From the IMG/VR virus record IMGVR_UViG_3300030117_008341, positions 1 through 64,000 of that record: DNA of 64,000 bases. One strand, given 5' to 3'. The notes below the pieces were generated by a model. The model was not told the origin of the DNA. It searched no databases and saw only the letters and a list, made by a program, of their open reading frames with translations. Shown here piece by piece: positions 1 to 64,000 of the stretch (positions are counted from its first letter, which is position 1; each line of letters opens with the position of its first letter). The position numbers were made by a program, and so were the translations under genes. Source of the DNA: a virus.

Positions 1-2
1 GC

Positions 3-596
3 TTTGAGTCTGTGGAACATTTTGAAAATGCGATCGCAGAGTTTTATGGTTCCCCTTACGCTGTAGCTACAGATTGTTGCACTCATGCGATTGAGTTATG
101 TCTAAGATACAGCAATATCACATCCTTAGTAGTGCCAAAGCGGACTTATATATCCGTTCCCTTTTTGGCCAATAAATTAAATATAGAATTAAAGTGGAAA
201 GATGAAGAATGGAGCGACTATTATTATTTAGGTGATACTAATATCATAGATGCTGCCGTTTTGTGGAGAGAGGATTCTTACATACCGGGCACACTCATGT
301 GCCTTAGTTTTCAGTTTAGAAAGCACTTAAATTTAGGAAGAGGGGGTATGATTCTCACAGACAATCAAGATTCATTTTCAATGCTAAAGAAAATGTCTTA
401 TGATGGTAGAGACCCAAACATTCCATGGCGGGAACAAGACATAGAAACTGTTGGATATCACTACTACATGACCCCGGAGACAGCGACTTTAGGGCTGAAC
501 AAATTACCAGACGCTATAAAAACCCAGCCAACAAAATGGTCTATATTAGACTGGCCAGATCTAACAAAGATGAAAATTTTTAGAGAGAAAAAGTGA
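3..596 (+). CDS. DegT/DnrJ/EryC1-type aminotransferase, short, 5' partial
   Basis: PLP-dependent sugar aminotransferase family, which makes amino-deoxy sugars such as perosamine from keto-sugar nucleotides. Counting from the GTG at 12, the IDAA segment (D80) fits the family motif whose Asp binds the PLP pyridine, and SFQFRKHLNLGRGG (residues 99-112) fits the loop with the Schiff-base lysine, here K104. The frame stays open to the window edge, so the true start probably lies upstream. The visible 194 residues are about half the usual 370, and the protein ends soon after the PLP lysine region, so the C-terminal small domain is absent or reduced. It overlaps the next gene by 4 bases (GTGA). Family confident; activity and substrate uncertain. 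Confidence 0.75.
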   Translation, partial: FESVEHFENAIAEFYGSPYAVATDCCTHAIELCLRYSNITSLVVPKRTYISVPFLANKLNIELKWKDEEWSDYYYLGDTNIIDAAVLWREDSYIPGTLMCLSFQFRKHLNLGRGGMILTDNQDSFSMLKKMSYDGRDPNIPWREQDIETVGYHYYMTPETATLGLNKLPDAIKTQPTKWSILDWPDLTKMKIFREKK

Positions 597-1357
597 AACC
601 ACAAATATCAATTATAACCGCTACACACTACAGGCCTGATTTATTAGCAAGATGTATCAAGGCGGTGCAACAGTCTACTTTTAAAAACTACGAACACATA
701 GTGGTTTCAGATCACTGTCCCAAGGCTCGTCAAGTATATGATATGTTTAAGGATGATAAGAGAATTAGGTTTTTTGAAAATCCGCCACCCCATATACCAA
801 ACCAAGGTTCCCGTGCCCAAAATTTAGGAATACAGGTTTCAAGATCTGAAAATATTTGTTATTGTAATGATGATAATATTATCATGCCTAATCACTTAGG
901 CCTGCTACACAATGCATTATCAACGGGAGAACATGATGTTGTTTATTTAATGACACATGAAATACGCTGCGGACGTGGAGACAACTCTATCAAAAATATT
1001 GTGAAGCGGGACTTCTTTAAAGACTTAGAACCAGAAAAATATGTTAAATCAGATTTATTATATTCAAACCCAAGGGATATGTCCAATCTTGGGCACACAA
1101 AAGAGATAATTAAGAAGTCTGGACAGTGGAAGTTAGCGCACGAATGTCACCTGAACGTAGAGGATACTGATTTTTTGAATCGCTTGGATGAGGCCGCAGG
1201 CGATAGAATAAAAAATATCTTAACTTATAGCAATGTGTACTACGTTAGAAATTCTTGTTTTCATCGAGATAATGTTTATCATGATAAAGTAAAAAATATG
1301 TCACAAGATGAAGTATTTGTTTATCCTGAGCTTTTGAAAACAACAGGTGTTATTTAA
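593..1357 (+). CDS. Family 2 (GT-A fold) glycosyltransferase
   Basis: Predicted to transfer a sugar from a nucleotide-sugar donor to a glycan acceptor. The N-terminus ISIITATHYRPDLLARCI is the typical GT2 opening beta-strand and helix. CNDDN (residues 91-95) lies where the metal- and nucleotide-binding DXD motif belongs. The length, 254 residues, suits a single GT-A domain, with no membrane segment visible. It starts at a GTG overlapping the stop of the aminotransferase gene and lies directly before a GDP-mannose dehydratase, so a GDP-linked donor is a reasonable guess. Donor and acceptor cannot be read from sequence; the target may be a virion glycan or a host surface polysaccharide. Confidence 0.8.
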   Translation: MKPQISIITATHYRPDLLARCIKAVQQSTFKNYEHIVVSDHCPKARQVYDMFKDDKRIRFFENPPPHIPNQGSRAQNLGIQVSRSENICYCNDDNIIMPNHLGLLHNALSTGEHDVVYLMTHEIRCGRGDNSIKNIVKRDFFKDLEPEKYVKSDLLYSNPRDMSNLGHTKEIIKKSGQWKLAHECHLNVEDTDFLNRLDEAAGDRIKNILTYSNVYYVRNSCFHRDNVYHDKVKNMSQDEVFVYPELLKTTGVI

Positions 1358-1358
1358 T

Positions 1359-2336
1359 ATGGCCAAGCGAGCACTAATAACAGGAATCTCAGGTCAGGAC
1401 GGAAGTTATTTGGCTGAACACTTACTTGATCTTGGGTATGAAGTTCATGGTGTTATCAGGAGGACTTCTGTTGCTGAAAATCAAGATAGCAGGATCAAAC
1501 ACTTGCAGGACATAGTTAACACTCACTATGGTGATATGTTAGATCAGCCATCCTTAACAAAAATATTAGTGGATGTTCAGCCGGATGAAATCTATAATTT
1601 AGCAGCGATGAGTCACGTTCGAATCAGCTTTGATGTCCCGTCATTTACTATACAGACTAATGGCATAGCGGTTCTAAACTTGCTGGAAGCGTATAGAATG
1701 TTTGCACCGAGTGCAAAATTTTATCAAGCTAGTTCATCAGAAATGTTCGGCAATTCAGTGGATGAGGATGGAGTCCAAAGACTAACAACTCCGATGAATC
1801 CGGTTAGCCCATATGGATGTGCCAAGCTATTAGCATATAATCTGGTTAGACACTACAGACACGCTTATGGTCTTCATGCTTGCAATGGAATTTTGTTTAA
1901 TCACGAATCTCCTCGGAGGGGTTCAAATTTTGTTACCAACAAGGTTGTAAAAACAGCCGTTGAAATAAAGAAAGGTTTAAAAGATAGGCTTGAATTAGGC
2001 AACCTAGACTCTTATCGAGACTGGGGCCATTCTAAAGATTATGTGAAAGCCATGCATATGATAGTAAATCATCACACCCCTGATGAGTTTATAGTCGCCA
2101 CTGGTGAAACAAATTCTGTTCGCGACTTGTGTGACTACGTTTTTAAAAAGTTAGGTATGGATTATAAAGACTGGGTTATACAGAATCCAAAGTTTATGAG
2201 GCCTGAAGAATTAAATTATTTAAAAGGGGACTCAACAAAAATAAGGAAAACTTTATCTTGGGAACCAGTATATGATTTTGAGGATCTCATAGATGAAATG
2301 ATAGCACACTGGATAATAAAACTGGAGAACACATAA
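1359..2336 (+). CDS. gmd: GDP-mannose 4,6-dehydratase, copy 1
   Basis: Converts GDP-D-mannose to GDP-4-keto-6-deoxy-D-mannose, the shared precursor of GDP-fucose, GDP-rhamnose and GDP-perosamine. The start is ATG 1359, giving MAKRALITG; an in-frame GTG at 1347 would overlap the previous gene and lacks the family N-terminus. The NADP-binding motif is GISGQDG (9-15). The SDR catalytic residues are S126 and E128 in SSSEMFG and Y152/K156 in [15 protein letters not shown] is a strong family signature. The length, 325 residues, is normal. A second, diverged copy lies at 3602, on the other side of the cupin and fucose synthase genes. Confidence 0.92.
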   Translation: MAKRALITGISGQDGSYLAEHLLDLGYEVHGVIRRTSVAENQDSRIKHLQDIVNTHYGDMLDQPSLTKILVDVQPDEIYNLAAMSHVRISFDVPSFTIQTNGIAVLNLLEAYRMFAPSAKFYQASSSEMFGNSVDEDGVQRLTTPMNPVSPYGCAKLLAYNLVRHYRHAYGLHACNGILFNHESPRRGSNFVTNKVVKTAVEIKKGLKDRLELGNLDSYRDWGHSKDYVKAMHMIVNHHTPDEFIVATGETNSVRDLCDYVFKKLGMDYKDWVIQNPKFMRPEELNYLKGDSTKIRKTLSWEPVYDFEDLIDEMIAHWIIKLENT

Positions 2337-2686
2337 TGGAAAAAATTAAGTTTGTGCCCAAAGGATGGGGTTTTGAAAAATGGATTGTTAACTGCGAGGA
2401 GTATTGTGGCAAACTGTTATACTTTGTTAAGGATAAGCGATGTTCATGGCACTATCACAAGCTAAAAGATGAAGTATTCTATATACAGTCAGGCAGAATG
2501 CTTGTGAGATATTCGGATGAAGACGATTTAAATAATGCAGAAGAAATAGAACTTGGTCCGGGCGACAAATTTCATGTTTATCGTGGATTACGACATCAGA
2601 TGTACGCATTAGAAGACACAGAGCTATTTGAATTTTCAACTCAGCATTTTGATTCTGACAGTTATAGAATAGTAAGAGGAGATTAG
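2336..2686 (+). CDS. Single-domain cupin protein
   Basis: A 116-residue protein that is essentially one cupin barrel. The metal-binding pattern is visible as H39, H41 and E46 in HYHKLKDE and H87 in GLRHQMYA, with a GPGD turn between. The fold resembles the C-terminal cupin of type II mannose-6-phosphate isomerase/GDP-mannose pyrophosphorylases and some sugar isomerases, which fits its place between GDP-mannose pathway genes. The ATG overlaps the end of gmd copy 1 by one base, so the two are translationally coupled. A mannose-phosphate isomerase or a sugar 3,4-ketoisomerase are both possible; the exact reaction is not decidable here. Confidence 0.75.
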   Translation: MEKIKFVPKGWGFEKWIVNCEEYCGKLLYFVKDKRCSWHYHKLKDEVFYIQSGRMLVRYSDEDDLNNAEEIELGPGDKFHVYRGLRHQMYALEDTELFEFSTQHFDSDSYRIVRGD

Positions 2687-2690
2687 CTGT

Positions 2691-3605
2691 ATGTCTACAG
2701 GACTTGTGGTAACAGGCGGCTCAGGCATGGTGGGAACAGCGTTTAAAAAACTCTGCCCGGAGGCTGATTATCCGAATAGAAGCCAATTTCATAGCGGAAT
2801 GTACGACGCAGAAGGCAAGAACTTAGTTCACCTTGCTGCTAAGGTTGGTGGTGTAAAGGCAAACACTGATGAGATAGGTGATTTTTATAGAACAAACTCT
2901 ATGATTAATCAAAAGCTTCTGCATCATGCATATGTATCAAAGGCAAATAAAGTCGTTTCAATGTTATCAACTTGTGTTTATCCTGATGCACCTTACATCA
3001 CATATCCATTAACAGAGGAGCAACTGCATCTTGGGCCACCACATTCATCAAACTTTGGCTACGCTTATGCAAAAAGAATGGTGGATGTTATGTCCCGCGC
3101 ATACCGTCAGCAATATGGGTGTAATTTTATTACTGCTATACCTAATAATTTGTATGGTGAGAATGATAATTTTCACTTAGAAGATAGCCATGTTATACCT
3201 GCTATTATTCGTAAGGTGTGGGAAGCTAAAATAAACAAGAAGCCTTTTGTAAAGTGTTGGGGCGACGGATCTCCGCTGAGAGAGTTTACATATTCTGAAG
3301 ACGCTGCTAAAATATTATTATTTTTGTTAGACAACTATGATGATCCCGAGCCCATAAACATAGGAAATACAGAGGAATACTCTATTAAGCAAGTTGCCGA
3401 AATGATATGCTCTATCATGGAATACGATGGTAAAATTCTATGGGATACAGCTATGCCAGCAGGTCAGTATAGAAAACCAAGTTCAAATCAAAAGCTTTTA
3501 GATCTTGGTTGGAAAAAAGAATGGTATACTTCTTTGCAAAAAGGCTTGACTAAAACTTGCAAATGGGTTATATTAAAGTATCCAAGCATAAGAGGTGTCT
3601 CTTGA
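2691..3605 (+). CDS. fcl: GDP-L-fucose synthase
   Basis: Epimerase-reductase that turns GDP-4-keto-6-deoxy-mannose, the product of Gmd, into GDP-L-fucose. It is an extended SDR with GGSGMVG (9-15) for NADP binding, catalytic S93 in LSTCVYP, and Y124/K128 in YAYAK. The HVIPAIIRK and [11 protein letters not shown] segments are family signatures. At 304 residues it is close to the usual 310-320. It lies between two gmd copies, which supplies the substrate. The stop overlaps the TTG start of the second gmd. The close match suggests it is functional. Confidence 0.9.
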
Positions 3606-4564
3606 AAACAGCTTTAATAACTGGAATAACAGGACAAGATGGATCTTATCTAGCAGAACTTCTTCTGGAAAAAGGATATAGAGTAGTTGGTCTTAAGCGA
3701 AGAACTTCTACTATTTGCACCGAACGTCTTGATCACATTTTTGAACACCCTAAATTTACCATGAGATATTTTGAACTAAATGATTCCGGATGCATGTGGC
3801 GATTACTTAACGAGTACAAGCCAGATGAAATTTACAATCTTGCAGCCCAGTCTCATGTTCGAGTATCCTTTGAAGTGCCAGAAAGCACTACGGACACTAT
3901 CGTGATGGGGACTCTTCGTTTACTGGAGGCAATGCGGCATATTGTACCGAATGCACGTTTTTATCAAGCATCCTCTTCAGAGATGTTTGGGGATAACCCT
4001 GAGAGTCCACAGGATGAGTCTACAGCCCTTCAGCCCGCTTCCCCATACGCCTGCGCTAAAGTGTATGCTCATCACCTTGTAAGGAACTACAGAGAGGCTT
4101 ACGGACTACATGCCTCATCAGGCATTCTTTTTAATCATGAGTCTCCCCGCAGGGGCGAAACGTTTGTCACACGAAAAATTACTTTAGCTGCTGCTAAAAT
4201 TAAATTGGGATTACAGGATAAGCTTTATCTTGGTAATTTAGATGCCATGCGCGACTGGGGTTTCGCTGGAGACTACGTTAAAATGATGTGGCTAATGTTA
4301 CAACAAGACGAACCAGACGATTATGTCATCGCGACTGGCGAGACTCACTCTGTTAAAGAATTCTTAGAGGTGGTTTTTGATCACGCTGGTCTAGACATTG
4401 AAAAATACGTCGAACAAGATCCGCGCCTGTTCAGACCCCATGAGGTCCCGCTGCTGTTGGGGGATGCCACAAAGGCAAAAAATAAACTAGGCTGGAAACC
4501 TGAAATTAAATTCAAAGAACTGGCTATTATGATGTATGAAGAGGAATATAAATCCCTTCTATAA
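3602..4564 (+). CDS. gmd: GDP-mannose 4,6-dehydratase, copy 2
   Basis: A second GDP-mannose 4,6-dehydratase. I place the start at TTG 3602, which overlaps the previous stop (TTGA), follows an AGAGGTG ribosome site, and gives the exact family N-terminus [13 protein letters not shown]. An upstream in-frame start at 3557 would add residues unlike the family. S/E in SSSEMFG and Y149/K153 in SPYACAK supply catalysis, and NHESPRRG is present. At 320 residues it is full length. It is clearly diverged from copy 1 across the whole protein, so this is an old duplication or two separate acquisitions. It could feed a different branch, such as GDP-rhamnose or perosamine. Confidence 0.9.
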
Positions 4565-4574
4565 AGGAGATACG

Positions 4575-5423
4575 ATGAGAAAAGTATTAGTTACGGGTGG
4601 TTGTGGTTTCATTGGTAGCAATCTAGTTGATTACCTGAGAGATTTAAATTACAACGTGGTTGTTGTAGACAATATGTCATCCGGAAAAAAAGAGTATTGT
4701 AGAGATGATGTTGAATACCACTTTGATGATTTTCAAAAAATTCTTAGTGATGGAACCCTAGATGGAGCGGGGATTGAAGCTGTTTTTCATCTGGCCGCAG
4801 AAGCTAGAATTCAACCAAGTTTTGAGGATCCAGTTTATACCTGCAACAACAATTCTTTTGGAACGGTAATCGTTTGTGAATTTGCACGAAAGAACAAGTG
4901 TAAAGTTGTATACGCTGGCTCTAGTTCTTATTATGGTGGAGTTTATCTTAATCCTTACTGTTTTGCAAAGTGGCAAGGCGAGGAGGCATGCAAGATGTAT
5001 TCTGAGGTATACGGAGTTAGTACAGCTATTATGAGATTTTTTAATGTGTATGGGCCACGCAATCCAATGATTGGTCAATACACTCCGGTGGTCGCTATTT
5101 TTGAGCGACAAAAGAAGGATAATACTCCTTTAACAATCGTTGGAGATGGAGAGCAGAGAAGAGATTTCACGTTCGTTCGAGATATTTGCAGCGGACTTGA
5201 GTTAGCTAGTAGAGACACTTGGAATGGTGAAATATTTAATCTTGGCACTGGAATGAACTACTCAATCAATGAGTTAGCAGGCATGTATAACCATGAAAAA
5301 GTTCACATCCCGGCCCGCCCCGGTGAAGCAAGATTCTCTCTAGCTGATAACTCAAAAACTGTTGAACTGCTAGGCTGGGAACCACAACAAGATTTAGAGG
5401 AATATATAAAGAGTATAACATGA
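4575..5423 (+). CDS. NAD-dependent epimerase/dehydratase (extended SDR)
   Basis: A sugar-nucleotide-modifying SDR of the UDP-glucose 4-epimerase or dTDP-glucose dehydratase superfamily. The start is ATG 4575, seven bases after AAGGAGA; upstream in-frame starts overlap gmd. The motifs are GGCGFIG (8-14), the SSSYY loop around S116-S118, and Y128/K132 in YCFAK. RFFNVYGPRN and GDGEQRRDFTFVRD are typical of the superfamily. It has 282 residues, slightly short, with a trimmed C-terminus. It overlaps the next gene by four bases (ATGA). Which hexose it acts on is unknown; a neighbouring UDP-sugar dehydrogenase-like gene suggests UDP-sugar chemistry. Confidence 0.82.
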   Translation: MRKVLVTGGCGFIGSNLVDYLRDLNYNVVVVDNMSSGKKEYCRDDVEYHFDDFQKILSDGTLDGAGIEAVFHLAAEARIQPSFEDPVYTCNNNSFGTVIVCEFARKNKCKVVYAGSSSYYGGVYLNPYCFAKWQGEEACKMYSEVYGVSTAIMRFFNVYGPRNPMIGQYTPVVAIFERQKKDNTPLTIVGDGEQRRDFTFVRDICSGLELASRDTWNGEIFNLGTGMNYSINELAGMYNHEKVHIPARPGEARFSLADNSKTVELLGWEPQQDLEEYIKSIT

Positions 5424-6262
5424 AAGTAGGCTTAATAGGAAACGGTTTCGTTGGAAGGGCTATCTATGAAAATTTAAAGCAAAATTATGATTTTGTTATT
5501 TATGACAAAAACCCTGCGTTAGCCAACTGCTGTAACATTTCAGAAATAACGCAAGATTGTAAATTTATTTTTGTCGCAGTGCCGACACCAATGCACTTAG
5601 ATGGATCCCCAGATCTGTCAATAGTATTAGAGGTAGTTAAGGAAATATATGAAAATTACAATAATAATATTGTAATATTGAAGTCCACTGTGGTTCCGGG
5701 CACATCTAAGATGATAAAACAACAGTTTTCCAATCTAAGAATCGTATTCAGTCCAGAGTTCTTGACAGAGGCTCATTCAATAGAGGATTTTAAAAATTGC
5801 AGTTATATGATTTTTGGTGGACAAGATGAAGATACTCATGAGTGTGTGAATCTTATGGAGAGTGTTTTTCCTAATAAAAAATATGTTACCTCTGATTGTC
5901 AGACCTCTGAAATGGTAAAATATCTGATGAATTGTTTTTTATCGATAAAGGTGTCGTTTGCAAACGAGATGAAGCAGGTATGCGACACTATTGGTATTTC
6001 ATATGATAAGGTTAGTGAACTAGCACTGTTGGATGATAGGATGGGCAAAAGCCATTTTAGAGTCCCCGGCCCTGATGGATTTCACGGCTTCGGTGGTAAA
6101 TGTTTTCCAAAAGATTTGAATGCTTTGATGTATTATTGTATTTCAAACAATATAAAGCCCACGATGTTAAGAGCAGCGTGGCAAAAAAACTTAGAAGTTA
6201 GAGAAGAAAAAGATTGGCTCAATATAGAGGGAGCCGTGACTAAGGAGAAAAAAGATGAGTAA
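5420..6262 (+). CDS. UDP-glucose/GDP-mannose dehydrogenase family protein, C-terminally short
   Basis: Members oxidise a nucleotide sugar twice to the uronic acid using NAD. GNGFVG (7-12) is the Rossmann motif, VAVPTP and STVVPGT are family segments, SPEFLTE is the substrate loop, and GGKCFPKD carries the catalytic Cys, C228. The protein has 280 residues against the usual 390-440, so the N-terminal NAD domain and central helical domain are present but the C-terminal UDP-sugar-binding domain is missing. It may work on an unusual substrate or need a partner. It ends inside the next small gene, closing the sugar cassette. Confidence 0.82.
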   Translation: MKVGLIGNGFVGRAIYENLKQNYDFVIYDKNPALANCCNISEITQDCKFIFVAVPTPMHLDGSPDLSIVLEVVKEIYENYNNNIVILKSTVVPGTSKMIKQQFSNLRIVFSPEFLTEAHSIEDFKNCSYMIFGGQDEDTHECVNLMESVFPNKKYVTSDCQTSEMVKYLMNCFLSIKVSFANEMKQVCDTIGISYDKVSELALLDDRMGKSHFRVPGPDGFHGFGGKCFPKDLNALMYYCISNNIKPTMLRAAWQKNLEVREEKDWLNIEGAVTKEKKDE

Positions 6263-6455
6263 TAACGATATGTATATGTCAGATCAGGCCCTTGGGTCAC
6301 TGATGATGGCGCTTCAAAGATCTTTAATGGAGCAATCGGATATAGTACCAGTACTGAAAGGTTTTAAATTTAGACTTTCAGAACAAGGTTTGGTGGTTAT
6401 TAACCCTCCGTTGGTCAAATTACAAGAAGATTTTGAGGAAAACGAGGAGGAATGA
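6255..6455 (+). CDS. Small conserved phage protein, function unknown
   Basis: A 66-residue acidic protein whose gene overlaps the end of the dehydrogenase gene. The core, from the ALGSLMMALQRSLMEQ helix through VPVLKGFKFRL and VVINPP, looks like a helix followed by a short beta-hairpin, and the C-terminus is Glu-rich. I recognise the pattern as one often seen next to an FmdB-type zinc ribbon gene in marine T4-like phages, but no function is established. Overlap at both ends with coding neighbours and a good GGAG-like site inside the preceding gene support it as real. Confidence 0.7.
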   Translation: MSNNDMYMSDQALGSLMMALQRSLMEQSDIVPVLKGFKFRLSEQGLVVINPPLVKLQEDFEENEEE

Positions 6456-6456
6456 C

Positions 6457-6711
6457 TTGCCACGTTATACTTATAGATGCGATGTCTGTGGCAATTCTTT
6501 CGAAGTATCTCACTCAATTTCTGAGAAATTAACTAACTGCAAATGTGGTAAAGAGGGTTCATTAAAAAGAATCCCCTCTTTGCCTTTTCGTGTTTCTACT
6601 AAACCAAATAAACAAAAAGCAGGGGAAATGGTTAAAGATTTTATTGAAGATACTAAAAAAGAGATAGCGGCCTCCAAATCAGAGATGCTAAAAGAGGTGG
6701 ATAATGACTGA
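6457..6711 (+). CDS. FmdB-type zinc ribbon protein
   Basis: A putative small regulatory protein of the FmdB/CxxC zinc ribbon type. I choose TTG 6457 as start: AGGAGG ends six bases before it and the protein then begins PRYTYRCDVCG, the canonical FmdB opening; the in-frame ATG at 6433 adds an odd basic leader. C8/C11 and the CKC pair near residue 29-31 form the metal site, and SLKRIPSLPFRV follows as in the family. A charged helical tail of about 40 residues completes the 84 residues. A role in transcription regulation is often assumed for FmdB proteins but is unproven. It shares an operon with the late sigma gene. Confidence 0.8.
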   Translation: MPRYTYRCDVCGNSFEVSHSISEKLTNCKCGKEGSLKRIPSLPFRVSTKPNKQKAGEMVKDFIEDTKKEIAASKSEMLKEVDND

Positions 6712-7051
6712 GTTAATATTTATATCTCTATTTGTGCTTTCTGTTTTACTAAACATTTTTGTTATTTGGTATTGCCGAAATCTTATAGTGAGTTTGTTCG
6801 ACGTGTCAAGCAATATGCAAACACTTGTCGAGGAAGTGTTGGCTTTTGATCAACACTTAAATAGCGTTCATGAGCTAGAAGTATTTTATGGAGACGAAAC
6901 GCTAGGAAATCTAATACGACATTCTAAGGGTTTAACCGAAACGCTGGAAGACTTCGTAGAAATCTACACTCTCTTTGACCAAGAAACAGAAGAGAGATTA
7001 ACCGAGGAGGTGCCTGATGATGCCGATGCCCAGACCCAAGAAACGCCGTAG
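6704..7051 (+). CDS. Single-pass membrane protein with helical cytoplasmic domain
   Basis: A 115-residue protein with one N-terminal membrane helix (about residues 3-25, LIFISLFVLSVLLNIFVIWY) followed by a mainly helical, acidic soluble part. The gene starts at an ATG overlapping the stop of the zinc ribbon gene and overlaps the sigma factor gene at its end. Nothing catalytic is visible. The conserved place just upstream of the late sigma gene is familiar from marine T4-like phages. It may anchor something at the host inner membrane; that is a guess. Confidence 0.7.
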   Translation: MTELIFISLFVLSVLLNIFVIWYCRNLIVSLFDVSSNMQTLVEEVLAFDQHLNSVHELEVFYGDETLGNLIRHSKGLTETLEDFVEIYTLFDQETEERLTEEVPDDADAQTQETP

Positions 7052-7721
7052 AAAGGGTAAACAGTATTTTACCAAAGAGCACGAAAATGCAATAATACAA
7101 TATGTGGCATCGACAGACATTAGGGAGAGATCCTATCTGTATAACGAGTTTATCGGCCCTGTATTTAGTGAGATGGTAGACAAAATAGTTTACACTTATA
7201 AGTTTACCACACTTCCCAACATCGCGGATTTACAGGACGAATGCAAGGTGTGGCTTGTCACTATTCTTCCCAAATACAATCCAGAGAAGGCCAAAGCTTT
7301 CTCATACTTCTCAGTCATTACCAAAAACTGGTTTATCCATAAAGTCAAGAAACAAAACAAAAAGCGTAGAACAGAACTTGAGATTGTCGAGCAGTTACCA
7401 AAAGAAATGGAAATGAAGTATCTTTCCACTGCCAACCCTTATCCTAGTCGTCGTGAACACGAAGAGTTTTTCAACTTTCTAAAGAGCGAGATTGATACTT
7501 GGGAGCACGACAAAATGAAAGAAAACGAAGAAAAGGTACTAAATGCCGTCCGTATTCTATTTGAAAGCGCCGAAGACATAGAAATTTTTAACAAGAAAGC
7601 TATTTATTTATATATGAGAGAGATAACTGGTTTAAACACCAAACAAGTTGTCAACAACCTTAATAAAATGCGTGTTAAATATGCAGTCTTCCGCAAAAAA
7701 TGGAATAAGGGCGAGTTATGA
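7017..7721 (+). CDS. gp55-like RNA polymerase sigma factor for late genes
   Basis: A late sigma factor that would redirect host RNA polymerase to phage late promoters. The region LQDECKVWLVTILPKYNPEKAKAFSYFSVITKNWFIHKVKK, about residues 68-110, has the sigma region 2 pattern of T4 gp55: a small acidic helix, an 'N-x-D/E-K ... aF.Y' turn and an aromatic/basic helix for promoter melting. The N-terminus is strongly basic. The total of 234 residues is longer than T4 gp55 (185), and I see no gp55-like clamp-binding tail at its C-terminus. AGGAGGT sits just before the double ATG at 7017/7020. Its likely target sites are the ACTATTTATTA motifs described elsewhere in this window. Confidence 0.78.
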   Translation: MMPMPRPKKRRRKGKQYFTKEHENAIIQYVASTDIRERSYLYNEFIGPVFSEMVDKIVYTYKFTTLPNIADLQDECKVWLVTILPKYNPEKAKAFSYFSVITKNWFIHKVKKQNKKRRTELEIVEQLPKEMEMKYLSTANPYPSRREHEEFFNFLKSEIDTWEHDKMKENEEKVLNAVRILFESAEDIEIFNKKAIYLYMREITGLNTKQVVNNLNKMRVKYAVFRKKWNKGEL

Positions 7722-8011
7722 AAGATTTAGATCACTATCTTGAGACAGCGATCAAAAACATACAAGACGACCGTGAGGTCACCAAAGAACTCTTAGACGA
7801 TGTGATGCGGTACCTCTCCAAAGACGAGGAGAGACACACGCAGGTGGGCTCCGTGGCGGCTAAGTATGTGGAGACCCTGCAACGCTCCAACGAGCAGCTA
7901 GTGAAGATCTCAGGCCTTATTCACAAGCAACAGGCTGGTGACACAGGCTTGTCAGACTCTGACCGTGAAGACATCTTTGAGATGTTGCAACAGGAGAACG
8001 CTGATGGCTGA
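7718..8011 (+). CDS. Small helical protein, possible late-transcription co-activator
   Basis: A 97-residue, mostly helical protein starting at an ATG that overlaps the sigma gene stop. The segment HTQVGSVAAKYVETLQRSN looks well ordered. Its C-terminus, DREDIFEMLQQENADG, resembles the hydrophobic-acidic tail by which T4 gp55 and gp33 bind the sliding clamp. Together with its place directly behind the gp55-like gene this suggests a gp33-like role, bridging polymerase and clamp. That assignment is inference; sequence similarity to T4 gp33 is not obvious to me. The gene ends inside the start of the next one. Confidence 0.7.
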   Translation: MKDLDHYLETAIKNIQDDREVTKELLDDVMRYLSKDEERHTQVGSVAAKYVETLQRSNEQLVKISGLIHKQQAGDTGLSDSDREDIFEMLQQENADG

Positions 8012-9149
8012 AGTAGATTTTCGCAATATCCTTCCGGGCCAATTGAATCCAGACCTCACGCCGGTTATTGGTAGTCCGATTGCACGTTCGTCCAATATTA
8101 TTGATGACCCGATGTCCATATATCGCAGGTCTATCAAAAATGTGTTTGCCCCAAATGTGTTTGAAAATGTTACCGTTCTCCGAGCAGTGGTTTTATATGT
8201 TTATCAAACGCCGGGCCAGCCAATCCTTGGTAACCTGCCGCTTAAACAACGTTCAAGAAACGAGAGGTCGGACGCTACCTCCGTACATTTAGTTCAGTAC
8301 GGCCTTGAAGCCGGCGATGAGGTTTATATTAAATGTATGATTCCAGAGGTTCATTTGCACAACCCCAACCCATTTGAGGCTAATGATGCTGCTGGGTTTT
8401 TAAGTATTTCGGATGCTTTTTATCCTGCATATCAAGTCACTGATAAGATGGTGGCCTCTGATTGCAAAGGTTTAATGCCGGGCTCTATTGTTGAGGTTAG
8501 GTTTGATGACCCAAACAGATCTATTGGGTATGTATCCATGGTTGTGAATAGAGCGACAAATCATATTCTCGGAGATCTTATTCAGCAAAACTCTGCCCGA
8601 GGTGCTTTTAACGGAGCTAGCCCAGCAACAACCCCATATCCCGGCGAGGAGTCGAGCAGCGAAGGTGACTTGGATCCGGAGTTCGCAGAATTATTAAATA
8701 ATTTATTGGACAGCGTTTTTGCTGAATATGGCTACACGTTTACTATTGAAAGAACTTTCCGATCGGAAGAAAGGCAAGAATTCTATAAAGATCAGGGATG
8801 GTCTTCGGTCACGCGTGGCCAGCACAACAATGTTGACTCCTCTGGCAATCCTGCCGCACTCGCGGCTGATGTTAATGTGACTGGTATACCAACTCCGGGC
8901 ACATCAGGCACCGGACCCATGAGTCCAAATGAAGCAGCAGCTTATATCGCACTAAGAGACACAGCACCTAGATTCGGACTTCGCACTGGCGGCGCATATA
9001 GCACTACTGCCCCTAATGGCGAACCATCGGCGGGAGCAGCTTATGGGCTCGGTTGGGATCCTTTCCATATTGAGTACGCGCCTCCACGAAGCGTACAAAT
9101 AGCAAGCGATGTTGGCGTAGCAGACCCCGACGCAACAGAGATCGTTTAG
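8004..9149 (+). CDS. Tail-associated protein with C-terminal M15-type peptidase domain
   Basis: The start is ATG 8004, overlapping the previous gene; in-frame starts further up lie fully inside it. Residues 1-205 form a beta-rich virion-type domain. After a Ser/Glu linker, residues about 225-365 resemble the peptidase M15 (VanY/L-alanoyl-D-glutamate peptidase) fold: TIERTFRSEERQEFY, H274 in RGQHNN, D289 in LAADVNV and H355 in WDPFHIEY give the zinc triad. The H-to-D spacing (15) is longer than usual, implying an insert. The likely role is local cutting of host peptidoglycan during tail penetration, like the lysozyme in T4 gp5. No signal peptide is seen. Confidence 0.75.
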   Translation: MAEVDFRNILPGQLNPDLTPVIGSPIARSSNIIDDPMSIYRRSIKNVFAPNVFENVTVLRAVVLYVYQTPGQPILGNLPLKQRSRNERSDATSVHLVQYGLEAGDEVYIKCMIPEVHLHNPNPFEANDAAGFLSISDAFYPAYQVTDKMVASDCKGLMPGSIVEVRFDDPNRSIGYVSMVVNRATNHILGDLIQQNSARGAFNGASPATTPYPGEESSSEGDLDPEFAELLNNLLDSVFAEYGYTFTIERTFRSEERQEFYKDQGWSSVTRGQHNNVDSSGNPAALAADVNVTGIPTPGTSGTGPMSPNEAAAYIALRDTAPRFGLRTGGAYSTTAPNGEPSAGAAYGLGWDPFHIEYAPPRSVQIASDVGVADPDATEIV

Positions 9150-9159
9150 AGAGTTTAAA

Positions 9160-10194
9160 ATGGCAAGAGATAAAAAAATAAATAAGAAGAATAAGAAATT
9201 AAGCCCGTTTGATGGAAAACTGAGCCCTAAAGACGGAGCAGGGTTCGACAACACGGTTTTAAAAGAAAAGCAACCACACTATGTGTTGGCAGAATGTGAA
9301 AAACAATATCCACCAAGTGTTTTGAATAATGCTAGAATTGTATTTGGCCGCGACCGAAACTCTTCTATTAGTTCGGGCTATGGTGGTAAAGGCCACACCA
9401 GAGCCGGCGCAATTGATTTAGTTGTTGGTCTTCAAGGGTGGTCACCGGGTGAAAACTATAAAGAGATTAAAAAGACCGGTGAAGAGAAGATGGGTTTTGC
9501 TGATAAAAGCTTTGGCTCGATGAATAACGGACAGCCCGGCGATGCTGCAAGGATTTATATATCCCAACGCGCCGACATCGATAAATATTTTGATATATGT
9601 GATGGCAATGTTGGACAATCAATAGCAGAGTCTGCCATTGGCATGAAGGCCGATTCCATTAGGATTATGGCCAGAAAAGGCATTAAAATTGTTACCGGAA
9701 AGAACCCGCCCGGTAGAAACTCTTTAGATGGTAAACTAAATGAGACTTACGGTATTGACCTCATTGCCGGAAACCGCGATTTTAGCACAGGACTAGAAAC
9801 CGTGGGTGCCAAAGTGGCTGATATGTTGGATTTACCATTTGGCCGACCACACCCTCTACAGCCCATCCCTAAAGGGGACAATCTAGTATTCTTTTTAGAT
9901 ATATTGTCAGATAACATAGTGCTCCTTAACTCTGTTGTTGCTGGTTTACTTATGATTGTTCCTCTTTTATCAAACGCAACACTCTCGCCAAAAGCAGGCC
10001 TAGGCCCAACAGGCCCAGTAACTACTTTTCCGGGCCTCTCGGATCTATCCAGTGTCTCAGCATATTTATCTCTTATTAATAAACAAATGACCAAGCTGAT
10101 ATCGCAACAAGCAAATATGACGGCTGTAAAAAACAACTATTTGCAACACGGTAGCATATACTATATTAATAGCCGACATAACAGGACCAACTAA
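9160..10194 (+). CDS. Putative baseplate/tail structural protein
   Basis: A 344-residue protein with a very lysine-rich N-terminus. The middle contains GRDRNSSISSGYGGKGHTR, a Gly/Ser loop, and IGMKADSIRIMARKGIKIVTG (about residues 160-180), a beta-turn repeat pattern like that at the start of gp5/VgrG beta-helical spikes. A hydrophobic stretch, VLLNSVVAGLLMIVPLL, lies near residues 253-269. It sits between the peptidase-bearing tail protein and a giant structural gene, so a hub or spike role is plausible. I do not recognise a defined family, and no enzyme motif is visible. Confidence 0.65.
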   Translation: MARDKKINKKNKKLSPFDGKLSPKDGAGFDNTVLKEKQPHYVLAECEKQYPPSVLNNARIVFGRDRNSSISSGYGGKGHTRAGAIDLVVGLQGWSPGENYKEIKKTGEEKMGFADKSFGSMNNGQPGDAARIYISQRADIDKYFDICDGNVGQSIAESAIGMKADSIRIMARKGIKIVTGKNPPGRNSLDGKLNETYGIDLIAGNRDFSTGLETVGAKVADMLDLPFGRPHPLQPIPKGDNLVFFLDILSDNIVLLNSVVAGLLMIVPLLSNATLSPKAGLGPTGPVTTFPGLSDLSSVSAYLSLINKQMTKLISQQANMTAVKNNYLQHGSIYYINSRHNRTN

Positions 10195-10196
10195 AA

Positions 10197-13100
10197 ATGT
10201 CAAAGATTAAAAGAGAAGACGGTAAAAGCAGTATAGAAGAATATACTGGTGCAGAAACCGAAGAGGGCTTTGAGTCTGGATCCCGTCGTGGAAGAAGTCG
10301 AGATGGGGAAGATACCGGCTCATACCTTGATCCCAATCAGGATCCCTCCGCTCCCGATGATGAGTCAGAAGGCAAAGACACATCTGATGGTTCTTTGTTA
10401 GAAGATTATGCTGATCTTTACGACCCGATAGACGAAAGTTTCAAATTTCTTGAATGTGATCCAGTTGAACAAGTAGATGACAAGCCACCTTGTCCTGTAT
10501 GTCGCCCTAATCCGTATGCTTATGTCCCCGACTATCGTATGATGGAAAACGGTGAAGTGTTTTTTAACGGCAAGAACTGTACACAAAACATAGTGTTAAC
10601 CTTCGACGCACCGGCAAACTCTGTTTTAACTGGTGCGACAATCAAAGAAAGCCGCGAAGACTCAGAGGTATTTGCACCAGCGCCCGATAGACAAATAATC
10701 GAATCAACTGGCCCGACCGTTTCGGAACTAAAAAGCCCAAACTTTAAGAAAGAGCAAAAACAAATTGGCATTGGAAAACTCCTAGATTATTTTAATAAAT
10801 CCACAGAGGCAACAGCTTTTATTTACCGAGCTAAACCACCAAAAGATAGAGTGTTGGCTGGAACTACTGCTGCTCTTGGGACAGGTGGCACAGCAGCGGC
10901 AATAGCTTTAGCAGCTACAGCCCCTGCATCTTTAGCTCTTCTAGTCGGCGCCACCGCCGCAGTCACACTTGGCCTTGGGTATGCAGCATTATTACCTAAG
11001 AAGAAAGGTTATGATCTATCAACAGAAGAAATAGATATCCCAAAAGAGTTGATGAAATATGCAACATATGAATATCATATTCCCTTACAACTTAAAGCAA
11101 GGACAAGGGTTTTGATATCGATTCCTGTCGAACAATTTAACCGTGCGCCAGATAGGCTTGTTTCGGAACCAGAAACGGACTTTGAAGATAAGCTAGAAGT
11201 CACATTTATGGGTAACGATATTAACGGTATGATAAAAAGAGCAACGTCTGCTTTTAGGGTTTATGATAATGAACTTAAGAGATGGAGAGGATTTGAGGGA
11301 GGCAAGCTTGTTGAGGTCAACAGTGGTAGAACAAGTGCTTTTAGTCTAGCTTCTGAGGCTGACAAGCTTGTGACATTTAAGCATGAACTTGACAATTTAA
11401 TGGAGGAGCTTGGCTTTTCTTTAGATCCGTTTAAACCCGGCAAAAGACCAGAAAAAATACTTATTAAGTTTAAGTTTGAGAACGAAAAATATTCTATTCG
11501 ACAAATACATGTTAATCTACCGGGCTGTCCTGTTGTTAAAGTTGGACCCCGAGGCAAATTTAAGGGCTTATATGAAAAGTATACTAAAAAGTCCCCGCTT
11601 GGCCGTTCTAGAACTCTGCATTATGTCGGCGCATTGCCAGAAATCGATATTGCATTAACTGCACGAACACCAATGCCATGGCTCGAAGTCACAACCAAGT
11701 TCACATATCCTCCTCTTGAAATACAAAACGGTATTAACTCAAATACTATGTTTAATGATCCAACTATGTTGGGCTGTCTGATAAACTCAAACCTTGCAGA
11801 TGAGAGAGTGGATGATTTTTTCAATGATATAACTGGCCTTCTTGATGGTTTTGACGATTTATTTTTGGCCAAACTCGGAGAGTTTAGTTGTAAAACACGC
11901 GAGCAACTTCAAGACGATTTAACTGTATTACAAAATTTCGACAATGTGTTCACAGCCCAAAGTAAGCGAGTCCTAACGCAACTTCGCAATGAACTACGCG
12001 CTGACGATCCATATTTAGATATTGTTGTACAAGAAATGTTCCCGGCACAGACTGCTTGGGGCGAACTTAGCCCCCAACAGCAAGCTGCTGAAATTAAAGA
12101 GCATGGCTCTCTGAAGGCCGCTAAGGAATCAAATGCTCCAAAAGACGTTCAGGAAAAGTTTTTTGTTAGATTGAACGATAGGTTAGGTCATTGCGGGTGG
12201 ATCGCTTTAACGATGAGAGCTATTGATTGTGTCGCACAAGGTATAACTGGTGACGCTGCAACAAAACTCCTCGCGGAAGCAGCTTTTGATGCTATGGAAG
12301 ACGCAGCGTTAACAAGATCTTTCTTAGGACTTTCACCAGAGGCTCAACAGAAAGTTGTCGATTCTATGCGAAATAACTTTGGTGATATGCCAGCGCCTTG
12401 GGATACTGACTATCAGCCCGGAAATTATACAGGTGCAGGCTTTTCGGTTAGCCCACTTAGTGCAGACCAGAAAAACTTTCTCGATGAGGAAGGAGGCCAA
12501 GAGGCGGTTGATGAGGCTCTTGCTGATGTAAGAGAAGCCGAGGCGGACACGCCACCCAAACCTCTCAGTCAGAGGGGATCGGGCGGCACATATGGTCGAG
12601 CTTTGGGCGGCGTCCAAAAGGAGGCTTACGATGCACTTAAGCAGTCCATGTTTGATGCTCTCGGCGCGGAAGAGCTACTAGAGGCTGCGAATCAACTTCC
12701 CGGCGCTCCAATCATATCACAGATACTTAAAAGAGTAGCTTGTAGGCAGACACCCCTTATCTATAGTGAACCAAAACTGGATTCGTTCCTAAGCACCGTA
12801 GAATTTGATTTCTGCCAGTGGGATTCTGACATGACATTCCCTGAATTTGGCATACTTAGTATTCCTGATCTTTTTGCAAGATTGTTAAAAGCTTTGGAAG
12901 AAGCCATTATTGAGACTGCCGTAGCTATTGCAATGCAAGTGGTTAAATTAATCTTAGAAAAGATCTTTTCTCTTGCTTGTGATGCTTTGGCATTACTCGG
13001 AGCTAACTTACTCGACCTTACTAACGGAAACAATCACTTTAGGAACCTATTGAAGGACAACCTGTGCCCCGATGCATCTCAAGAGGATATGAACGATACA

Positions 13101-16100
13101 ATCAAAAACCTGTTTGACGCCCTTGGAGATCCTGATCAGGATTGTCTTGAAAGATTGACAAACGATGAGATGGGAGATTTCATTGATGATATATCCTTGA
13201 TGTTAACACAAGGCCAAATATGTCAACTTCTAAGGGGCAACCCAAGCGACGAAACAATGAAAATGGCAATGGAGCTTGCACAAACATCAGGTTCGGAGTG
13301 TATTAGGGATATATTTTCAGATCCCAACGCGTTCAGAGATTTCTTTAGGTCACTCGCGCCATTTATCCCCAACTTAAATGAGTTATGTGATAACTTACTA
13401 CCAAATGCTAGCGATTTGGATGTCTACCCTTGTGCCCCCGGCACTGCTGACAAGATCGAAGAGTTTAGGTGTGACCTCTTGCAACAGAAGGGACTCACAA
13501 AGGAAGAGTGCAGAGATATTCTTGACGATCTTAAAGATAAGGCTCTAATGGATTTGGCAGATCTAGCCGATGTAATGCAGAACGGACCATTTGCAAACAC
13601 ACCTCCAATGAGATCCGACGCCGATTGTCCAGCCGCTGGTTTCTTCCCAAATGAACACCCGCTTCAAAAGGCTCTTAATAATAATATTTCTAAATCAATG
13701 ATGGAAACTATTGAGAAGGCTCACTTAAGAGACCTGTGGGGCAATATTAATAAAGGCACAGGCCAAGGCGGTTTCTTAAATGCTGTCTTGTCCGATACAT
13801 TAGGACGCCCCTACAAACAACACAACTGGTATGTTGAACACCTTGGTGCTCCATTGGCAGCAGATTTTGGTTTTTTCGATTATCATTGTGATAATGCGAT
13901 TATGAAACCCCAAGAGGGCAAGGTTGATGGTAACAAAAACAAGCCTATAAATGTATTTGGTGAAGAACTGGCAGGCGAAGAGGGTGGTAAGTCTGGAAGG
14001 CAATCTTTCGGCGCCGGCTATTCTAATGGCGGGTATCCTCCAACCGTAGCGGCTCATCTTTCCAAGAAGTTTAAAAATATGCACAAAAACATGACGTTTA
14101 GCACTACAACTAAGCCTCCGGGTTTTCCAAATATGGCATCAGCCATAGAAGAGTTTGAAAGAGTTCAAAGAGTTAACGAAAAACGCATTGATGAGCGTAG
14201 CAAATATATCGAAGCTTGGATTAGAGAGAATGATATTGAAGATAGATTTCAATCTAAGAGATCGGTCCTCGCGCAAGATCTTCGTTCGGGTATCACTAAG
14301 AAGATATTCTTTGCCGAGTTTGCCAGAGACGAAGATAAAGTCAGCACAACTAATATCGCAAGAAAATCCAATCCCAAAAACTCAGCCGGTGACTTGGCCC
14401 GAGAGGTTTTATTAGGTAAGCAAGTTTTAGGTGGTGTTGGAAAGAAGGGGGAAAAAGGAGTTCCATCTCGCTCGGGCACCAAGGGAGAAGTATTTATTGA
14501 TTTTTATGCCGGAAAACATCAGTTACTTCCGCTTCCCGATACTTCATCTGCTGACGTTGTACTAAAATATGGAGCATACTCAACAGACCCTGAAGACAAT
14601 GAATCACCGTATCAGTTCACGATTGAGTATGATTACAATTTGTTTGATCAAGAAACACAACGCATAATCGATGATAACAGATACAAAATTAAAGTCACTG
14701 AAACATATAGAACTGGCAAACCCTCTGGCAAGACCAAGAAGGAGTTACGCAAGCTTGGCAACCAACAACTAACAACATCAATTTATCAACCGAATGCTAC
14801 GGGGTACTCTTTTCCTAGATATGAATTTGAAGTTGTGTCCAACCCACCGGGTGACATAGCTGATTTCTTAGATGGTTTGACTGAAGCAACACCGGGCGAA
14901 CCATTAACAAGGCCAACTGCGGATCCATTGGGCGATTCTTTTGAGACCGAGGCATTGTATAACTTCTTTAGAAGTCAGTTAACTGACATTTCGGAGGACC
15001 AACGCACAGCAGTTAGAGTTATGGATAGAGGAGCATTTAGAAACTATTTTGCCAAAAAAGAAGATGTTTTTGACCCGCTAAATATTAATGAGCCAATAAA
15101 AAAATTAAACCTATTTGATCAACTCTCAACAGGATTTATAGAAAGAATCTCCACACTTGTGTCAACTGGAAACCCAAATGACGGATACAAGGGCAGAGAT
15201 GACGACGATCTTAGTAAAACAGAAAAGAAAATCGCGGATAAGATGAGCCTTGACAATATATCCAGAGCCTTCCAGTTCGGGTATAACCCAGATCGGCAGG
15301 CTAAGATTGTTGAACTTGATCCATTAAAATTTGGTGGCCCTATCGCTCGGGCAAACCCTGATTTAGTTCCCCCTCCGTTTTATGTAAAGGCTAGAAGATT
15401 CAAAGGCTGGTTAGATTTGTGCGACACACTAGTTCCAGAGGTATCAGGTTGTGAGCCAGAATCCAAAGCCATATATAACTTAGAAGATTTGTCAGATCTC
15501 GTAAGCTCGCTAGAATCGCAACTAACAGCAGATCCAAGATTACAAAACGATCCGCTTTGTTCCCAAGAAGCACCATGCGATAAGATTCTTAGTTCTTTTG
15601 ATGCCGCCAACCTTGAAGCCTCCATGAGGGCAATCATAAGAATATACACTTTGGACGTGTTCTTAAGAACGATACCAGTCTTCACAGCATTCGCATTAAC
15701 AAAAGATAACTATGATGACCTAATGTTGACGTTTGTTGTTGAAAGAATGAAGCAAGGTCTTGTCATTGATGGTGCTAAGAGAACAGGTGCAGCCGACAAC
15801 ACTTATTACTACAGGTTCCTAGAGCAAGCGGTTAACAATACTAAAAGAAAACTAGACGCTGGAATATTAACTGCTGAAGATTTAACTGATGAAGAGAACG
15901 CTGCTTTTGATAGAATATCCATGGAAATAGCAAAGTTTTACGATCAATTTGATGGACAGTTAGAGTGCCTATCTGATGCAGCTATTAAAGGTAAAGGTAT
16001 TTTTGATGGATTCTTTTCTACTTCCGCTGCTGCCTCTGCGGTCGGTATTGGTGCGGGAAGCAACAGATTTAATAAGGGAGTTGCTAAAAATGCGAAAGAC

Positions 16101-17249
16101 AGGGCATTTAAAGATTTTGTCGGCCGCACCGAAAAAGACGCGCTCCTGTTCTTAAGAAGGTACGTTAGGGAAGAGTTTGCATTTTTAAGGGATAAGTTGT
16201 CGAATGCAATCCCACCAGTGGTCAATGATGTTAATAATCTCATGGCACTTAGCCCTGATTGGGTTCGTGGTGCTGTAGACGCCGAGGGTCCATATAATGT
16301 TATGGGCGACGTAAATGATCCAACCGATTATGTGATAGAGGCCGCACCGGCCCGACGAGGCTCTAATGATTCGGTGAGTTTTGTTACAAATAATTACTGG
16401 CCGTTTGTGTTAGAAAAATATATCAGAATACACGAAAAGGAAACCCCCGGCTCCGACGTAGACAGATCTTCAAATCTTTACGACATTGTAAACATAGACG
16501 ACTGGGAAGCGTACATTAAAGAAGTGGCCTCTAGAGGAATAGAGGGTGATATATCTGACTTGTGGGAAGGCTGGAGTTTTGGACTGCGATTAAGCTATCT
16601 TGTTGCCAAGGAGGATAACGCGACATTTGAAGAAGTTATGAACACAGTACCAGAGTCTGTTTCCAGAGAGAATAAGGCATTTAATGTTGTGGATCGCGCC
16701 GGAGAAACCAGATACCTTATCCCAATCGCCTCTGGCGAGCTTCCAATACCAGATCAGAAATATGATTTGTTCACGGCAGAGTCTTACGATGTTTACTGCC
16801 TGATCCCAGAGATGCAAAAAACTCCTGAGTTCCGAACAATGTTTAAATATATTTTCCCGTTGCCTCGTTTTATTTCTTTGATCGCGATGTACTCAACAAT
16901 GGGCTTTACATCATCAATAGGCAATACCGGCTATCCAAACGAAGGTGGAGACGTATGGGAATATCCGGGTGGAAAGCCCCATAAGAAATTTAGAAAGTGG
17001 AATCACAGCCCACAGAAAGCTTTTCAAAGATCCCGTCAGGCTGCGAGAAGAGTGTTCGAAAGCTTCTATGAAGCAGCCCAAGCTCTTGATTTTGATATGT
17101 CTTCCGATAGGGATCCAAAAAACAGTGCTGATTCTTTAAGAAACTCAATCCGTCCAAAAGTTAACTTTGAAGACGGGCTTCGTTGGTGGGAAAGGGGTCT
17201 TAGAGTTAAAGGTAATCCATATAACGATGACGGCGACTTGTGTGACTAA
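10197..17249 (+). CDS. Giant virion structural protein (2350 residues)
   Basis: Uncharacterised. The N-terminal 100 residues are acidic and low in complexity, followed by PPCPVCRPNPY and many scattered cysteines, unusual for a phage tail protein. Residues about 219-268 are a long Ala/Gly/Leu-rich hydrophobic segment, and residues about 895-940 form another hydrophobic helical stretch. Long stretches (about 400-540 and 1350-1560) read as mixed beta domains. It lies two bases after the spike-like gene and just before the gp25-like wedge gene, so a baseplate hub or tail-core role is likely. A tape-measure role was considered, but the sequence is not dominated by long heptad helices. Coding is certain; function is open. 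Confidence 0.8.
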   Translation: MSKIKREDGKSSIEEYTGAETEEGFESGSRRGRSRDGEDTGSYLDPNQDPSAPDDESEGKDTSDGSLLEDYADLYDPIDESFKFLECDPVEQVDDKPPCPVCRPNPYAYVPDYRMMENGEVFFNGKNCTQNIVLTFDAPANSVLTGATIKESREDSEVFAPAPDRQIIESTGPTVSELKSPNFKKEQKQIGIGKLLDYFNKSTEATAFIYRAKPPKDRVLAGTTAALGTGGTAAAIALAATAPASLALLVGATAAVTLGLGYAALLPKKKGYDLSTEEIDIPKELMKYATYEYHIPLQLKARTRVLISIPVEQFNRAPDRLVSEPETDFEDKLEVTFMGNDINGMIKRATSAFRVYDNELKRWRGFEGGKLVEVNSGRTSAFSLASEADKLVTFKHELDNLMEELGFSLDPFKPGKRPEKILIKFKFENEKYSIRQIHVNLPGCPVVKVGPRGKFKGLYEKYTKKSPLGRSRTLHYVGALPEIDIALTARTPMPWLEVTTKFTYPPLEIQNGINSNTMFNDPTMLGCLINSNLADERVDDFFNDITGLLDGFDDLFLAKLGEFSCKTREQLQDDLTVLQNFDNVFTAQSKRVLTQLRNELRADDPYLDIVVQEMFPAQTAWGELSPQQQAAEIKEHGSLKAAKESNAPKDVQEKFFVRLNDRLGHCGWIALTMRAIDCVAQGITGDAATKLLAEAAFDAMEDAALTRSFLGLSPEAQQKVVDSMRNNFGDMPAPWDTDYQPGNYTGAGFSVSPLSADQKNFLDEEGGQEAVDEALADVREAEADTPPKPLSQRGSGGTYGRALGGVQKEAYDALKQSMFDALGAEELLEAANQLPGAPIISQILKRVACRQTPLIYSEPKLDSFLSTVEFDFCQWDSDMTFPEFGILSIPDLFARLLKALEEAIIETAVAIAMQVVKLILEKIFSLACDALALLGANLLDLTNGNNHFRNLLKDNLCPDASQEDMNDTIKNLFDALGDPDQDCLERLTNDEMGDFIDDISLMLTQGQICQLLRGNPSDETMKMAMELAQTSGSECIRDIFSDPNAFRDFFRSLAPFIPNLNELCDNLLPNASDLDVYPCAPGTADKIEEFRCDLLQQKGLTKEECRDILDDLKDKALMDLADLADVMQNGPFANTPPMRSDADCPAAGFFPNEHPLQKALNNNISKSMMETIEKAHLRDLWGNINKGTGQGGFLNAVLSDTLGRPYKQHNWYVEHLGAPLAADFGFFDYHCDNAIMKPQEGKVDGNKNKPINVFGEELAGEEGGKSGRQSFGAGYSNGGYPPTVAAHLSKKFKNMHKNMTFSTTTKPPGFPNMASAIEEFERVQRVNEKRIDERSKYIEAWIRENDIEDRFQSKRSVLAQDLRSGITKKIFFAEFARDEDKVSTTNIARKSNPKNSAGDLAREVLLGKQVLGGVGKKGEKGVPSRSGTKGEVFIDFYAGKHQLLPLPDTSSADVVLKYGAYSTDPEDNESPYQFTIEYDYNLFDQETQRIIDDNRYKIKVTETYRTGKPSGKTKKELRKLGNQQLTTSIYQPNATGYSFPRYEFEVVSNPPGDIADFLDGLTEATPGEPLTRPTADPLGDSFETEALYNFFRSQLTDISEDQRTAVRVMDRGAFRNYFAKKEDVFDPLNINEPIKKLNLFDQLSTGFIERISTLVSTGNPNDGYKGRDDDDLSKTEKKIADKMSLDNISRAFQFGYNPDRQAKIVELDPLKFGGPIARANPDLVPPPFYVKARRFKGWLDLCDTLVPEVSGCEPESKAIYNLEDLSDLVSSLESQLTADPRLQNDPLCSQEAPCDKILSSFDAANLEASMRAIIRIYTLDVFLRTIPVFTAFALTKDNYDDLMLTFVVERMKQGLVIDGAKRTGAADNTYYYRFLEQAVNNTKRKLDAGILTAEDLTDEENAAFDRISMEIAKFYDQFDGQLECLSDAAIKGKGIFDGFFSTSAAASAVGIGAGSNRFNKGVAKNAKDRAFKDFVGRTEKDALLFLRRYVREEFAFLRDKLSNAIPPVVNDVNNLMALSPDWVRGAVDAEGPYNVMGDVNDPTDYVIEAAPARRGSNDSVSFVTNNYWPFVLEKYIRIHEKETPGSDVDRSSNLYDIVNIDDWEAYIKEVASRGIEGDISDLWEGWSFGLRLSYLVAKEDNATFEEVMNTVPESVSRENKAFNVVDRAGETRYLIPIASGELPIPDQKYDLFTAESYDVYCLIPEMQKTPEFRTMFKYIFPLPRFISLIAMYSTMGFTSSIGNTGYPNEGGDVWEYPGGKPHKKFRKWNHSPQKAFQRSRQAARRVFESFYEAAQALDFDMSSDRDPKNSADSLRNSIRPKVNFEDGLRWWERGLRVKGNPYNDDGDLCD

Positions 17250-17260
17250 CTATATATTAA
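17249..17260 (+). promoter_or_regulatory. Variant late-promoter-like motif
   Basis: ACTATATATTAA lies 28 bases before the ATG of the gp25-like gene, just where the ACTATTTATTA motif sits before other structural genes. It differs at one core base (T to A at position 6). Function inferred from position and similarity only. Confidence 0.4.
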
Positions 17261-17276
17261 TGTGGAGGAATAAATA

Positions 17277-17726
17277 ATGGCTCAAGGTTTAGCAGTAGCA
17301 CTGCCGCTGGAATTAGACACGACTGACGGTCCGTATAAGTTACATAAGAACTTGACCGATATGGCCGCACAAAATTTAAAAATGGTTATTTTAACCTCCC
17401 CCGGCGAGAGAGTGATGATCCCAGAGTTTGGAGTTGGCATTAGAAACTTTCTTTTTGAGCCAAACAATAATGACACAAGAGAAAGAATTAGAAACAGAAT
17501 TCAAGTTCAAGTTGAAAAATACTTACCATATATTGAGCTAGTAAGTCTTGAATTATACAAGCCACAAAGCGCATTAGTGGGCGAGACAGAAGATAATGGT
17601 TTAGTCATAAGAATAAAATATTCAATACCAGCCGCAAATGTCGTCTCAGAGTTAACCATAGACGCAGGCACCGGCGCCTCCACTTCTACTGGAGGTAGCT
17701 CTGGCGGTTCTGGCGGCGGCTATTAA
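17277..17726 (+). CDS. gp25-like baseplate wedge protein
   Basis: A member of the GPW/gp25 family, a small lysozyme-like-fold protein of the inner baseplate and sheath-initiation region in contractile tails. The core MVILTSPGERVMIPEFGVGIRNFLFEP (about residues 37-63) is the diagnostic family pattern, followed by the helix that carries RERIRNRIQVQVEKYLPY. The length to residue 125 matches the family; a Thr/Ser/Gly-rich tail ending SGGSGGGY is extra and resembles the end of the 1256-residue protein downstream. GGAGG lies eight bases before the ATG. The gp6-like gene follows, the standard order for contractile injection systems. Confidence 0.92.
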   Translation: MAQGLAVALPLELDTTDGPYKLHKNLTDMAAQNLKMVILTSPGERVMIPEFGVGIRNFLFEPNNNDTRERIRNRIQVQVEKYLPYIELVSLELYKPQSALVGETEDNGLVIRIKYSIPAANVVSELTIDAGTGASTSTGGSSGGSGGGY

Positions 17727-17753
17727 TCTATGTGTTTAAATGTTTGTTTGAAT

Positions 17754-17762
17754 ACTATTTAA
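17754..17762 (+). promoter_or_regulatory. Predicted late promoter (ACTATTTAA)
   Basis: ACTATTTAA in the short gap between the gp25-like and gp6-like genes, 27 bases before the ATG. The same core recurs in five other short gaps before structural or late genes. I infer a -10-like element for the gp55-like sigma factor. Confidence 0.55.
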
Positions 17763-17780
17763 AGAGTGGAGAAACACTAG

Positions 17781-19577
17781 ATGGCTAGAAGAAATGTACC
17801 CATAGATTATACCAGTAGAGATTTTGATTCCATTAGGGATGATCTCGTAAACTATGCAAAAAGATACTATCCTGATACTTTTAAAGATTTTAGCGAAGCC
17901 TCTTTTGGGTCTCTAATGCTGGATACAGTCGCCTACGTCGGTGACATTATGTCATTCTATCTTGATTATCAGGTCAACGAGTCATTCATTGACACGGCCG
18001 TCGATTTTAAAAATATCCTTCGATTAGCCAAACAAATGGGATATAAATATACCGGAGCCAAAACGACTTCTGGTATGGTGTCTTTCTACGCCATTGTCCC
18101 AGCAACATCAATCGGGCTTGGTCCAAAAACAAGCCATATGCCAATCCTAAAAGCAAATACTGTAGTTAAGTCAGATTCGGGCGCCTCGTTTATCTTGACA
18201 GATGATGTTCGTTTTGATGATCCATCTAACGAAACTGTAGCTGCACAAACAAATGCTACAACAGGAATTCCAATAAGCTACGCTGTTAAAGCCGAGGGCC
18301 AAGTAATATCAGGCATATTTAATCAAACCACTCAAACTATAGGTGCCTTTCAGAAGTTTCTCCCAGTCCGTATAGACAATGCTAATTTGATAGAGATTGT
18401 TAGTGTGTTCGATTCTGAGGGTCATGAATATTTCGAGGTTGAATATTTAACACAAGATGTAGTTTACAAGGCTGTCCCCAATAGGGATGAAAATACAAGA
18501 CAAAATGCCCCATCCCTTATGAGGCCATTCGTTGCCGCTCGACGATTTACAGTCGAAAGAGACATTAACGGAGTTACTCTTACATTTGGACATGGCTCTG
18601 ACTCGGAGTCAGGATCCCAGACGATTGCGGATCCGGCAAATGTTGTTTTGCAGAGAGCAGCAAAAGATTATACCACCGATGAATCTTTTGATCCGTCAAA
18701 CTTAGTTGGAAACGATAAACTAGGCATAGGCCCTGCAAACACTACTCTAACAATCAGGTACAGGGAAAACACTGCCTCAAGTGCAAACGCTGCGATCGGA
18801 TCGATCACTTCGGTGACAAGTCCTATCTTTGAATTTAACGACCCATCTATAGCAAACACGTCAGCAGCAAGAGATGTTGTTGCAAGTATAGAGTGTTCAA
18901 ACGAGGAGCCATTGGTCGGCTCAACTGCTATCCCATCACGGGAAGAAGTGAGACAAGAGGCCATGATGGCCTTCTCTAGTCAGAATAGAGCGGTAACCTC
19001 ACAAGATTATGAGGCTCTTGTTTATATGATGCCCGGTAAGTTTGGTTCTGTTAAGCGTGCGAGAGTGGTTAGAGACCAAGACTCACTAAAAAGAAATCTG
19101 AACATTTACGTTATTTCTGAAAACTCTTTTGGTAAGATGGCAGCTACAAACAGCGCGATCAAAGAAAACTTGAAAGTTCACTTAAATAGATATCGCATGA
19201 TTAACGATACGGTAGATATTTTAGATGCAAAAGTGGTTAACATAGCTATTGACTTTGAGGTTGTTTCTAGTGAAGAGGTTAATAAATATGAGGTCCTTGA
19301 TTCCTGCATACAAGCACTCAGGAGAAAATATTCTTCTCCAATGTTTATAGGAGAAAGATTTTATCTTACAGATGTGTATACAGAACTCAATAAAGTGCGC
19401 GGTGTCGTGGATACTTCTAGAGTCAAGCTTGTTAACAAATCAGGTGGCAATTATTCATCCTCGGCTCTTAATATAGATCAATATATGTCCCTCGACGGTA
19501 GATACTTATCAGTCCCAGACAATGTAATACTTGAGATCAAGTTCCCAAGAATAGATATTAAAGGAACTGTGAGATAA
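17781..19577 (+). CDS. gp6-like baseplate wedge protein
   Basis: The central wedge component that links neighbouring wedges into the baseplate ring, the counterpart of T4 gp6 and P2 gpJ. The N-terminus VPIDYTSRDFDSIRDDLVNYA, then the SEASFGSLMLDTVAYVGDIMSFYLDYQVNE segment (about residues 40-70), are hallmarks of T4-like gp6. SREEVRQEAMMAFSSQNRAVTSQDYEALV, around residue 385, is the J-like domain. The length, 598 residues, is close to T4 gp6 (660). It follows the gp25-like gene with a predicted late promoter in the gap and overlaps the next gene by one base. Confidence 0.92.
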   Translation: MARRNVPIDYTSRDFDSIRDDLVNYAKRYYPDTFKDFSEASFGSLMLDTVAYVGDIMSFYLDYQVNESFIDTAVDFKNILRLAKQMGYKYTGAKTTSGMVSFYAIVPATSIGLGPKTSHMPILKANTVVKSDSGASFILTDDVRFDDPSNETVAAQTNATTGIPISYAVKAEGQVISGIFNQTTQTIGAFQKFLPVRIDNANLIEIVSVFDSEGHEYFEVEYLTQDVVYKAVPNRDENTRQNAPSLMRPFVAARRFTVERDINGVTLTFGHGSDSESGSQTIADPANVVLQRAAKDYTTDESFDPSNLVGNDKLGIGPANTTLTIRYRENTASSANAAIGSITSVTSPIFEFNDPSIANTSAARDVVASIECSNEEPLVGSTAIPSREEVRQEAMMAFSSQNRAVTSQDYEALVYMMPGKFGSVKRARVVRDQDSLKRNLNIYVISENSFGKMAATNSAIKENLKVHLNRYRMINDTVDILDAKVVNIAIDFEVVSSEEVNKYEVLDSCIQALRRKYSSPMFIGERFYLTDVYTELNKVRGVVDTSRVKLVNKSGGNYSSSALNIDQYMSLDGRYLSVPDNVILEIKFPRIDIKGTVR

Positions 19578-21091
19578 TGGCTATTAAAAGATACTATGCA
19601 AAAATAGACAATACTATAACTAACGCTTTCAAAGAAAATTTAGTTACTCGCGGCACAGGGTCTAATATGGGGGCCTCAGATATTCTTGAGGTGTTTTCTA
19701 TTTATGGTCAAGCTAGTTCGGCATCAGCCGAAGAGGCTAGAGTGCTTATTAAATTTAATTGTACAGCATCAACAGATTCTATTAAAGCAGACAGAGATGC
19801 CGGCGTTCTACCAGCTAGCGGAAGTGTGAATTTTTATTTAAGACTTTACAATGCGCCTCATAGTCAAACTCTTCCAAAATCTTATACAATGGATGTCTCT
19901 GCAATTTCCGGCGGATGGACAGAGGGCACCGGTCTTGATATGGAGGGCTATAAAGATATAGGAATATCTAATTGGGTGAATAGGATAGCTTCTCGATCTG
20001 CTGGCGACCACGCGTGGAGCACCACCGGTGGAGACTACTATTCAGACGCGTCGTCATCTTTTACTGCTTCTTTTGATGGTGGAGTCGAGGACATACAACT
20101 AGATATCACATCACTTGTCGAACAATGGATCGCGGCCGATAAAGAGGACGACGGCATAGGCATATTCCTGTCCAGCGAATACTCCAGCGCCGCTCGCTCT
20201 TATTACACAAAGAAGTTTTTTGCGCGTGGCACAGAATTTTTCTATAAGCAACCAAATATTGAGGCACGATGGGATTCTTCTATAGAGGACGACCGAGGTA
20301 ACTTTTATTATAGTAGTTCCCTAGCCACCGCCGGCGAAAACTTAAATACCATTTATTTCTACAATTATTTTAGGGGCCGACTTCGTAATATTCCCGATAT
20401 CGGAACAGGAAACATAGGTGTAAGTGTCTTTTCTGCAAGTGCTGGAACCCCCAACGGTTCGGCTATTCGTTTGGTTGCAGATGGCGCACATGTTCTATCA
20501 ACCGGCCTGTTTGCTGTGACAGGCGGGCATGTATCAACAGGTATTTACTCTGCGTCTTTTGCCATGACTGCGGCCACCACCCCTTTGCCCGTTGTTAATG
20601 ATGTATGGTTTAAATTAGACAACGCAGTCGCCGATGCATCAACGGGTGTTCAATATGGCACTGGAACAATCGAGCCTAGAACCATTACAAACATGTACAA
20701 CGCCCCCACAAATGATTATGTGGTTACGATAACAAACTTGCGAGAAAAGTATCGCCCTGATGAGACAGCACGTTTTAGAGTCTACAGTCGCCAAAAAGAT
20801 TGGACACCAACTATTTATACTAAGGCGGTAAGCACGCCAGAGGTTCAAATTGTTGAAAGCGGCTCTTTCGAAGTCTTCAGGGTTATAGATGATCTAAAAG
20901 TTATACCACACGGAACGGGAAGCACACCATATTATACTTTCCTTTCATACGACACATCCGGATCATATTTTGATTTAGATATGGCACTCTTTGAGCCCGG
21001 ATATGTCCACGGTATAAAACTAGCATTCTATAACGAAGATATAGGGAGTTGGGTTGAGCAATCAGAAACCTTTAAATTTAGAGTTGAGTAA
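19577..21091 (+). CDS. Structural protein with DNRLRE-like beta domain
   Basis: A 504-residue tail or baseplate protein. Residues about 35-205 follow the pattern of the DNRLRE / TGF-beta-propeptide-like beta domain: ARVLIKF strand, NFYLRLYNAP strand, YTMDVSAISGGWTEGTG, NW.NRIAS, then VEDIQLDITSLVEQWIA and DDGIGIFLSSE. Such domains occur in surface and adhesion proteins. The C-terminal half is made of further beta strands (YVVTITNLREKY, RFRVYSRQKDW). Start codon overlaps the end of the gp6-like gene (ATAATGG), so the two are coupled. It may sit at the baseplate rim like T4 gp7, gp8 or gp10; not resolvable by eye. Confidence 0.72.
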   Translation: MAIKRYYAKIDNTITNAFKENLVTRGTGSNMGASDILEVFSIYGQASSASAEEARVLIKFNCTASTDSIKADRDAGVLPASGSVNFYLRLYNAPHSQTLPKSYTMDVSAISGGWTEGTGLDMEGYKDIGISNWVNRIASRSAGDHAWSTTGGDYYSDASSSFTASFDGGVEDIQLDITSLVEQWIAADKEDDGIGIFLSSEYSSAARSYYTKKFFARGTEFFYKQPNIEARWDSSIEDDRGNFYYSSSLATAGENLNTIYFYNYFRGRLRNIPDIGTGNIGVSVFSASAGTPNGSAIRLVADGAHVLSTGLFAVTGGHVSTGIYSASFAMTAATTPLPVVNDVWFKLDNAVADASTGVQYGTGTIEPRTITNMYNAPTNDYVVTITNLREKYRPDETARFRVYSRQKDWTPTIYTKAVSTPEVQIVESGSFEVFRVIDDLKVIPHGTGSTPYYTFLSYDTSGSYFDLDMALFEPGYVHGIKLAFYNEDIGSWVEQSETFKFRVE

Positions 21092-21107
21092 CTAAGGTAG
21101 TTAAAGT

Positions 21108-24100
21108 ATGAGTATCAAAAAACTATTTGATTCAAATAAAACAAACGACATACTCGTCTCAACTAATCTAGAAGAAGAGGTAGTCAAAAACGTCCCCGAG
21201 CTTGAATCTGCGGATAACGTCAGAGAGCAGATCGAGAGGATCAATCGTTTTATACCACAGGTGGATTATAGTGATCCAGCCAACTTTGCTGTTTATGGAT
21301 CAGCCGAGCGATATTATAGGGATTCATTCCACAGAATCGCTACTCAATACCCGTATGATGGTTCCGAAGAAGAGATAACTCGCTACGACAACGAGTCCAA
21401 CTATCTTGACCTTCATATCCTTGAGAATGAGTATCCTAGGACGCTTGGGCACGTTCGGTTTCCTTCAAACAATCTTGGCCCAAACGCTACCGCTAACCAG
21501 TTTGGTCAGAACACCCACGCAGCAAACATTACATTTTTTGGTGGACCAAATGCTATAGCAGGTGGGATGACAACTGGCTCATTCCACCTACAGTTCACTG
21601 GTTCCAACTATTACGATACAGATATTTATCAAACTGATGGTACGCTTGCATTAGACAGAGTTGGGTCAAGAGAAAGTAACTTAACTTATAACCTTCCTAG
21701 CAAAGGACTCACAGTTGAGTTTTGGCAAGGAACCGAAGGAAACCTGATAGGTGGGACCGGCGCGTTTGGCCGACAAGCCAGACACGCTTTGTTTGATTTG
21801 TGGAACGGAGAAGCCTCAAGTTCGGCTCAATATGGTCGCCTAACTGTATACGCTTCAGGTTCTACAACAGCCTTTAAAGGCATTTATCTAAACGCATATT
21901 CAGGCACTGTTGGAATCCAAGAACTTAAGTTATTGGATCCTGCTGTAGCTGCTCAAATCCCACCACAATATGTTGATACTTCATCTCCCACGCCGGGTCA
22001 CTTGGCTTTTGCTTTTAGTTCTGGGTCAACTCTGGGCTTAACTGTTAAGACATATATTAATGGTGTTCTAACCACAACAACAGGCTCTTCAATCGCCCTA
22101 AATGAAGTCACTGGCGCCCTCCGAGGCCGTATTGGTGCTCTCCTAACGAATCCATCAGGCACTTCTATAGGCACAGATATGGATGGTTATGGTACCAGTA
22201 TTCGCAGTGCCTACGACGAGTTTAGGTACTGGAAAGCCGAGAGAACAGAAAAAGAAATACAACAAAACTATTGGACACAAGTTCGTGGCGGCACAAATAA
22301 CGAAATAGCAAACGCAGAACTTGGTGTATATTACAAGTTTAACGAGGGCATTACAGGGGACGCAACAACTGATGCGACTGTTTTAGACTATTCTGGCCGT
22401 ATTACAAACGGAACCATCACAAACTACGGCACTGATGCTACCAGTACGCTAGTAAGAAATGCCCATCCAGCCCCCGCACGCAGTTCGCTTATTGTTGCTG
22501 CTGGAGCAGCTACATCAGAGTTCAAAGACCCAATCATTTATGCAAGCCACCCGGATGTTGTCTCTGCACTTGACAGATTGGTCGCATCTGGTAGCGTCCA
22601 CGACTTTGAAAACCAAGCAAGCATAAAAGATTCTATCCCAAGCTGGATTATAGAAGAAGACGAAACATCAGGCGGTGAAGAGTTAGGCAAGCTTACACAG
22701 ATCCTCGGTTCCTATATGGATACTCTCAACCTGCAAATCCAGTCCCTGCCTACATTAGCAGACAATACATACTTAAGCGGCAGCGATAAGCCTACACCAT
22801 TTATGAAAAATCTGTTAAGCTCCCGAGGCCTAGCAGTCCCAGAAATCTTTGTGGATGCTGACCTTCTCCAGCGATTCGCCAACAGAAGCGACACCGAAAG
22901 CTACACTCTTGATATTAACGATACCAAGAATCTTATTTACAAGAATATCTACAACAACCTTACTTACCTTTACAAGTCAAAGGGCACAGAAAAAGCATTT
23001 AGAAACCTTATCCGTTGTTACGGTATTGGCGAAGATGTCATTAGATTCAACGCATACGCAAGCAATCAAACCTTTGACATCCAAGAAACAAGACAAGACA
23101 GAGTTATTAGAAAGAACTATGTTGACTTTAACCACCCTGATAGGTTTGATGGCGTTGTTTACCAGAGAGGCAACAGCATTGTGCCAGAGGCAGATGGCAT
23201 TTCTTTCTTCTCGGCATCCTCACCAGACGCCGCCTTTGCTCAAACCGCAGAACTAGAAGTTATATTCCCAAGAAAGTTTGAGTTCGCTAACTCACAATAT
23301 TTTGATACACCTTTTGTTACAGCATCTCTCTACGGTAAAGCATCAGCATCAGCAGACCCAGCATCCTTTGACGCATCATTCAGTAATAACCCAGCCAACG
23401 CGCCTTGGCTTGTTGCTTATGCTGTTCGGACCCATCAGAATTCAAAGGACGCTTATTTTGTTCTTGATTCTAACTTATTTACAAATCCGCTCACAAGTGA
23501 TATTTACTCAAACATTTATGATAATCAGAAATGGAATCTGGCGATAAGAGTTAACTCTAAAGCTTGGCCATACGCAGCATCCTCCAGTGTTAACGGTGCG
23601 TTAGATGATCAAGACATAAGTTTTATTGGATATAATGTAGAGAACGGAGTCGTAAAAAATAGTTTTGTCTTAACAACTTCATCAGTGTCTTCCAACTTGG
23701 GGCCAAGTTTACCTTACCGCTACTTTGTTGGATCACAAATAACAAACTATACCGGTGCAGTAGACCATCGAACTGATGTTTTGGCATCCTCACTGCGAGT
23801 GTATACAACCTACCTAGATGACGATGTTATCAAATCACACGCCCTTGATCCCGAAAACTACGGAACAAGAAACCCAAGCAGAAACTTTTTATTTTACAAC
23901 GACTCTGGTCCCCAACTCGCGAGCGTTGTTGGAGGCATTAAAAACTCTATCCCAGAGTCTGTTTCTCTTGCTCTTAATTGGGATTATTCGCAGGTCACCA
24001 CAACAGACCCCAACGGCCGCTTCATCGTCCAAGATGCATCATCTGGTTCAACAGGACTAACCAGCAGATACCCGCAAGAGAATGTTCTTACAAATGTTAA

Positions 24101-27100
24101 TAAACAGTTCGCAGGCCGAGGTCAGTTTGGGGCTAGCGCATACAGTTCAACGGATGTCATCTCCAAGCAATTTGTTCAATCAGCACAACAAAGACTACCC
24201 GAAGTTGTTAATACCAACGACGACGTAAACGTTCTATCCAGAGATGATGAACTTTATCCAAGAGATGCGTCTATTTCGCAGACCTACTACACCTTTGAAA
24301 AGAGCATGTACGGTATTGTTTCACAAGAAATGATCAATATGTTCTCGTCTATTGTTGAGTTCAACAACCTTATCGGTGAAGTTGTCCATAAGTATCGTGG
24401 CGAGTACAAGAGTTTAAGGCTTTTAAGAGAACTTTTCTTCGAGAAGATTCAAAACAACCCTGACCTCGACAAGTTTATTGATTACTATAAGTGGATTGAT
24501 TCCTCACTCAATATTTTCCTACAGCAGTTTGTTCCTGCTTCTGCTGATGTTTCCGATGAGATTCGCACTGTGGTTGAAGATTATGTTCTTAACCGCTCCA
24601 AATACCAGCACAAGTACCCACAACTAGATTATAAGGGCAACGCTCGCTTTGGTGGCGACGAGGCCAAGTTAGAAGGCAGAGTCAAGGGCATTAGAGAACT
24701 AGAGTACAACTGGCAGTTTGGCCACGCGCCAACAACTAACTCTCAGACTGAACATTCTACTTGGTGGAAAGAACGAGCAGAAAGAAACAACACAGCATTT
24801 AATACCGCTGCGCTTATTGATACAGCAAGAGAAGACATCCTCAACATCATCCAGCTATTCAACTCTGCAAGCGCCCCATCGCTTAATGACGGCACCGGAG
24901 CCTCTGGGGTATACGAAGGGTCCACTTACGCCACAAGACGCTTCACAAGGCAATATAAGCTTGATGCAGCCATCGTCCCTGACATCGGCGGTGGCTACAA
25001 CTACCCAAGGGGCCATAAGCCGGATGCTATTTATTCTATAGTTTACGACCGGCCGGTCGACGTGTCAGGCCTGACAAACGAGGAAGCAATACAGTTTGAA
25101 AAACAAGCGACGTTCACGCTTCCAAGCGAGGAACTAAGGCCTGTCACAAAACAAGAAAAAAGAAGAGTCTCTGCCATTAATCCAAATGGCGTGTATTCCT
25201 CCAATTTGGGACCCCAAACGCCCGGAGGTGGATCAAAACTTGTTGCGCCTTTCATAGCGTTTAGCTCCTCTGTTTCTCCTGCTGGCGGTTACGGTACACA
25301 ATGGCAAGAATACAATCGTAGACCAGACGTTAGTAAAGAAGAGTTGGCTGGGTACCATAATGATTCTTATGGTGACGACTATGAAGTTCCAATGCAAGGG
25401 CCGTTTACTAATCAACACGTTGGAGGCAATAGGCACAGGCATACAGATTTAAATCAAGGTTCTGACAATCTAAAAACTCGGGCCGAGGCTTGGCTCGTTG
25501 CCGGCGCCGGTAACGATGGCATCTTCGCGCCGGCCAAGACCGCCTTCGCCAACCCGCCTGCTCCATTGAACCCAACCGTACCCGGATCTAGCCCCAACTA
25601 CCGCAGAGACCAAACAGCCAAGCGCCCTGTTAACATCAAAAACATCAAACACAGAACAGGCTCACTCGGAACCATCGCGATGGGCAACTATTCTGCAAGT
25701 TATGAAATCGTTCAAACAACCGGCAGAACTCAAAACAACTCTGCGTTTGTAAAGTCAGAAGGTATAAGAGACAACTTTACCATCTCTGTTGCAGGCGCTG
25801 ATGAGGTTGGTTATATCGATCACGTCACAGACTACGCCAAGCCTACCCGCCGTAGAGCAGCCCATGTTATAGTTAACCGCTTCTCCGCACCCGGCGGTCC
25901 TGAAACAGCAGGTGATAGTCAGGGTGGACCGGGCCTCGACTTTGAAGCAGCAGAGTTTAGCCCTTACAACAACTTAAACTATAGAAACACTACAGTCCGA
26001 GATCCATTAAGAACGCTTTTGACCGACCACACAGCGTTTGGCGGTATTGAGTCTGGGTCTGCTGTCTCCGCGCTGAACTATACGGACGTTACGGCTAGTT
26101 ATCACAAGGTTAATCGAAACCCGCTGCATCGTTTGGAAGGATATGATAACGGACAAGAAACGGCAGTTACCGGAACAGTGTTCGATAATTATTTTGTGCA
26201 GCATATGATTCCAAGATCTGATTTTCAATATTCTTGGATAACAGCATCAACAGATAGATTTAATGCCGCCCTCGGCGCAGCAAATAATATATATGGATAT
26301 TTTCCTTACGATGGACTTGCAAGAGTTTCAAGTTCTGCTAATGGCTTTAGGTACGAAGCAGCAGTTAATTTTGCTAGCGCAAGCGAAGTAGGCTCTGGCA
26401 ATCCATTAGGAGTCCAGCAAGCGACAAGGCAGATCAGATTGATAACAAGTGCGCTGATGCAAGATGCATCATTCGTCCCAACTGACTTTGCTGGCATAAA
26501 CTCAAATGTTATAGAGCCTATTAGCGCATCTGAATTTACTATTGGTTATCCTCTGGATGCGGATCCTATGAATTATTATAACTACGGACCCTTTGGACAG
26601 GTTCCAGCCTTTGGTTCAGCTCATCGTGGTGGGTTTATAACTAGAATAAACTCTAATGTCGCCGCAAACTTTAATGCATATTTTACTATGTTGATGGCTC
26701 ATAGGGGAGGTAATGTTGGGCACCCAACTTGGAAACAGATCAGAGTCGGAGAGACTCAACTTGCACGACACTATCGTAAAAATAACTTATATACTAATAC
26801 TTATGAGCCTGTCATAGCATCAAGCGTGGCCGATTTGTCTGGGACAAGACAAAAAATTTCTTCAACGACCGAAAGTGTTATACTAACTCAATCTGTTGTT
26901 ACCGACCGATACTTCCCAGTCGTGTTTGAGGTTGAAGCAAGAGATGATGAGCAAAATAGTAAAGTCCTTAAATCATCAAATTTTGTTATTCGAACTTCTT
27001 TTGTGAATGATACTATTACTTTTGACGACGCCACTATAGTCAACAGGCTGCTAGACGAGAACGTTATAAGTAATGCGGCAAGAAAATCCTCATATAAACA

Positions 27101-30100
27101 AATCATTGATGATTTTAGCATTTATGATAGTTTCTTAGACGAACAGAAGCCTATACTTCAAATTAATAGTTTAAAATATAGAGAAACTGTGTTCCCTCCA
27201 CAACTACATGCTTATACTAGTAAAATACGCGGAAGAACAAACTATGAAAATGATTTCTGGCGTGACAGCCGAACAGATAGGACTGCTAAGGGAGCCTTGA
27301 AAAAAGCCAAAAACAGTCAAGGTACCGCCGTTCTTCAAAGCGCGTGGTCACTTGATGGCCTAGAATCTAATACAAATTCTAATATTGCAACTGGCCTGAT
27401 TGGATATCCAACAGGTGGCATCAACGCCAATAACGCAACTGGGTACAAACCCGGTGAACTTCAGAACTTATATACACATTTTGTAAGAGCACCTGACGGC
27501 CGAGATGTTAATTCCGAATTAAGGAATCAGTTGAGAACAGGCGCCTTATACTCTAGAAAGCATCTCATGCCTTTTACTTCATCAGTTGTTGGTATGTCAG
27601 GGATGAGGAAACAAATCGGTATTGAACCATTTGTATACGGCGGCACAAGTTATTTGCTGTTAACATCATCTATTGGGGCTGGTGAAGCTTTTTGGGACGC
27701 AGGAAACTTAGCAGGTAAATACGAGGGTACGTCTAGCATCTTTGTTACAACCCCAGCGAAACCATTTTATGATGATTACGATCAATATTTTGCAGATATA
27801 AAAAATAAAAATCGAGGTAAAGCGATTTTGCCAGAGTTTAGAATAACAGAACATTTAGATTTTTATGAAAATGAGGGCAACAATTTTCTTGTTGAAAATG
27901 AAAAACTTTTTTCTTTCGCCGGAACCCCCTCGGGCTCTTCTTTGCCGCAAAATAGTTCAGAGGCAGACTTTTTCTCGATTTACACAAACTCAGATTTTAT
28001 GAAATATTTTGAAGTAGTGAGAGAGGATGGAGCCAAAGAGGGTGGCATTTTGGAGCCCACAGCAGTTAAATTGCGATGTAGGGGGATCAAAAAGTTTATT
28101 CCGTATGATGGCTTTTACCCTGCCGAAAGAACCATCCAATTGGCGAACGCATTTTCAGCGTCAATAGCACCTACAACAGGCTTGACGGGCGATGACGCAG
28201 CAAAGCAAGTTGCTTTCCGTAGCATGCTCAAGCCTTTTTTCGCCCCCGGAATTGTATACAATACTATCAAGTCGGGTGTTGCTGTTGACTATCCAATAAT
28301 GACTGGCTCTTTTAATAGAGCAAACTTAATCAACTCTGCTGCTAATGCGGGTATTAGATTTTGCACTACAGCCTCTGCTGGAATATTTTCTAACTCAAGG
28401 GCTGTTTCGGTGACACCCTCTGGTGATGGTAGCGGCTTTGGAACGGTCTCACACAATGATGGTTGGGATTATCGTGTGCCGTTTGAGGCTGTGGTTGATC
28501 CAGCAAAATATGTATACGCCAAAAACATTGTCGATGACGAGCCCAGTGCTTATGCTAATATTCACTCAACAGCTTCGTGGGCCACCTCTCTGGCCACCAA
28601 TAAATATAAATATATGATGCACAATTTCCTAGCTTCGTCTTTAGATTTCTTTATTAAAGACGGCAAACCAACAGAAATTATATCAGCACCAGAAAGTGAA
28701 TTTAAGTCTGTCACACCCGGCCAGCCTTACGGCCTACGCATTAAAATGTTTAAGAGTTATGAAACGGGCTCACAAAATCCGACCTCTGGTGACTGGGGCG
28801 ACTTTTCTGTGCCTCAGTTTGTTAGTGGCTCACTATCAAACTTTACAATGTATAGTCGCCCCTCGGCCTTCGGTCCTCCCGTCTTGGCCGGCTCCGGATC
28901 TAGTACACTGGCACAACAAAAATACGTTGTCACAGGATCAAGAGAGATGACCCCGGCTCGCGGCCGCTACCTGTCCCATACACCACCGTATTATGATGGT
29001 GAATCTTGGATTGATTTAATTTATTATCCGTACAAGTCTTTCGATACAGGATCCGGCGGTTTGCTTATAGAAAACAATCAAACCAAAGTAGTGCGAATTG
29101 ATGAACTACACAACCTTGCACTATCTGAATTTAACACTGGGTCAGCAATCTTACAAATAGAGGATTACGAAGGCACTAGATTTGGAGGAGAGGGAACTTA
29201 TGTTGTTCGCTGGCGTTTTGACCAAGAGGCCCTTCGAGTCGATCGGCCAGACCTTTCATCTTATCACGACATTGGCAAAGACATCGGCCCTATGGGAGGC
29301 CCATGGGCAAACCGGTGGGCAATGCAACTAGATGCATCTCTCAATATCTTTACTAAGCTTCGTGGTGCCGGCAGTCTTGCGTCTGAGGCAGTCTCTGCTG
29401 ATTTGGCAGGCCTCGGTGCGACCGGAGCGACCGAACCTCAAGATGATCGTTGGAGAATCCAAACTAAGTTTGAAACACCAATGTTAAATTTCCAACATGT
29501 AAAAACCGCCGATATAACAGTTAATGGCACTCTTGGTAGCTTAACACAATATCAAAAGGCAGTGAATAGTGTTATACCAAGAGGTATGTGGCACCAATTT
29601 GGTAGAATTCCAAAACCTGACGAAGGAGTATACTTGCAGGTAACAGATATTCCAGACGATTTTATAAACAATCACCCATCATCAAGTATCGTGTTTGACC
29701 CAGCCGGTCATTTTGACTCAAGAAATAGTGCCTCAGAAGCAATAAAAGCTTTGGCTGATGTTAATGCAGGCGCAAATATACGCGATATAATTGCAAAAGA
29801 TTTGAACGGATACAGGATACCTCAGAATTTACAAATACCCGCCTCTGCATTCTCTGTAGCCACCGACCGCCCACCAGCACCAACTACACCTCCCCCTTTA
29901 TCACTTGTTGACATATGTGGCTTCCCCACAGATCCAGTAAAAATTGGAGAGTTGCCAGAAGCTAAAACTGTTTATGAGGCTGTTGTTGCGGTGCCCTTTG
30001 TTGAGAAAGAAGGTGAAAGAGAGTTCTTTAAAATTATGTCTCCAAAACAAGGAGATATATTTGACGATTATGCTGGCAAAAGTATTAAGAGACAAGCTGA

Positions 30101-30665
30101 GTTAATGGAGAAATATGTTTTTCCACCTACTTTTGATTTTGTTCAAAATATTTCTGTGGACCCAATAGCTATGTATATTTTTGAATTCTCACATAAGTTT
30201 ACACAAGATGATTTATCTCACATGTGGCAGAACCTATCGCCAAAAGTTGGCACCCAAGCAGAAAATGCCATGGCAACAGTCTCTCATCCGCTCTTAGCTA
30301 ATCAGCTTTTAAACTTTGATTTTGCAGAAGCACAGGATGCTTTTGAAGAATCCCGTAAGCCAGCAAAGGCCGAGTTCCCAGAAAATCTCCAGTGGATGGT
30401 TTTTAAAGTTAAGCAAAGAGCAAAAACAAATTATTATGAACAGATTGCTAGCACTGAATCTGCCGTAATTCCATTTTACACTCAAAATTGGCCGTATGAC
30501 TTCTTTTCTCTTATTGAGGTAGCTGAGATTGATGCTGAAGTTAATCTTAAGCCTACACAAAATAATTTAGATATGAAGACTCAACAACGCACCGCTGCTC
30601 AAGAAGCCCTGAATGAAGTGACAAGCAGGCAACAGCCGCTAGATATCGGACCAGCGGAGGACTAA
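21108..30665 (+). CDS. Giant structural protein with LamG-like domain (3185 residues)
   Basis: The largest gene here. Residues about 160-440 form a LamG/concanavalin-like fold: SFHLQFTGSNYYDT, LTVEFWQGTEGN, HALFDLWNG, LTVYASGS, KTYINGVLTT, and a closing DEFRYWKAERTEKEIQQNYW plus YYKFNEG. Around residues 600-650 the motif IYNNLTYLYKSKGTEKAFRNLIRCYGIGEDVIR appears, a pattern I know from large baseplate-associated proteins of many myophages. The rest is long beta-rich sequence with Asn/Ser/Thr-rich loops and a helical C-terminus. Position after the gp6-like and DNRLRE genes suggests a peripheral baseplate protein with carbohydrate-binding capacity. Codons in 22500-25700 look more C-rich than the flanks, hinting at modular exchange. 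Confidence 0.82.
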   Translation: MSIKKLFDSNKTNDILVSTNLEEEVVKNVPELESADNVREQIERINRFIPQVDYSDPANFAVYGSAERYYRDSFHRIATQYPYDGSEEEITRYDNESNYLDLHILENEYPRTLGHVRFPSNNLGPNATANQFGQNTHAANITFFGGPNAIAGGMTTGSFHLQFTGSNYYDTDIYQTDGTLALDRVGSRESNLTYNLPSKGLTVEFWQGTEGNLIGGTGAFGRQARHALFDLWNGEASSSAQYGRLTVYASGSTTAFKGIYLNAYSGTVGIQELKLLDPAVAAQIPPQYVDTSSPTPGHLAFAFSSGSTLGLTVKTYINGVLTTTTGSSIALNEVTGALRGRIGALLTNPSGTSIGTDMDGYGTSIRSAYDEFRYWKAERTEKEIQQNYWTQVRGGTNNEIANAELGVYYKFNEGITGDATTDATVLDYSGRITNGTITNYGTDATSTLVRNAHPAPARSSLIVAAGAATSEFKDPIIYASHPDVVSALDRLVASGSVHDFENQASIKDSIPSWIIEEDETSGGEELGKLTQILGSYMDTLNLQIQSLPTLADNTYLSGSDKPTPFMKNLLSSRGLAVPEIFVDADLLQRFANRSDTESYTLDINDTKNLIYKNIYNNLTYLYKSKGTEKAFRNLIRCYGIGEDVIRFNAYASNQTFDIQETRQDRVIRKNYVDFNHPDRFDGVVYQRGNSIVPEADGISFFSASSPDAAFAQTAELEVIFPRKFEFANSQYFDTPFVTASLYGKASASADPASFDASFSNNPANAPWLVAYAVRTHQNSKDAYFVLDSNLFTNPLTSDIYSNIYDNQKWNLAIRVNSKAWPYAASSSVNGALDDQDISFIGYNVENGVVKNSFVLTTSSVSSNLGPSLPYRYFVGSQITNYTGAVDHRTDVLASSLRVYTTYLDDDVIKSHALDPENYGTRNPSRNFLFYNDSGPQLASVVGGIKNSIPESVSLALNWDYSQVTTTDPNGRFIVQDASSGSTGLTSRYPQENVLTNVNKQFAGRGQFGASAYSSTDVISKQFVQSAQQRLPEVVNTNDDVNVLSRDDELYPRDASISQTYYTFEKSMYGIVSQEMINMFSSIVEFNNLIGEVVHKYRGEYKSLRLLRELFFEKIQNNPDLDKFIDYYKWIDSSLNIFLQQFVPASADVSDEIRTVVEDYVLNRSKYQHKYPQLDYKGNARFGGDEAKLEGRVKGIRELEYNWQFGHAPTTNSQTEHSTWWKERAERNNTAFNTAALIDTAREDILNIIQLFNSASAPSLNDGTGASGVYEGSTYATRRFTRQYKLDAAIVPDIGGGYNYPRGHKPDAIYSIVYDRPVDVSGLTNEEAIQFEKQATFTLPSEELRPVTKQEKRRVSAINPNGVYSSNLGPQTPGGGSKLVAPFIAFSSSVSPAGGYGTQWQEYNRRPDVSKEELAGYHNDSYGDDYEVPMQGPFTNQHVGGNRHRHTDLNQGSDNLKTRAEAWLVAGAGNDGIFAPAKTAFANPPAPLNPTVPGSSPNYRRDQTAKRPVNIKNIKHRTGSLGTIAMGNYSASYEIVQTTGRTQNNSAFVKSEGIRDNFTISVAGADEVGYIDHVTDYAKPTRRRAAHVIVNRFSAPGGPETAGDSQGGPGLDFEAAEFSPYNNLNYRNTTVRDPLRTLLTDHTAFGGIESGSAVSALNYTDVTASYHKVNRNPLHRLEGYDNGQETAVTGTVFDNYFVQHMIPRSDFQYSWITASTDRFNAALGAANNIYGYFPYDGLARVSSSANGFRYEAAVNFASASEVGSGNPLGVQQATRQIRLITSALMQDASFVPTDFAGINSNVIEPISASEFTIGYPLDADPMNYYNYGPFGQVPAFGSAHRGGFITRINSNVAANFNAYFTMLMAHRGGNVGHPTWKQIRVGETQLARHYRKNNLYTNTYEPVIASSVADLSGTRQKISSTTESVILTQSVVTDRYFPVVFEVEARDDEQNSKVLKSSNFVIRTSFVNDTITFDDATIVNRLLDENVISNAARKSSYKQIIDDFSIYDSFLDEQKPILQINSLKYRETVFPPQLHAYTSKIRGRTNYENDFWRDSRTDRTAKGALKKAKNSQGTAVLQSAWSLDGLESNTNSNIATGLIGYPTGGINANNATGYKPGELQNLYTHFVRAPDGRDVNSELRNQLRTGALYSRKHLMPFTSSVVGMSGMRKQIGIEPFVYGGTSYLLLTSSIGAGEAFWDAGNLAGKYEGTSSIFVTTPAKPFYDDYDQYFADIKNKNRGKAILPEFRITEHLDFYENEGNNFLVENEKLFSFAGTPSGSSLPQNSSEADFFSIYTNSDFMKYFEVVREDGAKEGGILEPTAVKLRCRGIKKFIPYDGFYPAERTIQLANAFSASIAPTTGLTGDDAAKQVAFRSMLKPFFAPGIVYNTIKSGVAVDYPIMTGSFNRANLINSAANAGIRFCTTASAGIFSNSRAVSVTPSGDGSGFGTVSHNDGWDYRVPFEAVVDPAKYVYAKNIVDDEPSAYANIHSTASWATSLATNKYKYMMHNFLASSLDFFIKDGKPTEIISAPESEFKSVTPGQPYGLRIKMFKSYETGSQNPTSGDWGDFSVPQFVSGSLSNFTMYSRPSAFGPPVLAGSGSSTLAQQKYVVTGSREMTPARGRYLSHTPPYYDGESWIDLIYYPYKSFDTGSGGLLIENNQTKVVRIDELHNLALSEFNTGSAILQIEDYEGTRFGGEGTYVVRWRFDQEALRVDRPDLSSYHDIGKDIGPMGGPWANRWAMQLDASLNIFTKLRGAGSLASEAVSADLAGLGATGATEPQDDRWRIQTKFETPMLNFQHVKTADITVNGTLGSLTQYQKAVNSVIPRGMWHQFGRIPKPDEGVYLQVTDIPDDFINNHPSSSIVFDPAGHFDSRNSASEAIKALADVNAGANIRDIIAKDLNGYRIPQNLQIPASAFSVATDRPPAPTTPPPLSLVDICGFPTDPVKIGELPEAKTVYEAVVAVPFVEKEGEREFFKIMSPKQGDIFDDYAGKSIKRQAELMEKYVFPPTFDFVQNISVDPIAMYIFEFSHKFTQDDLSHMWQNLSPKVGTQAENAMATVSHPLLANQLLNFDFAEAQDAFEESRKPAKAEFPENLQWMVFKVKQRAKTNYYEQIASTESAVIPFYTQNWPYDFFSLIEVAEIDAEVNLKPTQNNLDMKTQQRTAAQEALNEVTSRQQPLDIGPAED

Positions 30666-30668
30666 TAG

Positions 30669-31709
30669 ATGAAGTTTTTTAACCCAAAAGAGGAAGTGTT
30701 AGATATAAAGATGACCCAATATGGTCGCCATTTGCTTTCAAAAGGAGAGTGGAGACCAGAGTTTTATGCATTTTTTGATGATAATGTTCTTTATGATTCG
30801 CAGTACGCTGGCACCACCGAAAATAAAAATAGCACCGAGGGTAGGATTCAAAACGAAACTCCGTTGCTAAGAACTCAACATACTTTTACCGGCCGCGACG
30901 AGTATCTATTTGACGGGGCTAACGATATCGTTGATAGAGTTAGACTAAGCACTTATGAAAAACTTAATGTTATGCCGATGTCCCTTGGCACTTCTGATTA
31001 TGAGTCAACAAAAACTCCCGCCTTTCGAGCACAATTTTTAGCGGGGGAGATAAAAAGTTTAGAATATAATCTTACGGGGAGTTCTAGAACGGTGTCAGGA
31101 GTCTCGTCAACAGCCCATCAACTACAAAAAATACCCCAGTTAGAGTTTGATATTGAATATAAAATACAAATAATCGATCCAGAGTTCCCAGACGAAGAAG
31201 TGGTTCAATTTGAGGTAGACCCAGCATTAACACCGGGCACAACATATAGCGACGGAAAGCAGGTTGTTGTCGGCCCAGAACAGATAATATTTACTCTTGA
31301 AGAACTAAATGCACCATTTGATTTTAAAAACTATGATATAGAGGTTTTTGAAATAACAGATGAATTTGGTGAGAGTGGAGAGCGAATATTAAATCCACTT
31401 AATTTTGTTAAACCTCTTGAGATGGTTGAGAACAATATATTGATAGATAAAAGAGATGCCGAAATAAAGGCTGGAAGAGTAGCAGGTTCTATACCTGAAA
31501 CTGATCCAACTTTTGTTAGTTACTTTTTTGATATCAATGTGGACGACGAGATATCTGAAACCATTCTATGCAAGTCAGTAAGCGAACTTAAAGCCAAAGG
31601 CAAAAGCCTATATACAGATATTGATATTAATTGTCCCGATCTCTCAATTCCTGTGCGTCAAAATATTTACGGATCCGACGCACTTGACGAAGATTGTTCA
31701 GATTATTAA
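30669..31709 (+). CDS. Structural protein with N-terminal 'LTxxGRxxL' domain
   Basis: A 346-residue protein starting MKFFNPKEEVLDIKMTQYGRHLLSKGEWRP with FYAFFDDNVLYDSQY just after, a pattern frequent among tail proteins of marine T4-like phages. The same layout (VLDxxxTxxGRxxLxxG then FA-x-x-DD-x-x-x-Y) opens the 309-residue protein at 38015, so the two probably share an assembly domain. The remainder is acidic and beta-rich with a C-terminal Cys/Asp-rich end. GGAGG precedes the ATG by eight bases. A role in tail or fibre attachment is inferred from neighbours. Confidence 0.7.
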   Translation: MKFFNPKEEVLDIKMTQYGRHLLSKGEWRPEFYAFFDDNVLYDSQYAGTTENKNSTEGRIQNETPLLRTQHTFTGRDEYLFDGANDIVDRVRLSTYEKLNVMPMSLGTSDYESTKTPAFRAQFLAGEIKSLEYNLTGSSRTVSGVSSTAHQLQKIPQLEFDIEYKIQIIDPEFPDEEVVQFEVDPALTPGTTYSDGKQVVVGPEQIIFTLEELNAPFDFKNYDIEVFEITDEFGESGERILNPLNFVKPLEMVENNILIDKRDAEIKAGRVAGSIPETDPTFVSYFFDINVDDEISETILCKSVSELKAKGKSLYTDIDINCPDLSIPVRQNIYGSDALDEDCSDY

Positions 31710-31743
31710 TGGAAAACTACTTAGATATGTGAGGTTCTAGTTT

Positions 31744-34700
31744 ATGCGAATACAAGTCGATTTTCCAAGTATTTTTAATACGGCGCTTCCAAAAGTTTAT
31801 ATTAAAAGGGTGTCGTTGATGCCTACTGTTGAGGTAGGTAATAGAAATGGGGTGTCCTATGATCTAGAGGCTAACGATGGCCTCCGGACCAACAAATATG
31901 GAAAGAAAAAACCAAAAAGAACTTCTCCAAGATTTAACGCATCCGGCGAAAAAGGTAAAGCCCTAGAGGTAAAAACCGAGGTTACTATAAAAGAACGCAT
32001 AAAAGAAGATGGTGACACAACTTGGTATGGCAATGACGAGTTTAGGAAGTTTTTAAAACTAAAAGTTGTGTTAGCAAAAAATAGAGGCGCCATAGAAGAC
32101 CTTGAAGACGGCCGCTTTACACCTAGATTCTTGAGACGCCTCAAGGCGCGGAACTTTGTGATGGAAAAAATCATCACATTAAGAAAAGATAATACATCAA
32201 TATTAAAACAAAAAATTGAAATAATAGATGGTAGAGAAGTTTATTGTACGACGTATGAAGTAAGTTTTGTCATTCCTAATTACAGGCCCCGGAACATGTC
32301 AGTTTTTGCTGCGACTTTTGTTGATCTTAGAGAATATTACTCATATAAATCACCGGGCACAAAATCTTCTCGACGTTTTTTGCAAGGCACTGCTGTGTCG
32401 CAAAAAATAATCAAAGCTGGCGATGTGATAACGGACGCAAACATTTATTTACTTCCTAACAATAAGCTTTGGGCCGGCCCTATACACTATCATGAAGGCA
32501 CTGGGTACATGGCCGGCGCATTTCATTCGGCCAAACCTCACAGCACTCTTCAGCAGAGAAAAGTTCCTAATTTGGTCATCCGAGATTTTAGAATACTTGA
32601 CACGGTGAGGAAGGCAAACTTTTTGCTACGTCCTGAAAGAAAAACTAGAAACAAAAAACTCGAAAATAAAAGGGCACAAGGAAATAGAAATATTACAAAA
32701 AATCTATACATATCTGAGCCCGACTATGCATTTGATGAAAAAAACGAACTTAGATTTATTTTTCATCTTGATATGCATAAATTAATAGCAGAAAAGTCCC
32801 AGTTTGGGGCTTTGTTTCGTCAAGCCGACGCAGCCGCGCAAAAACAAATTATGACGGACACAAAAATAAAAAACTTAGTTATTTTACGACGACGCGTAAG
32901 AGAGGGGTTATCTGATAAAGATATTATCATTGTTGATAACGCTGATCAAGATGAGACTGTGGCACAAAGCAGCGATGGTAAACGAAACCGGTTGAGGCCG
33001 CGAAGAACCACAAGACCCCTAAATCCTCAGTTGGTAGACTCAGAAAAAATATTAGTTGGCGGAATAAGAGAGGTAAAACTGGATGTTCCCGGCGCCGTAG
33101 GCATTAGAACTTTTACAGTTTCTGATTTTGGAATGTCAAGCAAAACTGACGGTATATTTTCATATAGTGTCGATTTTGATATACAAGATGGTACAATAAC
33201 GTTTGTAAATGACCAGAAGAAAAAATTATCACAAGCTATTAATGCTTTGACAGAATATTATGATGTTGCGAAAAGGCCTGAAAATACAAATATCGCAACT
33301 GGCCTATTTACTGATGAATTTATTAAAATGATGGAAGAGCAGTATAGTATACCAGAGTTTGCATCAGTTAACATACCTAACCGCCGCCGGCGGCGCCGCA
33401 TAGTTCAGTCGAGTATCGCAAAGGCGCCATGGCTAAATGCAATAGCAGTTTATACTGATGTTATGAAAAACTTAACAAATGTTCAAACAAATGACATAAC
33501 ACGCGCAGCTTTTCTCCTACATAGCTTAGTGGAGCCATCAAGCGGCACAGTGGGAGGGATTGAAATACTGATGTCAACGTTGCAGGCCACTCAAAGCAAG
33601 ATATCTACATCCGTTATAGGCGGAAAAAATAGATCTGGTTCTCCAACACCTAACACAAATATGCAAATGGAGGACGAGGTTGATTACAATGCCAAAACTC
33701 CTGCCTTCAAAGGCAAAGCACCAAAATCAGAAATTCGACTTAAAAAGCATTTTAAAACAGTTCACGACAGTAACATACAAAATTCTGTTGGATACGATTT
33801 TCTCAACTTACGTCGTTCAAAAAACTTAGGTTTAAGAGTGCTCACTACTGAGCAGTTATCTCAAAGATTGTCATTAGAAAATCAGAAGTATTATAGTAGA
33901 AATATAACTGACGAGGCACCGGACGATGTAGCCGACAATACCACTCCAGAAGATTTTACTAGATTCATTAATTTAGAGGATGCATATTATTCATATTTGA
34001 CGCCTGCTAGGGTATTATATGGAAATAAAAGGCTTAAACTAATTAATCGCGGCCGTCGCTTGTGGAATGTAAAACAATATCAGTCATTTATTTCGAACAT
34101 AGAAAATTCAACACGAACAAGAGGCGGTCTTGCGTCCAAGGGTGGCCCTGCCGGCAGAACTCCAAGAACAAGCCCATACATGCCGTCATTCCCAGTATTA
34201 GATTACGGTTCAGACTATGATAGAGGAAGAGCAAAAGTACGCGCCGAACAATATGAAGTAAATTCTATTAATAGTGTTGTGGTAGCGAAGTATGGTGTTT
34301 CAATGTCTACAAAAAAAACCGAGAAACAGTTTGTTAGGTCAGAAAACAAACTAAATGGCATTGATTTGGAGGAGGCTGGAATCCTGACATCAAATCAATA
34401 TCTGGGCGAAAGTTCTACTTTTGTATCAGGTGGGTTGAATGTTTTGGAAAATGTCTTAGAGAAAATTGACGATTCGCAGCAAAAAGATTTTTCTTCAGTT
34501 TCAAATATATTTATTGGCGCCTCAAGAAAAGCGAAAAAGGATAAGCTTGCTGCAAAATCAAGCCTTACAATTAAATCTTTTAGGCCCTCAGATGAAAATA
34601 ACGTTATGGATCAAGAACTAGAAAAATACAATGATATGGAAAACCCAAACAGCAAAAAACAAAGGTTTATTTCTAGAATTCCAAATCAGATAAAATCTAT

Positions 34701-35514
34701 TTTCTTAGGAGATGATCCAAGAGTTAATAAGAATTGGTTTACTTTTTTAGAGGACAAAGGTCTTGATGTATCCAGTTCCTCTAGATATACGGGATTATAT
34801 TATTTTAACTACAACCATATAAACCAAATAGAAGTGTTAGTTGGTTTTAAAGAGGACAGGGATGGAAACGCACAAGTTTCTTCCCCATTATATAGGCTTA
34901 TGACGAGAGAGGAATTTGATAAGATATCAAATTCAAATAGGCCGTATGTGTGCCGCATGCGTACCGCCAAGGTACCCTTTTTCAGCAAAAGTAGGAAACT
35001 TAATTTGCCAGAATACAATGAAACTTTTATTGTAGTGTCTAGAGCAAGTCAAGAAGATTTAACCGCTGATGCAGAGATGATAGAACTGCAAGACGAAGCA
35101 GCAGAAGATTTTGATTTTGAAACAGAGCAAGAGTCTATATTTGTAAGCCGCTTAACGGAATATGAAGACCTGAATACAACTGGTAGGAGAATACTTCGTA
35201 GGCTTATTCGAAGAAACACACGTTTAGGAGGATTAATGCCAGAGTTTACATCTACGGCTTTTGTGCAACAACCAGAACGCATTTCAAGAACCGGAGCAAC
35301 GTTTGGGGTTGACACAGAACAACAACGTGGTCAGAACGTGTCTAACGTCACTAGCGAGGCTATTACAACCAGCCGACGCGTCCGGACCCCACGGGCCGCT
35401 CCCACTCAGGCACAAGCCCAGACAACAACAGCCGCAAGGAGAACTAGCACAATGCCTCCACGCCCACGCGTTACAACTTCGACGCCTTCTGGCGGCGGGG
35501 GAGGAGGCTACTAA
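31744..35514 (+). CDS. Large structural protein (1256 residues), Gly-rich C-terminal tail
   Basis: Uncharacterised virion protein. The N-terminal part is basic; residues about 240-290 contain NNKLWAGPIHYHEGTGYMAGA and a following VPNLVIRDFRI, a signature seen in marine-phage structural proteins. The middle has Arg clusters (NRRRRRRIV near residue 542). The C-terminal 80 residues are Thr/Arg/Ala/Pro-rich and end in SGGGGGGY, like the tail of the gp25-like protein. The DNA for that Gly run (GGGGGAGGAGG) doubles as the ribosome site of the next gene, whose ATG overlaps this stop. Possibly a tail tip or fibre base; no closer call is possible. Confidence 0.75.
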   Translation: MRIQVDFPSIFNTALPKVYIKRVSLMPTVEVGNRNGVSYDLEANDGLRTNKYGKKKPKRTSPRFNASGEKGKALEVKTEVTIKERIKEDGDTTWYGNDEFRKFLKLKVVLAKNRGAIEDLEDGRFTPRFLRRLKARNFVMEKIITLRKDNTSILKQKIEIIDGREVYCTTYEVSFVIPNYRPRNMSVFAATFVDLREYYSYKSPGTKSSRRFLQGTAVSQKIIKAGDVITDANIYLLPNNKLWAGPIHYHEGTGYMAGAFHSAKPHSTLQQRKVPNLVIRDFRILDTVRKANFLLRPERKTRNKKLENKRAQGNRNITKNLYISEPDYAFDEKNELRFIFHLDMHKLIAEKSQFGALFRQADAAAQKQIMTDTKIKNLVILRRRVREGLSDKDIIIVDNADQDETVAQSSDGKRNRLRPRRTTRPLNPQLVDSEKILVGGIREVKLDVPGAVGIRTFTVSDFGMSSKTDGIFSYSVDFDIQDGTITFVNDQKKKLSQAINALTEYYDVAKRPENTNIATGLFTDEFIKMMEEQYSIPEFASVNIPNRRRRRRIVQSSIAKAPWLNAIAVYTDVMKNLTNVQTNDITRAAFLLHSLVEPSSGTVGGIEILMSTLQATQSKISTSVIGGKNRSGSPTPNTNMQMEDEVDYNAKTPAFKGKAPKSEIRLKKHFKTVHDSNIQNSVGYDFLNLRRSKNLGLRVLTTEQLSQRLSLENQKYYSRNITDEAPDDVADNTTPEDFTRFINLEDAYYSYLTPARVLYGNKRLKLINRGRRLWNVKQYQSFISNIENSTRTRGGLASKGGPAGRTPRTSPYMPSFPVLDYGSDYDRGRAKVRAEQYEVNSINSVVVAKYGVSMSTKKTEKQFVRSENKLNGIDLEEAGILTSNQYLGESSTFVSGGLNVLENVLEKIDDSQQKDFSSVSNIFIGASRKAKKDKLAAKSSLTIKSFRPSDENNVMDQELEKYNDMENPNSKKQRFISRIPNQIKSIFLGDDPRVNKNWFTFLEDKGLDVSSSSRYTGLYYFNYNHINQIEVLVGFKEDRDGNAQVSSPLYRLMTREEFDKISNSNRPYVCRMRTAKVPFFSKSRKLNLPEYNETFIVVSRASQEDLTADAEMIELQDEAAEDFDFETEQESIFVSRLTEYEDLNTTGRRILRRLIRRNTRLGGLMPEFTSTAFVQQPERISRTGATFGVDTEQQRGQNVSNVTSEAITTSRRVRTPRAAPTQAQAQTTTAARRTSTMPPRPRVTTSTPSGGGGGGY

Positions 35515-37955
35515 TGGCCAAAAAAACTACAAGATTAGCAAATCCAAGTGTTATGAATGCTCAAGATAGGTTTCGCCTGTTGTTTGGCAGGTGGACACAA
35601 AACACAGACGGAATAAGCTTTTCAGTTTTAGAAAATGATAACACGGTTCAGCTTGATAAAATATTTGATCCCGTCCCACTAGAACCAGATCTTGCTACCG
35701 GTAATGTGTCGTTAACTGATGGCACGGAAAGTTTTACGGACGCTATAACAAGTACAAGTGACGAGAACACATCTCTCTTCCGTCCCACTGAAGAGATAGA
35801 GAGGCCACTCGGCTCGGTAAGCGATAGAACAGGAAACCCAATCCCATTTAATCCATATCCAACATTAGTGCCTACACATGTGCAAACAGTAAGATTGTTA
35901 GATACTAGGGATAAGAACACCACTACTCATCAATCTTGGGTGGATATTGTTAACAATTTGTTTGATCCCACCATAGTGTACGAAGATTATGTAACTTCTT
36001 TCGATGCGCCTGCTACAAAAGAGGAAATGCTAAACATAGAAGGTAGTCCTGTATCTGCACCAGCTACAATTGATTATGTATACAATTTTAGCGACATTCC
36101 TTATGAGAGGGTCGCGGCTAATGTCACAAACCATGTTGTCTTGCCGAACTTATACTCTATGCTAGATGAAAGCACAAAAATAGGGACAACACCAGTAACA
36201 GATGATACAGATATTAATGTTCTTAGATCCCCTACTGCTAGGCAACTAAGGCGAAACATTAGAAATAGAAATCAAAGATTGGGCCTTCAAAACAAAATAG
36301 TGCCCATTGAAAATATGCCATTATTAGCTGACTATGAGGGCAGTAAGTATTTATTTCAAATGTATGTGAATATGAATATACCACTTGATAAGAATAAGAA
36401 ATTTGCTGAGGTGATGAAAGACAGTACGATGGGGATCGCTTTAACAAGAGATGTTGAAGGGGTGCCAGATGTCGCATCACAGCTAAAATCTGAACCTTTT
36501 GTTTTTTCTACGCAAGTCATAGCAAAACGATCTGGAGTAGAGGAGACTAACATCTCCGAAATACAAGTTAAAACATTAAATCTTTTAGATTGGACCCTAA
36601 TAGATGCTCCCTCGTATGTCACCGAAACAGACACCCTGTATGAAGCTCCTTTTACTTTCAGCTTTGTCGGCGCCGACGCAGGATCATTCCAAGAGTTAGG
36701 CAATTTTAATTCTGTTTCTACTGCGATTGCAAATAACGATGCTTTTGCACTAGCATTAGAAAATTGCTACGATGGGCTAAAAGATCTTGCGGACAACAAT
36801 CGACGAACATTCCAAGACTTGATAGGCGGCAAAGAGGCATATTCTGAAATGCTCATGTACAAGGTGGAAAAGAGGCTAGGACCAGTCCAGCCAGTTTTGC
36901 AAGATCCAATACAAACATTTCATTTTATGAACTCTGCTGAAGTCGAAGAATTTTTATCAAATGAAAATCAATTTAAGTTTGTTGATACACAGGTTAAGTA
37001 TGGCACCGAATACATCTACACGGTGACCGGATACAGAGCAGTCATTGGAACTCGCTACCAGTATGGTAACCCAACCACAGTCTCGGACTCGTTTGAGAAT
37101 CCAAATAATCGCACTGCGTCGGTACCCGTATTTACCACCCCGATGATTAAGTTAGTAGAAGTGCCTCTTCTTTCTTCAACAGGTAGAATACTTGACAACC
37201 CACCTCTAAAACCAGAGGTAAGATTTTTTCCAGTTGTTGGCGATAGAAGTAGTATAAAAATGTTTTTCACCACATCCACAGGGATGAAAGATGTTGAGCC
37301 TATAGCGTTCTCTCAAGAAGAAGCTAGCGAGCACGCACAAATTGCCATTAATCAAAACAGGAACGATGGTAAACTAACATTTAAAACCGATGACTCAGCC
37401 TCAGCTTTTGAGATATATAGAATATCGGAGCCTCCAGTCACTATTGATGATTTTGCGGAACAGTTGTTTGCAACAGTCTTAACCAGTTCTCCAACTAGTG
37501 TTCCCCTGAATGGCTCATCAGCCACAGCTTTAGTATCACAAATTCCAAATCAAAAGTATTATTATGTATTCCGAACGGTGGACACGCACGGCCACAAATC
37601 AAATCCAAGTGCAGTTTTTGAAATAGAACTATATAATGATGGAGGGGCAGGATATCCAATCATAAGACATTATGATATGGCTTCACCTGATCCCACTACA
37701 ACCACTAAATCAGCAAGGAAAATAATACAGATTATTCCAAGAATATCTCAAGTATATTTAAATGAGGCAGCATCTGGCTTGTTAAATGAAGACGGTCAAA
37801 CACAGCCCGCCGGCGGAAATAGGAATATTCAACTTGGAACCGAGGACGAGCCTTTATTTGGCAAAAAATTTAAGGTGCGGATAACATCTAGATCAACCGG
37901 AAAAAAACTTGATTTAAATATTGATTTTAAGACAAAACAACTCAAGAGTTCATAG
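35514..37955 (+). CDS. Structural protein with fibronectin-III-like beta regions (813 residues)
   Basis: An 813-residue tail-region protein. Segments such as FVDTQVKYGTEYIYTVTGYRAVIGTRYQYG (around residue 490-520) and VSQIPNQKYYYVFRTVDTHGHKSNPSAVFEIEL (around residue 680-710) have the alternating strand and Y-x-Y/F-x-V pattern of fibronectin type III domains, common on phage tails. The N-terminus carries acidic, Thr-rich sequence. The ATG overlaps the previous stop (TAATGG), with GGAGGAGG inside the upstream gene. It precedes a gap with a predicted late promoter. Adhesion or surface presentation is plausible; the assignment rests on pattern only. Confidence 0.7.
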   Translation: MAKKTTRLANPSVMNAQDRFRLLFGRWTQNTDGISFSVLENDNTVQLDKIFDPVPLEPDLATGNVSLTDGTESFTDAITSTSDENTSLFRPTEEIERPLGSVSDRTGNPIPFNPYPTLVPTHVQTVRLLDTRDKNTTTHQSWVDIVNNLFDPTIVYEDYVTSFDAPATKEEMLNIEGSPVSAPATIDYVYNFSDIPYERVAANVTNHVVLPNLYSMLDESTKIGTTPVTDDTDINVLRSPTARQLRRNIRNRNQRLGLQNKIVPIENMPLLADYEGSKYLFQMYVNMNIPLDKNKKFAEVMKDSTMGIALTRDVEGVPDVASQLKSEPFVFSTQVIAKRSGVEETNISEIQVKTLNLLDWTLIDAPSYVTETDTLYEAPFTFSFVGADAGSFQELGNFNSVSTAIANNDAFALALENCYDGLKDLADNNRRTFQDLIGGKEAYSEMLMYKVEKRLGPVQPVLQDPIQTFHFMNSAEVEEFLSNENQFKFVDTQVKYGTEYIYTVTGYRAVIGTRYQYGNPTTVSDSFENPNNRTASVPVFTTPMIKLVEVPLLSSTGRILDNPPLKPEVRFFPVVGDRSSIKMFFTTSTGMKDVEPIAFSQEEASEHAQIAINQNRNDGKLTFKTDDSASAFEIYRISEPPVTIDDFAEQLFATVLTSSPTSVPLNGSSATALVSQIPNQKYYYVFRTVDTHGHKSNPSAVFEIELYNDGGAGYPIIRHYDMASPDPTTTTKSARKIIQIIPRISQVYLNEAASGLLNEDGQTQPAGGNRNIQLGTEDEPLFGKKFKVRITSRSTGKKLDLNIDFKTKQLKSS

Positions 37956-37979
37956 AATAAGACAAAACCTTTTTAATAT

Positions 37980-37990
37980 ACTATTTATTA
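37980..37990 (+). promoter_or_regulatory. Predicted late promoter (ACTATTTATTA)
   Basis: Exact ACTATTTATTA in the 59-base gap before the gene at 38015, 35 bases upstream of its ATG and followed by an AGGAGAGG ribosome site. Matches the motif at 49079 and 61192 over all 11 bases. Confidence 0.6.
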
Positions 37991-38014
37991 TGATGCCTTT
38001 AGGAGAGGAAACGA

Positions 38015-38944
38015 ATGGCTTTTTTAGATAATTCGGGTGATATTATACTCGACGCTGTGCTGACCGATACTGGTCGAATGAGACTTGCAAGAGGAGACGG
38101 CAGTTTTAAAATTGAAAAGTTCGCCCTTGGCGACGATGAAATCAATTACGAACTTTACAATAAGAACCATTCAAGTGGTTCTGCTTATTATGATTTAGAG
38201 GTTTTGCAGTCTCCTGTCCTTGAGGCTTTTACTGATAATGCAGCCTCCATGAAGTCTAAGCTTATTTCTATTCCAAGAAATAACCTGCTATATCTCCCAG
38301 TATTGGCACTTAATGAAGTTTTTGATACAACTGCAACAGCTAAACACACCTCTGGATTTTTTCTTGTGGCGGTTGATTCTGATACACAAACTGAGCTAGA
38401 GGTTAATACTTCTGGTGAGTCTGTGGCCGGTATCCTTTTTGGCGAGGATCCGGGCGCAAATGGCAATCGTATTCGAGTAGACCAAGGTTTGAACACAACA
38501 GCGATATCTCCGGGTAAAACTATTGGACCCCTATTACTTGAAACTCAATATTTGATTGAGATAGATAACCGTCTTGGGTCTGTTTCTAACCTTAAGGGCG
38601 GTGAAGCATCACCATCATTTATTGACGACGATAACCTTGCGTCTTACTATCTTTCTAGGGGAACAGACCGAGAATTTGTAACAAACAATACAGACACTAC
38701 CAACTCTGCTAATCAGATTATTAGTGGCCCGCGCGGCACTATTCTTGTTTTTAAACTCGCCGCGTCCCTAGAATTGAATACGAGTGATTATTTGTTTGAT
38801 ACAATCGGCACTACCGAAACTATTTCTACTTCTAAGACCGCAAGTCAAAACTTTAAGACTATTAAGTCAAACATTAGAGTCACTGGCGTGAACACCGGAT
38901 ACCGTATCGATATCCCCGTCAAATTCTGCAAGAAGACAACCTAA
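38015..38944 (+). CDS. Tail/fibre-associated protein with 'LTxxGRxxL' N-terminal domain
   Basis: A 309-residue protein. Its opening IILDAVLTDTGRMRLARGDG followed by KFALGDDEINYELYN matches the N-terminal layout of the protein at 30669 and is common in marine-phage tail proteins, where it probably mediates attachment within the tail or fibre. The C-terminal half is beta-rich (ILVFKLAASLELNTSDY, IRVTGVNTGYRIDIPVKF). It heads a set of three beta-rich genes that runs to 41425, under a predicted late promoter at 37980. No enzyme motif is seen. Confidence 0.7.
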   Translation: MAFLDNSGDIILDAVLTDTGRMRLARGDGSFKIEKFALGDDEINYELYNKNHSSGSAYYDLEVLQSPVLEAFTDNAASMKSKLISIPRNNLLYLPVLALNEVFDTTATAKHTSGFFLVAVDSDTQTELEVNTSGESVAGILFGEDPGANGNRIRVDQGLNTTAISPGKTIGPLLLETQYLIEIDNRLGSVSNLKGGEASPSFIDDDNLASYYLSRGTDREFVTNNTDTTNSANQIISGPRGTILVFKLAASLELNTSDYLFDTIGTTETISTSKTASQNFKTIKSNIRVTGVNTGYRIDIPVKFCKKTT

Positions 38945-38960
38945 AGGATAAGGATTAACA

Positions 38961-40073
38961 ATGGCTACGACATTTAAAGATTTTCAAAGTAACGACTTAG
39001 CGAACACAAGAACCCTTCTCCATGAGGCGATTCCTATTACAGGGTCCATTGTGTCCGGAACATACGCCGAGACTAATATTAAAACATATGGACATGGAAT
39101 GTTTTCGAGCGTATATGATTATCCTTTCCTAAGTTCTTCGGCAAACCATATCTTTGATACAACTCTCGGCATCTCAGCAACATCAAGCTTGTACGCCTCG
39201 GTTACTTCACAGAAAGCTAAAAAACTTAACATCTATAATCAAATGGCTCAAACTCTTGTTGGCTATGATGATTCCGGAAACATTAAGAAGTTTGTGATCC
39301 CCGAAACAAACGCCACCATGCATGATGTTTATGTGATACCATTCAGTCGGCTTTTATCGAAGGACGAAATTAAAAAAGGCTCTTTTAGTCTTGAACTTGC
39401 CGTGAGTGGTACTTTTGGCCATGGCGGACCTTTGTTCAACAAGCGCATTCAGTTATCTGATGCATCTGGATCAGATGGTTATTACGTTGACTCTCCAGCC
39501 GGCGAATATGGAGTTTTGTTTGCGACAACCTCTGCCCCCTCGGGTATTTCACTTATTGATGGTGAAGTTTCTTCAGCCGGTACTAGGCCAAGCGTTGGGC
39601 TTGTATACTATCAGGCGGGCATCGCTATTGTTTCATCTTCGGCATTTAACACTACGAGTAGTGGTGGTATTTTGAAAGATATTGATGGTGATGATGAAAC
39701 TGGTGTTGAACTAGGTAGTGGCTTGGGTCGTGTTGGATTCGCTGCCGCCACAGCATCTACAATCGCAACTATGAACACTGGCTTGAGAAATCGTATTTAT
39801 AATATATCATTCAATAATACAACTGAGCTTAACTCAACGATTTATTTCTGCCGCGCAGGACATACGGACTTTAACTACAGTTCAAACCCAACTTATCTCA
39901 ATGGCAGCGAGATCAGAGTTAAGACACGCCCATCAGACACACCCGTCGCATATTTTACAACAGTCGGATTGTATTCCGCAGATAACGAGTTGCTTGCGGT
40001 TGCCAAGTTGTCTGAGCCGCTTCGTAAAGACCCCACGAACGAACTAACACTCCGAGTGAGGCTTGACTACTAG
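38961..40073 (+). CDS. Tail/fibre structural protein, paralogue A
   Basis: A 370-residue beta-rich protein. Its C-terminal domain (FNYSSNPTYL ... YFTTVGLYSADNELLAVAKLSEPLRKDPTNELTLRVRLDY) is closely echoed by the end of the next gene (LNYTNNPTYI ... YITKIGIYDDKKKLIGVASVAKPVKKTEDRDLTFKLKLDI), so the two are paralogous in that domain. A second shared block is VIPFSRLLSKDEIKKGSFSLEL versus IPSIYYGSGIKPGTVSLEV. The likely role is two subunits, or alternate layers, of one tail appendage. AAGGAT lies before the ATG. Function inferred from neighbourhood. Confidence 0.7.
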   Translation: MATTFKDFQSNDLANTRTLLHEAIPITGSIVSGTYAETNIKTYGHGMFSSVYDYPFLSSSANHIFDTTLGISATSSLYASVTSQKAKKLNIYNQMAQTLVGYDDSGNIKKFVIPETNATMHDVYVIPFSRLLSKDEIKKGSFSLELAVSGTFGHGGPLFNKRIQLSDASGSDGYYVDSPAGEYGVLFATTSAPSGISLIDGEVSSAGTRPSVGLVYYQAGIAIVSSSAFNTTSSGGILKDIDGDDETGVELGSGLGRVGFAAATASTIATMNTGLRNRIYNISFNNTTELNSTIYFCRAGHTDFNYSSNPTYLNGSEIRVKTRPSDTPVAYFTTVGLYSADNELLAVAKLSEPLRKDPTNELTLRVRLDY

Positions 40074-40084
40074 GAGGTGCGAGC

Positions 40085-41425
40085 ATGCCTCTTTATAAGT
40101 TCGGGGCCGGGGATGTATTTTACAATCAGTTAAGAACATACCCCAGTTGTTCTTTTTTGATTATGTCGGGTAGCGAAACAGGCGCCGGCACAGTTTTTTA
40201 TCAGGGAAAGTCAACAGAGCCCGGCTCAATCGTTGCAAATGTTAACGGTGTTCCTGTTGGTAATATAAGCTTATTTGAGCTTAATGTTGATCGTGCCGCA
40301 ACTTCTACTGGTAGAGTTATCGGTTTGTCATCATCTGTTGGTACACAAAACGTTGTGGATAACGGAACAATATATCCGTTTATAGAAAAAGGTTTGTCTA
40401 AAGTAGGCTTTAAGGGTCTTACAAGAGAACAGTTTATCAACGACTATGCCCAAGGCGACGTTATAACTGGTTCTTATTTTATGTCTGCCAGCTTAACAAG
40501 AAGAAAATACATTGCCTCCGCAGGTTTTAACGACGCTAATAGAGATGGCGCTGCTCTTAAAAACAGTCTAGATTTTGCAAAACGCCTCGGAGATCATTAT
40601 GATTTCCCATCTGGATCATCTGGTACCACTACTACTATTGACATTCCATCTATATATTACGGATCAGGTATCAAGCCGGGTACTGTATCTCTCGAAGTGT
40701 ATGTCACTGGAACTCTTCATACGCGATGTCGGGATTCTAGATACGATGGCGCATTGATACAAGATTTTGTGGTTGGGTCAGACCACGGCGCCTCCAGCAC
40801 CCCAACTAATGGCACAGTTGTCGGTTGTATATTATATAAAGAGGGCGTTATAATACTGAACAATACTACTAGCTTCCTCGGCCCTAGCACTAGTGTCCCC
40901 AACACACCCGGCACCGGTACCGAGAGCCGATATTCAAGCCCAGATAACCAATCTATTTCATCTACTGGTAACAATTGGAATTGGACAATATTTGGAGTGG
41001 GGATTCAGAATGGTCCTAACGTGCCGAAACTCGATACTCTCTCTAATGGATGGCAGGTAGCAAAAAAAGTTTATTATAAGATTAATTTCGCAGGCACCCA
41101 CAAAATCCCAACCGTCACAATGCTTGCCAACGCAAACCGAGGCGAGTTAAACTATACGAACAACCCAACTTATATTGAGTTTGGCCAAACGGCTTACAAC
41201 CCAGTAACAAGTTCTACATTCTTTGGTGAGCAACAGTTAAATATCAAGAATATTCACTCTTCTTCCTATTCAGATCCTACTGGGAGCTTAAAGAAGACCA
41301 CATATATTACCAAGATTGGCATTTACGATGATAAGAAAAAGCTTATCGGTGTTGCTTCTGTAGCCAAGCCAGTCAAGAAAACTGAAGATAGAGACTTGAC
41401 ATTTAAATTAAAGCTTGACATCTAG
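40085..41425 (+). CDS. Tail/fibre structural protein, paralogue B
   Basis: A 446-residue protein related to the preceding one through its central and C-terminal domains (see the shared YTNNPTY, GIYDDKKKLIGVA and KLKLDI segments). The N-terminal 130 residues differ and include YPSCSFLIMSGS. AGGAGGTG precedes the ATG by six bases. The -35 box of the promoter for the following replication genes overlaps its last codons, so this gene marks the end of the structural block. A host-contact or fibre role is plausible but unproven. Confidence 0.7.
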   Translation: MPLYKFGAGDVFYNQLRTYPSCSFLIMSGSETGAGTVFYQGKSTEPGSIVANVNGVPVGNISLFELNVDRAATSTGRVIGLSSSVGTQNVVDNGTIYPFIEKGLSKVGFKGLTREQFINDYAQGDVITGSYFMSASLTRRKYIASAGFNDANRDGAALKNSLDFAKRLGDHYDFPSGSSGTTTTIDIPSIYYGSGIKPGTVSLEVYVTGTLHTRCRDSRYDGALIQDFVVGSDHGASSTPTNGTVVGCILYKEGVIILNNTTSFLGPSTSVPNTPGTGTESRYSSPDNQSISSTGNNWNWTIFGVGIQNGPNVPKLDTLSNGWQVAKKVYYKINFAGTHKIPTVTMLANANRGELNYTNNPTYIEFGQTAYNPVTSSTFFGEQQLNIKNIHSSSYSDPTGSLKKTTYITKIGIYDDKKKLIGVASVAKPVKKTEDRDLTFKLKLDI

Positions 41426-41442
41426 CATAATCGTGTTATAAT
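41415..41442 (+). promoter_or_regulatory. Consensus sigma-70 promoter for the resolvase-primase operon
   Basis: TTGACA at 41415-41420 and TATAAT at 41437-41442, separated by 16 bases: both hexamers match the sigma-70 consensus exactly. The expected start of transcription, about 7 bases after the -10, falls at or next to the ATG at 41448, so the message would have almost no 5' leader. Expected to be read by unmodified host polymerase, that is early or middle in infection. Confidence 0.8.
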
Positions 41443-41447
41443 ATAGT

Positions 41448-41975
41448 ATGATATTAGGTTTAGACGTTTCCACAAGCATCACCGGATACACAATCGTAGA
41501 TAACGGTAATATAATCCTTAACGGTGCTTGGGACACAAGAAAATACAAAAACTTTTTTGATAAGGTCGTTCACGTTAAAGACGGTCTTGATAAGATAAGG
41601 AAAGAATATGGAACACGGATTACAGCAGTTTACATCGAACAATCACTCCAATCATTTAGATCAGGGTTTTCATCTGCCAAAACTCTCTCGACTCTTTCTC
41701 GTTTTAATGGCATCGTCTCTTGGTTGGTTTTTGATCAATACGGAATCCAGCCAGAATACATTGCGGCTACTTCTGCAAGGAAACTTTGTGGAATCAAAGT
41801 AAGCCGGGGACAAAAGGCAAAACAAGTTGTTTTAAATTTTTTACTTGACAACGAGCCTAGTTTCGTGATAGAATATACTCGTAACGGTAATCCTAAACCC
41901 GAGTCCTATGACAAAGCTGACTCGATAGTGATTGCAAGGGCGGGGGCCATATGCGAGCAGAAAAACTCAAAATAA
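41448..41975 (+). CDS. RuvC-like Holliday-junction resolvase
   Basis: A 175-residue RNase H-fold nuclease expected to cut four-way DNA junctions made in replication and recombination. LGLDVSTSITGYTIVD at the N-terminus supplies the first catalytic Asp (D6), VYIEQSL the Glu (E64), and YDKADSIVIARAG the C-terminal acidic pair (D155, D158), in the RuvC order and spacing. T4 uses an unrelated enzyme, endonuclease VII, for this job, so this is a substitution typical of some marine phages. The consensus promoter lies directly before the ATG with no clear ribosome site, suggesting leaderless translation. It overlaps the primase gene. Confidence 0.82.
   Translation: MILGLDVSTSITGYTIVDNGNIILNGAWDTRKYKNFFDKVVHVKDGLDKIRKEYGTRITAVYIEQSLQSFRSGFSSAKTLSTLSRFNGIVSWLVFDQYGIQPEYIAATSARKLCGIKVSRGQKAKQVVLNFLLDNEPSFVIEYTRNGNPKPESYDKADSIVIARAGAICEQKNSK
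41845..41874 (+). promoter_or_regulatory. Possible internal sigma-70 promoter for the primase gene
   Basis: TTGACA at 41845-41850 and TAGAAT at 41869-41874 with an 18-base spacer, inside the resolvase gene and about 75 bases before the primase ATG. One mismatch in the -10. Could be chance within coding DNA. Confidence 0.35.
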
Positions 41976-42880
41976 TAAAGAATGTTCTTGGACGAGGCTA
42001 TCAGTCTGGTGAAGAGCATCTATTCAGTTGTCCATTTTGCGGCCATCACAAGAAGAAGATGTCTGTCAATGTGGACAAATCTGTATTCAAATGTTGGATT
42101 TGTGACAAGTCAGGCCGAGATCTAGGCTACATTGTCCGCAAGTTTGGAACCAGAGAAGATCGTGACGAATGGTCCAAGTATGATGACCGTGTTGAAATCA
42201 CAGATTTTGACTTCTTATTTGCGGAGCCTGAAGCCCCTTCTGAGCAGCGCGTCTCTTTACCCGACCAACTAGTCACCTTAACAGGTAAGACGCCTTCTGT
42301 GGCCTCACAGATTGCTTTAAACTACTTATCGAAGCGTGGGATCACAAGAGACGACATTCTCAAATGGAAGATCGGGTATTGCCCTGACGGAGAGTATGCT
42401 GGTCGTGTGGTTATCCCATCATTCAACGAGAACGGCTATGCAAACTACTTTATTGCACGCTCATACGGTGATGCTTGGCCAAGATATAAGAACCCGCCAG
42501 CCTCCCGTGACATTATTTTCAATGAACTGTATGTAAACTGGGATGAAGACATAGTTATAGTAGAGGGCGTCTTTGACGCCATAAAGGCCGGTAATGCAAT
42601 TCCTCTTCTTGGATCAACGCTTCGTGAATCTTCTGCTCTTTTTCAAACCATTATTAAAAGCGGCTGCTCTGTGTATCTGGCTTTGGATGAAGACGCATCC
42701 AAAAAGACGCGCTCCATCACTCGCTTACTTATGAAATATGGGGTCGAGGTTTACGAGATAGACACATCCGGTGTTGAAGATGTTGGAGAAATGACAAAAG
42801 AAGAGTTTAAGCACAGGAAAAACAACGCGGCGATTATAGAAAAAGACAACTATTTATTGCAAAGGCTTTTTGCTGTTTAG
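41951..42880 (+). CDS. DNA primase (zinc finger plus TOPRIM, gp61-like)
   Basis: Makes RNA primers for lagging-strand synthesis, probably with a gp41-like helicase encoded elsewhere. The zinc-binding domain has C27/C30 (SCPFCG) and C48/C51 (KCWICD). A DnaG-type core follows (YLSKRGITRDDILKWKIGY, GRVVIPSFNENG), and the TOPRIM motifs are VEGVFDAIKAG with E205 and LALDEDAS with D246/D248. At 309 residues it is about the length of T4 gp61 (342) and has no helicase domain. It overlaps the resolvase gene by 25 bases. Its last codons contain a late-promoter-like motif that may serve the tag genes. Confidence 0.88.
   Translation: MRAEKLKIIKNVLGRGYQSGEEHLFSCPFCGHHKKKMSVNVDKSVFKCWICDKSGRDLGYIVRKFGTREDRDEWSKYDDRVEITDFDFLFAEPEAPSEQRVSLPDQLVTLTGKTPSVASQIALNYLSKRGITRDDILKWKIGYCPDGEYAGRVVIPSFNENGYANYFIARSYGDAWPRYKNPPASRDIIFNELYVNWDEDIVIVEGVFDAIKAGNAIPLLGSTLRESSALFQTIIKSGCSVYLALDEDASKKTRSITRLLMKYGVEVYEIDTSGVEDVGEMTKEEFKHRKNNAAIIEKDNYLLQRLFAV
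42849..42859 (+). promoter_or_regulatory. Possible late promoter before the tag-gene block
   Basis: ACTATTTATTG inside the last codons of the primase gene, 41 bases before the first tag gene. Ten of eleven bases match the ACTATTTATTA motif, and the distance to the ATG lies within the 24-48 base range of the other copies. It may give the block a late transcript; a chance match in coding DNA cannot be excluded. Confidence 0.4.
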
Positions 42881-42889
42881 GGTCACAAA

Positions 42890-43117
42890 ATGAAAACCAC
42901 CAAATCACAGTTAAAACAAATCATTAAAGAAGAAATGTCAAATGCCCTCAAGGAGCAAGACGGTGAAGAAATAATGTCTGCCATAGAGGACGTGCCAAAG
43001 GCAGCAGAGGACATAGCAGATAAGGTGCGTGATGAGGTTGAAAAAATGGCAGAGCCATCTGGCCTCGACCCATCAGTTTTAATGCAGGCTATTGCAGCGT
43101 TGTTACAAGCAGATTAA
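42890..43117 (+). CDS. Tag-family protein 1 (75 residues)
   Basis: Function unknown. First of six consecutive genes whose products share the N-terminal tag MKTTKSQLKQIIKEE or close variants and then diverge completely. Here the rest is a short acidic helical domain (EIMSAIEDVPKAAEDIADKVRDEVEKM) ending LMQAIAALLQAD. The tag reads as one amphipathic helix. It contains I-K-E followed by E, matching the L/I-x-E cutting rule of T4-type prohead proteases, which suggests a removable head-targeting signal. It lacks signal-peptide hydrophobicity and so is not an export signal. Confidence 0.72.
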   Translation: MKTTKSQLKQIIKEEMSNALKEQDGEEIMSAIEDVPKAAEDIADKVRDEVEKMAEPSGLDPSVLMQAIAALLQAD

Positions 43118-43175
43118 GGGAAAATAAACAGTGAAAACCACCAAATCACAACTGAGACAAATCATTAAAGAAGAA
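42890..43175 (+). repeat. Direct repeat encoding the shared N-terminal tag
   Basis: The first 45 bases of the gene at 42890 and of the gene at 43131 differ at only five positions, four of them at codons 7-9 and one in the start codon (ATG versus GTG). DNA after the tag shows no similarity. More diverged copies of the 45-base unit open the genes at 43640, 44218, 44835 and 45466. Confidence 0.75.
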
Positions 43176-43628
43176 ATAAGCAGCATGCTGAACAAACCAA
43201 GAACAGCAGACCAGTTTTTAGAAATGATTAAGTCTCAGTTTAGGCGGGCGGCAACAGAAAAAACTCTTGAAATGATGGCTAAATACTATGATGCAATGGT
43301 TAAGACCGCAGCCGAAAGAGCACCGCTTCAACCCAGCGACCCAAAAGAGATCGCAGCAGAGATTGGTATTGCACAGGACAGTCCTTACCTACGGTGGGCT
43401 ACTTTCCACCTAAACAAGCTTCAACAAGTACCCAGAGAGGCTTATGAAATGCTGCCCGCAAGTGACGAACTTACCGCTATGCATTACGACCGCCTCGCAG
43501 CAAAAGAGAAAAAGCGAGCAGAGCGAGAGGCAGAGTTGCGCCGCCCGCGTACACCCGAAGAGAAAAAAGCAGCAGCAATCAAATTTGGTCAAGATATGGC
43601 CGCAGGCAAATACGGCCCGCTAGATTAA
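43131..43628 (+). CDS. Tag-family protein 2 (165 residues)
   Basis: Starts at GTG 43131 with MKTTKSQLRQIIKEE, nearly identical at DNA level to the previous gene. The body is helical and charged: FLEMIKSQFRRAATEKTLEMMAKYYDAMVKTAAERAP, then YLRWATFHLNKLQQVPREAYEML, and a Lys/Arg/Glu-rich C-terminus (AAKEKKRAEREAELRRPRTPEEKKAAAIK). The basic end could bind nucleic acid. No known domain is recognised. AAGGGAAAA precedes the start. Its placement and tag make it a member of the same cohort of possible head-packaged proteins. Confidence 0.72.
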   Translation: MKTTKSQLRQIIKEEISSMLNKPRTADQFLEMIKSQFRRAATEKTLEMMAKYYDAMVKTAAERAPLQPSDPKEIAAEIGIAQDSPYLRWATFHLNKLQQVPREAYEMLPASDELTAMHYDRLAAKEKKRAEREAELRRPRTPEEKKAAAIKFGQDMAAGKYGPLD

Positions 43629-43639
43629 GGAACAGTATT

Positions 43640-44221
43640 ATGAAAATCACAAGATCACAACTTAAACAGATTATCAGAGAAGAGTTGGAAGAAGGCGGTC
43701 TCGCTGGGCACTACGACAAGGATCGCGACATCGCCGTATCTGACGCTCTCGTTAATGCGGTGCTTGACATGCAGGAGATGCGTGGCGATGCGTATGCTGT
43801 AAAGGTTCTTAGAGAGATGGCTAACGACATTGAAAAAGAAATGGCCGCAAAAGACGGCCCCACTATGCAAGAGGAAGTGAAAAAACAAAGTATAAAGGCA
43901 ATAATCAAGCCCATTGGTCGTATGACTCGGTACATCTTGAAAACACTCAATTATGATGAAGATCGCGATGTTGACTACGGCATACCGGGGGAAGATCCGG
44001 GATTTGTAGATGATAAACAGTGGGTTGAACTTAAAAGTCTTGTTCAAACAACTCTTTCCAAGATTCCAAAGGCAGGAAGGGCCGATGCTATGTATGATGA
44101 AATTATGACCAACATTCAAAAACCTCGCCTTCATCGCACAGAGATTGCCGACTTTGCGTCTGCTTTTGATGAGTATTTTATCGGGTTAGAGGCTATGGTA
44201 AGGGATGGAGATTTAAGATGA
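43640..44221 (+). CDS. Tag-family protein 3 (193 residues)
   Basis: Opens MKITRSQLKQIIREELEEGG. The body, residues about 25-190, is a mostly helical acidic domain with no motif I know: DIAVSDALVNAVLDMQEMRGD, YAVKVLREMANDIEKEM, a proline-containing GIPGEDPGFVDDKQW linker, and a C-terminal FASAFDEYFIGLEAMVRDGD helix. The gene ends four bases into the next (ATGA), so members 3 and 4 are translationally coupled. Function unknown; the tag groups it with its neighbours. Confidence 0.72.
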   Translation: MKITRSQLKQIIREELEEGGLAGHYDKDRDIAVSDALVNAVLDMQEMRGDAYAVKVLREMANDIEKEMAAKDGPTMQEEVKKQSIKAIIKPIGRMTRYILKTLNYDEDRDVDYGIPGEDPGFVDDKQWVELKSLVQTTLSKIPKAGRADAMYDEIMTNIQKPRLHRTEIADFASAFDEYFIGLEAMVRDGDLR

Positions 44222-44838
44222 AAATCACCAAAGAACTTTTAGAGCAAATGATTGAGGAAGCAGCATCGGAGTATGTCTATGGTGTTAAAAACCCCGGTCG
44301 TGTTGCTAATCAATACAAGATCAAAACAATCAAAAAAGTTATCTTTGAAGAGTTATCCGCAAACCTTACTGAGGACGGACACGAAGATACATCCTCAGCT
44401 ATAAGAAAGTTAAAGACTTCTATTGAAGACGCAGGAGAGATCCTACAAGGTCTCCAAGCACACCACGGTGATTTACCATCTTGGTGGATGGGCAAAGTAA
44501 CTATCGCTGCTGACTATCTTAACAAAGCCAGAGACTATTTCCTTGTTTCCGGTGATGTGATGCAAGAAGAAGAGTTGGACGAGCGATGCCAGAAAGGTTA
44601 CAAGACCCATCCAACACGCAAAACAAAAGAGATGTACGGCAAGACTTACCGCAATTGTATTAAAGCAGAAGGCGAGGAAGTTGAAGAGCGCAAACTAAAA
44701 CCGGGCGAGAAAAGAAAACTTAAACGACTTGAAAAAGAAGTTCCCAAAAAAGACTTTACTGACCAGTATGGAAAGGAAGGCGAATCTATTTATTATGCTA
44801 CCTTGACTAAAATGGCGAAAAAGGATAAGAAAAAATGA
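44218..44838 (+). CDS. Tag-family protein 4 (206 residues), diverged tag
   Basis: The most diverged tag: MKITKELLEQMIEEAASEY, with M-I-E-E replacing I-I-K-E but still offering an I-E-E/A site. Residues about 45-115 are helical (DGHEDTSSAIRKLKTSIEDAGEILQGL ... ADYLNKARDYFLVSG). A segment ELDERCQKGYKTHPTRKTKEMYGKTYRNCIKAEGEEVEER (about 120-160) has two cysteines and looks like a self-contained small domain; the C-terminus is Lys-rich. That segment recalls short 'CWxGYK..GTKKM.GK..pNCv' repeats found in many marine-phage proteins, whose role is unknown. It overlaps the next gene by four bases. Confidence 0.72.
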   Translation: MKITKELLEQMIEEAASEYVYGVKNPGRVANQYKIKTIKKVIFEELSANLTEDGHEDTSSAIRKLKTSIEDAGEILQGLQAHHGDLPSWWMGKVTIAADYLNKARDYFLVSGDVMQEEELDERCQKGYKTHPTRKTKEMYGKTYRNCIKAEGEEVEERKLKPGEKRKLKRLEKEVPKKDFTDQYGKEGESIYYATLTKMAKKDKKK

Positions 44839-45452
44839 AAATCACTAGAGAAAAACTAAAGCAAATCATCAAGGAAGAACTTGAGAGTGCCCTTAGTGAA
44901 CAACCACGCGCCATGATCGGCGCAGGTATACCCGGCATTATGAAACGCCTTAGCCCCGTTCCGGACCATCTGGTACAAAGCTATAAAGGAAAAAAGAAAG
45001 TCTATAACACGAATAATGGAAATATTGTGGCATTAGATGATAGGGGCATTCCTTTTGTTGCATATGCTGATGAGATAGAGAAGAACCCCAATGCGGACTA
45101 CCAATTCGCGATAGACACGCTTAAAAAAAATGGCTATGTAGAAGCTTCTCTAAGTGTCCCTATGTCTCCGGCAAATCTTGAAGCACTCACTCTCGGAGCT
45201 ATCAAAGGGGAAGAGATCGACCGTGGCTATGTACAAAGAGCGCGCCCAAACTTTAAGAATCAGGACAAAGATATCCCCCGGATTAAACAAGTCATCGGCA
45301 AGAGAGAACTATCAGACCCAAGTATGCCTAACTGGGATCCCAGCAAAAATCAAATAGTTTACTTGGGATCACGGACACTTCGTTCCGGAGATCAGGAAAT
45401 CTACTTTAAGACATCAAATACTCACAAGTATTATAAAGCATTGTCCAGATAA
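44835..45452 (+). CDS. Tag-family protein 5 (205 residues)
   Basis: Opens MKITREKLKQIIKEELESALSEQ. The body is a mixed alpha/beta domain (NNGNIVALDDRGIPFVAYAD, YQFAIDTLKKNGYVEASLSVPM) and ends with QIVYLGSRTLRSGDQEIYFKTSNTHKYYKAL. No enzyme motif is apparent. The gene is coupled to member 4 by ATGA overlap. The body is unlike the others, showing that only the tag is shared. It might act on a host target if delivered with the DNA, but the sequence gives no hint which. Confidence 0.72.
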   Translation: MKITREKLKQIIKEELESALSEQPRAMIGAGIPGIMKRLSPVPDHLVQSYKGKKKVYNTNNGNIVALDDRGIPFVAYADEIEKNPNADYQFAIDTLKKNGYVEASLSVPMSPANLEALTLGAIKGEEIDRGYVQRARPNFKNQDKDIPRIKQVIGKRELSDPSMPNWDPSKNQIVYLGSRTLRSGDQEIYFKTSNTHKYYKALSR

Positions 45453-45465
45453 AGGGAATAACATT

Positions 45466-45915
45466 ATGAAAACCACCAAACAACAACTTAGACAAATCAT
45501 CAAAGAAGAGTTAGAGGTCATCCTCACAAACGAGGAGGCAGGCGAACTCTTTGGCGAGGGTGTTGAAGCAGAGTTAGAAGAAGAGTTGAACGAAGATCTG
45601 ACTACTATTATGCAGAATCTTACACCTGAGAATCTTGATTTGATTGTTAGGTCTATCATTCAGGTTGGCACAACATTTGGTGTTCCGATGCTCGCCGCCG
45701 CCCTTGGTAAGTTGGGCCTTGAAGCAGCACAGGCAGCAAGAACAGCCGGCAAGGCGAAAACGATGATTGGTGATAAGGATTCCGGCAGGTTAGTTGATTT
45801 TCTGTATCATGAAATAACAGGTTATAGAGATTTTAAAGGGCAGGATAAGCAGTCACTTGAAGATGCCGAAAAAGAGTTCCCAATGGCGCCCGCCCGTCCC
45901 CCTATGCCTAAATAA
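45466..45915 (+). CDS. Tag-family protein 6 (149 residues)
   Basis: Opens MKTTKQQLRQIIKEELEVIL. The body contains an acidic stretch (NEEAGELFGEGVEAELEEELNED), a hydrophobic helical part (LDLIVRSIIQVGTTFGVPMLAAALGKLGLEAAQAART) that could touch a membrane, and a Pro-rich end (FPMAPARPPMPK). It is the last member; the consensus promoter of the recombination nuclease begins 11 bases after its stop, so the block ends here. I see no terminator in the gap. Confidence 0.72.
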   Translation: MKTTKQQLRQIIKEELEVILTNEEAGELFGEGVEAELEEELNEDLTTIMQNLTPENLDLIVRSIIQVGTTFGVPMLAAALGKLGLEAAQAARTAGKAKTMIGDKDSGRLVDFLYHEITGYRDFKGQDKQSLEDAEKEFPMAPARPPMPK

Positions 45916-45925
45916 AAAATAATCC

Positions 45926-45954
45926 TTGACAACAAGTTTGTAACAGGTTATAAT
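45926..45954 (+). promoter_or_regulatory. Perfect sigma-70 promoter for the fused recombination nuclease
   Basis: TTGACA at 45926-45931 and TATAAT at 45949-45954 with the ideal 17-base spacer. Both hexamers are exact. It lies in the 65-base gap before the TTG start at 45981, leaving room for a normal leader with AAGGGG. Host polymerase should use it without phage factors. Confidence 0.85.
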
Positions 45955-45980
45955 ATATTATATTCAAGTAAGGGGTTACT

Positions 45981-48900
45981 TTGAAGATAGCACATATCGC
46001 GGATACACACATCCGCAACTATAAGTATCATAGAGAGTATCGTGAGATATTCGATCTTATCTATGATAGACTGAAAACAGAGAAAGTTGACTACATTGTT
46101 CACTGCGGAGATCTCGCACACACAAAGACACAACTTTCTCCTGAATACTTTGACTTGGCGACATCGTTCTTAAAGAACCTTGCCGACATTGCGCCGACCT
46201 ACATCATTCTTGGCAACCACGACGGTAACCTAAAGAATGAACACAGGCAAGACGCAATCACGCCAATCGCAAACGCACTCCGACACCCGAATCTCAACCT
46301 GTTAAAGAACGCAGGCGAGACGATTGTCGAAGGCAACATAGCGTTTAACGTTCTTTCCGTCTTTGATGAAGAGAACTGGGTGAAGCCGACAAGCGACAAA
46401 CGCATTAACATTGCGCTGTATCACGGCTCTGTGTCCGGTGTTACAACCGACACAGGCTGGGTAATGACGCACGGCGACCACCCTATCACAGTCTTTGAAG
46501 GGCACGACTATGTGTTCCTCGGGGACATCCACAAAACAAACCAAATCCTCGATGACGAGGGACGTGTAAGGTATCCGGGCTCCACTGTTCAGCAGAACTT
46601 TGGTGAGACGGATGACAAAGGCTTCCTGCTCTGGAACATCCAAAGCAAAGAAGACTTTACTTGTGAACACGTTGTAATCCCAAACCCCAAGCCTTTTATA
46701 ACAATAAACCTAACCCCCACTGGGCGTATGCCCAAAGGCTTGACCGTGAAGAAGGGTGCAAGATTACGACTTGTGTCTAACAATAATCTATCTCTTGAAG
46801 CGATGCGAAAGGCAGTTGATGTCGCAAAGCAACGCTTCAAGCCCGATACTATTACATTCTTAAACCGCGCAGCAGGGGAGCGTGGTAATGTTGAAGAAAT
46901 CACGGACAGTATTCAACAAGACGATATGCGTAATCCACAGATCCAAGAGGAACTTATCCGCGAGTATCTAGTAGATTACCAAGCCAGCGAAGAACTGATG
47001 AAAAAGGTTCTGGACCTTAATACTCTCTACATTAAGAAGGCAGAAGAGTCCGAGGAGATCTCTAGAAACATCAAGTGGCGTATCAACGATCTACAGTGGG
47101 ATAATCTGTTTAACTACGGTGAAGGCAATAGAATTGATTTTAATAAACTAAACGGAACAGTTGGTATCTTCGGTAAGAACTACTCCGGTAAATCCAGTGT
47201 GGTGGACAGCTTATTATATACTTTGTACAACACAACGTCTAAGAATGAGCGTAAGAATGTCAACATTATTAATCAAAACAAGGACGAAGGCTCTGGCGAG
47301 GTTGTAATTACTATTGGCGATGAGCAGTATTACGTCCGTCGCGGCTCGTCAAAATACACAAAACGACTCAAGGGTGTGGAAACTCTTGAAGCCAAAACTG
47401 ATCTTGACTTCTTCAAGGTCGGCCCAGACGGAGAAAAGGTAAGTTTAAATGGCCTCACAAGAAACGACACAGACAAAAACATCAGAAAGGTATTCGGAAC
47501 TCTTGATGACTTCCTTCTCACTAGTTTGTCTAGCCAGTTGGATAGTCTTTCCTTTATTAGGGAAGGTAGCACAAAACGGAAGGAAATCTTGGCAAAGTTT
47601 CTCGACTTGGAAATCTTCGAGAAAAAGTTCAGACTAGCGAAGGAAGATGCATCTGATATGCGAGGTGCTTTGAAGCGCCTTGAAGGACGCGACTATGATA
47701 CAGAGATCGAAGAAGCAGAACAAGAGCACACTCAATGTGAAGAGGAGTTGGATGACCAAAAGGTTAAGTGCGCCGACTTAAGGCAAGAAGTTATTGATCT
47801 TAGAGACAACATTACAGAGATAGAAGGTAAGATTGCATCTATCCCTGCTGAGATGATTGATATTGCAAAAGTCAAAATAGATATTAGACAAAGGCGTCTG
47901 GACCTCACCTCGGCACAAAAAGATCTTGAACAAGACAAGAAAACACTCAAAGATAAAAAGAAACTTACCAAAGATATTGATAAGTTCTTGGCAGGTTATG
48001 ACGTTACAGATCTTGGCGATAAAGAAAAGAGGTGCGATCAGCTAGGCTTTGAGATAATGGATTTGGACAGAGAAATGATCCAGATCGTGAAAAAAGCTGC
48101 ATCTCTCGACGATCCCGGCTTCTTGCGTGGTTGCAAGTGTTTGCACGAAGCAGAAGAAGCTTTAGCACAGAAGCCAGACCTTGAACAAAAAATCGAAGAA
48201 CTTTCTCAGGAACTTGAAGGGCTTGATGTTGAATCTGTCAAGAAAAGCCTTGAGCAGTATCGTTCGCTAGCAGATAAAAAGAACCAAACGACGAGAGATA
48301 TCACAACCACAGAACTTGCTATTGCTCGTAACCAGAATACGATCAATCGTCTGGCCACAGAGTTGTCTAATCTAAAAGACAAAGAAACATCTTATGAAGA
48401 CAACCGTGAAGCTATTGAAAACTTGGAAGCACTCCTGACTGAGAAAGACGGCTTAGACGCAGATATATCTATTAAGGAAGGTAAGCTAGAGGCTTGCAAA
48501 GATAAAATTGTTGATTACCACAGAAGAGTTGGCTCGTTAGAGCAAAAAGTTATCAACATTAAGGATCAGAAGAACGACTATCTTGAGCTACGCGAACAGT
48601 TCGCAGCCTACGATCTTTACATGCGTTGTATGCACCCTAACGGTATCGCATACGATGTTATCAAGAAGAAGCTTCCAGTTATCAACCAAGAGATAGCAAA
48701 GGTTCTTACAAACCTAACAAACTTTGAAGTCCTTTTTGAAGAGGATGGAAATAAGCTTGATATCTTTATCAAGCACCCGAAGCATGACCCTCGTCCACTC
48801 TCTATGGCTTCGGGAGCAGAGAAGACAATGGCCGCAATGGCTATCCGTCTTGCTTTCCTTGCAGTGTCAAACCTGCCTACAAGCGACATTATGGTGCTTG

Positions 48901-49079
48901 ATGAACCGGGGACAGCATTGGATGAGGAGCACTTACAAGCATTTACCCAACTTTTGGACATGATTAAGGTGCATTTCAAGACAACACTTTTGATTTCCCA
49001 TTTGGATTCTTTGAAAGATGTTGTTGATTTAACACTTGACATTTCCAAAAAAGAAGGTTATGCTTATATAAACCAATAA
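45981..49079 (+). CDS. Fused SbcD-SbcC (gp47-gp46/Mre11-Rad50-like) recombination nuclease
   Basis: A 1032-residue fusion of a DNA-end nuclease and its ATPase, which resect ends for phage recombination-dependent replication. Residues 1-340 are the calcineurin-like phosphoesterase: D8/H10 (ADTH), D44 (HCGDLAHT), N79-H80-D81 (GNHD), and FLGDIHK. Residues about 365-1032 are the Rad50/SbcC part: Walker A GKNYSGKSS (398-406), long coiled coils (about 560-900), signature LSMASGAEKTMAA and Walker B DIMVLDEPG (969-977). At the coiled-coil apex only CKC (718-720) is present instead of CxxC. T4 keeps these as two genes. Start TTG 45981, after AAGGGG. Confidence 0.9.
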   Translation: MKIAHIADTHIRNYKYHREYREIFDLIYDRLKTEKVDYIVHCGDLAHTKTQLSPEYFDLATSFLKNLADIAPTYIILGNHDGNLKNEHRQDAITPIANALRHPNLNLLKNAGETIVEGNIAFNVLSVFDEENWVKPTSDKRINIALYHGSVSGVTTDTGWVMTHGDHPITVFEGHDYVFLGDIHKTNQILDDEGRVRYPGSTVQQNFGETDDKGFLLWNIQSKEDFTCEHVVIPNPKPFITINLTPTGRMPKGLTVKKGARLRLVSNNNLSLEAMRKAVDVAKQRFKPDTITFLNRAAGERGNVEEITDSIQQDDMRNPQIQEELIREYLVDYQASEELMKKVLDLNTLYIKKAEESEEISRNIKWRINDLQWDNLFNYGEGNRIDFNKLNGTVGIFGKNYSGKSSVVDSLLYTLYNTTSKNERKNVNIINQNKDEGSGEVVITIGDEQYYVRRGSSKYTKRLKGVETLEAKTDLDFFKVGPDGEKVSLNGLTRNDTDKNIRKVFGTLDDFLLTSLSSQLDSLSFIREGSTKRKEILAKFLDLEIFEKKFRLAKEDASDMRGALKRLEGRDYDTEIEEAEQEHTQCEEELDDQKVKCADLRQEVIDLRDNITEIEGKIASIPAEMIDIAKVKIDIRQRRLDLTSAQKDLEQDKKTLKDKKKLTKDIDKFLAGYDVTDLGDKEKRCDQLGFEIMDLDREMIQIVKKAASLDDPGFLRGCKCLHEAEEALAQKPDLEQKIEELSQELEGLDVESVKKSLEQYRSLADKKNQTTRDITTTELAIARNQNTINRLATELSNLKDKETSYEDNREAIENLEALLTEKDGLDADISIKEGKLEACKDKIVDYHRRVGSLEQKVINIKDQKNDYLELREQFAAYDLYMRCMHPNGIAYDVIKKKLPVINQEIAKVLTNLTNFEVLFEEDGNKLDIFIKHPKHDPRPLSMASGAEKTMAAMAIRLAFLAVSNLPTSDIMVLDEPGTALDEEHLQAFTQLLDMIKVHFKTTLLISHLDSLKDVVDLTLDISKKEGYAYINQ

Positions 49080-49089
49080 CTATTTATTA
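49079..49089 (+). promoter_or_regulatory. Predicted late promoter (ACTATTTATTA)
   Basis: Exact ACTATTTATTA, starting on the last base of the nuclease stop codon and 24 bases before the ATG at 49103. It would begin late transcription of the membrane-protein group and the terminase-portal genes behind it. Confidence 0.6.
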
Positions 49090-49102
49090 CATTGGAGGAA
49101 AT

Positions 49103-49294
49103 ATGAATATGATTAAGGGAGCAGTCGATAAGACTTTGGAAAAGGTTGTATCGCGCAAGCTACTTGTCTGGGCAACTGCAACCGGCCTTGCGGCTGGTGG
49201 CTTTTTGACTAGCGGAGACTGGGTTGTCATCTCTTCGTTATACCTCGGTGGCCAAGCTGTCATCGATGCCGTTGTTAAGCTTAAGAGCGTATAA
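49103..49294 (+). CDS. Small membrane protein, possible holin
   Basis: A 63-residue protein with a basic N-terminal helix (MIKGAVDKTLEKVVSRK) and one or two hydrophobic stretches (LLVWATATGLAAGGFLTS and WVVISSLYLGGQAVIDAVV). The arrangement resembles small phage holins and similar proteins that share the 'GQA-hydrophobic-D' ending. The next two genes encode a membrane-anchored coiled-coil protein and a signal-peptide protein, as in lysis cassettes. TTGGAGGAAAT precedes the ATG. No endolysin gene adjoins; the M15-type domain at 8004 is in a tail gene. Holin is a fair guess, not established. Confidence 0.6.
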   Translation: MNMIKGAVDKTLEKVVSRKLLVWATATGLAAGGFLTSGDWVVISSLYLGGQAVIDAVVKLKSV

Positions 49295-49671
49295 TGCGAA
49301 GCCTTATGAGATTCATAAGCACCTACTGGAAGGAGATCGCTCTGGCGGGACTGCTATTTGCGGTCTCCTTCTTTTGGTGGCAAGACCACAAGGGTCTTGT
49401 TGATGCATACGACGCGTCCGTAGAAAGCTACGAGACAAGACTAAAAGAACTAAAAAAGAGCCACCAACGCGAGACTGAGCGTAAGGAAAAGGCTCTGGAA
49501 GATTACAAAGCAAAGCTGGAGGAACTAGAAATGGAATACACAGAGTACCAGCAAGCAGTAGCAGAGGCAAAAGAAGAACGAGTACGAGACTTCGTTACAC
49601 TACGACAAAGCAATCCAGATCAACTGATCGTGGAGATTGAGGCAAAGTTTGGTTTTGAACACGTTGATTAA
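49294..49671 (+). CDS. Membrane-anchored coiled-coil protein, i-spanin-like
   Basis: A 125-residue protein with one N-terminal membrane helix (about residues 13-30, KEIALAGLLFAVSFFWW) and then a long, highly charged coiled coil (YETRLKELKKSHQRETERKEKALEDYKAKLEELEMEYTEYQQ). This is the layout of an inner-membrane spanin (Rz), which helps fuse inner and outer membranes in the last step of lysis. The ATG overlaps the upstream stop (TAATG). The end of the gene overlaps the following one in another frame, reminiscent of Rz/Rz1 overlap. No sequence match to lambda Rz is claimed. Confidence 0.62.
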   Translation: MRSLMRFISTYWKEIALAGLLFAVSFFWWQDHKGLVDAYDASVESYETRLKELKKSHQRETERKEKALEDYKAKLEELEMEYTEYQQAVAEAKEERVRDFVTLRQSNPDQLIVEIEAKFGFEHVD

Positions 49672-50086
49672 AACATTGTTTTTATTTCTCTTGATGATCC
49701 CCGTAGCTTACGGTGGCGATGGTAAGTTTACCCTCGTTCCGCAAGGCGGGGTTGTCCCATTTGAAGCAACCTGTTTTGACACCGAGGCTACAGCCAAACT
49801 ATTAACTTGGAAAGAGTTTCTGGCAGAGGAAGCTAAGACTCAATGTGAGTTTGAGAAGCGAGCCTTAGTGCTAGACTCAGAGTTAGTCATTAAAAATATG
49901 CAGATTACACTTGATGAGACACAGGTTCGCTATCAGGTAGAGATTGATACGAGGGACGAAGAGATCGAATCCCTTAGAGACATTATCAAGAAAAACAAAA
50001 AACTAAATATACCCGTAGTCGTTGCAACCAGCGTGGCCGTTGGTTTTGGAGTTGGCTTCGGCACTTATCATTTTGCGAGCCGGTAA
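49649..50086 (+). CDS. Exported coiled-coil protein with C-terminal membrane helix
   Basis: The start is uncertain: TTG codons occur at 49637, 49649 and 49655; I prefer 49649, which has GAGG six bases upstream. The N-terminus is a classic signal peptide (LIKTLFLFLLMIPVAYG) with likely cleavage after AYG. A mature part begins KFTLVPQGGVVPFEATCFDTEATAKLL, a pattern I associate with phage proteins of unknown role near lysis genes, followed by a coiled coil (LDETQVRYQVEIDTRDEEIESLRDII) and a C-terminal membrane helix (PVVVATSVAVGFGVGFGTY). The topology recalls spanin-like proteins but lacks a lipobox Cys. It overlaps its upstream neighbour and the ATG of the next gene. Confidence 0.6.
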   Translation: MVLNTLIKTLFLFLLMIPVAYGGDGKFTLVPQGGVVPFEATCFDTEATAKLLTWKEFLAEEAKTQCEFEKRALVLDSELVIKNMQITLDETQVRYQVEIDTRDEEIESLRDIIKKNKKLNIPVVVATSVAVGFGVGFGTYHFASR

Positions 50087-50484
50087 TGAAAAAAGATTTA
50101 GATTTAAATGACATTGCTAAGTTTGAAAAAGCGATCGCAAAGAAATACGGTCCAGAGGCCATAGAGAACCCAAGGAAACATTGGAACGATGAAAAGGAAA
50201 AGTCTTATCAAGACCAGATTAAAAAGCTTGCCGAAAAAGAGCTTGCATTCGAAGAAAAGGACGATAAAGTAGAACAAGACGGCTTTTTAATCTCTAAAAA
50301 ACTACTTAATAAAGACGCAACTAGGAGATCTTGTCCAGTTTGTAAAACATATTCTTTTAAAATAAAAGATGATGTTTACATGAATAAGTTTGAATGTTGT
50401 GAAAAATGTTATGTACAGTGGGTTGAAAACCGAGAGGAACGCTGGTTGTCAGGCTGGCGTCCCAAAAAGCAGGAGAAAAATTAA
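50086..50484 (+). CDS. Small zinc-binding protein upstream of terminase
   Basis: A 132-residue protein with a charged helical N-terminal part (IKKLAEKELAFEEKDD) and a C-terminal treble-clef-like or ribbon-like cluster: CPVC near residue 83-86 and CCEKC near residue 105-109, followed by a Trp-rich VQWVENREERWLSGW. The four-Cys layout suggests one zinc. The start overlaps the preceding stop (TAATG) and the stop overlaps the next ATG. The position two genes before the large terminase is suggestive of DNA packaging, but it does not look like T4 gp16. Function unknown. Confidence 0.68.
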   Translation: MKKDLDLNDIAKFEKAIAKKYGPEAIENPRKHWNDEKEKSYQDQIKKLAEKELAFEEKDDKVEQDGFLISKKLLNKDATRRSCPVCKTYSFKIKDDVYMNKFECCEKCYVQWVENREERWLSGWRPKKQEKN

Positions 50485-51098
50485 TGGCTACAACAATGGA
50501 AATCGTTCAAGGTATCTCGCAAGTAATGGCAAACAGTTACGATGGAGCCCTTGACGAAAATGGTGAGCCTATCAAGGTTGGCCTCAAAAGAGAGGAGGGT
50601 CACCCAATTTTAGACTCTCGCGTCATGGACGGGTTTAAAATTTCTTTTCATGGCAACAAACTTTGTATCCACTATCATGCTGAAATTAAACTTAAAGATG
50701 TTTATGCGAATGGATTTGAGTCTGACTTGGAGCAAATGATTGAAGACATCGCTTCCTTTGTCAAGAAAGAATATAGAAAGGTTACTGGCAGTTCGTTAAC
50801 TCTGACTAAAGATGGGGAAATGGATGCACTTGTGCAAAACACATCTAGAGTCCGCACTTTTGTCCAAGCCAAATGTTTCTATATCATTGGCGGATTAGAT
50901 GATAGTACCGAGGGTATTAGCGATCCATCCGAAGATAAGCTTGAAGACAACTTCCGCAAGTTTTTAGAACAGGACGCTGGCGATAAGAAGGCCAAAAATG
51001 ACAAGCGCAAAGCACCTACCCCCGGCCAGCCCGTTTACGCAGGCAAGGGCAAAGTCCACGCTAGAAAGGATGTAAATAGCACTTACAAGGCTGAGTAA
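50484..51098 (+). CDS. Conserved phage protein preceding terminase, function unknown
   Basis: A 204-residue protein. The first 160 residues look like a compact alpha/beta domain (GFKISFHGNKLCIHYHAEIKLKDVY, LEQMIEDIASFVKKEYRKVTG, VQAKCFYIIGG), followed by a disordered Lys/Pro-rich tail (KKAKNDKRKAPTPGQPVYAGKGK). It directly precedes the large terminase with a one-base overlap, where a small terminase subunit often lies, but I see no helix-turn-helix. A packaging or virion-assembly role is inferred from position alone. Confidence 0.68.
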   Translation: MATTMEIVQGISQVMANSYDGALDENGEPIKVGLKREEGHPILDSRVMDGFKISFHGNKLCIHYHAEIKLKDVYANGFESDLEQMIEDIASFVKKEYRKVTGSSLTLTKDGEMDALVQNTSRVRTFVQAKCFYIIGGLDDSTEGISDPSEDKLEDNFRKFLEQDAGDKKAKNDKRKAPTPGQPVYAGKGKVHARKDVNSTYKAE

Positions 51099-52684
51099 TG
51101 CCAGCGGGTCTATCCAAAAAAGAAACTGTCAAAGAGATAGTTAAGTGCGGTAAAGACCCGTCTTACTTTATCAACAACTATGCTAGAATCTCGCATCCCC
51201 TGAAAGGTTTGATACCATTTAAGACGTATCCCTTTCAGGATGAGTTGCTTGTAGATTTTAACGACTACCGCTTTAATGTTATTCTTAAAGCTAGACAGTT
51301 GGGCATCTCAACTATCACAGCCGCATACATTGTGTGGCTTTTGCTATTTTATCGAGACAAGAATGTCTTGGTTATTGCAACTAAGTTCCAGACTGCTGCA
51401 AACTTGGTCAAGAAAGTCAAAAACATTATGCAGAATGTTCCCCCTTGGCTACGCATCGCAGACATTAAGATTGATAACCGCACGTCGTTCGTCCTGACTA
51501 ACGGCTCCGAAGTTAAGGCTGCTTCTACATCTGGTGATGCTGGTCGTTCGGAAGCTTTGTCCCTTCTCGTTATTGACGAGGCCGCACACGTTGATGGGTT
51601 AGAAGAGTTGTGGACCGGCTTGTATCCTACGCTATCTACTGGTGGTCGCTGCATTGCTCTATCTACACCAAACGGTGTTGGCAACTGGTTCCACAAAACC
51701 TATATTGAAGCCGAGCAAAATGTAAACGACTTTCATCCTACCAACTTACCGTGGAATGTTCACCCTGACCGTGACGATGAGTGGTTTGAAAAAGAGACAA
51801 GAAATATGTCTCGTAGACAAATTGCCCAAGAGCTAGAGTGCAACTTCAACGCTTCGGGCGAAACTGTCATACATCCGGAAGACTTAGAAAGACTAGTATT
51901 CGGCGCTACAGAGCCGATGTATAGAACCGGCTTCGATCGTAACTTGTGGCTTTGGGAGCAATACAACCCAGAGGCCACATACATGATGTCCGCAGACGTT
52001 GCCCGTGGAGATGGGGCAGATTTTTCTGTTTTCCACATAGTTAAATTAGAAACTATGGAGGTCATAGGTGAATATCGTGGCAAACCAAACCTTGAGGAAT
52101 TTGCTTCTATTCTTGATTCCACAGGTAGAGAATTTGGCAATTGTCTGCTGGTGGTTGAGAATAACAGTCTAGGAATATCAATCCTAGAGAAGCTGCAAGA
52201 CAGAGAATACCCCAATCTTTATCACTCGATAAAGGGTACTCATGAGTACATTGATCAGTTACGAGCAGAATCAATCAACAATTCAGTTCCCGGTTTTACT
52301 ACTTCATCCAAGACTCGTCCACTTATCGTGGCGAAAATGGAGGAATTCATACGAAATAAACTAATTACAATATATTCTTCACGCATAGTAGACGAGTTTA
52401 AGACATTTATATGGAATAACAACAAGGCACAGGCTATGAGAAGTTATCACGATGACTTAGTTATGGCATTGGCAATCGCTTGTTGGGTTAGAGACACAGC
52501 CTTAGAGGTTAGCAAGAAAGACATAGAGTACAGAAGGGCTATGATGGATTCAATGAGGCTCAACACAAGACAAATCAAGACTACAATACCGGGAATGGAA
52601 GGGCACCAACAAGGCGTGTGGAGCGAAAAGGCTAAGAAAGAAATGCAACAACACAAAGATTTTATTTGGCTTATTAAGGGATAG
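51098..52684 (+). CDS. terL: Terminase large subunit (gp17-like)
   Basis: The motor that pumps DNA into the prohead and cuts concatemers. The ATPase domain has Walker-A-like KARQLGIST (64-72), and Walker B with D160/E161 in LLVIDEAAH. LSTPNGVGNWF is coupling motif III. The RNase H-fold nuclease domain has D300 in SADVARGDGADF, E354 in LVVENNSLG and D452/D453 in YHDDLVMAL. At 528 residues it is a little shorter than T4 gp17 (610), lacking N- and C-terminal extensions. The next gene is the portal, five bases on, the partner on which it docks. Confidence 0.95.
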   Translation: MPAGLSKKETVKEIVKCGKDPSYFINNYARISHPLKGLIPFKTYPFQDELLVDFNDYRFNVILKARQLGISTITAAYIVWLLLFYRDKNVLVIATKFQTAANLVKKVKNIMQNVPPWLRIADIKIDNRTSFVLTNGSEVKAASTSGDAGRSEALSLLVIDEAAHVDGLEELWTGLYPTLSTGGRCIALSTPNGVGNWFHKTYIEAEQNVNDFHPTNLPWNVHPDRDDEWFEKETRNMSRRQIAQELECNFNASGETVIHPEDLERLVFGATEPMYRTGFDRNLWLWEQYNPEATYMMSADVARGDGADFSVFHIVKLETMEVIGEYRGKPNLEEFASILDSTGREFGNCLLVVENNSLGISILEKLQDREYPNLYHSIKGTHEYIDQLRAESINNSVPGFTTSSKTRPLIVAKMEEFIRNKLITIYSSRIVDEFKTFIWNNNKAQAMRSYHDDLVMALAIACWVRDTALEVSKKDIEYRRAMMDSMRLNTRQIKTTIPGMEGHQQGVWSEKAKKEMQQHKDFIWLIKG

Positions 52685-52688
52685 ATAA

Positions 52689-54662
52689 ATGGCAGATCAA
52701 AATAGAAACCCAAGAAACCCAAGATCAGAATTGTTTAAGGCTCTGACTAGAGTTTTCTCTGGTCCACTAACAACTAGAAGAACACAGACCGGCCGTAGAC
52801 TGAGAAGGTATCAACTGGACAAATTCCAGAGTAGATTTACTTCTGCTAGTGGTCAGTCTTTTAAAACCGCTCGTTCATATAATGCATACAATATGCAACT
52901 GGGGATTATGAACCAACACAACCGCACCGAGAGGTATGTTGATTTTGACCAGATGGAGTACACTCCAGAGATAGCGTCAGCCCTTGATATTTATGCTGAT
53001 GAGATGACCACGCATTCCTCGTTACAGCCAATGCTTAATATTAAATGTTCGAATGAAGAAATTAAAGCGGTCCTTGATTCCTTGTATCACAATATTTTAA
53101 ATATCGATCACAATCTTTTCGGCTGGTGTCGCTCTATGTGCAAGTATGGGGATTTCTTCCTGTATCTTGACATAGATGAGAAGTTCGGTATTAAGACCGG
53201 CATTGGACTGCCTTCTAGGGAGGTGGAGCGCCTCGAAGGTGAGGACGAGACAAATCCAAACTATGTCCAGTACCAGTGGAACACAGCGGGTATAACTTTG
53301 GAAAATTGGCAAATGGCCCACTTCCGAATCCTTGGGAACGACAAGTATGCACCATATGGAACGTCTGTTTTAGAACCTGCCCGTCGCATCTTTCGTCAAC
53401 TAATTCTTTTGGAAGATGCTATGATGGCATACCGTATTGTTCGCTCTCCGGAGCGCCGAGTAATAAAAATTGATGTTGGCCAGATCCCTCCTAATGAAGT
53501 AGAGCAGTATGTTCAAAAAGTCATCACATCAATGAAACGAAACTCTGTTGTTGACGAAAACACAGGCCGAGTTGATCTTCGATACAACCCTCTGTCTATT
53601 GAGGAAGATTATTACATCCCCGTTCGCGGAGAATCAAAAACAGAAATTACATCTTTACCCGGTGGAACATTTACCGGTGACATCGACGACGTTAAATACC
53701 TCAGAGACAAACTATTCTCTGCTCTTAAAATTCCTGCTTCCTATCTAACAAATGCTGAAGGTGCTGAGGAGGATAAAACAACGCTTGCCCAGAAAGATAT
53801 TCGTTTCGCCAGAACAATTCAGAGACTACAGAGAGTTGTGGTGTCTGAGCTAGAAAAAATTGGTATTATCCATCTTTACACTTTAGGATTTAGAGACGAA
53901 GATTTGTTAAATTTTGAGCTTGCACTTAATAATCCGTCCAAAATCTCGGAATTACAAGAGCTAGAGCACTGGGATAAAAAGTTTGCAGTCGCGGGCGCAG
54001 CCACAGAAGGCTTCTTCTCACGCCGTTGGGTCGCCGAGCATCTATTCTGTATGTCCCACGAAGAGTTTGAAAGAAACCAAAGAGAAATCTTCTACGATCG
54101 TAAGTTTGATGCTTCGCTTGCAGCCGTTGCAGAGGCGATGCAAGAAGAGGCAGCAGGAGCAGGCCTTGGTGATCTTGGAGGCGATGAAGGCCTTGGAGAT
54201 CTTGGGGATCTTGGCGATGAGGACCTTGGTGGCGATCTCGAAGATCTCGGCGGTGATGAGCCCGCAGCAGAGGAGCCAGCAGAACCTGAGATTGGTGATG
54301 ACCCACTCTTAGCCGCCCCCGGTCGAAGAGAAGATGATGGTTATACGACCCCCGGATCCAAAGGTAAGGTTTATTATCCTGTTAAGAAAGGACGCGACAA
54401 CAGGGCAAAAGGTGCCATGAAGCGTCACCGTTCATCTGTAGCAGGTACAAATATGGATCCTCGCAAGACTTTCCCCGGTAAGAGTGGTTATGGAGGCTTA
54501 GATTCCTTAGCCAAGGGGATGTTTGAATCGAAAGAAACTAATTATGATAATGGTTTTAGAACCGAGGAAGAAAAGATACATAATACTAACTTTGAAGTCA
54601 AAAGACTATTGGAAAGTTTAGGTAACTCAACGGAGATTAGCAATGAAACTAAGGCACAATAA
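52689..54662 (+). CDS. Portal vertex protein (gp20-like)
   Basis: Forms the dodecameric ring at one capsid vertex through which DNA passes. MNQHNRTERYVDFDQMEYTPEIASALDIYADEMT (about residues 75-108) and DDVKYLRDKLFSALKIPASYLTNAEGAEEDKTTLAQKDIRFARTIQRLQ (about 335-385) are strong T4-type portal signatures. At 657 residues it is longer than T4 gp20 (524). The extra is largely a C-terminal acidic repeat (LGDLGGDEGLGDLGDLGDED, about 490-540) and a basic segment. It overlaps the following gene by 20 bases in another frame. Confidence 0.93.
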   Translation: MADQNRNPRNPRSELFKALTRVFSGPLTTRRTQTGRRLRRYQLDKFQSRFTSASGQSFKTARSYNAYNMQLGIMNQHNRTERYVDFDQMEYTPEIASALDIYADEMTTHSSLQPMLNIKCSNEEIKAVLDSLYHNILNIDHNLFGWCRSMCKYGDFFLYLDIDEKFGIKTGIGLPSREVERLEGEDETNPNYVQYQWNTAGITLENWQMAHFRILGNDKYAPYGTSVLEPARRIFRQLILLEDAMMAYRIVRSPERRVIKIDVGQIPPNEVEQYVQKVITSMKRNSVVDENTGRVDLRYNPLSIEEDYYIPVRGESKTEITSLPGGTFTGDIDDVKYLRDKLFSALKIPASYLTNAEGAEEDKTTLAQKDIRFARTIQRLQRVVVSELEKIGIIHLYTLGFRDEDLLNFELALNNPSKISELQELEHWDKKFAVAGAATEGFFSRRWVAEHLFCMSHEEFERNQREIFYDRKFDASLAAVAEAMQEEAAGAGLGDLGGDEGLGDLGDLGDEDLGGDLEDLGGDEPAAEEPAEPEIGDDPLLAAPGRREDDGYTTPGSKGKVYYPVKKGRDNRAKGAMKRHRSSVAGTNMDPRKTFPGKSGYGGLDSLAKGMFESKETNYDNGFRTEEEKIHNTNFEVKRLLESLGNSTEISNETKAQ

Positions 54663-55470
54663 GAAAAGAAATACTGCTTTCTTGTATGAGGCGCTTGTTA
54701 AAGAGTTGACGAAGGCCATCGTTAATAAAGATATAAAAAAGAAAAACGCTTTAGTTTCCACGCTGAAAGAAAATTTCTCTACTGGGCAAGTTCTTCAAAA
54801 AGAGTTGGAACTGATTAGAACTTTGTCCGAGACCAAGAGAGTAGATATGTTCACAGCAGAGCGGTTGTTATCAGAATCGGTTTCTCGTTACTCCAAATTG
54901 GACGCAGACAAAATTTTTGAAGCACAGTCTAGACTTATAGAAAATATTAATAAAAACTTTGGTAAAGAAGTTTATAGCAATTTTGTACCAAACTACAAGC
55001 ACCTCGCTACTATCTGGCAATTGTTTACACAAAATACTTCTGTAAAAGAAAAAGTTCTTTTAGAGAAAGCCTTAGTTTTTTCTATGACTACAAAAGGTAA
55101 AGAACCCGTTAAGGCAAAACAAATGCCCCATGTTGACAAGCTAGTGTTTAAAACTGTTATTGAAAATTTTAACAAGTCTTATGATGGTGAACTTTTAACA
55201 GAACAAAAACAATTATTAAATAACTATATTGTCTCGTTCGGCGCAAATGAAGTGGAATTCAAAGTATACCTTAATGAAGAGCTTGGAAGGCTAAAAAACG
55301 AAATATCTTTACTTAAAGAAAAAGAAATAATGCTTGAAAATAAAGACCTTTTTAGCAAGTTAGGAGACGTTAGAGTAACGCTTGATAAATTTCAAACTGA
55401 AAAAATTAATCCCACAATGCTAGAAAAAATTATGCAGGTGCAAAAACTTGTGAAGGAATGTTCTGAATAA
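54643..55470 (+). CDS. Helical protein between portal and protease genes
   Basis: A 275-residue, almost wholly helical, Lys/Glu/Leu-rich protein. It opens with MKLRHNKKRNTAFLYEALVKELTKAIV and has charged amphipathic stretches through to NEISLLKEKEIMLENK. In T4 this interval holds prohead core genes 67 and 68, so a core or scaffold-assembly role is plausible, though no direct resemblance is visible. I recognise it as a gene commonly found here in marine T4-like phages. It overlaps the portal gene by 20 bases and the next by one base. Confidence 0.7.
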   Translation: MKLRHNKKRNTAFLYEALVKELTKAIVNKDIKKKNALVSTLKENFSTGQVLQKELELIRTLSETKRVDMFTAERLLSESVSRYSKLDADKIFEAQSRLIENINKNFGKEVYSNFVPNYKHLATIWQLFTQNTSVKEKVLLEKALVFSMTTKGKEPVKAKQMPHVDKLVFKTVIENFNKSYDGELLTEQKQLLNNYIVSFGANEVEFKVYLNEELGRLKNEISLLKEKEIMLENKDLFSKLGDVRVTLDKFQTEKINPTMLEKIMQVQKLVKECSE

Positions 55471-56012
55471 TGGCTATCAAGATCACCGTTGGCTCCAAGC
55501 GACCACCAGAACCTAAAAAGCCGAACCCAATAGCAACGGTTGAACTTCAAATAAGAAGAACTGCTAATGGTGATTATTATATTTCTGATCATGCTGATAT
55601 TGACATCATAATAATGGCAAACAAAGTTTTGGCCATTGCAAAAGATGTTATGTCAGAAATGGTATACGGTGCCCAAGACAGGCTATTCTCTTTTCTGGTA
55701 AAAAAGGGTCTTATCTCGGCCGAATCTATACAGGGTGGTTCCGTATATGGCTCTATGGAAGGTGCTTTACTACCATCTGACGAAATAAACGTCATCAATT
55801 TGACCATACTTAATATTTCAAAGTACATAGACGAAGAGCGTCCATACTTTGAGTTTGTTGAAAAGTTTGATGAAATGGAAACGGAGTACTTCACAGAGCC
55901 TGACGAAGAAGATTCAACTGAGCTTGGAGAAGTCCCACAAGAAGTTGAAAAGGGTACCTTGCGACCCGGTTACAGCTACGGCCCGTATTGGCAATCTTAT
56001 ACCTATGAGTAG
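55470..56012 (+). CDS. Conserved head-region protein, function unknown
   Basis: A 180-residue protein. A hydrophobic/helical core, DHADIDIIIMANKVLAIAKDVMSEMVYGAQDRLFSFLVKKGLI (about residues 38-80), is followed by GGSVYGSMEGALLPSDEINVINLTILNISKYIDEERPYFEF, and then an acidic tail and an aromatic end (GYSYGPYWQSYTYE). It has no membrane segment or enzyme motif. Start codon overlaps the previous stop (TAATGG). Likely part of prohead assembly by position. Confidence 0.68.
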   Translation: MAIKITVGSKRPPEPKKPNPIATVELQIRRTANGDYYISDHADIDIIIMANKVLAIAKDVMSEMVYGAQDRLFSFLVKKGLISAESIQGGSVYGSMEGALLPSDEINVINLTILNISKYIDEERPYFEFVEKFDEMETEYFTEPDEEDSTELGEVPQEVEKGTLRPGYSYGPYWQSYTYE

Positions 56013-56020
56013 AGGTTAAA

Positions 56021-56326
56021 ATGGAATTATTGTGGTTTGCGCTCGCTTGCTACGGCTTGACTTATCTTGTCGTGTATGCGAGCATTTTTAATAGAATCCG
56101 ACCAAGCAGAGAATGGCTTGGTGGTTTTGGCAAGTTATTTAACTGCACCCTGTGCTTTGGCTTCCACGCAGGCTGGTTTTTGTTTGTCATAAACCGTTGG
56201 ACAGAACTATTTACTTTTGACTATACTATCGCAAACTTTTTTATTTGTGGTTGGGTAGGTGCTGGAGTTTCTTACATTCTTTCAATGATTGTTGGTGACG
56301 AAGGTATTCGGATAACAAAGGAGTAA
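56021..56326 (+). CDS. Small multi-pass membrane protein (DUF1360-like)
   Basis: A 101-residue protein with about three membrane segments (ELLWFALACYGLTYLVVYASIF; FGFHAGWFLFVINRW; IANFFICGWVGAGVSYILSMIV). The CTLCFGFHAG stretch resembles the 'C-x-x-C-x-G-F/W' motif of DUF1360-type proteins found in phages and Bacillus. Its presence among capsid genes is odd but recurs in marine T4-like phages. It might anchor the nascent prohead to the membrane, as T4 gp20/gp40 initiation does; this is speculation. AAAGGAG at its end serves the micro-ORF behind it. Confidence 0.68.
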   Translation: MELLWFALACYGLTYLVVYASIFNRIRPSREWLGGFGKLFNCTLCFGFHAGWFLFVINRWTELFTFDYTIANFFICGWVGAGVSYILSMIVGDEGIRITKE

Positions 56327-56329
56327 ACA

Positions 56330-56380
56330 ATGCGACGTAGAAACATACCAGAGGTTCGACGCTGCTGTAGCGGCTCTTAA
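56330..56380 (+). CDS. Possible 16-residue micro-ORF before the protease gene
   Basis: ATG 56330 follows AAGGAG by six bases, the best ribosome site in the gap, and opens a 16-residue Arg/Cys-rich peptide (MRRRNIPEVRRCCSGS) that stops at 56380. A GC-rich hairpin begins five bases after the stop. It could be a leader peptide tuning protease translation or a real micro-protein. Length alone gives little support. Confidence 0.35.
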   Translation: MRRRNIPEVRRCCSGS

Positions 56381-56384
56381 CTCG

Positions 56385-56401
56385 GGCGGGTCGCGCCCGC
56401 C
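56385..56401 (+). promoter_or_regulatory. GC-rich RNA hairpin upstream of the protease ribosome site
   Basis: GGCGGG (56385-56390), a five-base loop and CCCGCC (56396-56401) form a perfect six-pair all-GC stem, exceptional in this AT-rich genome. It ends 10 bases before the GGAG of the protease gene. No T-run follows, so it is not an intrinsic terminator; RNA processing or translation control is more likely. Confidence 0.5.
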
Positions 56402-56421
56402 AACGTCAATTGGAGATAACT

Positions 56422-57036
56422 ATGGGAAAATCACTTTTACGAGAATATTACGCACTTTGTGATGGTGGCGTCTGTCAAGACTTACTGACTGAAGAAGAAA
56501 AGAAGTTGATGTCCGCCGGCAAGAAGTTTTACATGACCGGCTGCATGCAGAAGTTTGATACACCAAACGGAAACGGTCGCGTTTATTCCAAAGAGATCCT
56601 CCAACGCGAAGTAGAAAACTATTGGAAACTTGTCAAGGAGCGTAGAGCACTTGGTGAGTTAGACCATCCCGATGACTCTGTTATTAACTTAAAGAATGCA
56701 TCTCACCTTGTAACAGACATGTGGTGGGACGGCCCCGCTCTTATGGGCAAGGTCGAGGTTCTAGATACACCATCAGGCAACATTTTAAAACAACTGGCTA
56801 ACTCTGGTGTCACACTTGGCATTTCATCCCGTGGCCTTGGGTCAGTCAAAGAGGTTCGCGGAACTACAATGGTCGAAGACGATTTTCAACTTATCTGCTT
56901 TGATTTCGTCTCGGAACCATCTACTCCCGGTGCTTTCATGCATTCCGATAAAAGAATGCGAGAACACAAAGAACCAAATATTTTTACAAAAGCAGATAAG
57001 ATAAACAGAATCTTAAATAATATTTTGAGAGATTGA
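56422..57036 (+). CDS. Prohead core protease (gp21-like)
   Basis: A serine protease that matures the prohead by cutting scaffold, capsid and internal proteins after L/I-x-E. I choose ATG 56422, six bases after GGAG, over the in-frame TTG at 56410. MTGCMQKFDTPNGNGRVYSKEIL opens the fold; the catalytic His is H82 in LGELDHPDD and the Ser lies in GISSRGLG (S135/S136). IICFDFVSEPSTPGA-like sequence (LICFDFVSEPSTPGAFM) follows as in the family. At 204 residues it is close to T4 gp21 (212). It precedes the scaffold and capsid genes that are its substrates. Confidence 0.9.
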   Translation: MGKSLLREYYALCDGGVCQDLLTEEEKKLMSAGKKFYMTGCMQKFDTPNGNGRVYSKEILQREVENYWKLVKERRALGELDHPDDSVINLKNASHLVTDMWWDGPALMGKVEVLDTPSGNILKQLANSGVTLGISSRGLGSVKEVRGTTMVEDDFQLICFDFVSEPSTPGAFMHSDKRMREHKEPNIFTKADKINRILNNILRD

Positions 57037-57037
57037 G

Positions 57038-57466
57038 ATGAAAAGAACAGAACTTAAAAAATTAATAAAGCCATTAGTAAAAGAATGTGTCCAAGAGACG
57101 ATTTTAAATGATGGTCTTTTATCAAATATAGTCTCTGAGGTAATGCAAGGAATGGGAAACCAGTTCCTCGTAGAAAATAAAGAACAGGTTGTTCCCACAA
57201 TGTCTAACGAAAACAGTGTACAACTAGAACAACTAAAAGAAAGACAACAAGAGACTAGAAAACGATTGCTTGATGAAATAGGTCACGATGCTTACAATGG
57301 TGTTGACCTTTTTGAAGGCACGACGCCTATTAGAGATAGCGGGCAACCCTCCGCGACGGCTCAAGCGAACCCAATGTTTGGTCAGGATCCTGACGATGCA
57401 GGCGTGGACATTTCATCGATCGTCGCATTAGGTGGAAAAAACTGGAAAGCTTTAGCGAGTAACTAA
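57038..57466 (+). CDS. Head-region protein with tag-like N-terminus
   Basis: A 142-residue protein starting MKRTELKKLIKPLVKECVQE, an amphipathic helix that loosely resembles the tag of the six genes at 42890-45915 (MK-x-T-x-x-L-K-x-x-I). A coiled-coil stretch (SVQLEQLKERQQETRKRLLDEIG) and a conserved-looking end (ATAQANPMFGQDPDDAGVDISSIVALGGKNWKAL) follow. Directly behind the protease gene, it could be a core protein that is cleaved. The function is unknown, but the C-terminal block is familiar from marine T4-like phages. Confidence 0.7.
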   Translation: MKRTELKKLIKPLVKECVQETILNDGLLSNIVSEVMQGMGNQFLVENKEQVVPTMSNENSVQLEQLKERQQETRKRLLDEIGHDAYNGVDLFEGTTPIRDSGQPSATAQANPMFGQDPDDAGVDISSIVALGGKNWKALASN

Positions 57467-57475
57467 CTATTTAAA
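57466..57475 (+). promoter_or_regulatory. Predicted late promoter (ACTATTTAAA)
   Basis: ACTATTTAAA starts on the stop codon of the preceding gene and lies 27 bases before the ATG at 57493, with GGAAGAGAGG between. Same core as at 17754. Confidence 0.55.
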
Positions 57476-57492
57476 GGAAGAGAGGAAAAACA

Positions 57493-57951
57493 ATGGCAAC
57501 AGATCCCAAAACAGGACAGCAAATATTTGGTGGCTCTTATGGTGTAGGATTCAACAACGTCGGAAGCTATCAGGCCAGCGCCAAACCATATATTCAGACA
57601 GAACTTGTAGTGCCAGCATCTTCTAGTAACGCAGGCACTGCACTCGAAGTCGCGTTCCCGAAAGTGACAAAATTTATAACTGTACGAAATGATGGTACAG
57701 CATCGGAAGAAATTAGGCTTGCTTTTGCATCTGGCGGACTTGGAGTCAATAAGCTTGGGGCGACATCTGGTAACAACTACATCAAAATCGCACAATCTGC
57801 ATCATTCTCAGCAGACTTTAGGGTTACAAAACTTTATCTAATGTCAGAGGATGGCCACACTCCAAACGCCACCGTCATTGCCGGCTTAACCCAAATAGAT
57901 GCTACGCGACTTCCAGACTCTTGGAAGGGCGATAATGGTGTTGGCGATTAA
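57493..57951 (+). CDS. Small beta-rich protein, possible capsid decoration protein
   Basis: A 152-residue protein, nearly all beta with Gly/Ala/Ser/Thr (YIQTELVVPASSSNAGTALEVAFPKVTKFITVRND, EEIRLAFASGG, SADFRVTKLYLMSED), like a jelly-roll. It has its own predicted late promoter and sits two genes before the scaffold, so abundant late expression is expected. A capsid decoration or head-fibre base role is plausible. It does not resemble the T4 tail tube protein gp19. No family can be named by eye. Confidence 0.65.
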   Translation: MATDPKTGQQIFGGSYGVGFNNVGSYQASAKPYIQTELVVPASSSNAGTALEVAFPKVTKFITVRNDGTASEEIRLAFASGGLGVNKLGATSGNNYIKIAQSASFSADFRVTKLYLMSEDGHTPNATVIAGLTQIDATRLPDSWKGDNGVGD

Positions 57952-57965
57952 CACAAAGAGGAACA

Positions 57966-58241
57966 ATGAGCTACCATAATAGAAGAGGCAATCGAGGACG
58001 CAATCCAAAAAAGTTTTATTATAAGACAAGACGACCTGCCCACGTTGCTACCTACGCCAAAGAAGGCGAACATCCAGAACGCACTATAAAACGTTTCCTT
58101 AAGAAGTGTAAGAAGGAAAAAATCATAGAGCAAGTAAGAAAATACGATTATTACGAAAAGCCATCTGTTAAGCGAAAACGAGCTAGATCTAGACGCAAAG
58201 CGGTTCTAAAAAAGCTAAATGAGCAAAACAAGAAGACATAA
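57966..58241 (+). CDS. rpsU: Ribosomal protein bS21 homologue
   Basis: A 91-residue, strongly basic protein. Residues 38-85 (ERTIKRFLKKCKKEKII, EQVRKYDYYEKPSVKRKRAR) line up with bacterial bS21: E. coli has the same RRF-x-R-x-C-E/K-K-x-G/K ... EVRRREFYEKPT-x-x-RKRA order. bS21 binds the small ribosomal subunit near the anti-Shine-Dalgarno helix and helps start translation. A 37-residue basic N-terminal extension is unlike host bS21. Phage bS21 genes are known from marine phages. Here the gene lies inside the late head cluster, next to scaffold and capsid, with AGAGGA before the ATG. The likely role is biasing host ribosomes to phage messages. Confidence 0.85.
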   Translation: MSYHNRRGNRGRNPKKFYYKTRRPAHVATYAKEGEHPERTIKRFLKKCKKEKIIEQVRKYDYYEKPSVKRKRARSRRKAVLKKLNEQNKKT

Positions 58242-58262
58242 AGGTTTTTCTACAAATAGGGT

Positions 58263-58273
58263 ACTATTTATTT
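58263..58273 (+). promoter_or_regulatory. Predicted late promoter (ACTATTTATTT)
   Basis: ACTATTTATTT in the 69-base gap between the bS21 gene and the scaffold gene, 48 bases before the scaffold ATG. Ten of eleven bases match the motif. Expected to drive scaffold and capsid genes. Confidence 0.6.
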
Positions 58274-58310
58274 ATGACAAAATAAGTGTTTCCAACACGA
58301 GGATTAAGGT

Positions 58311-59282
58311 ATGCCAACACTCTTAGAACAAGCTATTATTGATGCACAAGAACTTAGAGACGCCGCGCTAAAGAACGCCGAGTCTACTATTCTAGAAAAG
58401 TATAACAACGAAGTGAAGAATGTTGTTGAAACCCTCTTGGAGCAGGAAGAGGAAATGATGGGGGCTATGGAAGAACCTGCCTTCGCCGCTGCCGAAGAAG
58501 AGGAAATGTGTCCTTGCCCGGACAAGGAAGAGGAAGAGACCGTAATGTTCAGTCTTGATGACCTAAAAGCCATGGCTGATGAACTTGACGGTGATGCTCT
58601 TGGGACTCCCGAGGATCAAGAAGATCTTATGACTGATCTTGGAATGGAGCCCGAAGAAGAGGAAGACACACTTCCCCTTCAAGAAGATCTTCAGTTGGTT
58701 GAAGAAGAAGTTGAACTCGATGAAGCTACAATCAAAGAACTTGTTGAAGAATTGGTTGTTGATGTTGTGCCTACCAAGAGTGGCTGGCTAGCAACTCCTC
58801 AAGGCGAGATGCAATATGCAGAAGAATTAGAATTGGCTAGACTGGCTAGCACAGAGGCCCAAGAGCAGATTAAAGCTCTTAAGGATGCCCGTGACCGTCT
58901 AACCATCACAAACGAATCTTTGACAAGCGACAATAAGAAGCTTGTTGAGGGCATCTTAGCATTGAAAGAGAAGGTTGAACAAACCCTCTTGGAAAATGCG
59001 AAACTACTCTATATGAATCAGGCATTGAATAGTGCCTCCCTGAATGAGCGACAAAAGTCAAACGTTGTCGAGTCTATTCGCAAGGCTGATTCTGTTGAAG
59101 AGGCGAAGGTAATATTTGAAACCCTTCAAAGCGCAGCGGGCGATTCTACTCGTAGAAAGCCAAAATCGTTGAGCGAAGCAATCAGTAGACCTTCATCGAC
59201 ATTGCCAAGACGAAGAAAAGAAAGAGCACAAGGGGAAACCATTGTGAAGGATCGATTCCAAAGATTGGCAGGACTTAAATGA
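58311..59282 (+). CDS. Prohead scaffolding core protein (gp22-like)
   Basis: The internal scaffold that shapes the prohead and is degraded by the protease. It is 323 residues, with very acidic segments (EEQEEEMMGAMEEP, PEEEEDTLPLQEDLQLVEEEVELDEA), a long central coiled coil (EQIKALKDARDRLTITNESLTSDNKKLVEGILALKEKVEQTL), and a basic C-terminus with LSEAISRPSST, typical of gp22 proteins and thought to contact the capsid shell. Several L-x-E and I-x-E sites are present. Immediately upstream of the capsid gene, the standard T4-like order 21-22-23. Confidence 0.86.
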   Translation: MPTLLEQAIIDAQELRDAALKNAESTILEKYNNEVKNVVETLLEQEEEMMGAMEEPAFAAAEEEEMCPCPDKEEEETVMFSLDDLKAMADELDGDALGTPEDQEDLMTDLGMEPEEEEDTLPLQEDLQLVEEEVELDEATIKELVEELVVDVVPTKSGWLATPQGEMQYAEELELARLASTEAQEQIKALKDARDRLTITNESLTSDNKKLVEGILALKEKVEQTLLENAKLLYMNQALNSASLNERQKSNVVESIRKADSVEEAKVIFETLQSAAGDSTRRKPKSLSEAISRPSSTLPRRRKERAQGETIVKDRFQRLAGLK

Positions 59283-59307
59283 CAGAATAATCCAATAAAT
59301 TTAATAA

Positions 59308-59318
59308 AAGGAGGTGAT
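59308..59318 (+). promoter_or_regulatory. Extended ribosome binding site of the capsid gene
   Basis: AAGGAGGTGAT is an 11-base perfect complement of the usual 16S rRNA 3' end (ATCACCTCCTT) and ends five bases before the ATG at 59324. It is the longest such match I noticed in the window, fitting the need for very high capsid synthesis. Confidence 0.8.
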
Positions 59319-59323
59319 TAAAA

Positions 59324-61123
59324 ATGTCAGTATTAAATAAATTAACTGAAGGAATCGTTAACCGCGATCTCCGTCAGGAAGGCGATGCTCTTATCTCCAA
59401 GTGGGAAAAGACCGGACTCCTCGAAGGCCTCAATAACGATGTCACGAAGAACGGTATGGCTCGTCTCCTTGAAAACCAAGCCAAGCAGCTTCTGAAAGAG
59501 GCTTCTTCTATGGCAGCAGGCGATGTGGAAGGTTTTGCTTCCGTCGCTTTCCCGCTCGTTCGCCGCGTGTTCGGTGGTCTTTTGGCCAACGATCTCGTTA
59601 GCGTTCAGCCGATGAGTCTCCCAAGTGGTCTCATCTTCTTCCTCGATTTCACTTACGAGGCTGGTAAGCTCGGCCTCGCCGCCGGCGAATCCGTCTACGG
59701 TGGTGGAGTTGTTGGTAAGGGCATCCAAACGGGTGTCACAGACATCACCGAAGAGGGTGGTGGCCTGTATAACTTGCAGAATGGTTACTCGCAAGTAAGT
59801 GCTTCGACAACTGTTGCAACTACCATTGTTGCTTCTGGTAACGTCGGTGTGGGTGGTATTCCCGAGTTTGGTGATACAACTGTTTCTGGCTTTACTGCTG
59901 GTTATGACCTTGCTCGTCTTCTGAAGTTCGACGTGGACCTTGTGTCTGGTTCGGCTTTCGCAGCAGCAACAGTGCCATTGGCTACACTCACAGCAGCAGG
60001 CGTGCGATTCAACGAGGATGACTTTGTTGATATCAAGCTTGCCGACCAAAGCATTGACGGTGGTCTCGGTACTCTTACTGATGGTCTTCAAGTTCGTCGC
60101 TTGACCCAGCTTGACCCAACTGAGAATGCAGCTTCGGCAACTAGGCTTCTGTTTGTTGTCGCCGCAACTGGTTCGGAAACAACCGCGCAGATGACGACCT
60201 CGCTCAACGCTGTTGATCTTGCACTTCACACCATCGTGGATGACTTCATCGCTGGCGGCGCCATCGGTGCTGTTGTTGGTGATGATACTTGGGGTCTTGA
60301 AGAGCCTCAGTTCGGTACCGGCAATGCTGGTTCTACGACGGCTAAGAACGAGATCCCCGAGATCGACATCAAGGTGGACTCGATTGCTGTTACGGCACAA
60401 ACCCGTAAGCTGAAAGCTAAGTGGTCGCCGGAACTTGGTCAGGACTTGAACGCCTACCACAACCTTGATGCCGAGGTTGAGTTGACTAGTGTTCTCTCTG
60501 AGCAGATTGCTCTTGAGATCGACCGTGAGATCGTTTCTGATCTTATTAACGGTGCAACTGCTGGTACGTTCTATTGGTCGCGCTCTCCGGGCATGTTCCT
60601 GAACCGCACAACCGGTGCAGAGATTGGCGCTTCAACCGCCGCTCCTGACTTCACTGGTACGGTTTCCGAATGGTACGAGACCCTTATCGAGACTGTTAAT
60701 GATGTCTCGGCACAGATCCACCGCAAGACTCTGCGGGGTGGAGCTAACTTCATCGTGACCTCACCTGAAGTTGCTAACATCCTTGAGTTCACCGCTGGTT
60801 TCCGTGCAAGCGTCACCGCTGATGCTGATCGTGGCACCGCAGGTGCTGTGAACGTTGGTGCTATCTCGAAGAAGTTCGACGTGTACGTCGATCCTTACTT
60901 CCCTCGCAACGTGCTGCTTGTCGGCCGTAAGGGTGGTAGCTTCCTTGAGTCGGGCTATGTTTACGCTCCGTATGTGCCGTTACAGGTCACGCCGACTATC
61001 TTCGGTACCGAGGACTTCATCCCCCGCAAGGGCGTGATGACTCGCTACGCTAAGAAGATGGTCCGTCCTGATATGTACGGTCTGGTCATCTGTCGTGGCC
61101 TTCTCGGTGAGTCTGGCGCTTAG
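59324..61123 (+). CDS. Major capsid protein (gp23-like)
   Basis: The HK97-fold shell protein. VRRVFGGLLANDLVSVQPMSLPSGLIFFLDFTY (about residues 80-112), SIAVTAQTRKLKAKWSPELGQDLNAYHNLDAEVELTSVLSEQIALEIDREIV (about 350-400) and the end YVYAPYVPLQVTP ... RYAKKMVRPDMYGLVICRGLLG are gp23 signatures. At 599 residues it exceeds T4 gp23 (521); an extra beta domain with VDLVSGSAFAAATVPL lies in the middle. LLKEA at residues 56-60 sits where gp23 is cleaved (after E65 in T4), giving a predicted cut after E59. Codon use is markedly optimised (C/G third positions) relative to neighbours. Confidence 0.95.
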   Translation: MSVLNKLTEGIVNRDLRQEGDALISKWEKTGLLEGLNNDVTKNGMARLLENQAKQLLKEASSMAAGDVEGFASVAFPLVRRVFGGLLANDLVSVQPMSLPSGLIFFLDFTYEAGKLGLAAGESVYGGGVVGKGIQTGVTDITEEGGGLYNLQNGYSQVSASTTVATTIVASGNVGVGGIPEFGDTTVSGFTAGYDLARLLKFDVDLVSGSAFAAATVPLATLTAAGVRFNEDDFVDIKLADQSIDGGLGTLTDGLQVRRLTQLDPTENAASATRLLFVVAATGSETTAQMTTSLNAVDLALHTIVDDFIAGGAIGAVVGDDTWGLEEPQFGTGNAGSTTAKNEIPEIDIKVDSIAVTAQTRKLKAKWSPELGQDLNAYHNLDAEVELTSVLSEQIALEIDREIVSDLINGATAGTFYWSRSPGMFLNRTTGAEIGASTAAPDFTGTVSEWYETLIETVNDVSAQIHRKTLRGGANFIVTSPEVANILEFTAGFRASVTADADRGTAGAVNVGAISKKFDVYVDPYFPRNVLLVGRKGGSFLESGYVYAPYVPLQVTPTIFGTEDFIPRKGVMTRYAKKMVRPDMYGLVICRGLLGESGA

Positions 61124-61149
61124 TAGCTAGCCAGCCTTTCTAAGACTAT

Positions 61150-61175
61150 ACCCCGCTATCTTCGGATAGCGGGGT
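61150..61175 (+). terminator. Strong intrinsic terminator after the capsid gene
   Basis: A perfect 11-pair stem (A61150-C61160 with G61165-T61175) capped by a TTCG tetraloop and followed by TTTTTG. The CCCCGC/GCGGGG base and UUCG loop make it very stable. It is the only clear rho-independent terminator in the window and isolates the capsid transcript from the next promoter at 61192. Confidence 0.93.
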
Positions 61176-61191
61176 TTTTGTTTATATACAA

Positions 61192-61202
61192 ACTATTTAT
61201 TA
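61192..61202 (+). promoter_or_regulatory. Predicted late promoter (ACTATTTATTA)
   Basis: Exact ACTATTTATTA placed between the capsid terminator and the ribosome site of the small gene at 61219. Lying just after a terminator, it is the copy whose promoter role is best supported by context. Confidence 0.65.
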
Positions 61203-61218
61203 TTAGGAGGAATGTAAA

Positions 61219-61398
61219 ATGCACATTCGTAAAAGAAAGTGGCTTAGAGCCCAAGCAATCAAGAAAGCTGAAGCATCCCAATCGGTCGCCCCAGCCCCAG
61301 CCCCAGCACCAGTGGAGGCCCCAGCCCCAGCCCCAGCACCGGCTAAGAAGGCCAAAGCTACAAAAACTAAAAAAGCTACAAAAAAAACCATTAAGTAG
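61219..61398 (+). CDS. Short Ala/Pro/Lys-rich protein (59 residues)
   Basis: ATG 61219 lies eight bases after AGGAGG and opens 59 codons: a basic start (MHIRKRKWLRAQAIKKAEAS), two APAPAPAP blocks, and a Lys/Ala/Thr-rich tail like a histone H1 end (AKKAKATKTKKATKKTIK). The larger open frame over this DNA (61178-61441) lacks a ribosome site and would overlap the next gene, so I reject it. The gene has its own predicted promoter after the capsid terminator. The composition suggests a DNA-binding or stiff linker protein, perhaps packaged or head-bound; the role is unknown. Confidence 0.7.
   Translation: MHIRKRKWLRAQAIKKAEASQSVAPAPAPAPVEAPAPAPAPAKKAKATKTKKATKKTIK
61288..61340 (+). repeat. 23-bp direct repeat encoding the Ala-Pro blocks
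   Basis: An identical 23-base run built of CCAGCC units occurs at 61288-61310 and 61318-61340, exactly 30 bases (10 codons) apart, so expansion or contraction stays in frame. Confidence 0.85.
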
Positions 61399-61412
61399 AG
61401 GGAGAACTTTAA

Positions 61413-62729
61413 ATGGCAGTGCCTACACTAACGCCTGTTAGTACAACAAGCAAAGTAATATTAACTTCTACAGGTAGCACGACTACCGTAGGCAATGGTG
61501 CAGGCTCAACCACTCATTATCCTTTTGGCATGTATGTCACAACAACATCTGCCTTATATGATACAAACTTTATTTCAGGAGCAGCCGATCAAGTCGCGTA
61601 TACATACAAGAAGCTTGGCGGTGATGTGCTTGATATTGAACTAACAGTTGGGAATGTGTATGCGGCATATGAAGAGTCAGTGCTAGAGTACACTTATCAT
61701 GTTAATAAACATCAGGCAAAAAATGTTCTTGGTAGCTTGTTAGGCTTTGCAACTGGCACATTTGATCATGATGGTCAGATGACTGGAGGCGATGCATCCG
61801 GATCTGCTGTTAACCTTGCGTTTCCAAAATTTAAAGTGGAATATGCTCGTAAGGTTGGCGAGGGCTTCGCGGAAGAGGCAGGCATTGGTGGTGATAATAC
61901 TTTTTACTCGGCATCATTTGCATTAACTGCCGGCGTGCAAGACTATGATTTACAGGCTATTATATCAAAGTCTGCCGCTGATAATTACGATCAAGCCGAA
62001 GCCGGCGGTCCAGTGCCATACGCTGACCTAGTTGGTAACAGAAAAGTAAAGATACAACGAGTATTTTACAAAACACCGGGCGCAATGTGGAGATTTTACG
62101 GCTACTATGGTGGGTTAAATGTTGTTGGTAACTTAAATTACTATGGCCAATACTCTGATGATACTACTTTTGAGATTGTCCCCGTATGGCAGAATAAACT
62201 TCAATCTATGGCCTATGAAGACCACTTATTTACCAGATTGTCTCACTATTCATATGAATTGTTTAATAATAAATTAAGAATTTTTCCTATTCCTCACGGC
62301 TTTGTTCCATTCATGCATGTCCAATTTACCATTGATAGCCAGCCATGGACCGAAGACGCTGACAGGAAGAATGGTACAGATGGTATTAACAACATGAGTA
62401 CGTTGCCATTCGATAACATACCGTATGAGAATATTAACGCTATCGGCAAGCATTGGATCCGCCGCTATGCTCTTTCGCTCTGCAAAGAGATGTTAGGTCA
62501 AATTCGTGGCAAGTTCGGTGGCGGTATCCCGATCCCCGGTGATAATGTTACACTTAACTCAGGTGATTTGCTTTCGCAAGCAAAAGAAGAACAAGACTAT
62601 CTCAAGGAAGAATTAAAAACTATTCTGGATGAAATGACGTACAAAGCACTTGCACAACAAGACGCTGAAAAGATCGAAGCTATAGATAAGGTGAATGGTG
62701 GTATTCCATTAATGATTTATCAGGGGTAA
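61413..62729 (+). CDS. Putative neck / head-completion protein
   Basis: A 438-residue protein. After a Thr/Ser-rich N-terminus, YTYKKLGGDVLDIELTVGNVYAAYEESVLEYTYHVNKHQAKN (about residues 65-105) is a helical segment common to head-tail connector proteins of T4-like marine phages. The C-terminal part (IRRYALSLCKEMLGQIRGKFGGGIPIPGDNVTLNSGDLLSQAKEEQDYLKEEL) is the strongest match to that connector type, where a helix bundle and a PIPG loop recur. Position after the capsid gene suits a gp13-like neck role. AGGGAGAAC precedes the ATG. Confidence 0.68.
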   Translation: MAVPTLTPVSTTSKVILTSTGSTTTVGNGAGSTTHYPFGMYVTTTSALYDTNFISGAADQVAYTYKKLGGDVLDIELTVGNVYAAYEESVLEYTYHVNKHQAKNVLGSLLGFATGTFDHDGQMTGGDASGSAVNLAFPKFKVEYARKVGEGFAEEAGIGGDNTFYSASFALTAGVQDYDLQAIISKSAADNYDQAEAGGPVPYADLVGNRKVKIQRVFYKTPGAMWRFYGYYGGLNVVGNLNYYGQYSDDTTFEIVPVWQNKLQSMAYEDHLFTRLSHYSYELFNNKLRIFPIPHGFVPFMHVQFTIDSQPWTEDADRKNGTDGINNMSTLPFDNIPYENINAIGKHWIRRYALSLCKEMLGQIRGKFGGGIPIPGDNVTLNSGDLLSQAKEEQDYLKEELKTILDEMTYKALAQQDAEKIEAIDKVNGGIPLMIYQG

Positions 62730-62733
62730 GTAA

Positions 62734-63228
62734 ATGTCAAATGAAAACAAATGGTCACAGCCTGATGCTCCACCCCCTCCCTTGTTCACAGGTAAAAAAG
62801 AAAGAGATCTTGTAAAACAAGTCAATGATGAGCTTATTGAGCGCGTCATAGGCCAAACCATCGCCTATTATCCAATAGACACACAAACAACAAACTTTCA
62901 TTCTCTTTATGGAGAAGCTATCCACAAGAACTTTTTGCCTCCAATCAGAGTTCAGGCCCTAGTCGAGTTTGAGGGGATAAATACAAAGTTTGAAAACAGT
63001 ATTGGCTTAGACAAAGAAACTAATATTACAGTTCATTTTCATAAACGTCGCCTAACCGAAGATCAAGACCTTTTTGTGCGAGAAGGTGACTTTGTAGCAT
63101 ACGGAAAGTTTTTCTACGAGATAGTTAGTTTATCGGAACCAAGACCACTCTATGGTCAAGTAGATCATCTTTTAGAGATTTCTGCTAAATGTATCCGAGC
63201 ACGGGAGGATTTATTCGATGCCAGCTAA
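62734..63228 (+). CDS. Putative neck/head-tail joining protein
   Basis: A 164-residue protein. DLVKQVNDELIERVIGQTIAYYPIDTQTTNFHSLYGEAIHKNF (about residues 25-70) is followed by a beta-barrel-like part (PIRVQALVEFEGI, ITVHFHKRRLTEDQDLFVREGDFVAYGKFFYEIVSLSEPRPLYGQVDHLLEI). The layout resembles head-tail joining and tail-terminator proteins. It sits between two other putative neck genes, with an 11-base overlap with the next. Assignment by context and pattern. Confidence 0.66.
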   Translation: MSNENKWSQPDAPPPPLFTGKKERDLVKQVNDELIERVIGQTIAYYPIDTQTTNFHSLYGEAIHKNFLPPIRVQALVEFEGINTKFENSIGLDKETNITVHFHKRRLTEDQDLFVREGDFVAYGKFFYEIVSLSEPRPLYGQVDHLLEISAKCIRAREDLFDAS

Positions 63229-64000
63229 AAAGCCCGACTACTCGTTCACAGACTTGCCAGATCACGGTGATGTATTGAAAGATTTAACTTTCATGCCCTC
63301 TACTGCTGAAAACATTGATCAGGCCATATTTAAATTTATCAATGAAGAGCTTGATTTATTTACAACCACAAATAAAGGCAGAAAAAAGGTTCCTATTATT
63401 TGGGTTTCTGCCGAACGTGCTCATCAAATAAAAAACAATCGAGACCTAAGAGACAATAATGGTGTGTTAAAGCTACCACTTATTACAATTGAAAGAACGG
63501 GCCTAACAAAAGACCCAGCCTTCAAAGGCACTTGGCAAGCGCATATGCCAGACTTCGGAAAAACATATCACAAAGTTAGAAGAGTTAATGTCCCGGCAGC
63601 AAGAAAAATAAACCATGAGAAGACATCAAACTTTGCGAATGCTTTTTCGGGCAGAAGATCAGGGGTTAATAACAATGTTGGCATTGGCCAACAAAACTTT
63701 CCAGCCCAACCTAATAGGAAAAATCCAACTGTGCTAGAAACAATATACTTGCCAATACCAATCTGGGTTAACGCAACATATTCCCTAAAGCTAAGAACTC
63801 AATACATACAACAAATGAACGATTTAACACAGCCTTTTTATACTTTTACAGGACAGATGAATTCGTTTTTTGCGACTAACGAAGGTCACAGATATGAAGG
63901 GTTTGTTGAGGGCGACTTTGGTAAGACAAATAATATTGCTGATATGGGGGAAGAAGAAAGAACTTATGTAACAGACGTTACCTTAAAAGTTCTTGGCTAT
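63218..64000 (+). CDS. Putative neck/tail-completion protein, 3' partial
   Basis: Open reading frame from ATG 63218 (GGGAGGA just upstream) running 261 codons to the window edge without a stop. It starts MPAKKPDYSFTDLPDHGDVLKD, then FINEELDLFTTTNKGRKKVPIIWVSAERAHQIKNNRDLRD and LPLITIERTGL; the later part has IPIWVNATYSLKLRTQYIQQMNDLTQPFYTF and GHRYEGFVEGDFG. The TQYIQQMNDL-type strand-helix is common in gp14-like neck or tail-completion proteins. The true end lies outside the window. Confident as coding, moderate on function. Confidence 0.72.
   Translation, partial: MPAKKPDYSFTDLPDHGDVLKDLTFMPSTAENIDQAIFKFINEELDLFTTTNKGRKKVPIIWVSAERAHQIKNNRDLRDNNGVLKLPLITIERTGLTKDPAFKGTWQAHMPDFGKTYHKVRRVNVPAARKINHEKTSNFANAFSGRRSGVNNNVGIGQQNFPAQPNRKNPTVLETIYLPIPIWVNATYSLKLRTQYIQQMNDLTQPFYTFTGQMNSFFATNEGHRYEGFVEGDFGKTNNIADMGEEERTYVTDVTLKVLGY

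Follow-up and report, generated by a model that had tools for sequence, protein, structure and literature searches.

The window analysed here covers 64 of the 81.3 kb of IMG/VR record IMGVR_UViG_3300030117_008341, which belongs to an uncultured T4-like phage. The first-pass annotation had reported six tandem open reading frames that begin with a common 15-residue tag, and all six were found on the + strand where it had placed them: gene 1 (42890..43117, 75 aa; tag 42890-42934), gene 2 (43131..43628, 165 aa, GTG start; tag 43131-43175), gene 3 (43640..44221, 193 aa; tag 43640-43684), gene 4 (44218..44838, 206 aa; tag 44218-44262), gene 5 (44835..45452, 205 aa; tag 44835-44879) and gene 6 (45466..45915, 149 aa; tag 45466-45510). 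Across tag positions 2-15 the majority-residue count was 67 of 84, compared with a mean of 24.7 and a maximum of 34 when the six proteins were shuffled 20,000 times. The claim that the bodies behind the tag are mutually unrelated held, with no pair among the six at E<1 in BLASTP from residue 21 on. The tags of genes 1 and 2 indeed differed at 5 of 45 bases, and the remaining pairs at 6-18. An L/I-x-E motif at the tag end, also described before, ends at residue 14 in 6/6 genes; further motifs were found at residue 22 in genes 1 (LKE↓Q) and 5 (LSE↓Q) and at residue 18 in gene 3. Additionally, gene 4 contains a remnant of an older tag at residues ~38-53, which aligns with the true N-terminus of L069:3368-3631(-) (59% over 81 aa). 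Three of the six bodies are basic (pI 8.76, 9.03 and 9.24).

The tag island is bordered on its left by conserved genes for a RuvC-like resolvase (41448..41975, +) and a DnaG-type primase (41951..42880, +). An SbcCD-like nuclease gene (45981..49079, +), which has tag genes on both sides in relatives, follows the block, and the terminase large subunit gene (51098..52684, +) is the right border of the tag islands. A sigma-70-like promoter (41415..41442, +; 12/12 match) upstream of the RuvC-primase-tag block, raised earlier as an objection to head loading, was present, and a second match follows the block at 45926-45954; a scan of 10 kb gave 28 promoter-like sites against 16.2 expected from shuffles. 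The exact T4 late promoter (TATAAATA) on the + strand marks neither the tag block nor the head genes. The ip genes of T4 are expressed early. They lie at 65-74 kb, compared with 103-107 kb for the T4 head genes, and because of this distance the promoter objection is weak.

The window also holds a T4-type head module, in which terminase, portal, protease and major head protein matched phrog_2, phrog_213, phrog_207 and phrog_138, respectively. Downstream of the terminase gene lie the genes for a gp20-type portal (52689..54662, +) and a gp21-type prohead protease (56422..57036, +; phrog_207 E 1e-52, start taken as the ATG at 56422). On the 3' side of the protease gene, a small protein with a conserved MKRTELKKLIKPLVKEC start (57038..57466, +) may be a core protein, and a Glu-rich putative scaffold (58311..59282, +), for which the family search gave no match, is encoded between the protease and the gp23-type major head protein (59324..61123, +). 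By likeness to FLTE↓A of T4 gp23, the major head protein is likely to have its own cleavage site after residue 59 (LLKE↓ASSMAAG). Moreover, gp6- and gp25-type baseplate genes are present in this phage.

The exact tag pattern, which itself demands E14, matched at least 120 stretches in viral contigs and gave zero matches across 257 Gb of genomes from bacteria and archaea. For a comparison of long records, we used the window plus 29 distinct records of at least 26 kb among the matches listed (80 of the 120 stretches), together with 33 of the 35 random records >20 kb among those listed (L150 and L171 were left out). The phrog_207 protease was found in 20/30 tag records and 1/33 random records (Fisher p 5e-8), the random records being generally shorter and therefore having a smaller chance of holding a protease. 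A tag profile, 3 of whose 42 rows were taken from beside a protease, matched 0/33 random records, the 30 tag records serving as the positive control, and gave 1 to 19 matches per record, the 19 in one record of 484 kb. T4-type head or baseplate genes occurred in 25 of the 30 tag records; the other five (G014, G016, G017, G018 and G027) are fragments with neither head nor gp6 genes. A wide occurrence of the tag in phages lacking the protease, which the first-pass annotation had named as contrary to its proposal, was not found in these records. That the ten tag records lacking the protease represent another kind of phage was partly rejected, as gp6-type genes occur in five of them (G007, G008, G009, G010 and G012), and G007 and G012 end at or near the portal gene. 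Among cultured phages, Flavobacterium phage immuto (MW353175; host Flavobacterium sp. LMO8) has one tag, in protein immuto26A_191 (QQO91870.1), which starts with MKKSQLRQIIKEAL. A tblastn search of the phage collection with the bare tag gave no match, which is no evidence of absence because the query is short and may have been masked as low complexity. A literature search found, among the papers listed, no description of the tag in titles or abstract openings and no immuto genome paper.

The positions of tagged genes were compared in 80 loci chosen by the protease alone, 50 of which contain them. Tag starts were enriched within 1 kb before the protease (38 vs 7.2 expected) and from -10 to -6 kb, in an island upstream of the terminase (37 vs 10.7), and only one lay beyond +1 kb, compared with 37.1 expected. 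Near-copies were rejected as the source of this clustering, which remained when only distinct tags were counted (31 vs 5.8, 30 vs 8.7 and 1 vs 30.1, respectively), the P values assuming independence. The gene order RuvC-primase-[tags]-SbcCD-[tags]-terminase-portal-[tags]-protease was seen in 22/23 slices, as far as the slices extend, with differing bodies. Of 57 loci with sufficient flank, 19 had neither the tag nor a second leader, ENWxxFLxE, within ~2 kb of the protease; some such loci show weak tag-like starts under the cut-off (e.g. L280).

An extra L/I-x-E was found in residues 16-30, a region outside every search pattern, in 151 of 266 tagged proteins, compared with 80.3±6.5 (maximum 109) in within-protein shuffles. 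Meanwhile, eight pairs of related bodies consist of one member with the tag and one with either ENWxxFLxE or a third leader, RKNxKxIDPRYF; the other 8 of the 16 leader-class pairs were not scored as exchange, as the stretch in common belongs to a longer protein or lies at a distance from the leader. In the L082/L103 pair, identity begins directly after VLE and LSE, of which the VLE of L082 is no strict L/I-x-E. Judged by eye, ENWxxFLxE resembles MKTYQEFIAE↓A of T4 ipII/ipIII. In the protease-centred loci 25/28 of its matches lay within 2 kb of the protease, an enrichment that is partly circular because the pattern was written after viewing protease-flanking ORFs. Its almost exclusive location beside the protease was rejected on a recount in slices from 19 tag records with the protease, where 8/15 matches lay beside the protease and 7/15 in islands >10 kb upstream. 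Both of the tag's hot spots also hold this leader.

Based on these results, the tag is best explained as a protein-level leader of the capsid-targeting kind, serving hypervariable cargo that is loaded into the head and probably injected; we estimate the probability of this reading at roughly three in four. The first-pass annotation had proposed a modular tag for head loading, of which the modular, T4-CTS-like leader accompanied by a gp21-type protease stood up, as judged from protease presence, co-occurrence, position in relatives, L/I-x-E motifs, leader exchange and codons; against it, the tagged block of the window adjoins replication genes, and none of its members lies beside the protease. 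The tag would attach a freshly synthesised protein to the core of the prohead. Cleavage by the gp21-type protease would follow, either behind the L/I-x-E at residue 14 or at another site around residues 18-22, and the released body would stay packaged alongside the DNA and most likely be ejected into the next cell, where it may act early against the host. The cargo genes occupy islands at set positions, one between primase and SbcCD, one between SbcCD and terminase and one directly before the protease, in which bodies would be gained and lost and leaders copied or exchanged.

The nature of the bodies bears on an alternative, in which the tag also targets the prohead but its carriers are core or scaffold assembly accessories that are cut up or retained and never injected. 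No credible family was found for the six window bodies (best Pfam E 0.002, under the curated cut-off; best PHROG E 0.017). Relatives that carry the tag themselves were clear for the bodies of genes 1 (in L105, L060 and L048) and 4, moderate for gene 2 (best 36-41% over residues 1-88; L429, L430 and L431), and weak and short for genes 3 and 6. For gene 5, viral contigs contained only one near-identical contig, and seven further matches span residues 1-28 at most. In a Pfam scan of 115 tagged proteins (E<=0.001), at least 111 had no match, and the four families matched, among them FliG_C, each occurred in one member. Among 20 longer tagged proteins, Pfam recognised a single GNAT acetyltransferase (L071:76-627, E 7e-6), and a further two matches fell under the cut-off (E 0.005-0.008). 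This near-complete lack of recognisable enzymes would suit assembly accessories, as would the adjacency of tag genes to protease, portal and capsid genes and the cleavage of the T4 core proteins gp22 and gp67 to fragments by gp21, outlined in PMC9026906. However, the 280 distinct bodies formed 198 clusters, 165 of them singletons, and such differences between relatives, like the variable copy number, are unlike assembly proteins. We consider this alternative unlikely.

It appears improbable that the tag instead guides proteins made early to a complex of the phage or host, for example the replisome or RNA polymerase, a role that its location by primase, RuvC and SbcCD would reflect. Genes for replication and recombination do adjoin two of the three islands, and the window holds only a block of this kind, behind its sigma-70-like promoter, but the third hot spot lies within the head cluster at the protease, L/I-x-E is enriched, and the tag is tied to phrog_207 and swaps with a T4-CTS-like leader. 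Injection would be equally compatible with a leader that directs cargo to the tail tube or baseplate instead of the head, in the manner of contractile injection systems, and the phage has the baseplate genes noted above. This alternative is nevertheless very improbable, given the single tag start 1-10 kb downstream of the protease in the protease-centred loci and a link to the prohead protease, which in T4 acts before tails join. Finally, tags within one locus have 0.70 of their codons in common against 0.46 expected from codon usage (so that codon bias as the sole source was rejected), as if DNA had been copied between genes, but the same residues are encoded by varying codons, position 8 showing each of the six for Leu, which makes it scarcely credible that the 45 bases act at the DNA or RNA level, as a promoter, translation enhancer or mobile element, while the peptide has no role.

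Returning to a capsid-targeting leader, we tentatively suggest that a large uncultured T4-like lineage may use three interchangeable leaders and fixed islands, in which nearly every small ORF could be captured and provided with a leader, to maintain a very large and virtually unstudied pool of proteins co-delivered with DNA as infection begins, many of them probably counter-defence proteins. If so, the 15-residue motif would offer a way of finding injected phage proteins, which are mostly unrecognisable by homology, the islands would indicate where to seek anti-defence proteins, and a T4 curiosity would become a general loading system, with a natural head-targeting tag whose exchange partners are known. 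The cultured phage immuto makes a direct test possible.

Among known systems, Salmonella phage SPN3US and phiKZ likewise have many internal head proteins, two with N-terminal propeptides of 20-24 residues that are cut by a gp245-type protease; they differ in that the passages on these proteins in PMC10052503 do not speak of one short leader being shared by many small proteins of unrelated sequence. The likeness to T4 IPI, IPII and IPIII is closer in the account given in PMC9026906: a short N-terminal leader (the CTS, 10-19 residues in T4) on unrelated small bodies, an L/I-x-E at the leader end, a gp21-family protease in the same genome and cargo that varies among relatives. According to the same source, T4 gp21 cleaves after L/I-X-E, and the CTS alone sends foreign proteins into heads (PMC9026906). 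The leaders themselves differ (MKITKSQLKQIIKEE here, MKTYQEFIAE in T4), and the tag profile gave 0 matches in T4 (NC_000866); therefore, the likeness to the T4 CTS is one of kind, not of sequence. Unlike T4, these phages have more cargo genes (6 in the window, and up to the 19 profile matches noted above), the same bodies carry two further leaders, and the cargo islands lie at fixed positions by primase, terminase and protease. The internal proteins of T4 are small and basic, whereas acidic bodies predominate behind the tag (median pI 4.97, 72% <6 and 18% >8 among 457 distinct bodies). In phage P1, DarA/Hdf are delivered into the host. Set beside the tag by description only, these anti-restriction proteins are similarly tied to head morphogenesis, as PMC12810830 describes them.

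Six neighbouring plus-strand ORFs of the window, starting at 42890, 43131, 43640, 44218, 44835 and 45466, open with the same 15-residue tag, as the first-pass annotation had claimed. At tag positions 2-15 the six agreed in 67/84 cases, where none of 20,000 shuffles exceeded 34; BLASTP at E<1 joined no two of the six bodies. The five base differences reported between the first two tags were also found. The fourth gene (44218-44838) carries a decayed older tag behind its own: its residues 38-117 align with residues 8-88 of L069:3368-3631(-), a real tagged protein from another locus, and the remnant scores weakly by profile alone (1.5 bits). It looks as if a new tag and about 30 residues had been set before an older tagged gene. 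Across the loci compared, two or more tags were present in 16 of 667 tagged ORFs (overlapping loci counted).

A degenerate DNA pattern of the tag matched at least 120 stretches in viral_contigs; in genome_contigs (bacterial and archaeal genomes, 257 Gb) no sequence matched it exactly. In the 120 stretches listed, 310 ORFs fitted a looser tag regex. The 280 distinct bodies 55 aa or longer, the six of the window included, fell into 198 BLAST clusters, of which 165 were single and the largest, by single linkage, held 38. The tag consensus is MKITKSQLKQIIKEEL, with conservation declining until about residue 22. Codons vary where the residues stay fixed, indicating that the peptide is what is kept. 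At identical residues, 0.70 of codons were shared within loci (0.46 expected from locus codon usage) and 0.56 between loci (0.44 expected); this excess fits the copying of tag DNA from gene to gene that had been suggested.

Judged by gene content, the window phage is T4-like. Bases 1-64000 of its 81,268-base IMG/VR record encode a late sigma factor (7017), baseplate wedge proteins (17277 and 17781), terminase (51098), portal (52689), the head maturation protease phrog_207 (ORF 56410, start taken as ATG 56422; E 1e-52), a putative scaffold assigned by position (58311) and the major head protein phrog_138 (59324). A bS21-like ribosomal protein gene (57966-58241) lies within the head cluster, and by eye, small basic ORFs resembling bS21 occupy the same spot in many relatives. 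A pair of small genes separating portal from protease (55470-56326) recurs in most relatives shown, the second gene being membrane-like with a CTLC/CPMC motif. Directly after the protease, the gene at 57038-57466, like its counterparts in relatives, opens with the conserved MK(K/R)xELKxLIKPLVKEC and varies thereafter; its product is a possible prohead core protein, on which leaders might dock. At 1347-6262, four nucleotide-sugar epimerase-like genes, one cysteine dioxygenase-like gene and one UDP-glucose dehydrogenase-like gene stand in a row. Contig G063 (106.5 kb) has a protease 100% identical to that of the window and the same six tags at 68144-70770, beyond which no additional tag match was found in it at E 0.05.

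The tag-bearing set comprised the window's record and 29 other long ones; of these 30, phrog_207, the gp21-type protease, was present in 20 and phrog_138 in 12. The 33 random long records yielded phrog_207 once and the tag never. Of the ten tag records without the protease, G007 and G012 end at or near the portal, five (G007, G008, G009, G010 and G012) have a gp6-type baseplate gene, and G008, G009 and G010 have genes matching the window's left-of-island genes in conserved order. In the converse test, all 12 phage records tested from an annotated collection had phrog_207, yet only three had tag matches at E 0.1: the cultured Flavobacterium phage immuto (one, E 4e-6), the 484-kb uncultured phage LR756508 (19, E<=0.1) and Microcystis phage Mel-JY01 (two weak ones, E 0.01 and 0.04). 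T4, HTVC008M, P-SSM3 and six others had no match at that threshold. The tag therefore belongs to part of the T4-like phages. In LR756508.1, the tags (about 143-243 kb and 440 kb) lie around head genes, plus groups near 190 and 219 kb.

Tagged genes hold characteristic positions. Of 80 protease-centred loci (kept from 341 and fetched by protease similarity alone), 50 have a tagged gene (>=12 bits), giving 91 starts, all on the protease's strand. Starts were frequent in the kilobase that precedes the protease (38 against 7.2 expected; 31 counting distinct tags only) and at -10 to -6 kb (37 against 10.7; 30 distinct), and rare at -6 to -2 kb (2 against 22.3; 2 distinct) and beyond +1 kb (1 against 37.1; 1 distinct); the P values presume independent loci, which related loci are not, and 3 of the profile's 42 rows derive from sequences next to the protease. 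In 22 of 23 slices (20 records and three more fragments), the backbone, judged as far as each slice extends, runs RuvC, primase, tags, SbcCD, tags, terminase, portal, tags, protease, with differing bodies. L404, with ten tags, lacks all of these backbone genes; in L409 two further tags precede primase, and L409 and L419 each have one tag downstream of the protease. The window's own block lies among replication genes, none of its tagged genes adjoining the protease, and a 12-of-12 sigma-70-like promoter match precedes it. In T4, ipI, ipII and ipIII (65-74 kb) are likewise far from the head genes (103-107 kb), so the block's distance from the head genes is no argument against head proteins.

The prohead protease of T4, gp21, cleaves behind L/I-X-E (PMC9026906). 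This motif ends at residue 14 in all six window tags, as claimed; E14 was required by the search regex, so that site tests nothing in the wider set of tagged proteins. A further L/I-x-E occurs in residues 16-30, where the search demanded nothing, in 151 of 266 tagged proteins, against 80.3±6.5 (max 109, 2000 rounds) in shuffles confined to those residues. At residue 21 or 22, L/I two positions before accompanies E in 92/167 cases and is less frequent with other residues (for example D 5/36, S 8/41). In the window's capsid protein, LLKE|ASSMA corresponds to FLTE|A of T4 gp23.

Two other leaders were found. Leader 2 ends in ENWxxFLxE or similar; 25 of 28 matches to its regex, composed after viewing protease-flanking ORFs, lay within 2 kb of the protease in protease-centred loci. 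With a tightened pattern, slices of 19 tag records that carry the protease gave 15 ORFs, spread over 7 of the records; 8 of these ORFs adjoin the protease and the other 7 sit in islands >10 kb upstream, so leader 2 and the tag have hot spots in common. Against the head-loading reading, 19 of the 57 protease loci whose flanks were long enough, the window's nearest relatives among them, have neither tag nor leader 2 at a distance of up to about 2 kb from the protease. A wider regex gave 137 distinct ORFs in all loci, many by chance, and L/I-x-E, which it did not require, stood at the motif end in 70. T4 ipII and ipIII begin MKTYQEFIAE|A, the bar marking the cut site. Leader 3, M(A/P)xRKNxKxIDPRYFM(D/N)EK, had 23 distinct cases, 21 with L/I/V-x-E within the next 20 residues; within the same islands it recurs at the start of ORFs that otherwise have nothing in common (L103:2407-2661, L058, L117, L264, slices L400-L417).

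In sixteen body pairs, one partner is tagged and the other is an ORF whose leader is of class 2 or 3. In eight, each protein opens with its own leader and the body is in common: tag and leader 3 in L082/L103, L059/L058, L062/L264 and L289/L013, and tag and leader 2 in L066/L273, L329/L346, L021/L118 and L065/L039 (the alternative leader of L329/L346 and L065/L039 begins at an internal Met of the called ORF). The mature parts of L082/L103 are 92% identical, starting directly after VLE and LSE. The other eight pairs were rejected as exchanges, the common stretch lying far from the leader or inside a longer protein.

The exchange of three leaders is best explained by one shared task, prohead entry, since they replace one another on the same bodies and at the same spots, and one resembles the T4 capsid-targeting sequence (CTS) and is partly clustered at the protease. 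In T4, packaging of internal protein IPIII depends on its first ten residues, and CTS fusions take foreign proteins into heads and then into cells (PMC9026906); in the T-even phages, the internal proteins have been described as a varied group of defence proteins sharing the CTS alone (PMC3012670). Considering this work together with the leader exchange, we think that the tag functions in the manner of a CTS. Within the limits of sequence evidence, the first-pass proposal of a tag loading head cargo stands for targeting; injection and effector function are extrapolations. Among the tagged proteins scanned, one, L071:76-627, is a GNAT acetyltransferase, and nearly all the others matched no recognised family. 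The cultured phage immuto makes the system testable. The tag is no sequence relative of the T4 CTS as far as the profile shows, and its cargo differs in charge from the T4 internal proteins (median pI 4.97). Compared with that of T4, the tag system is both larger and more modular.
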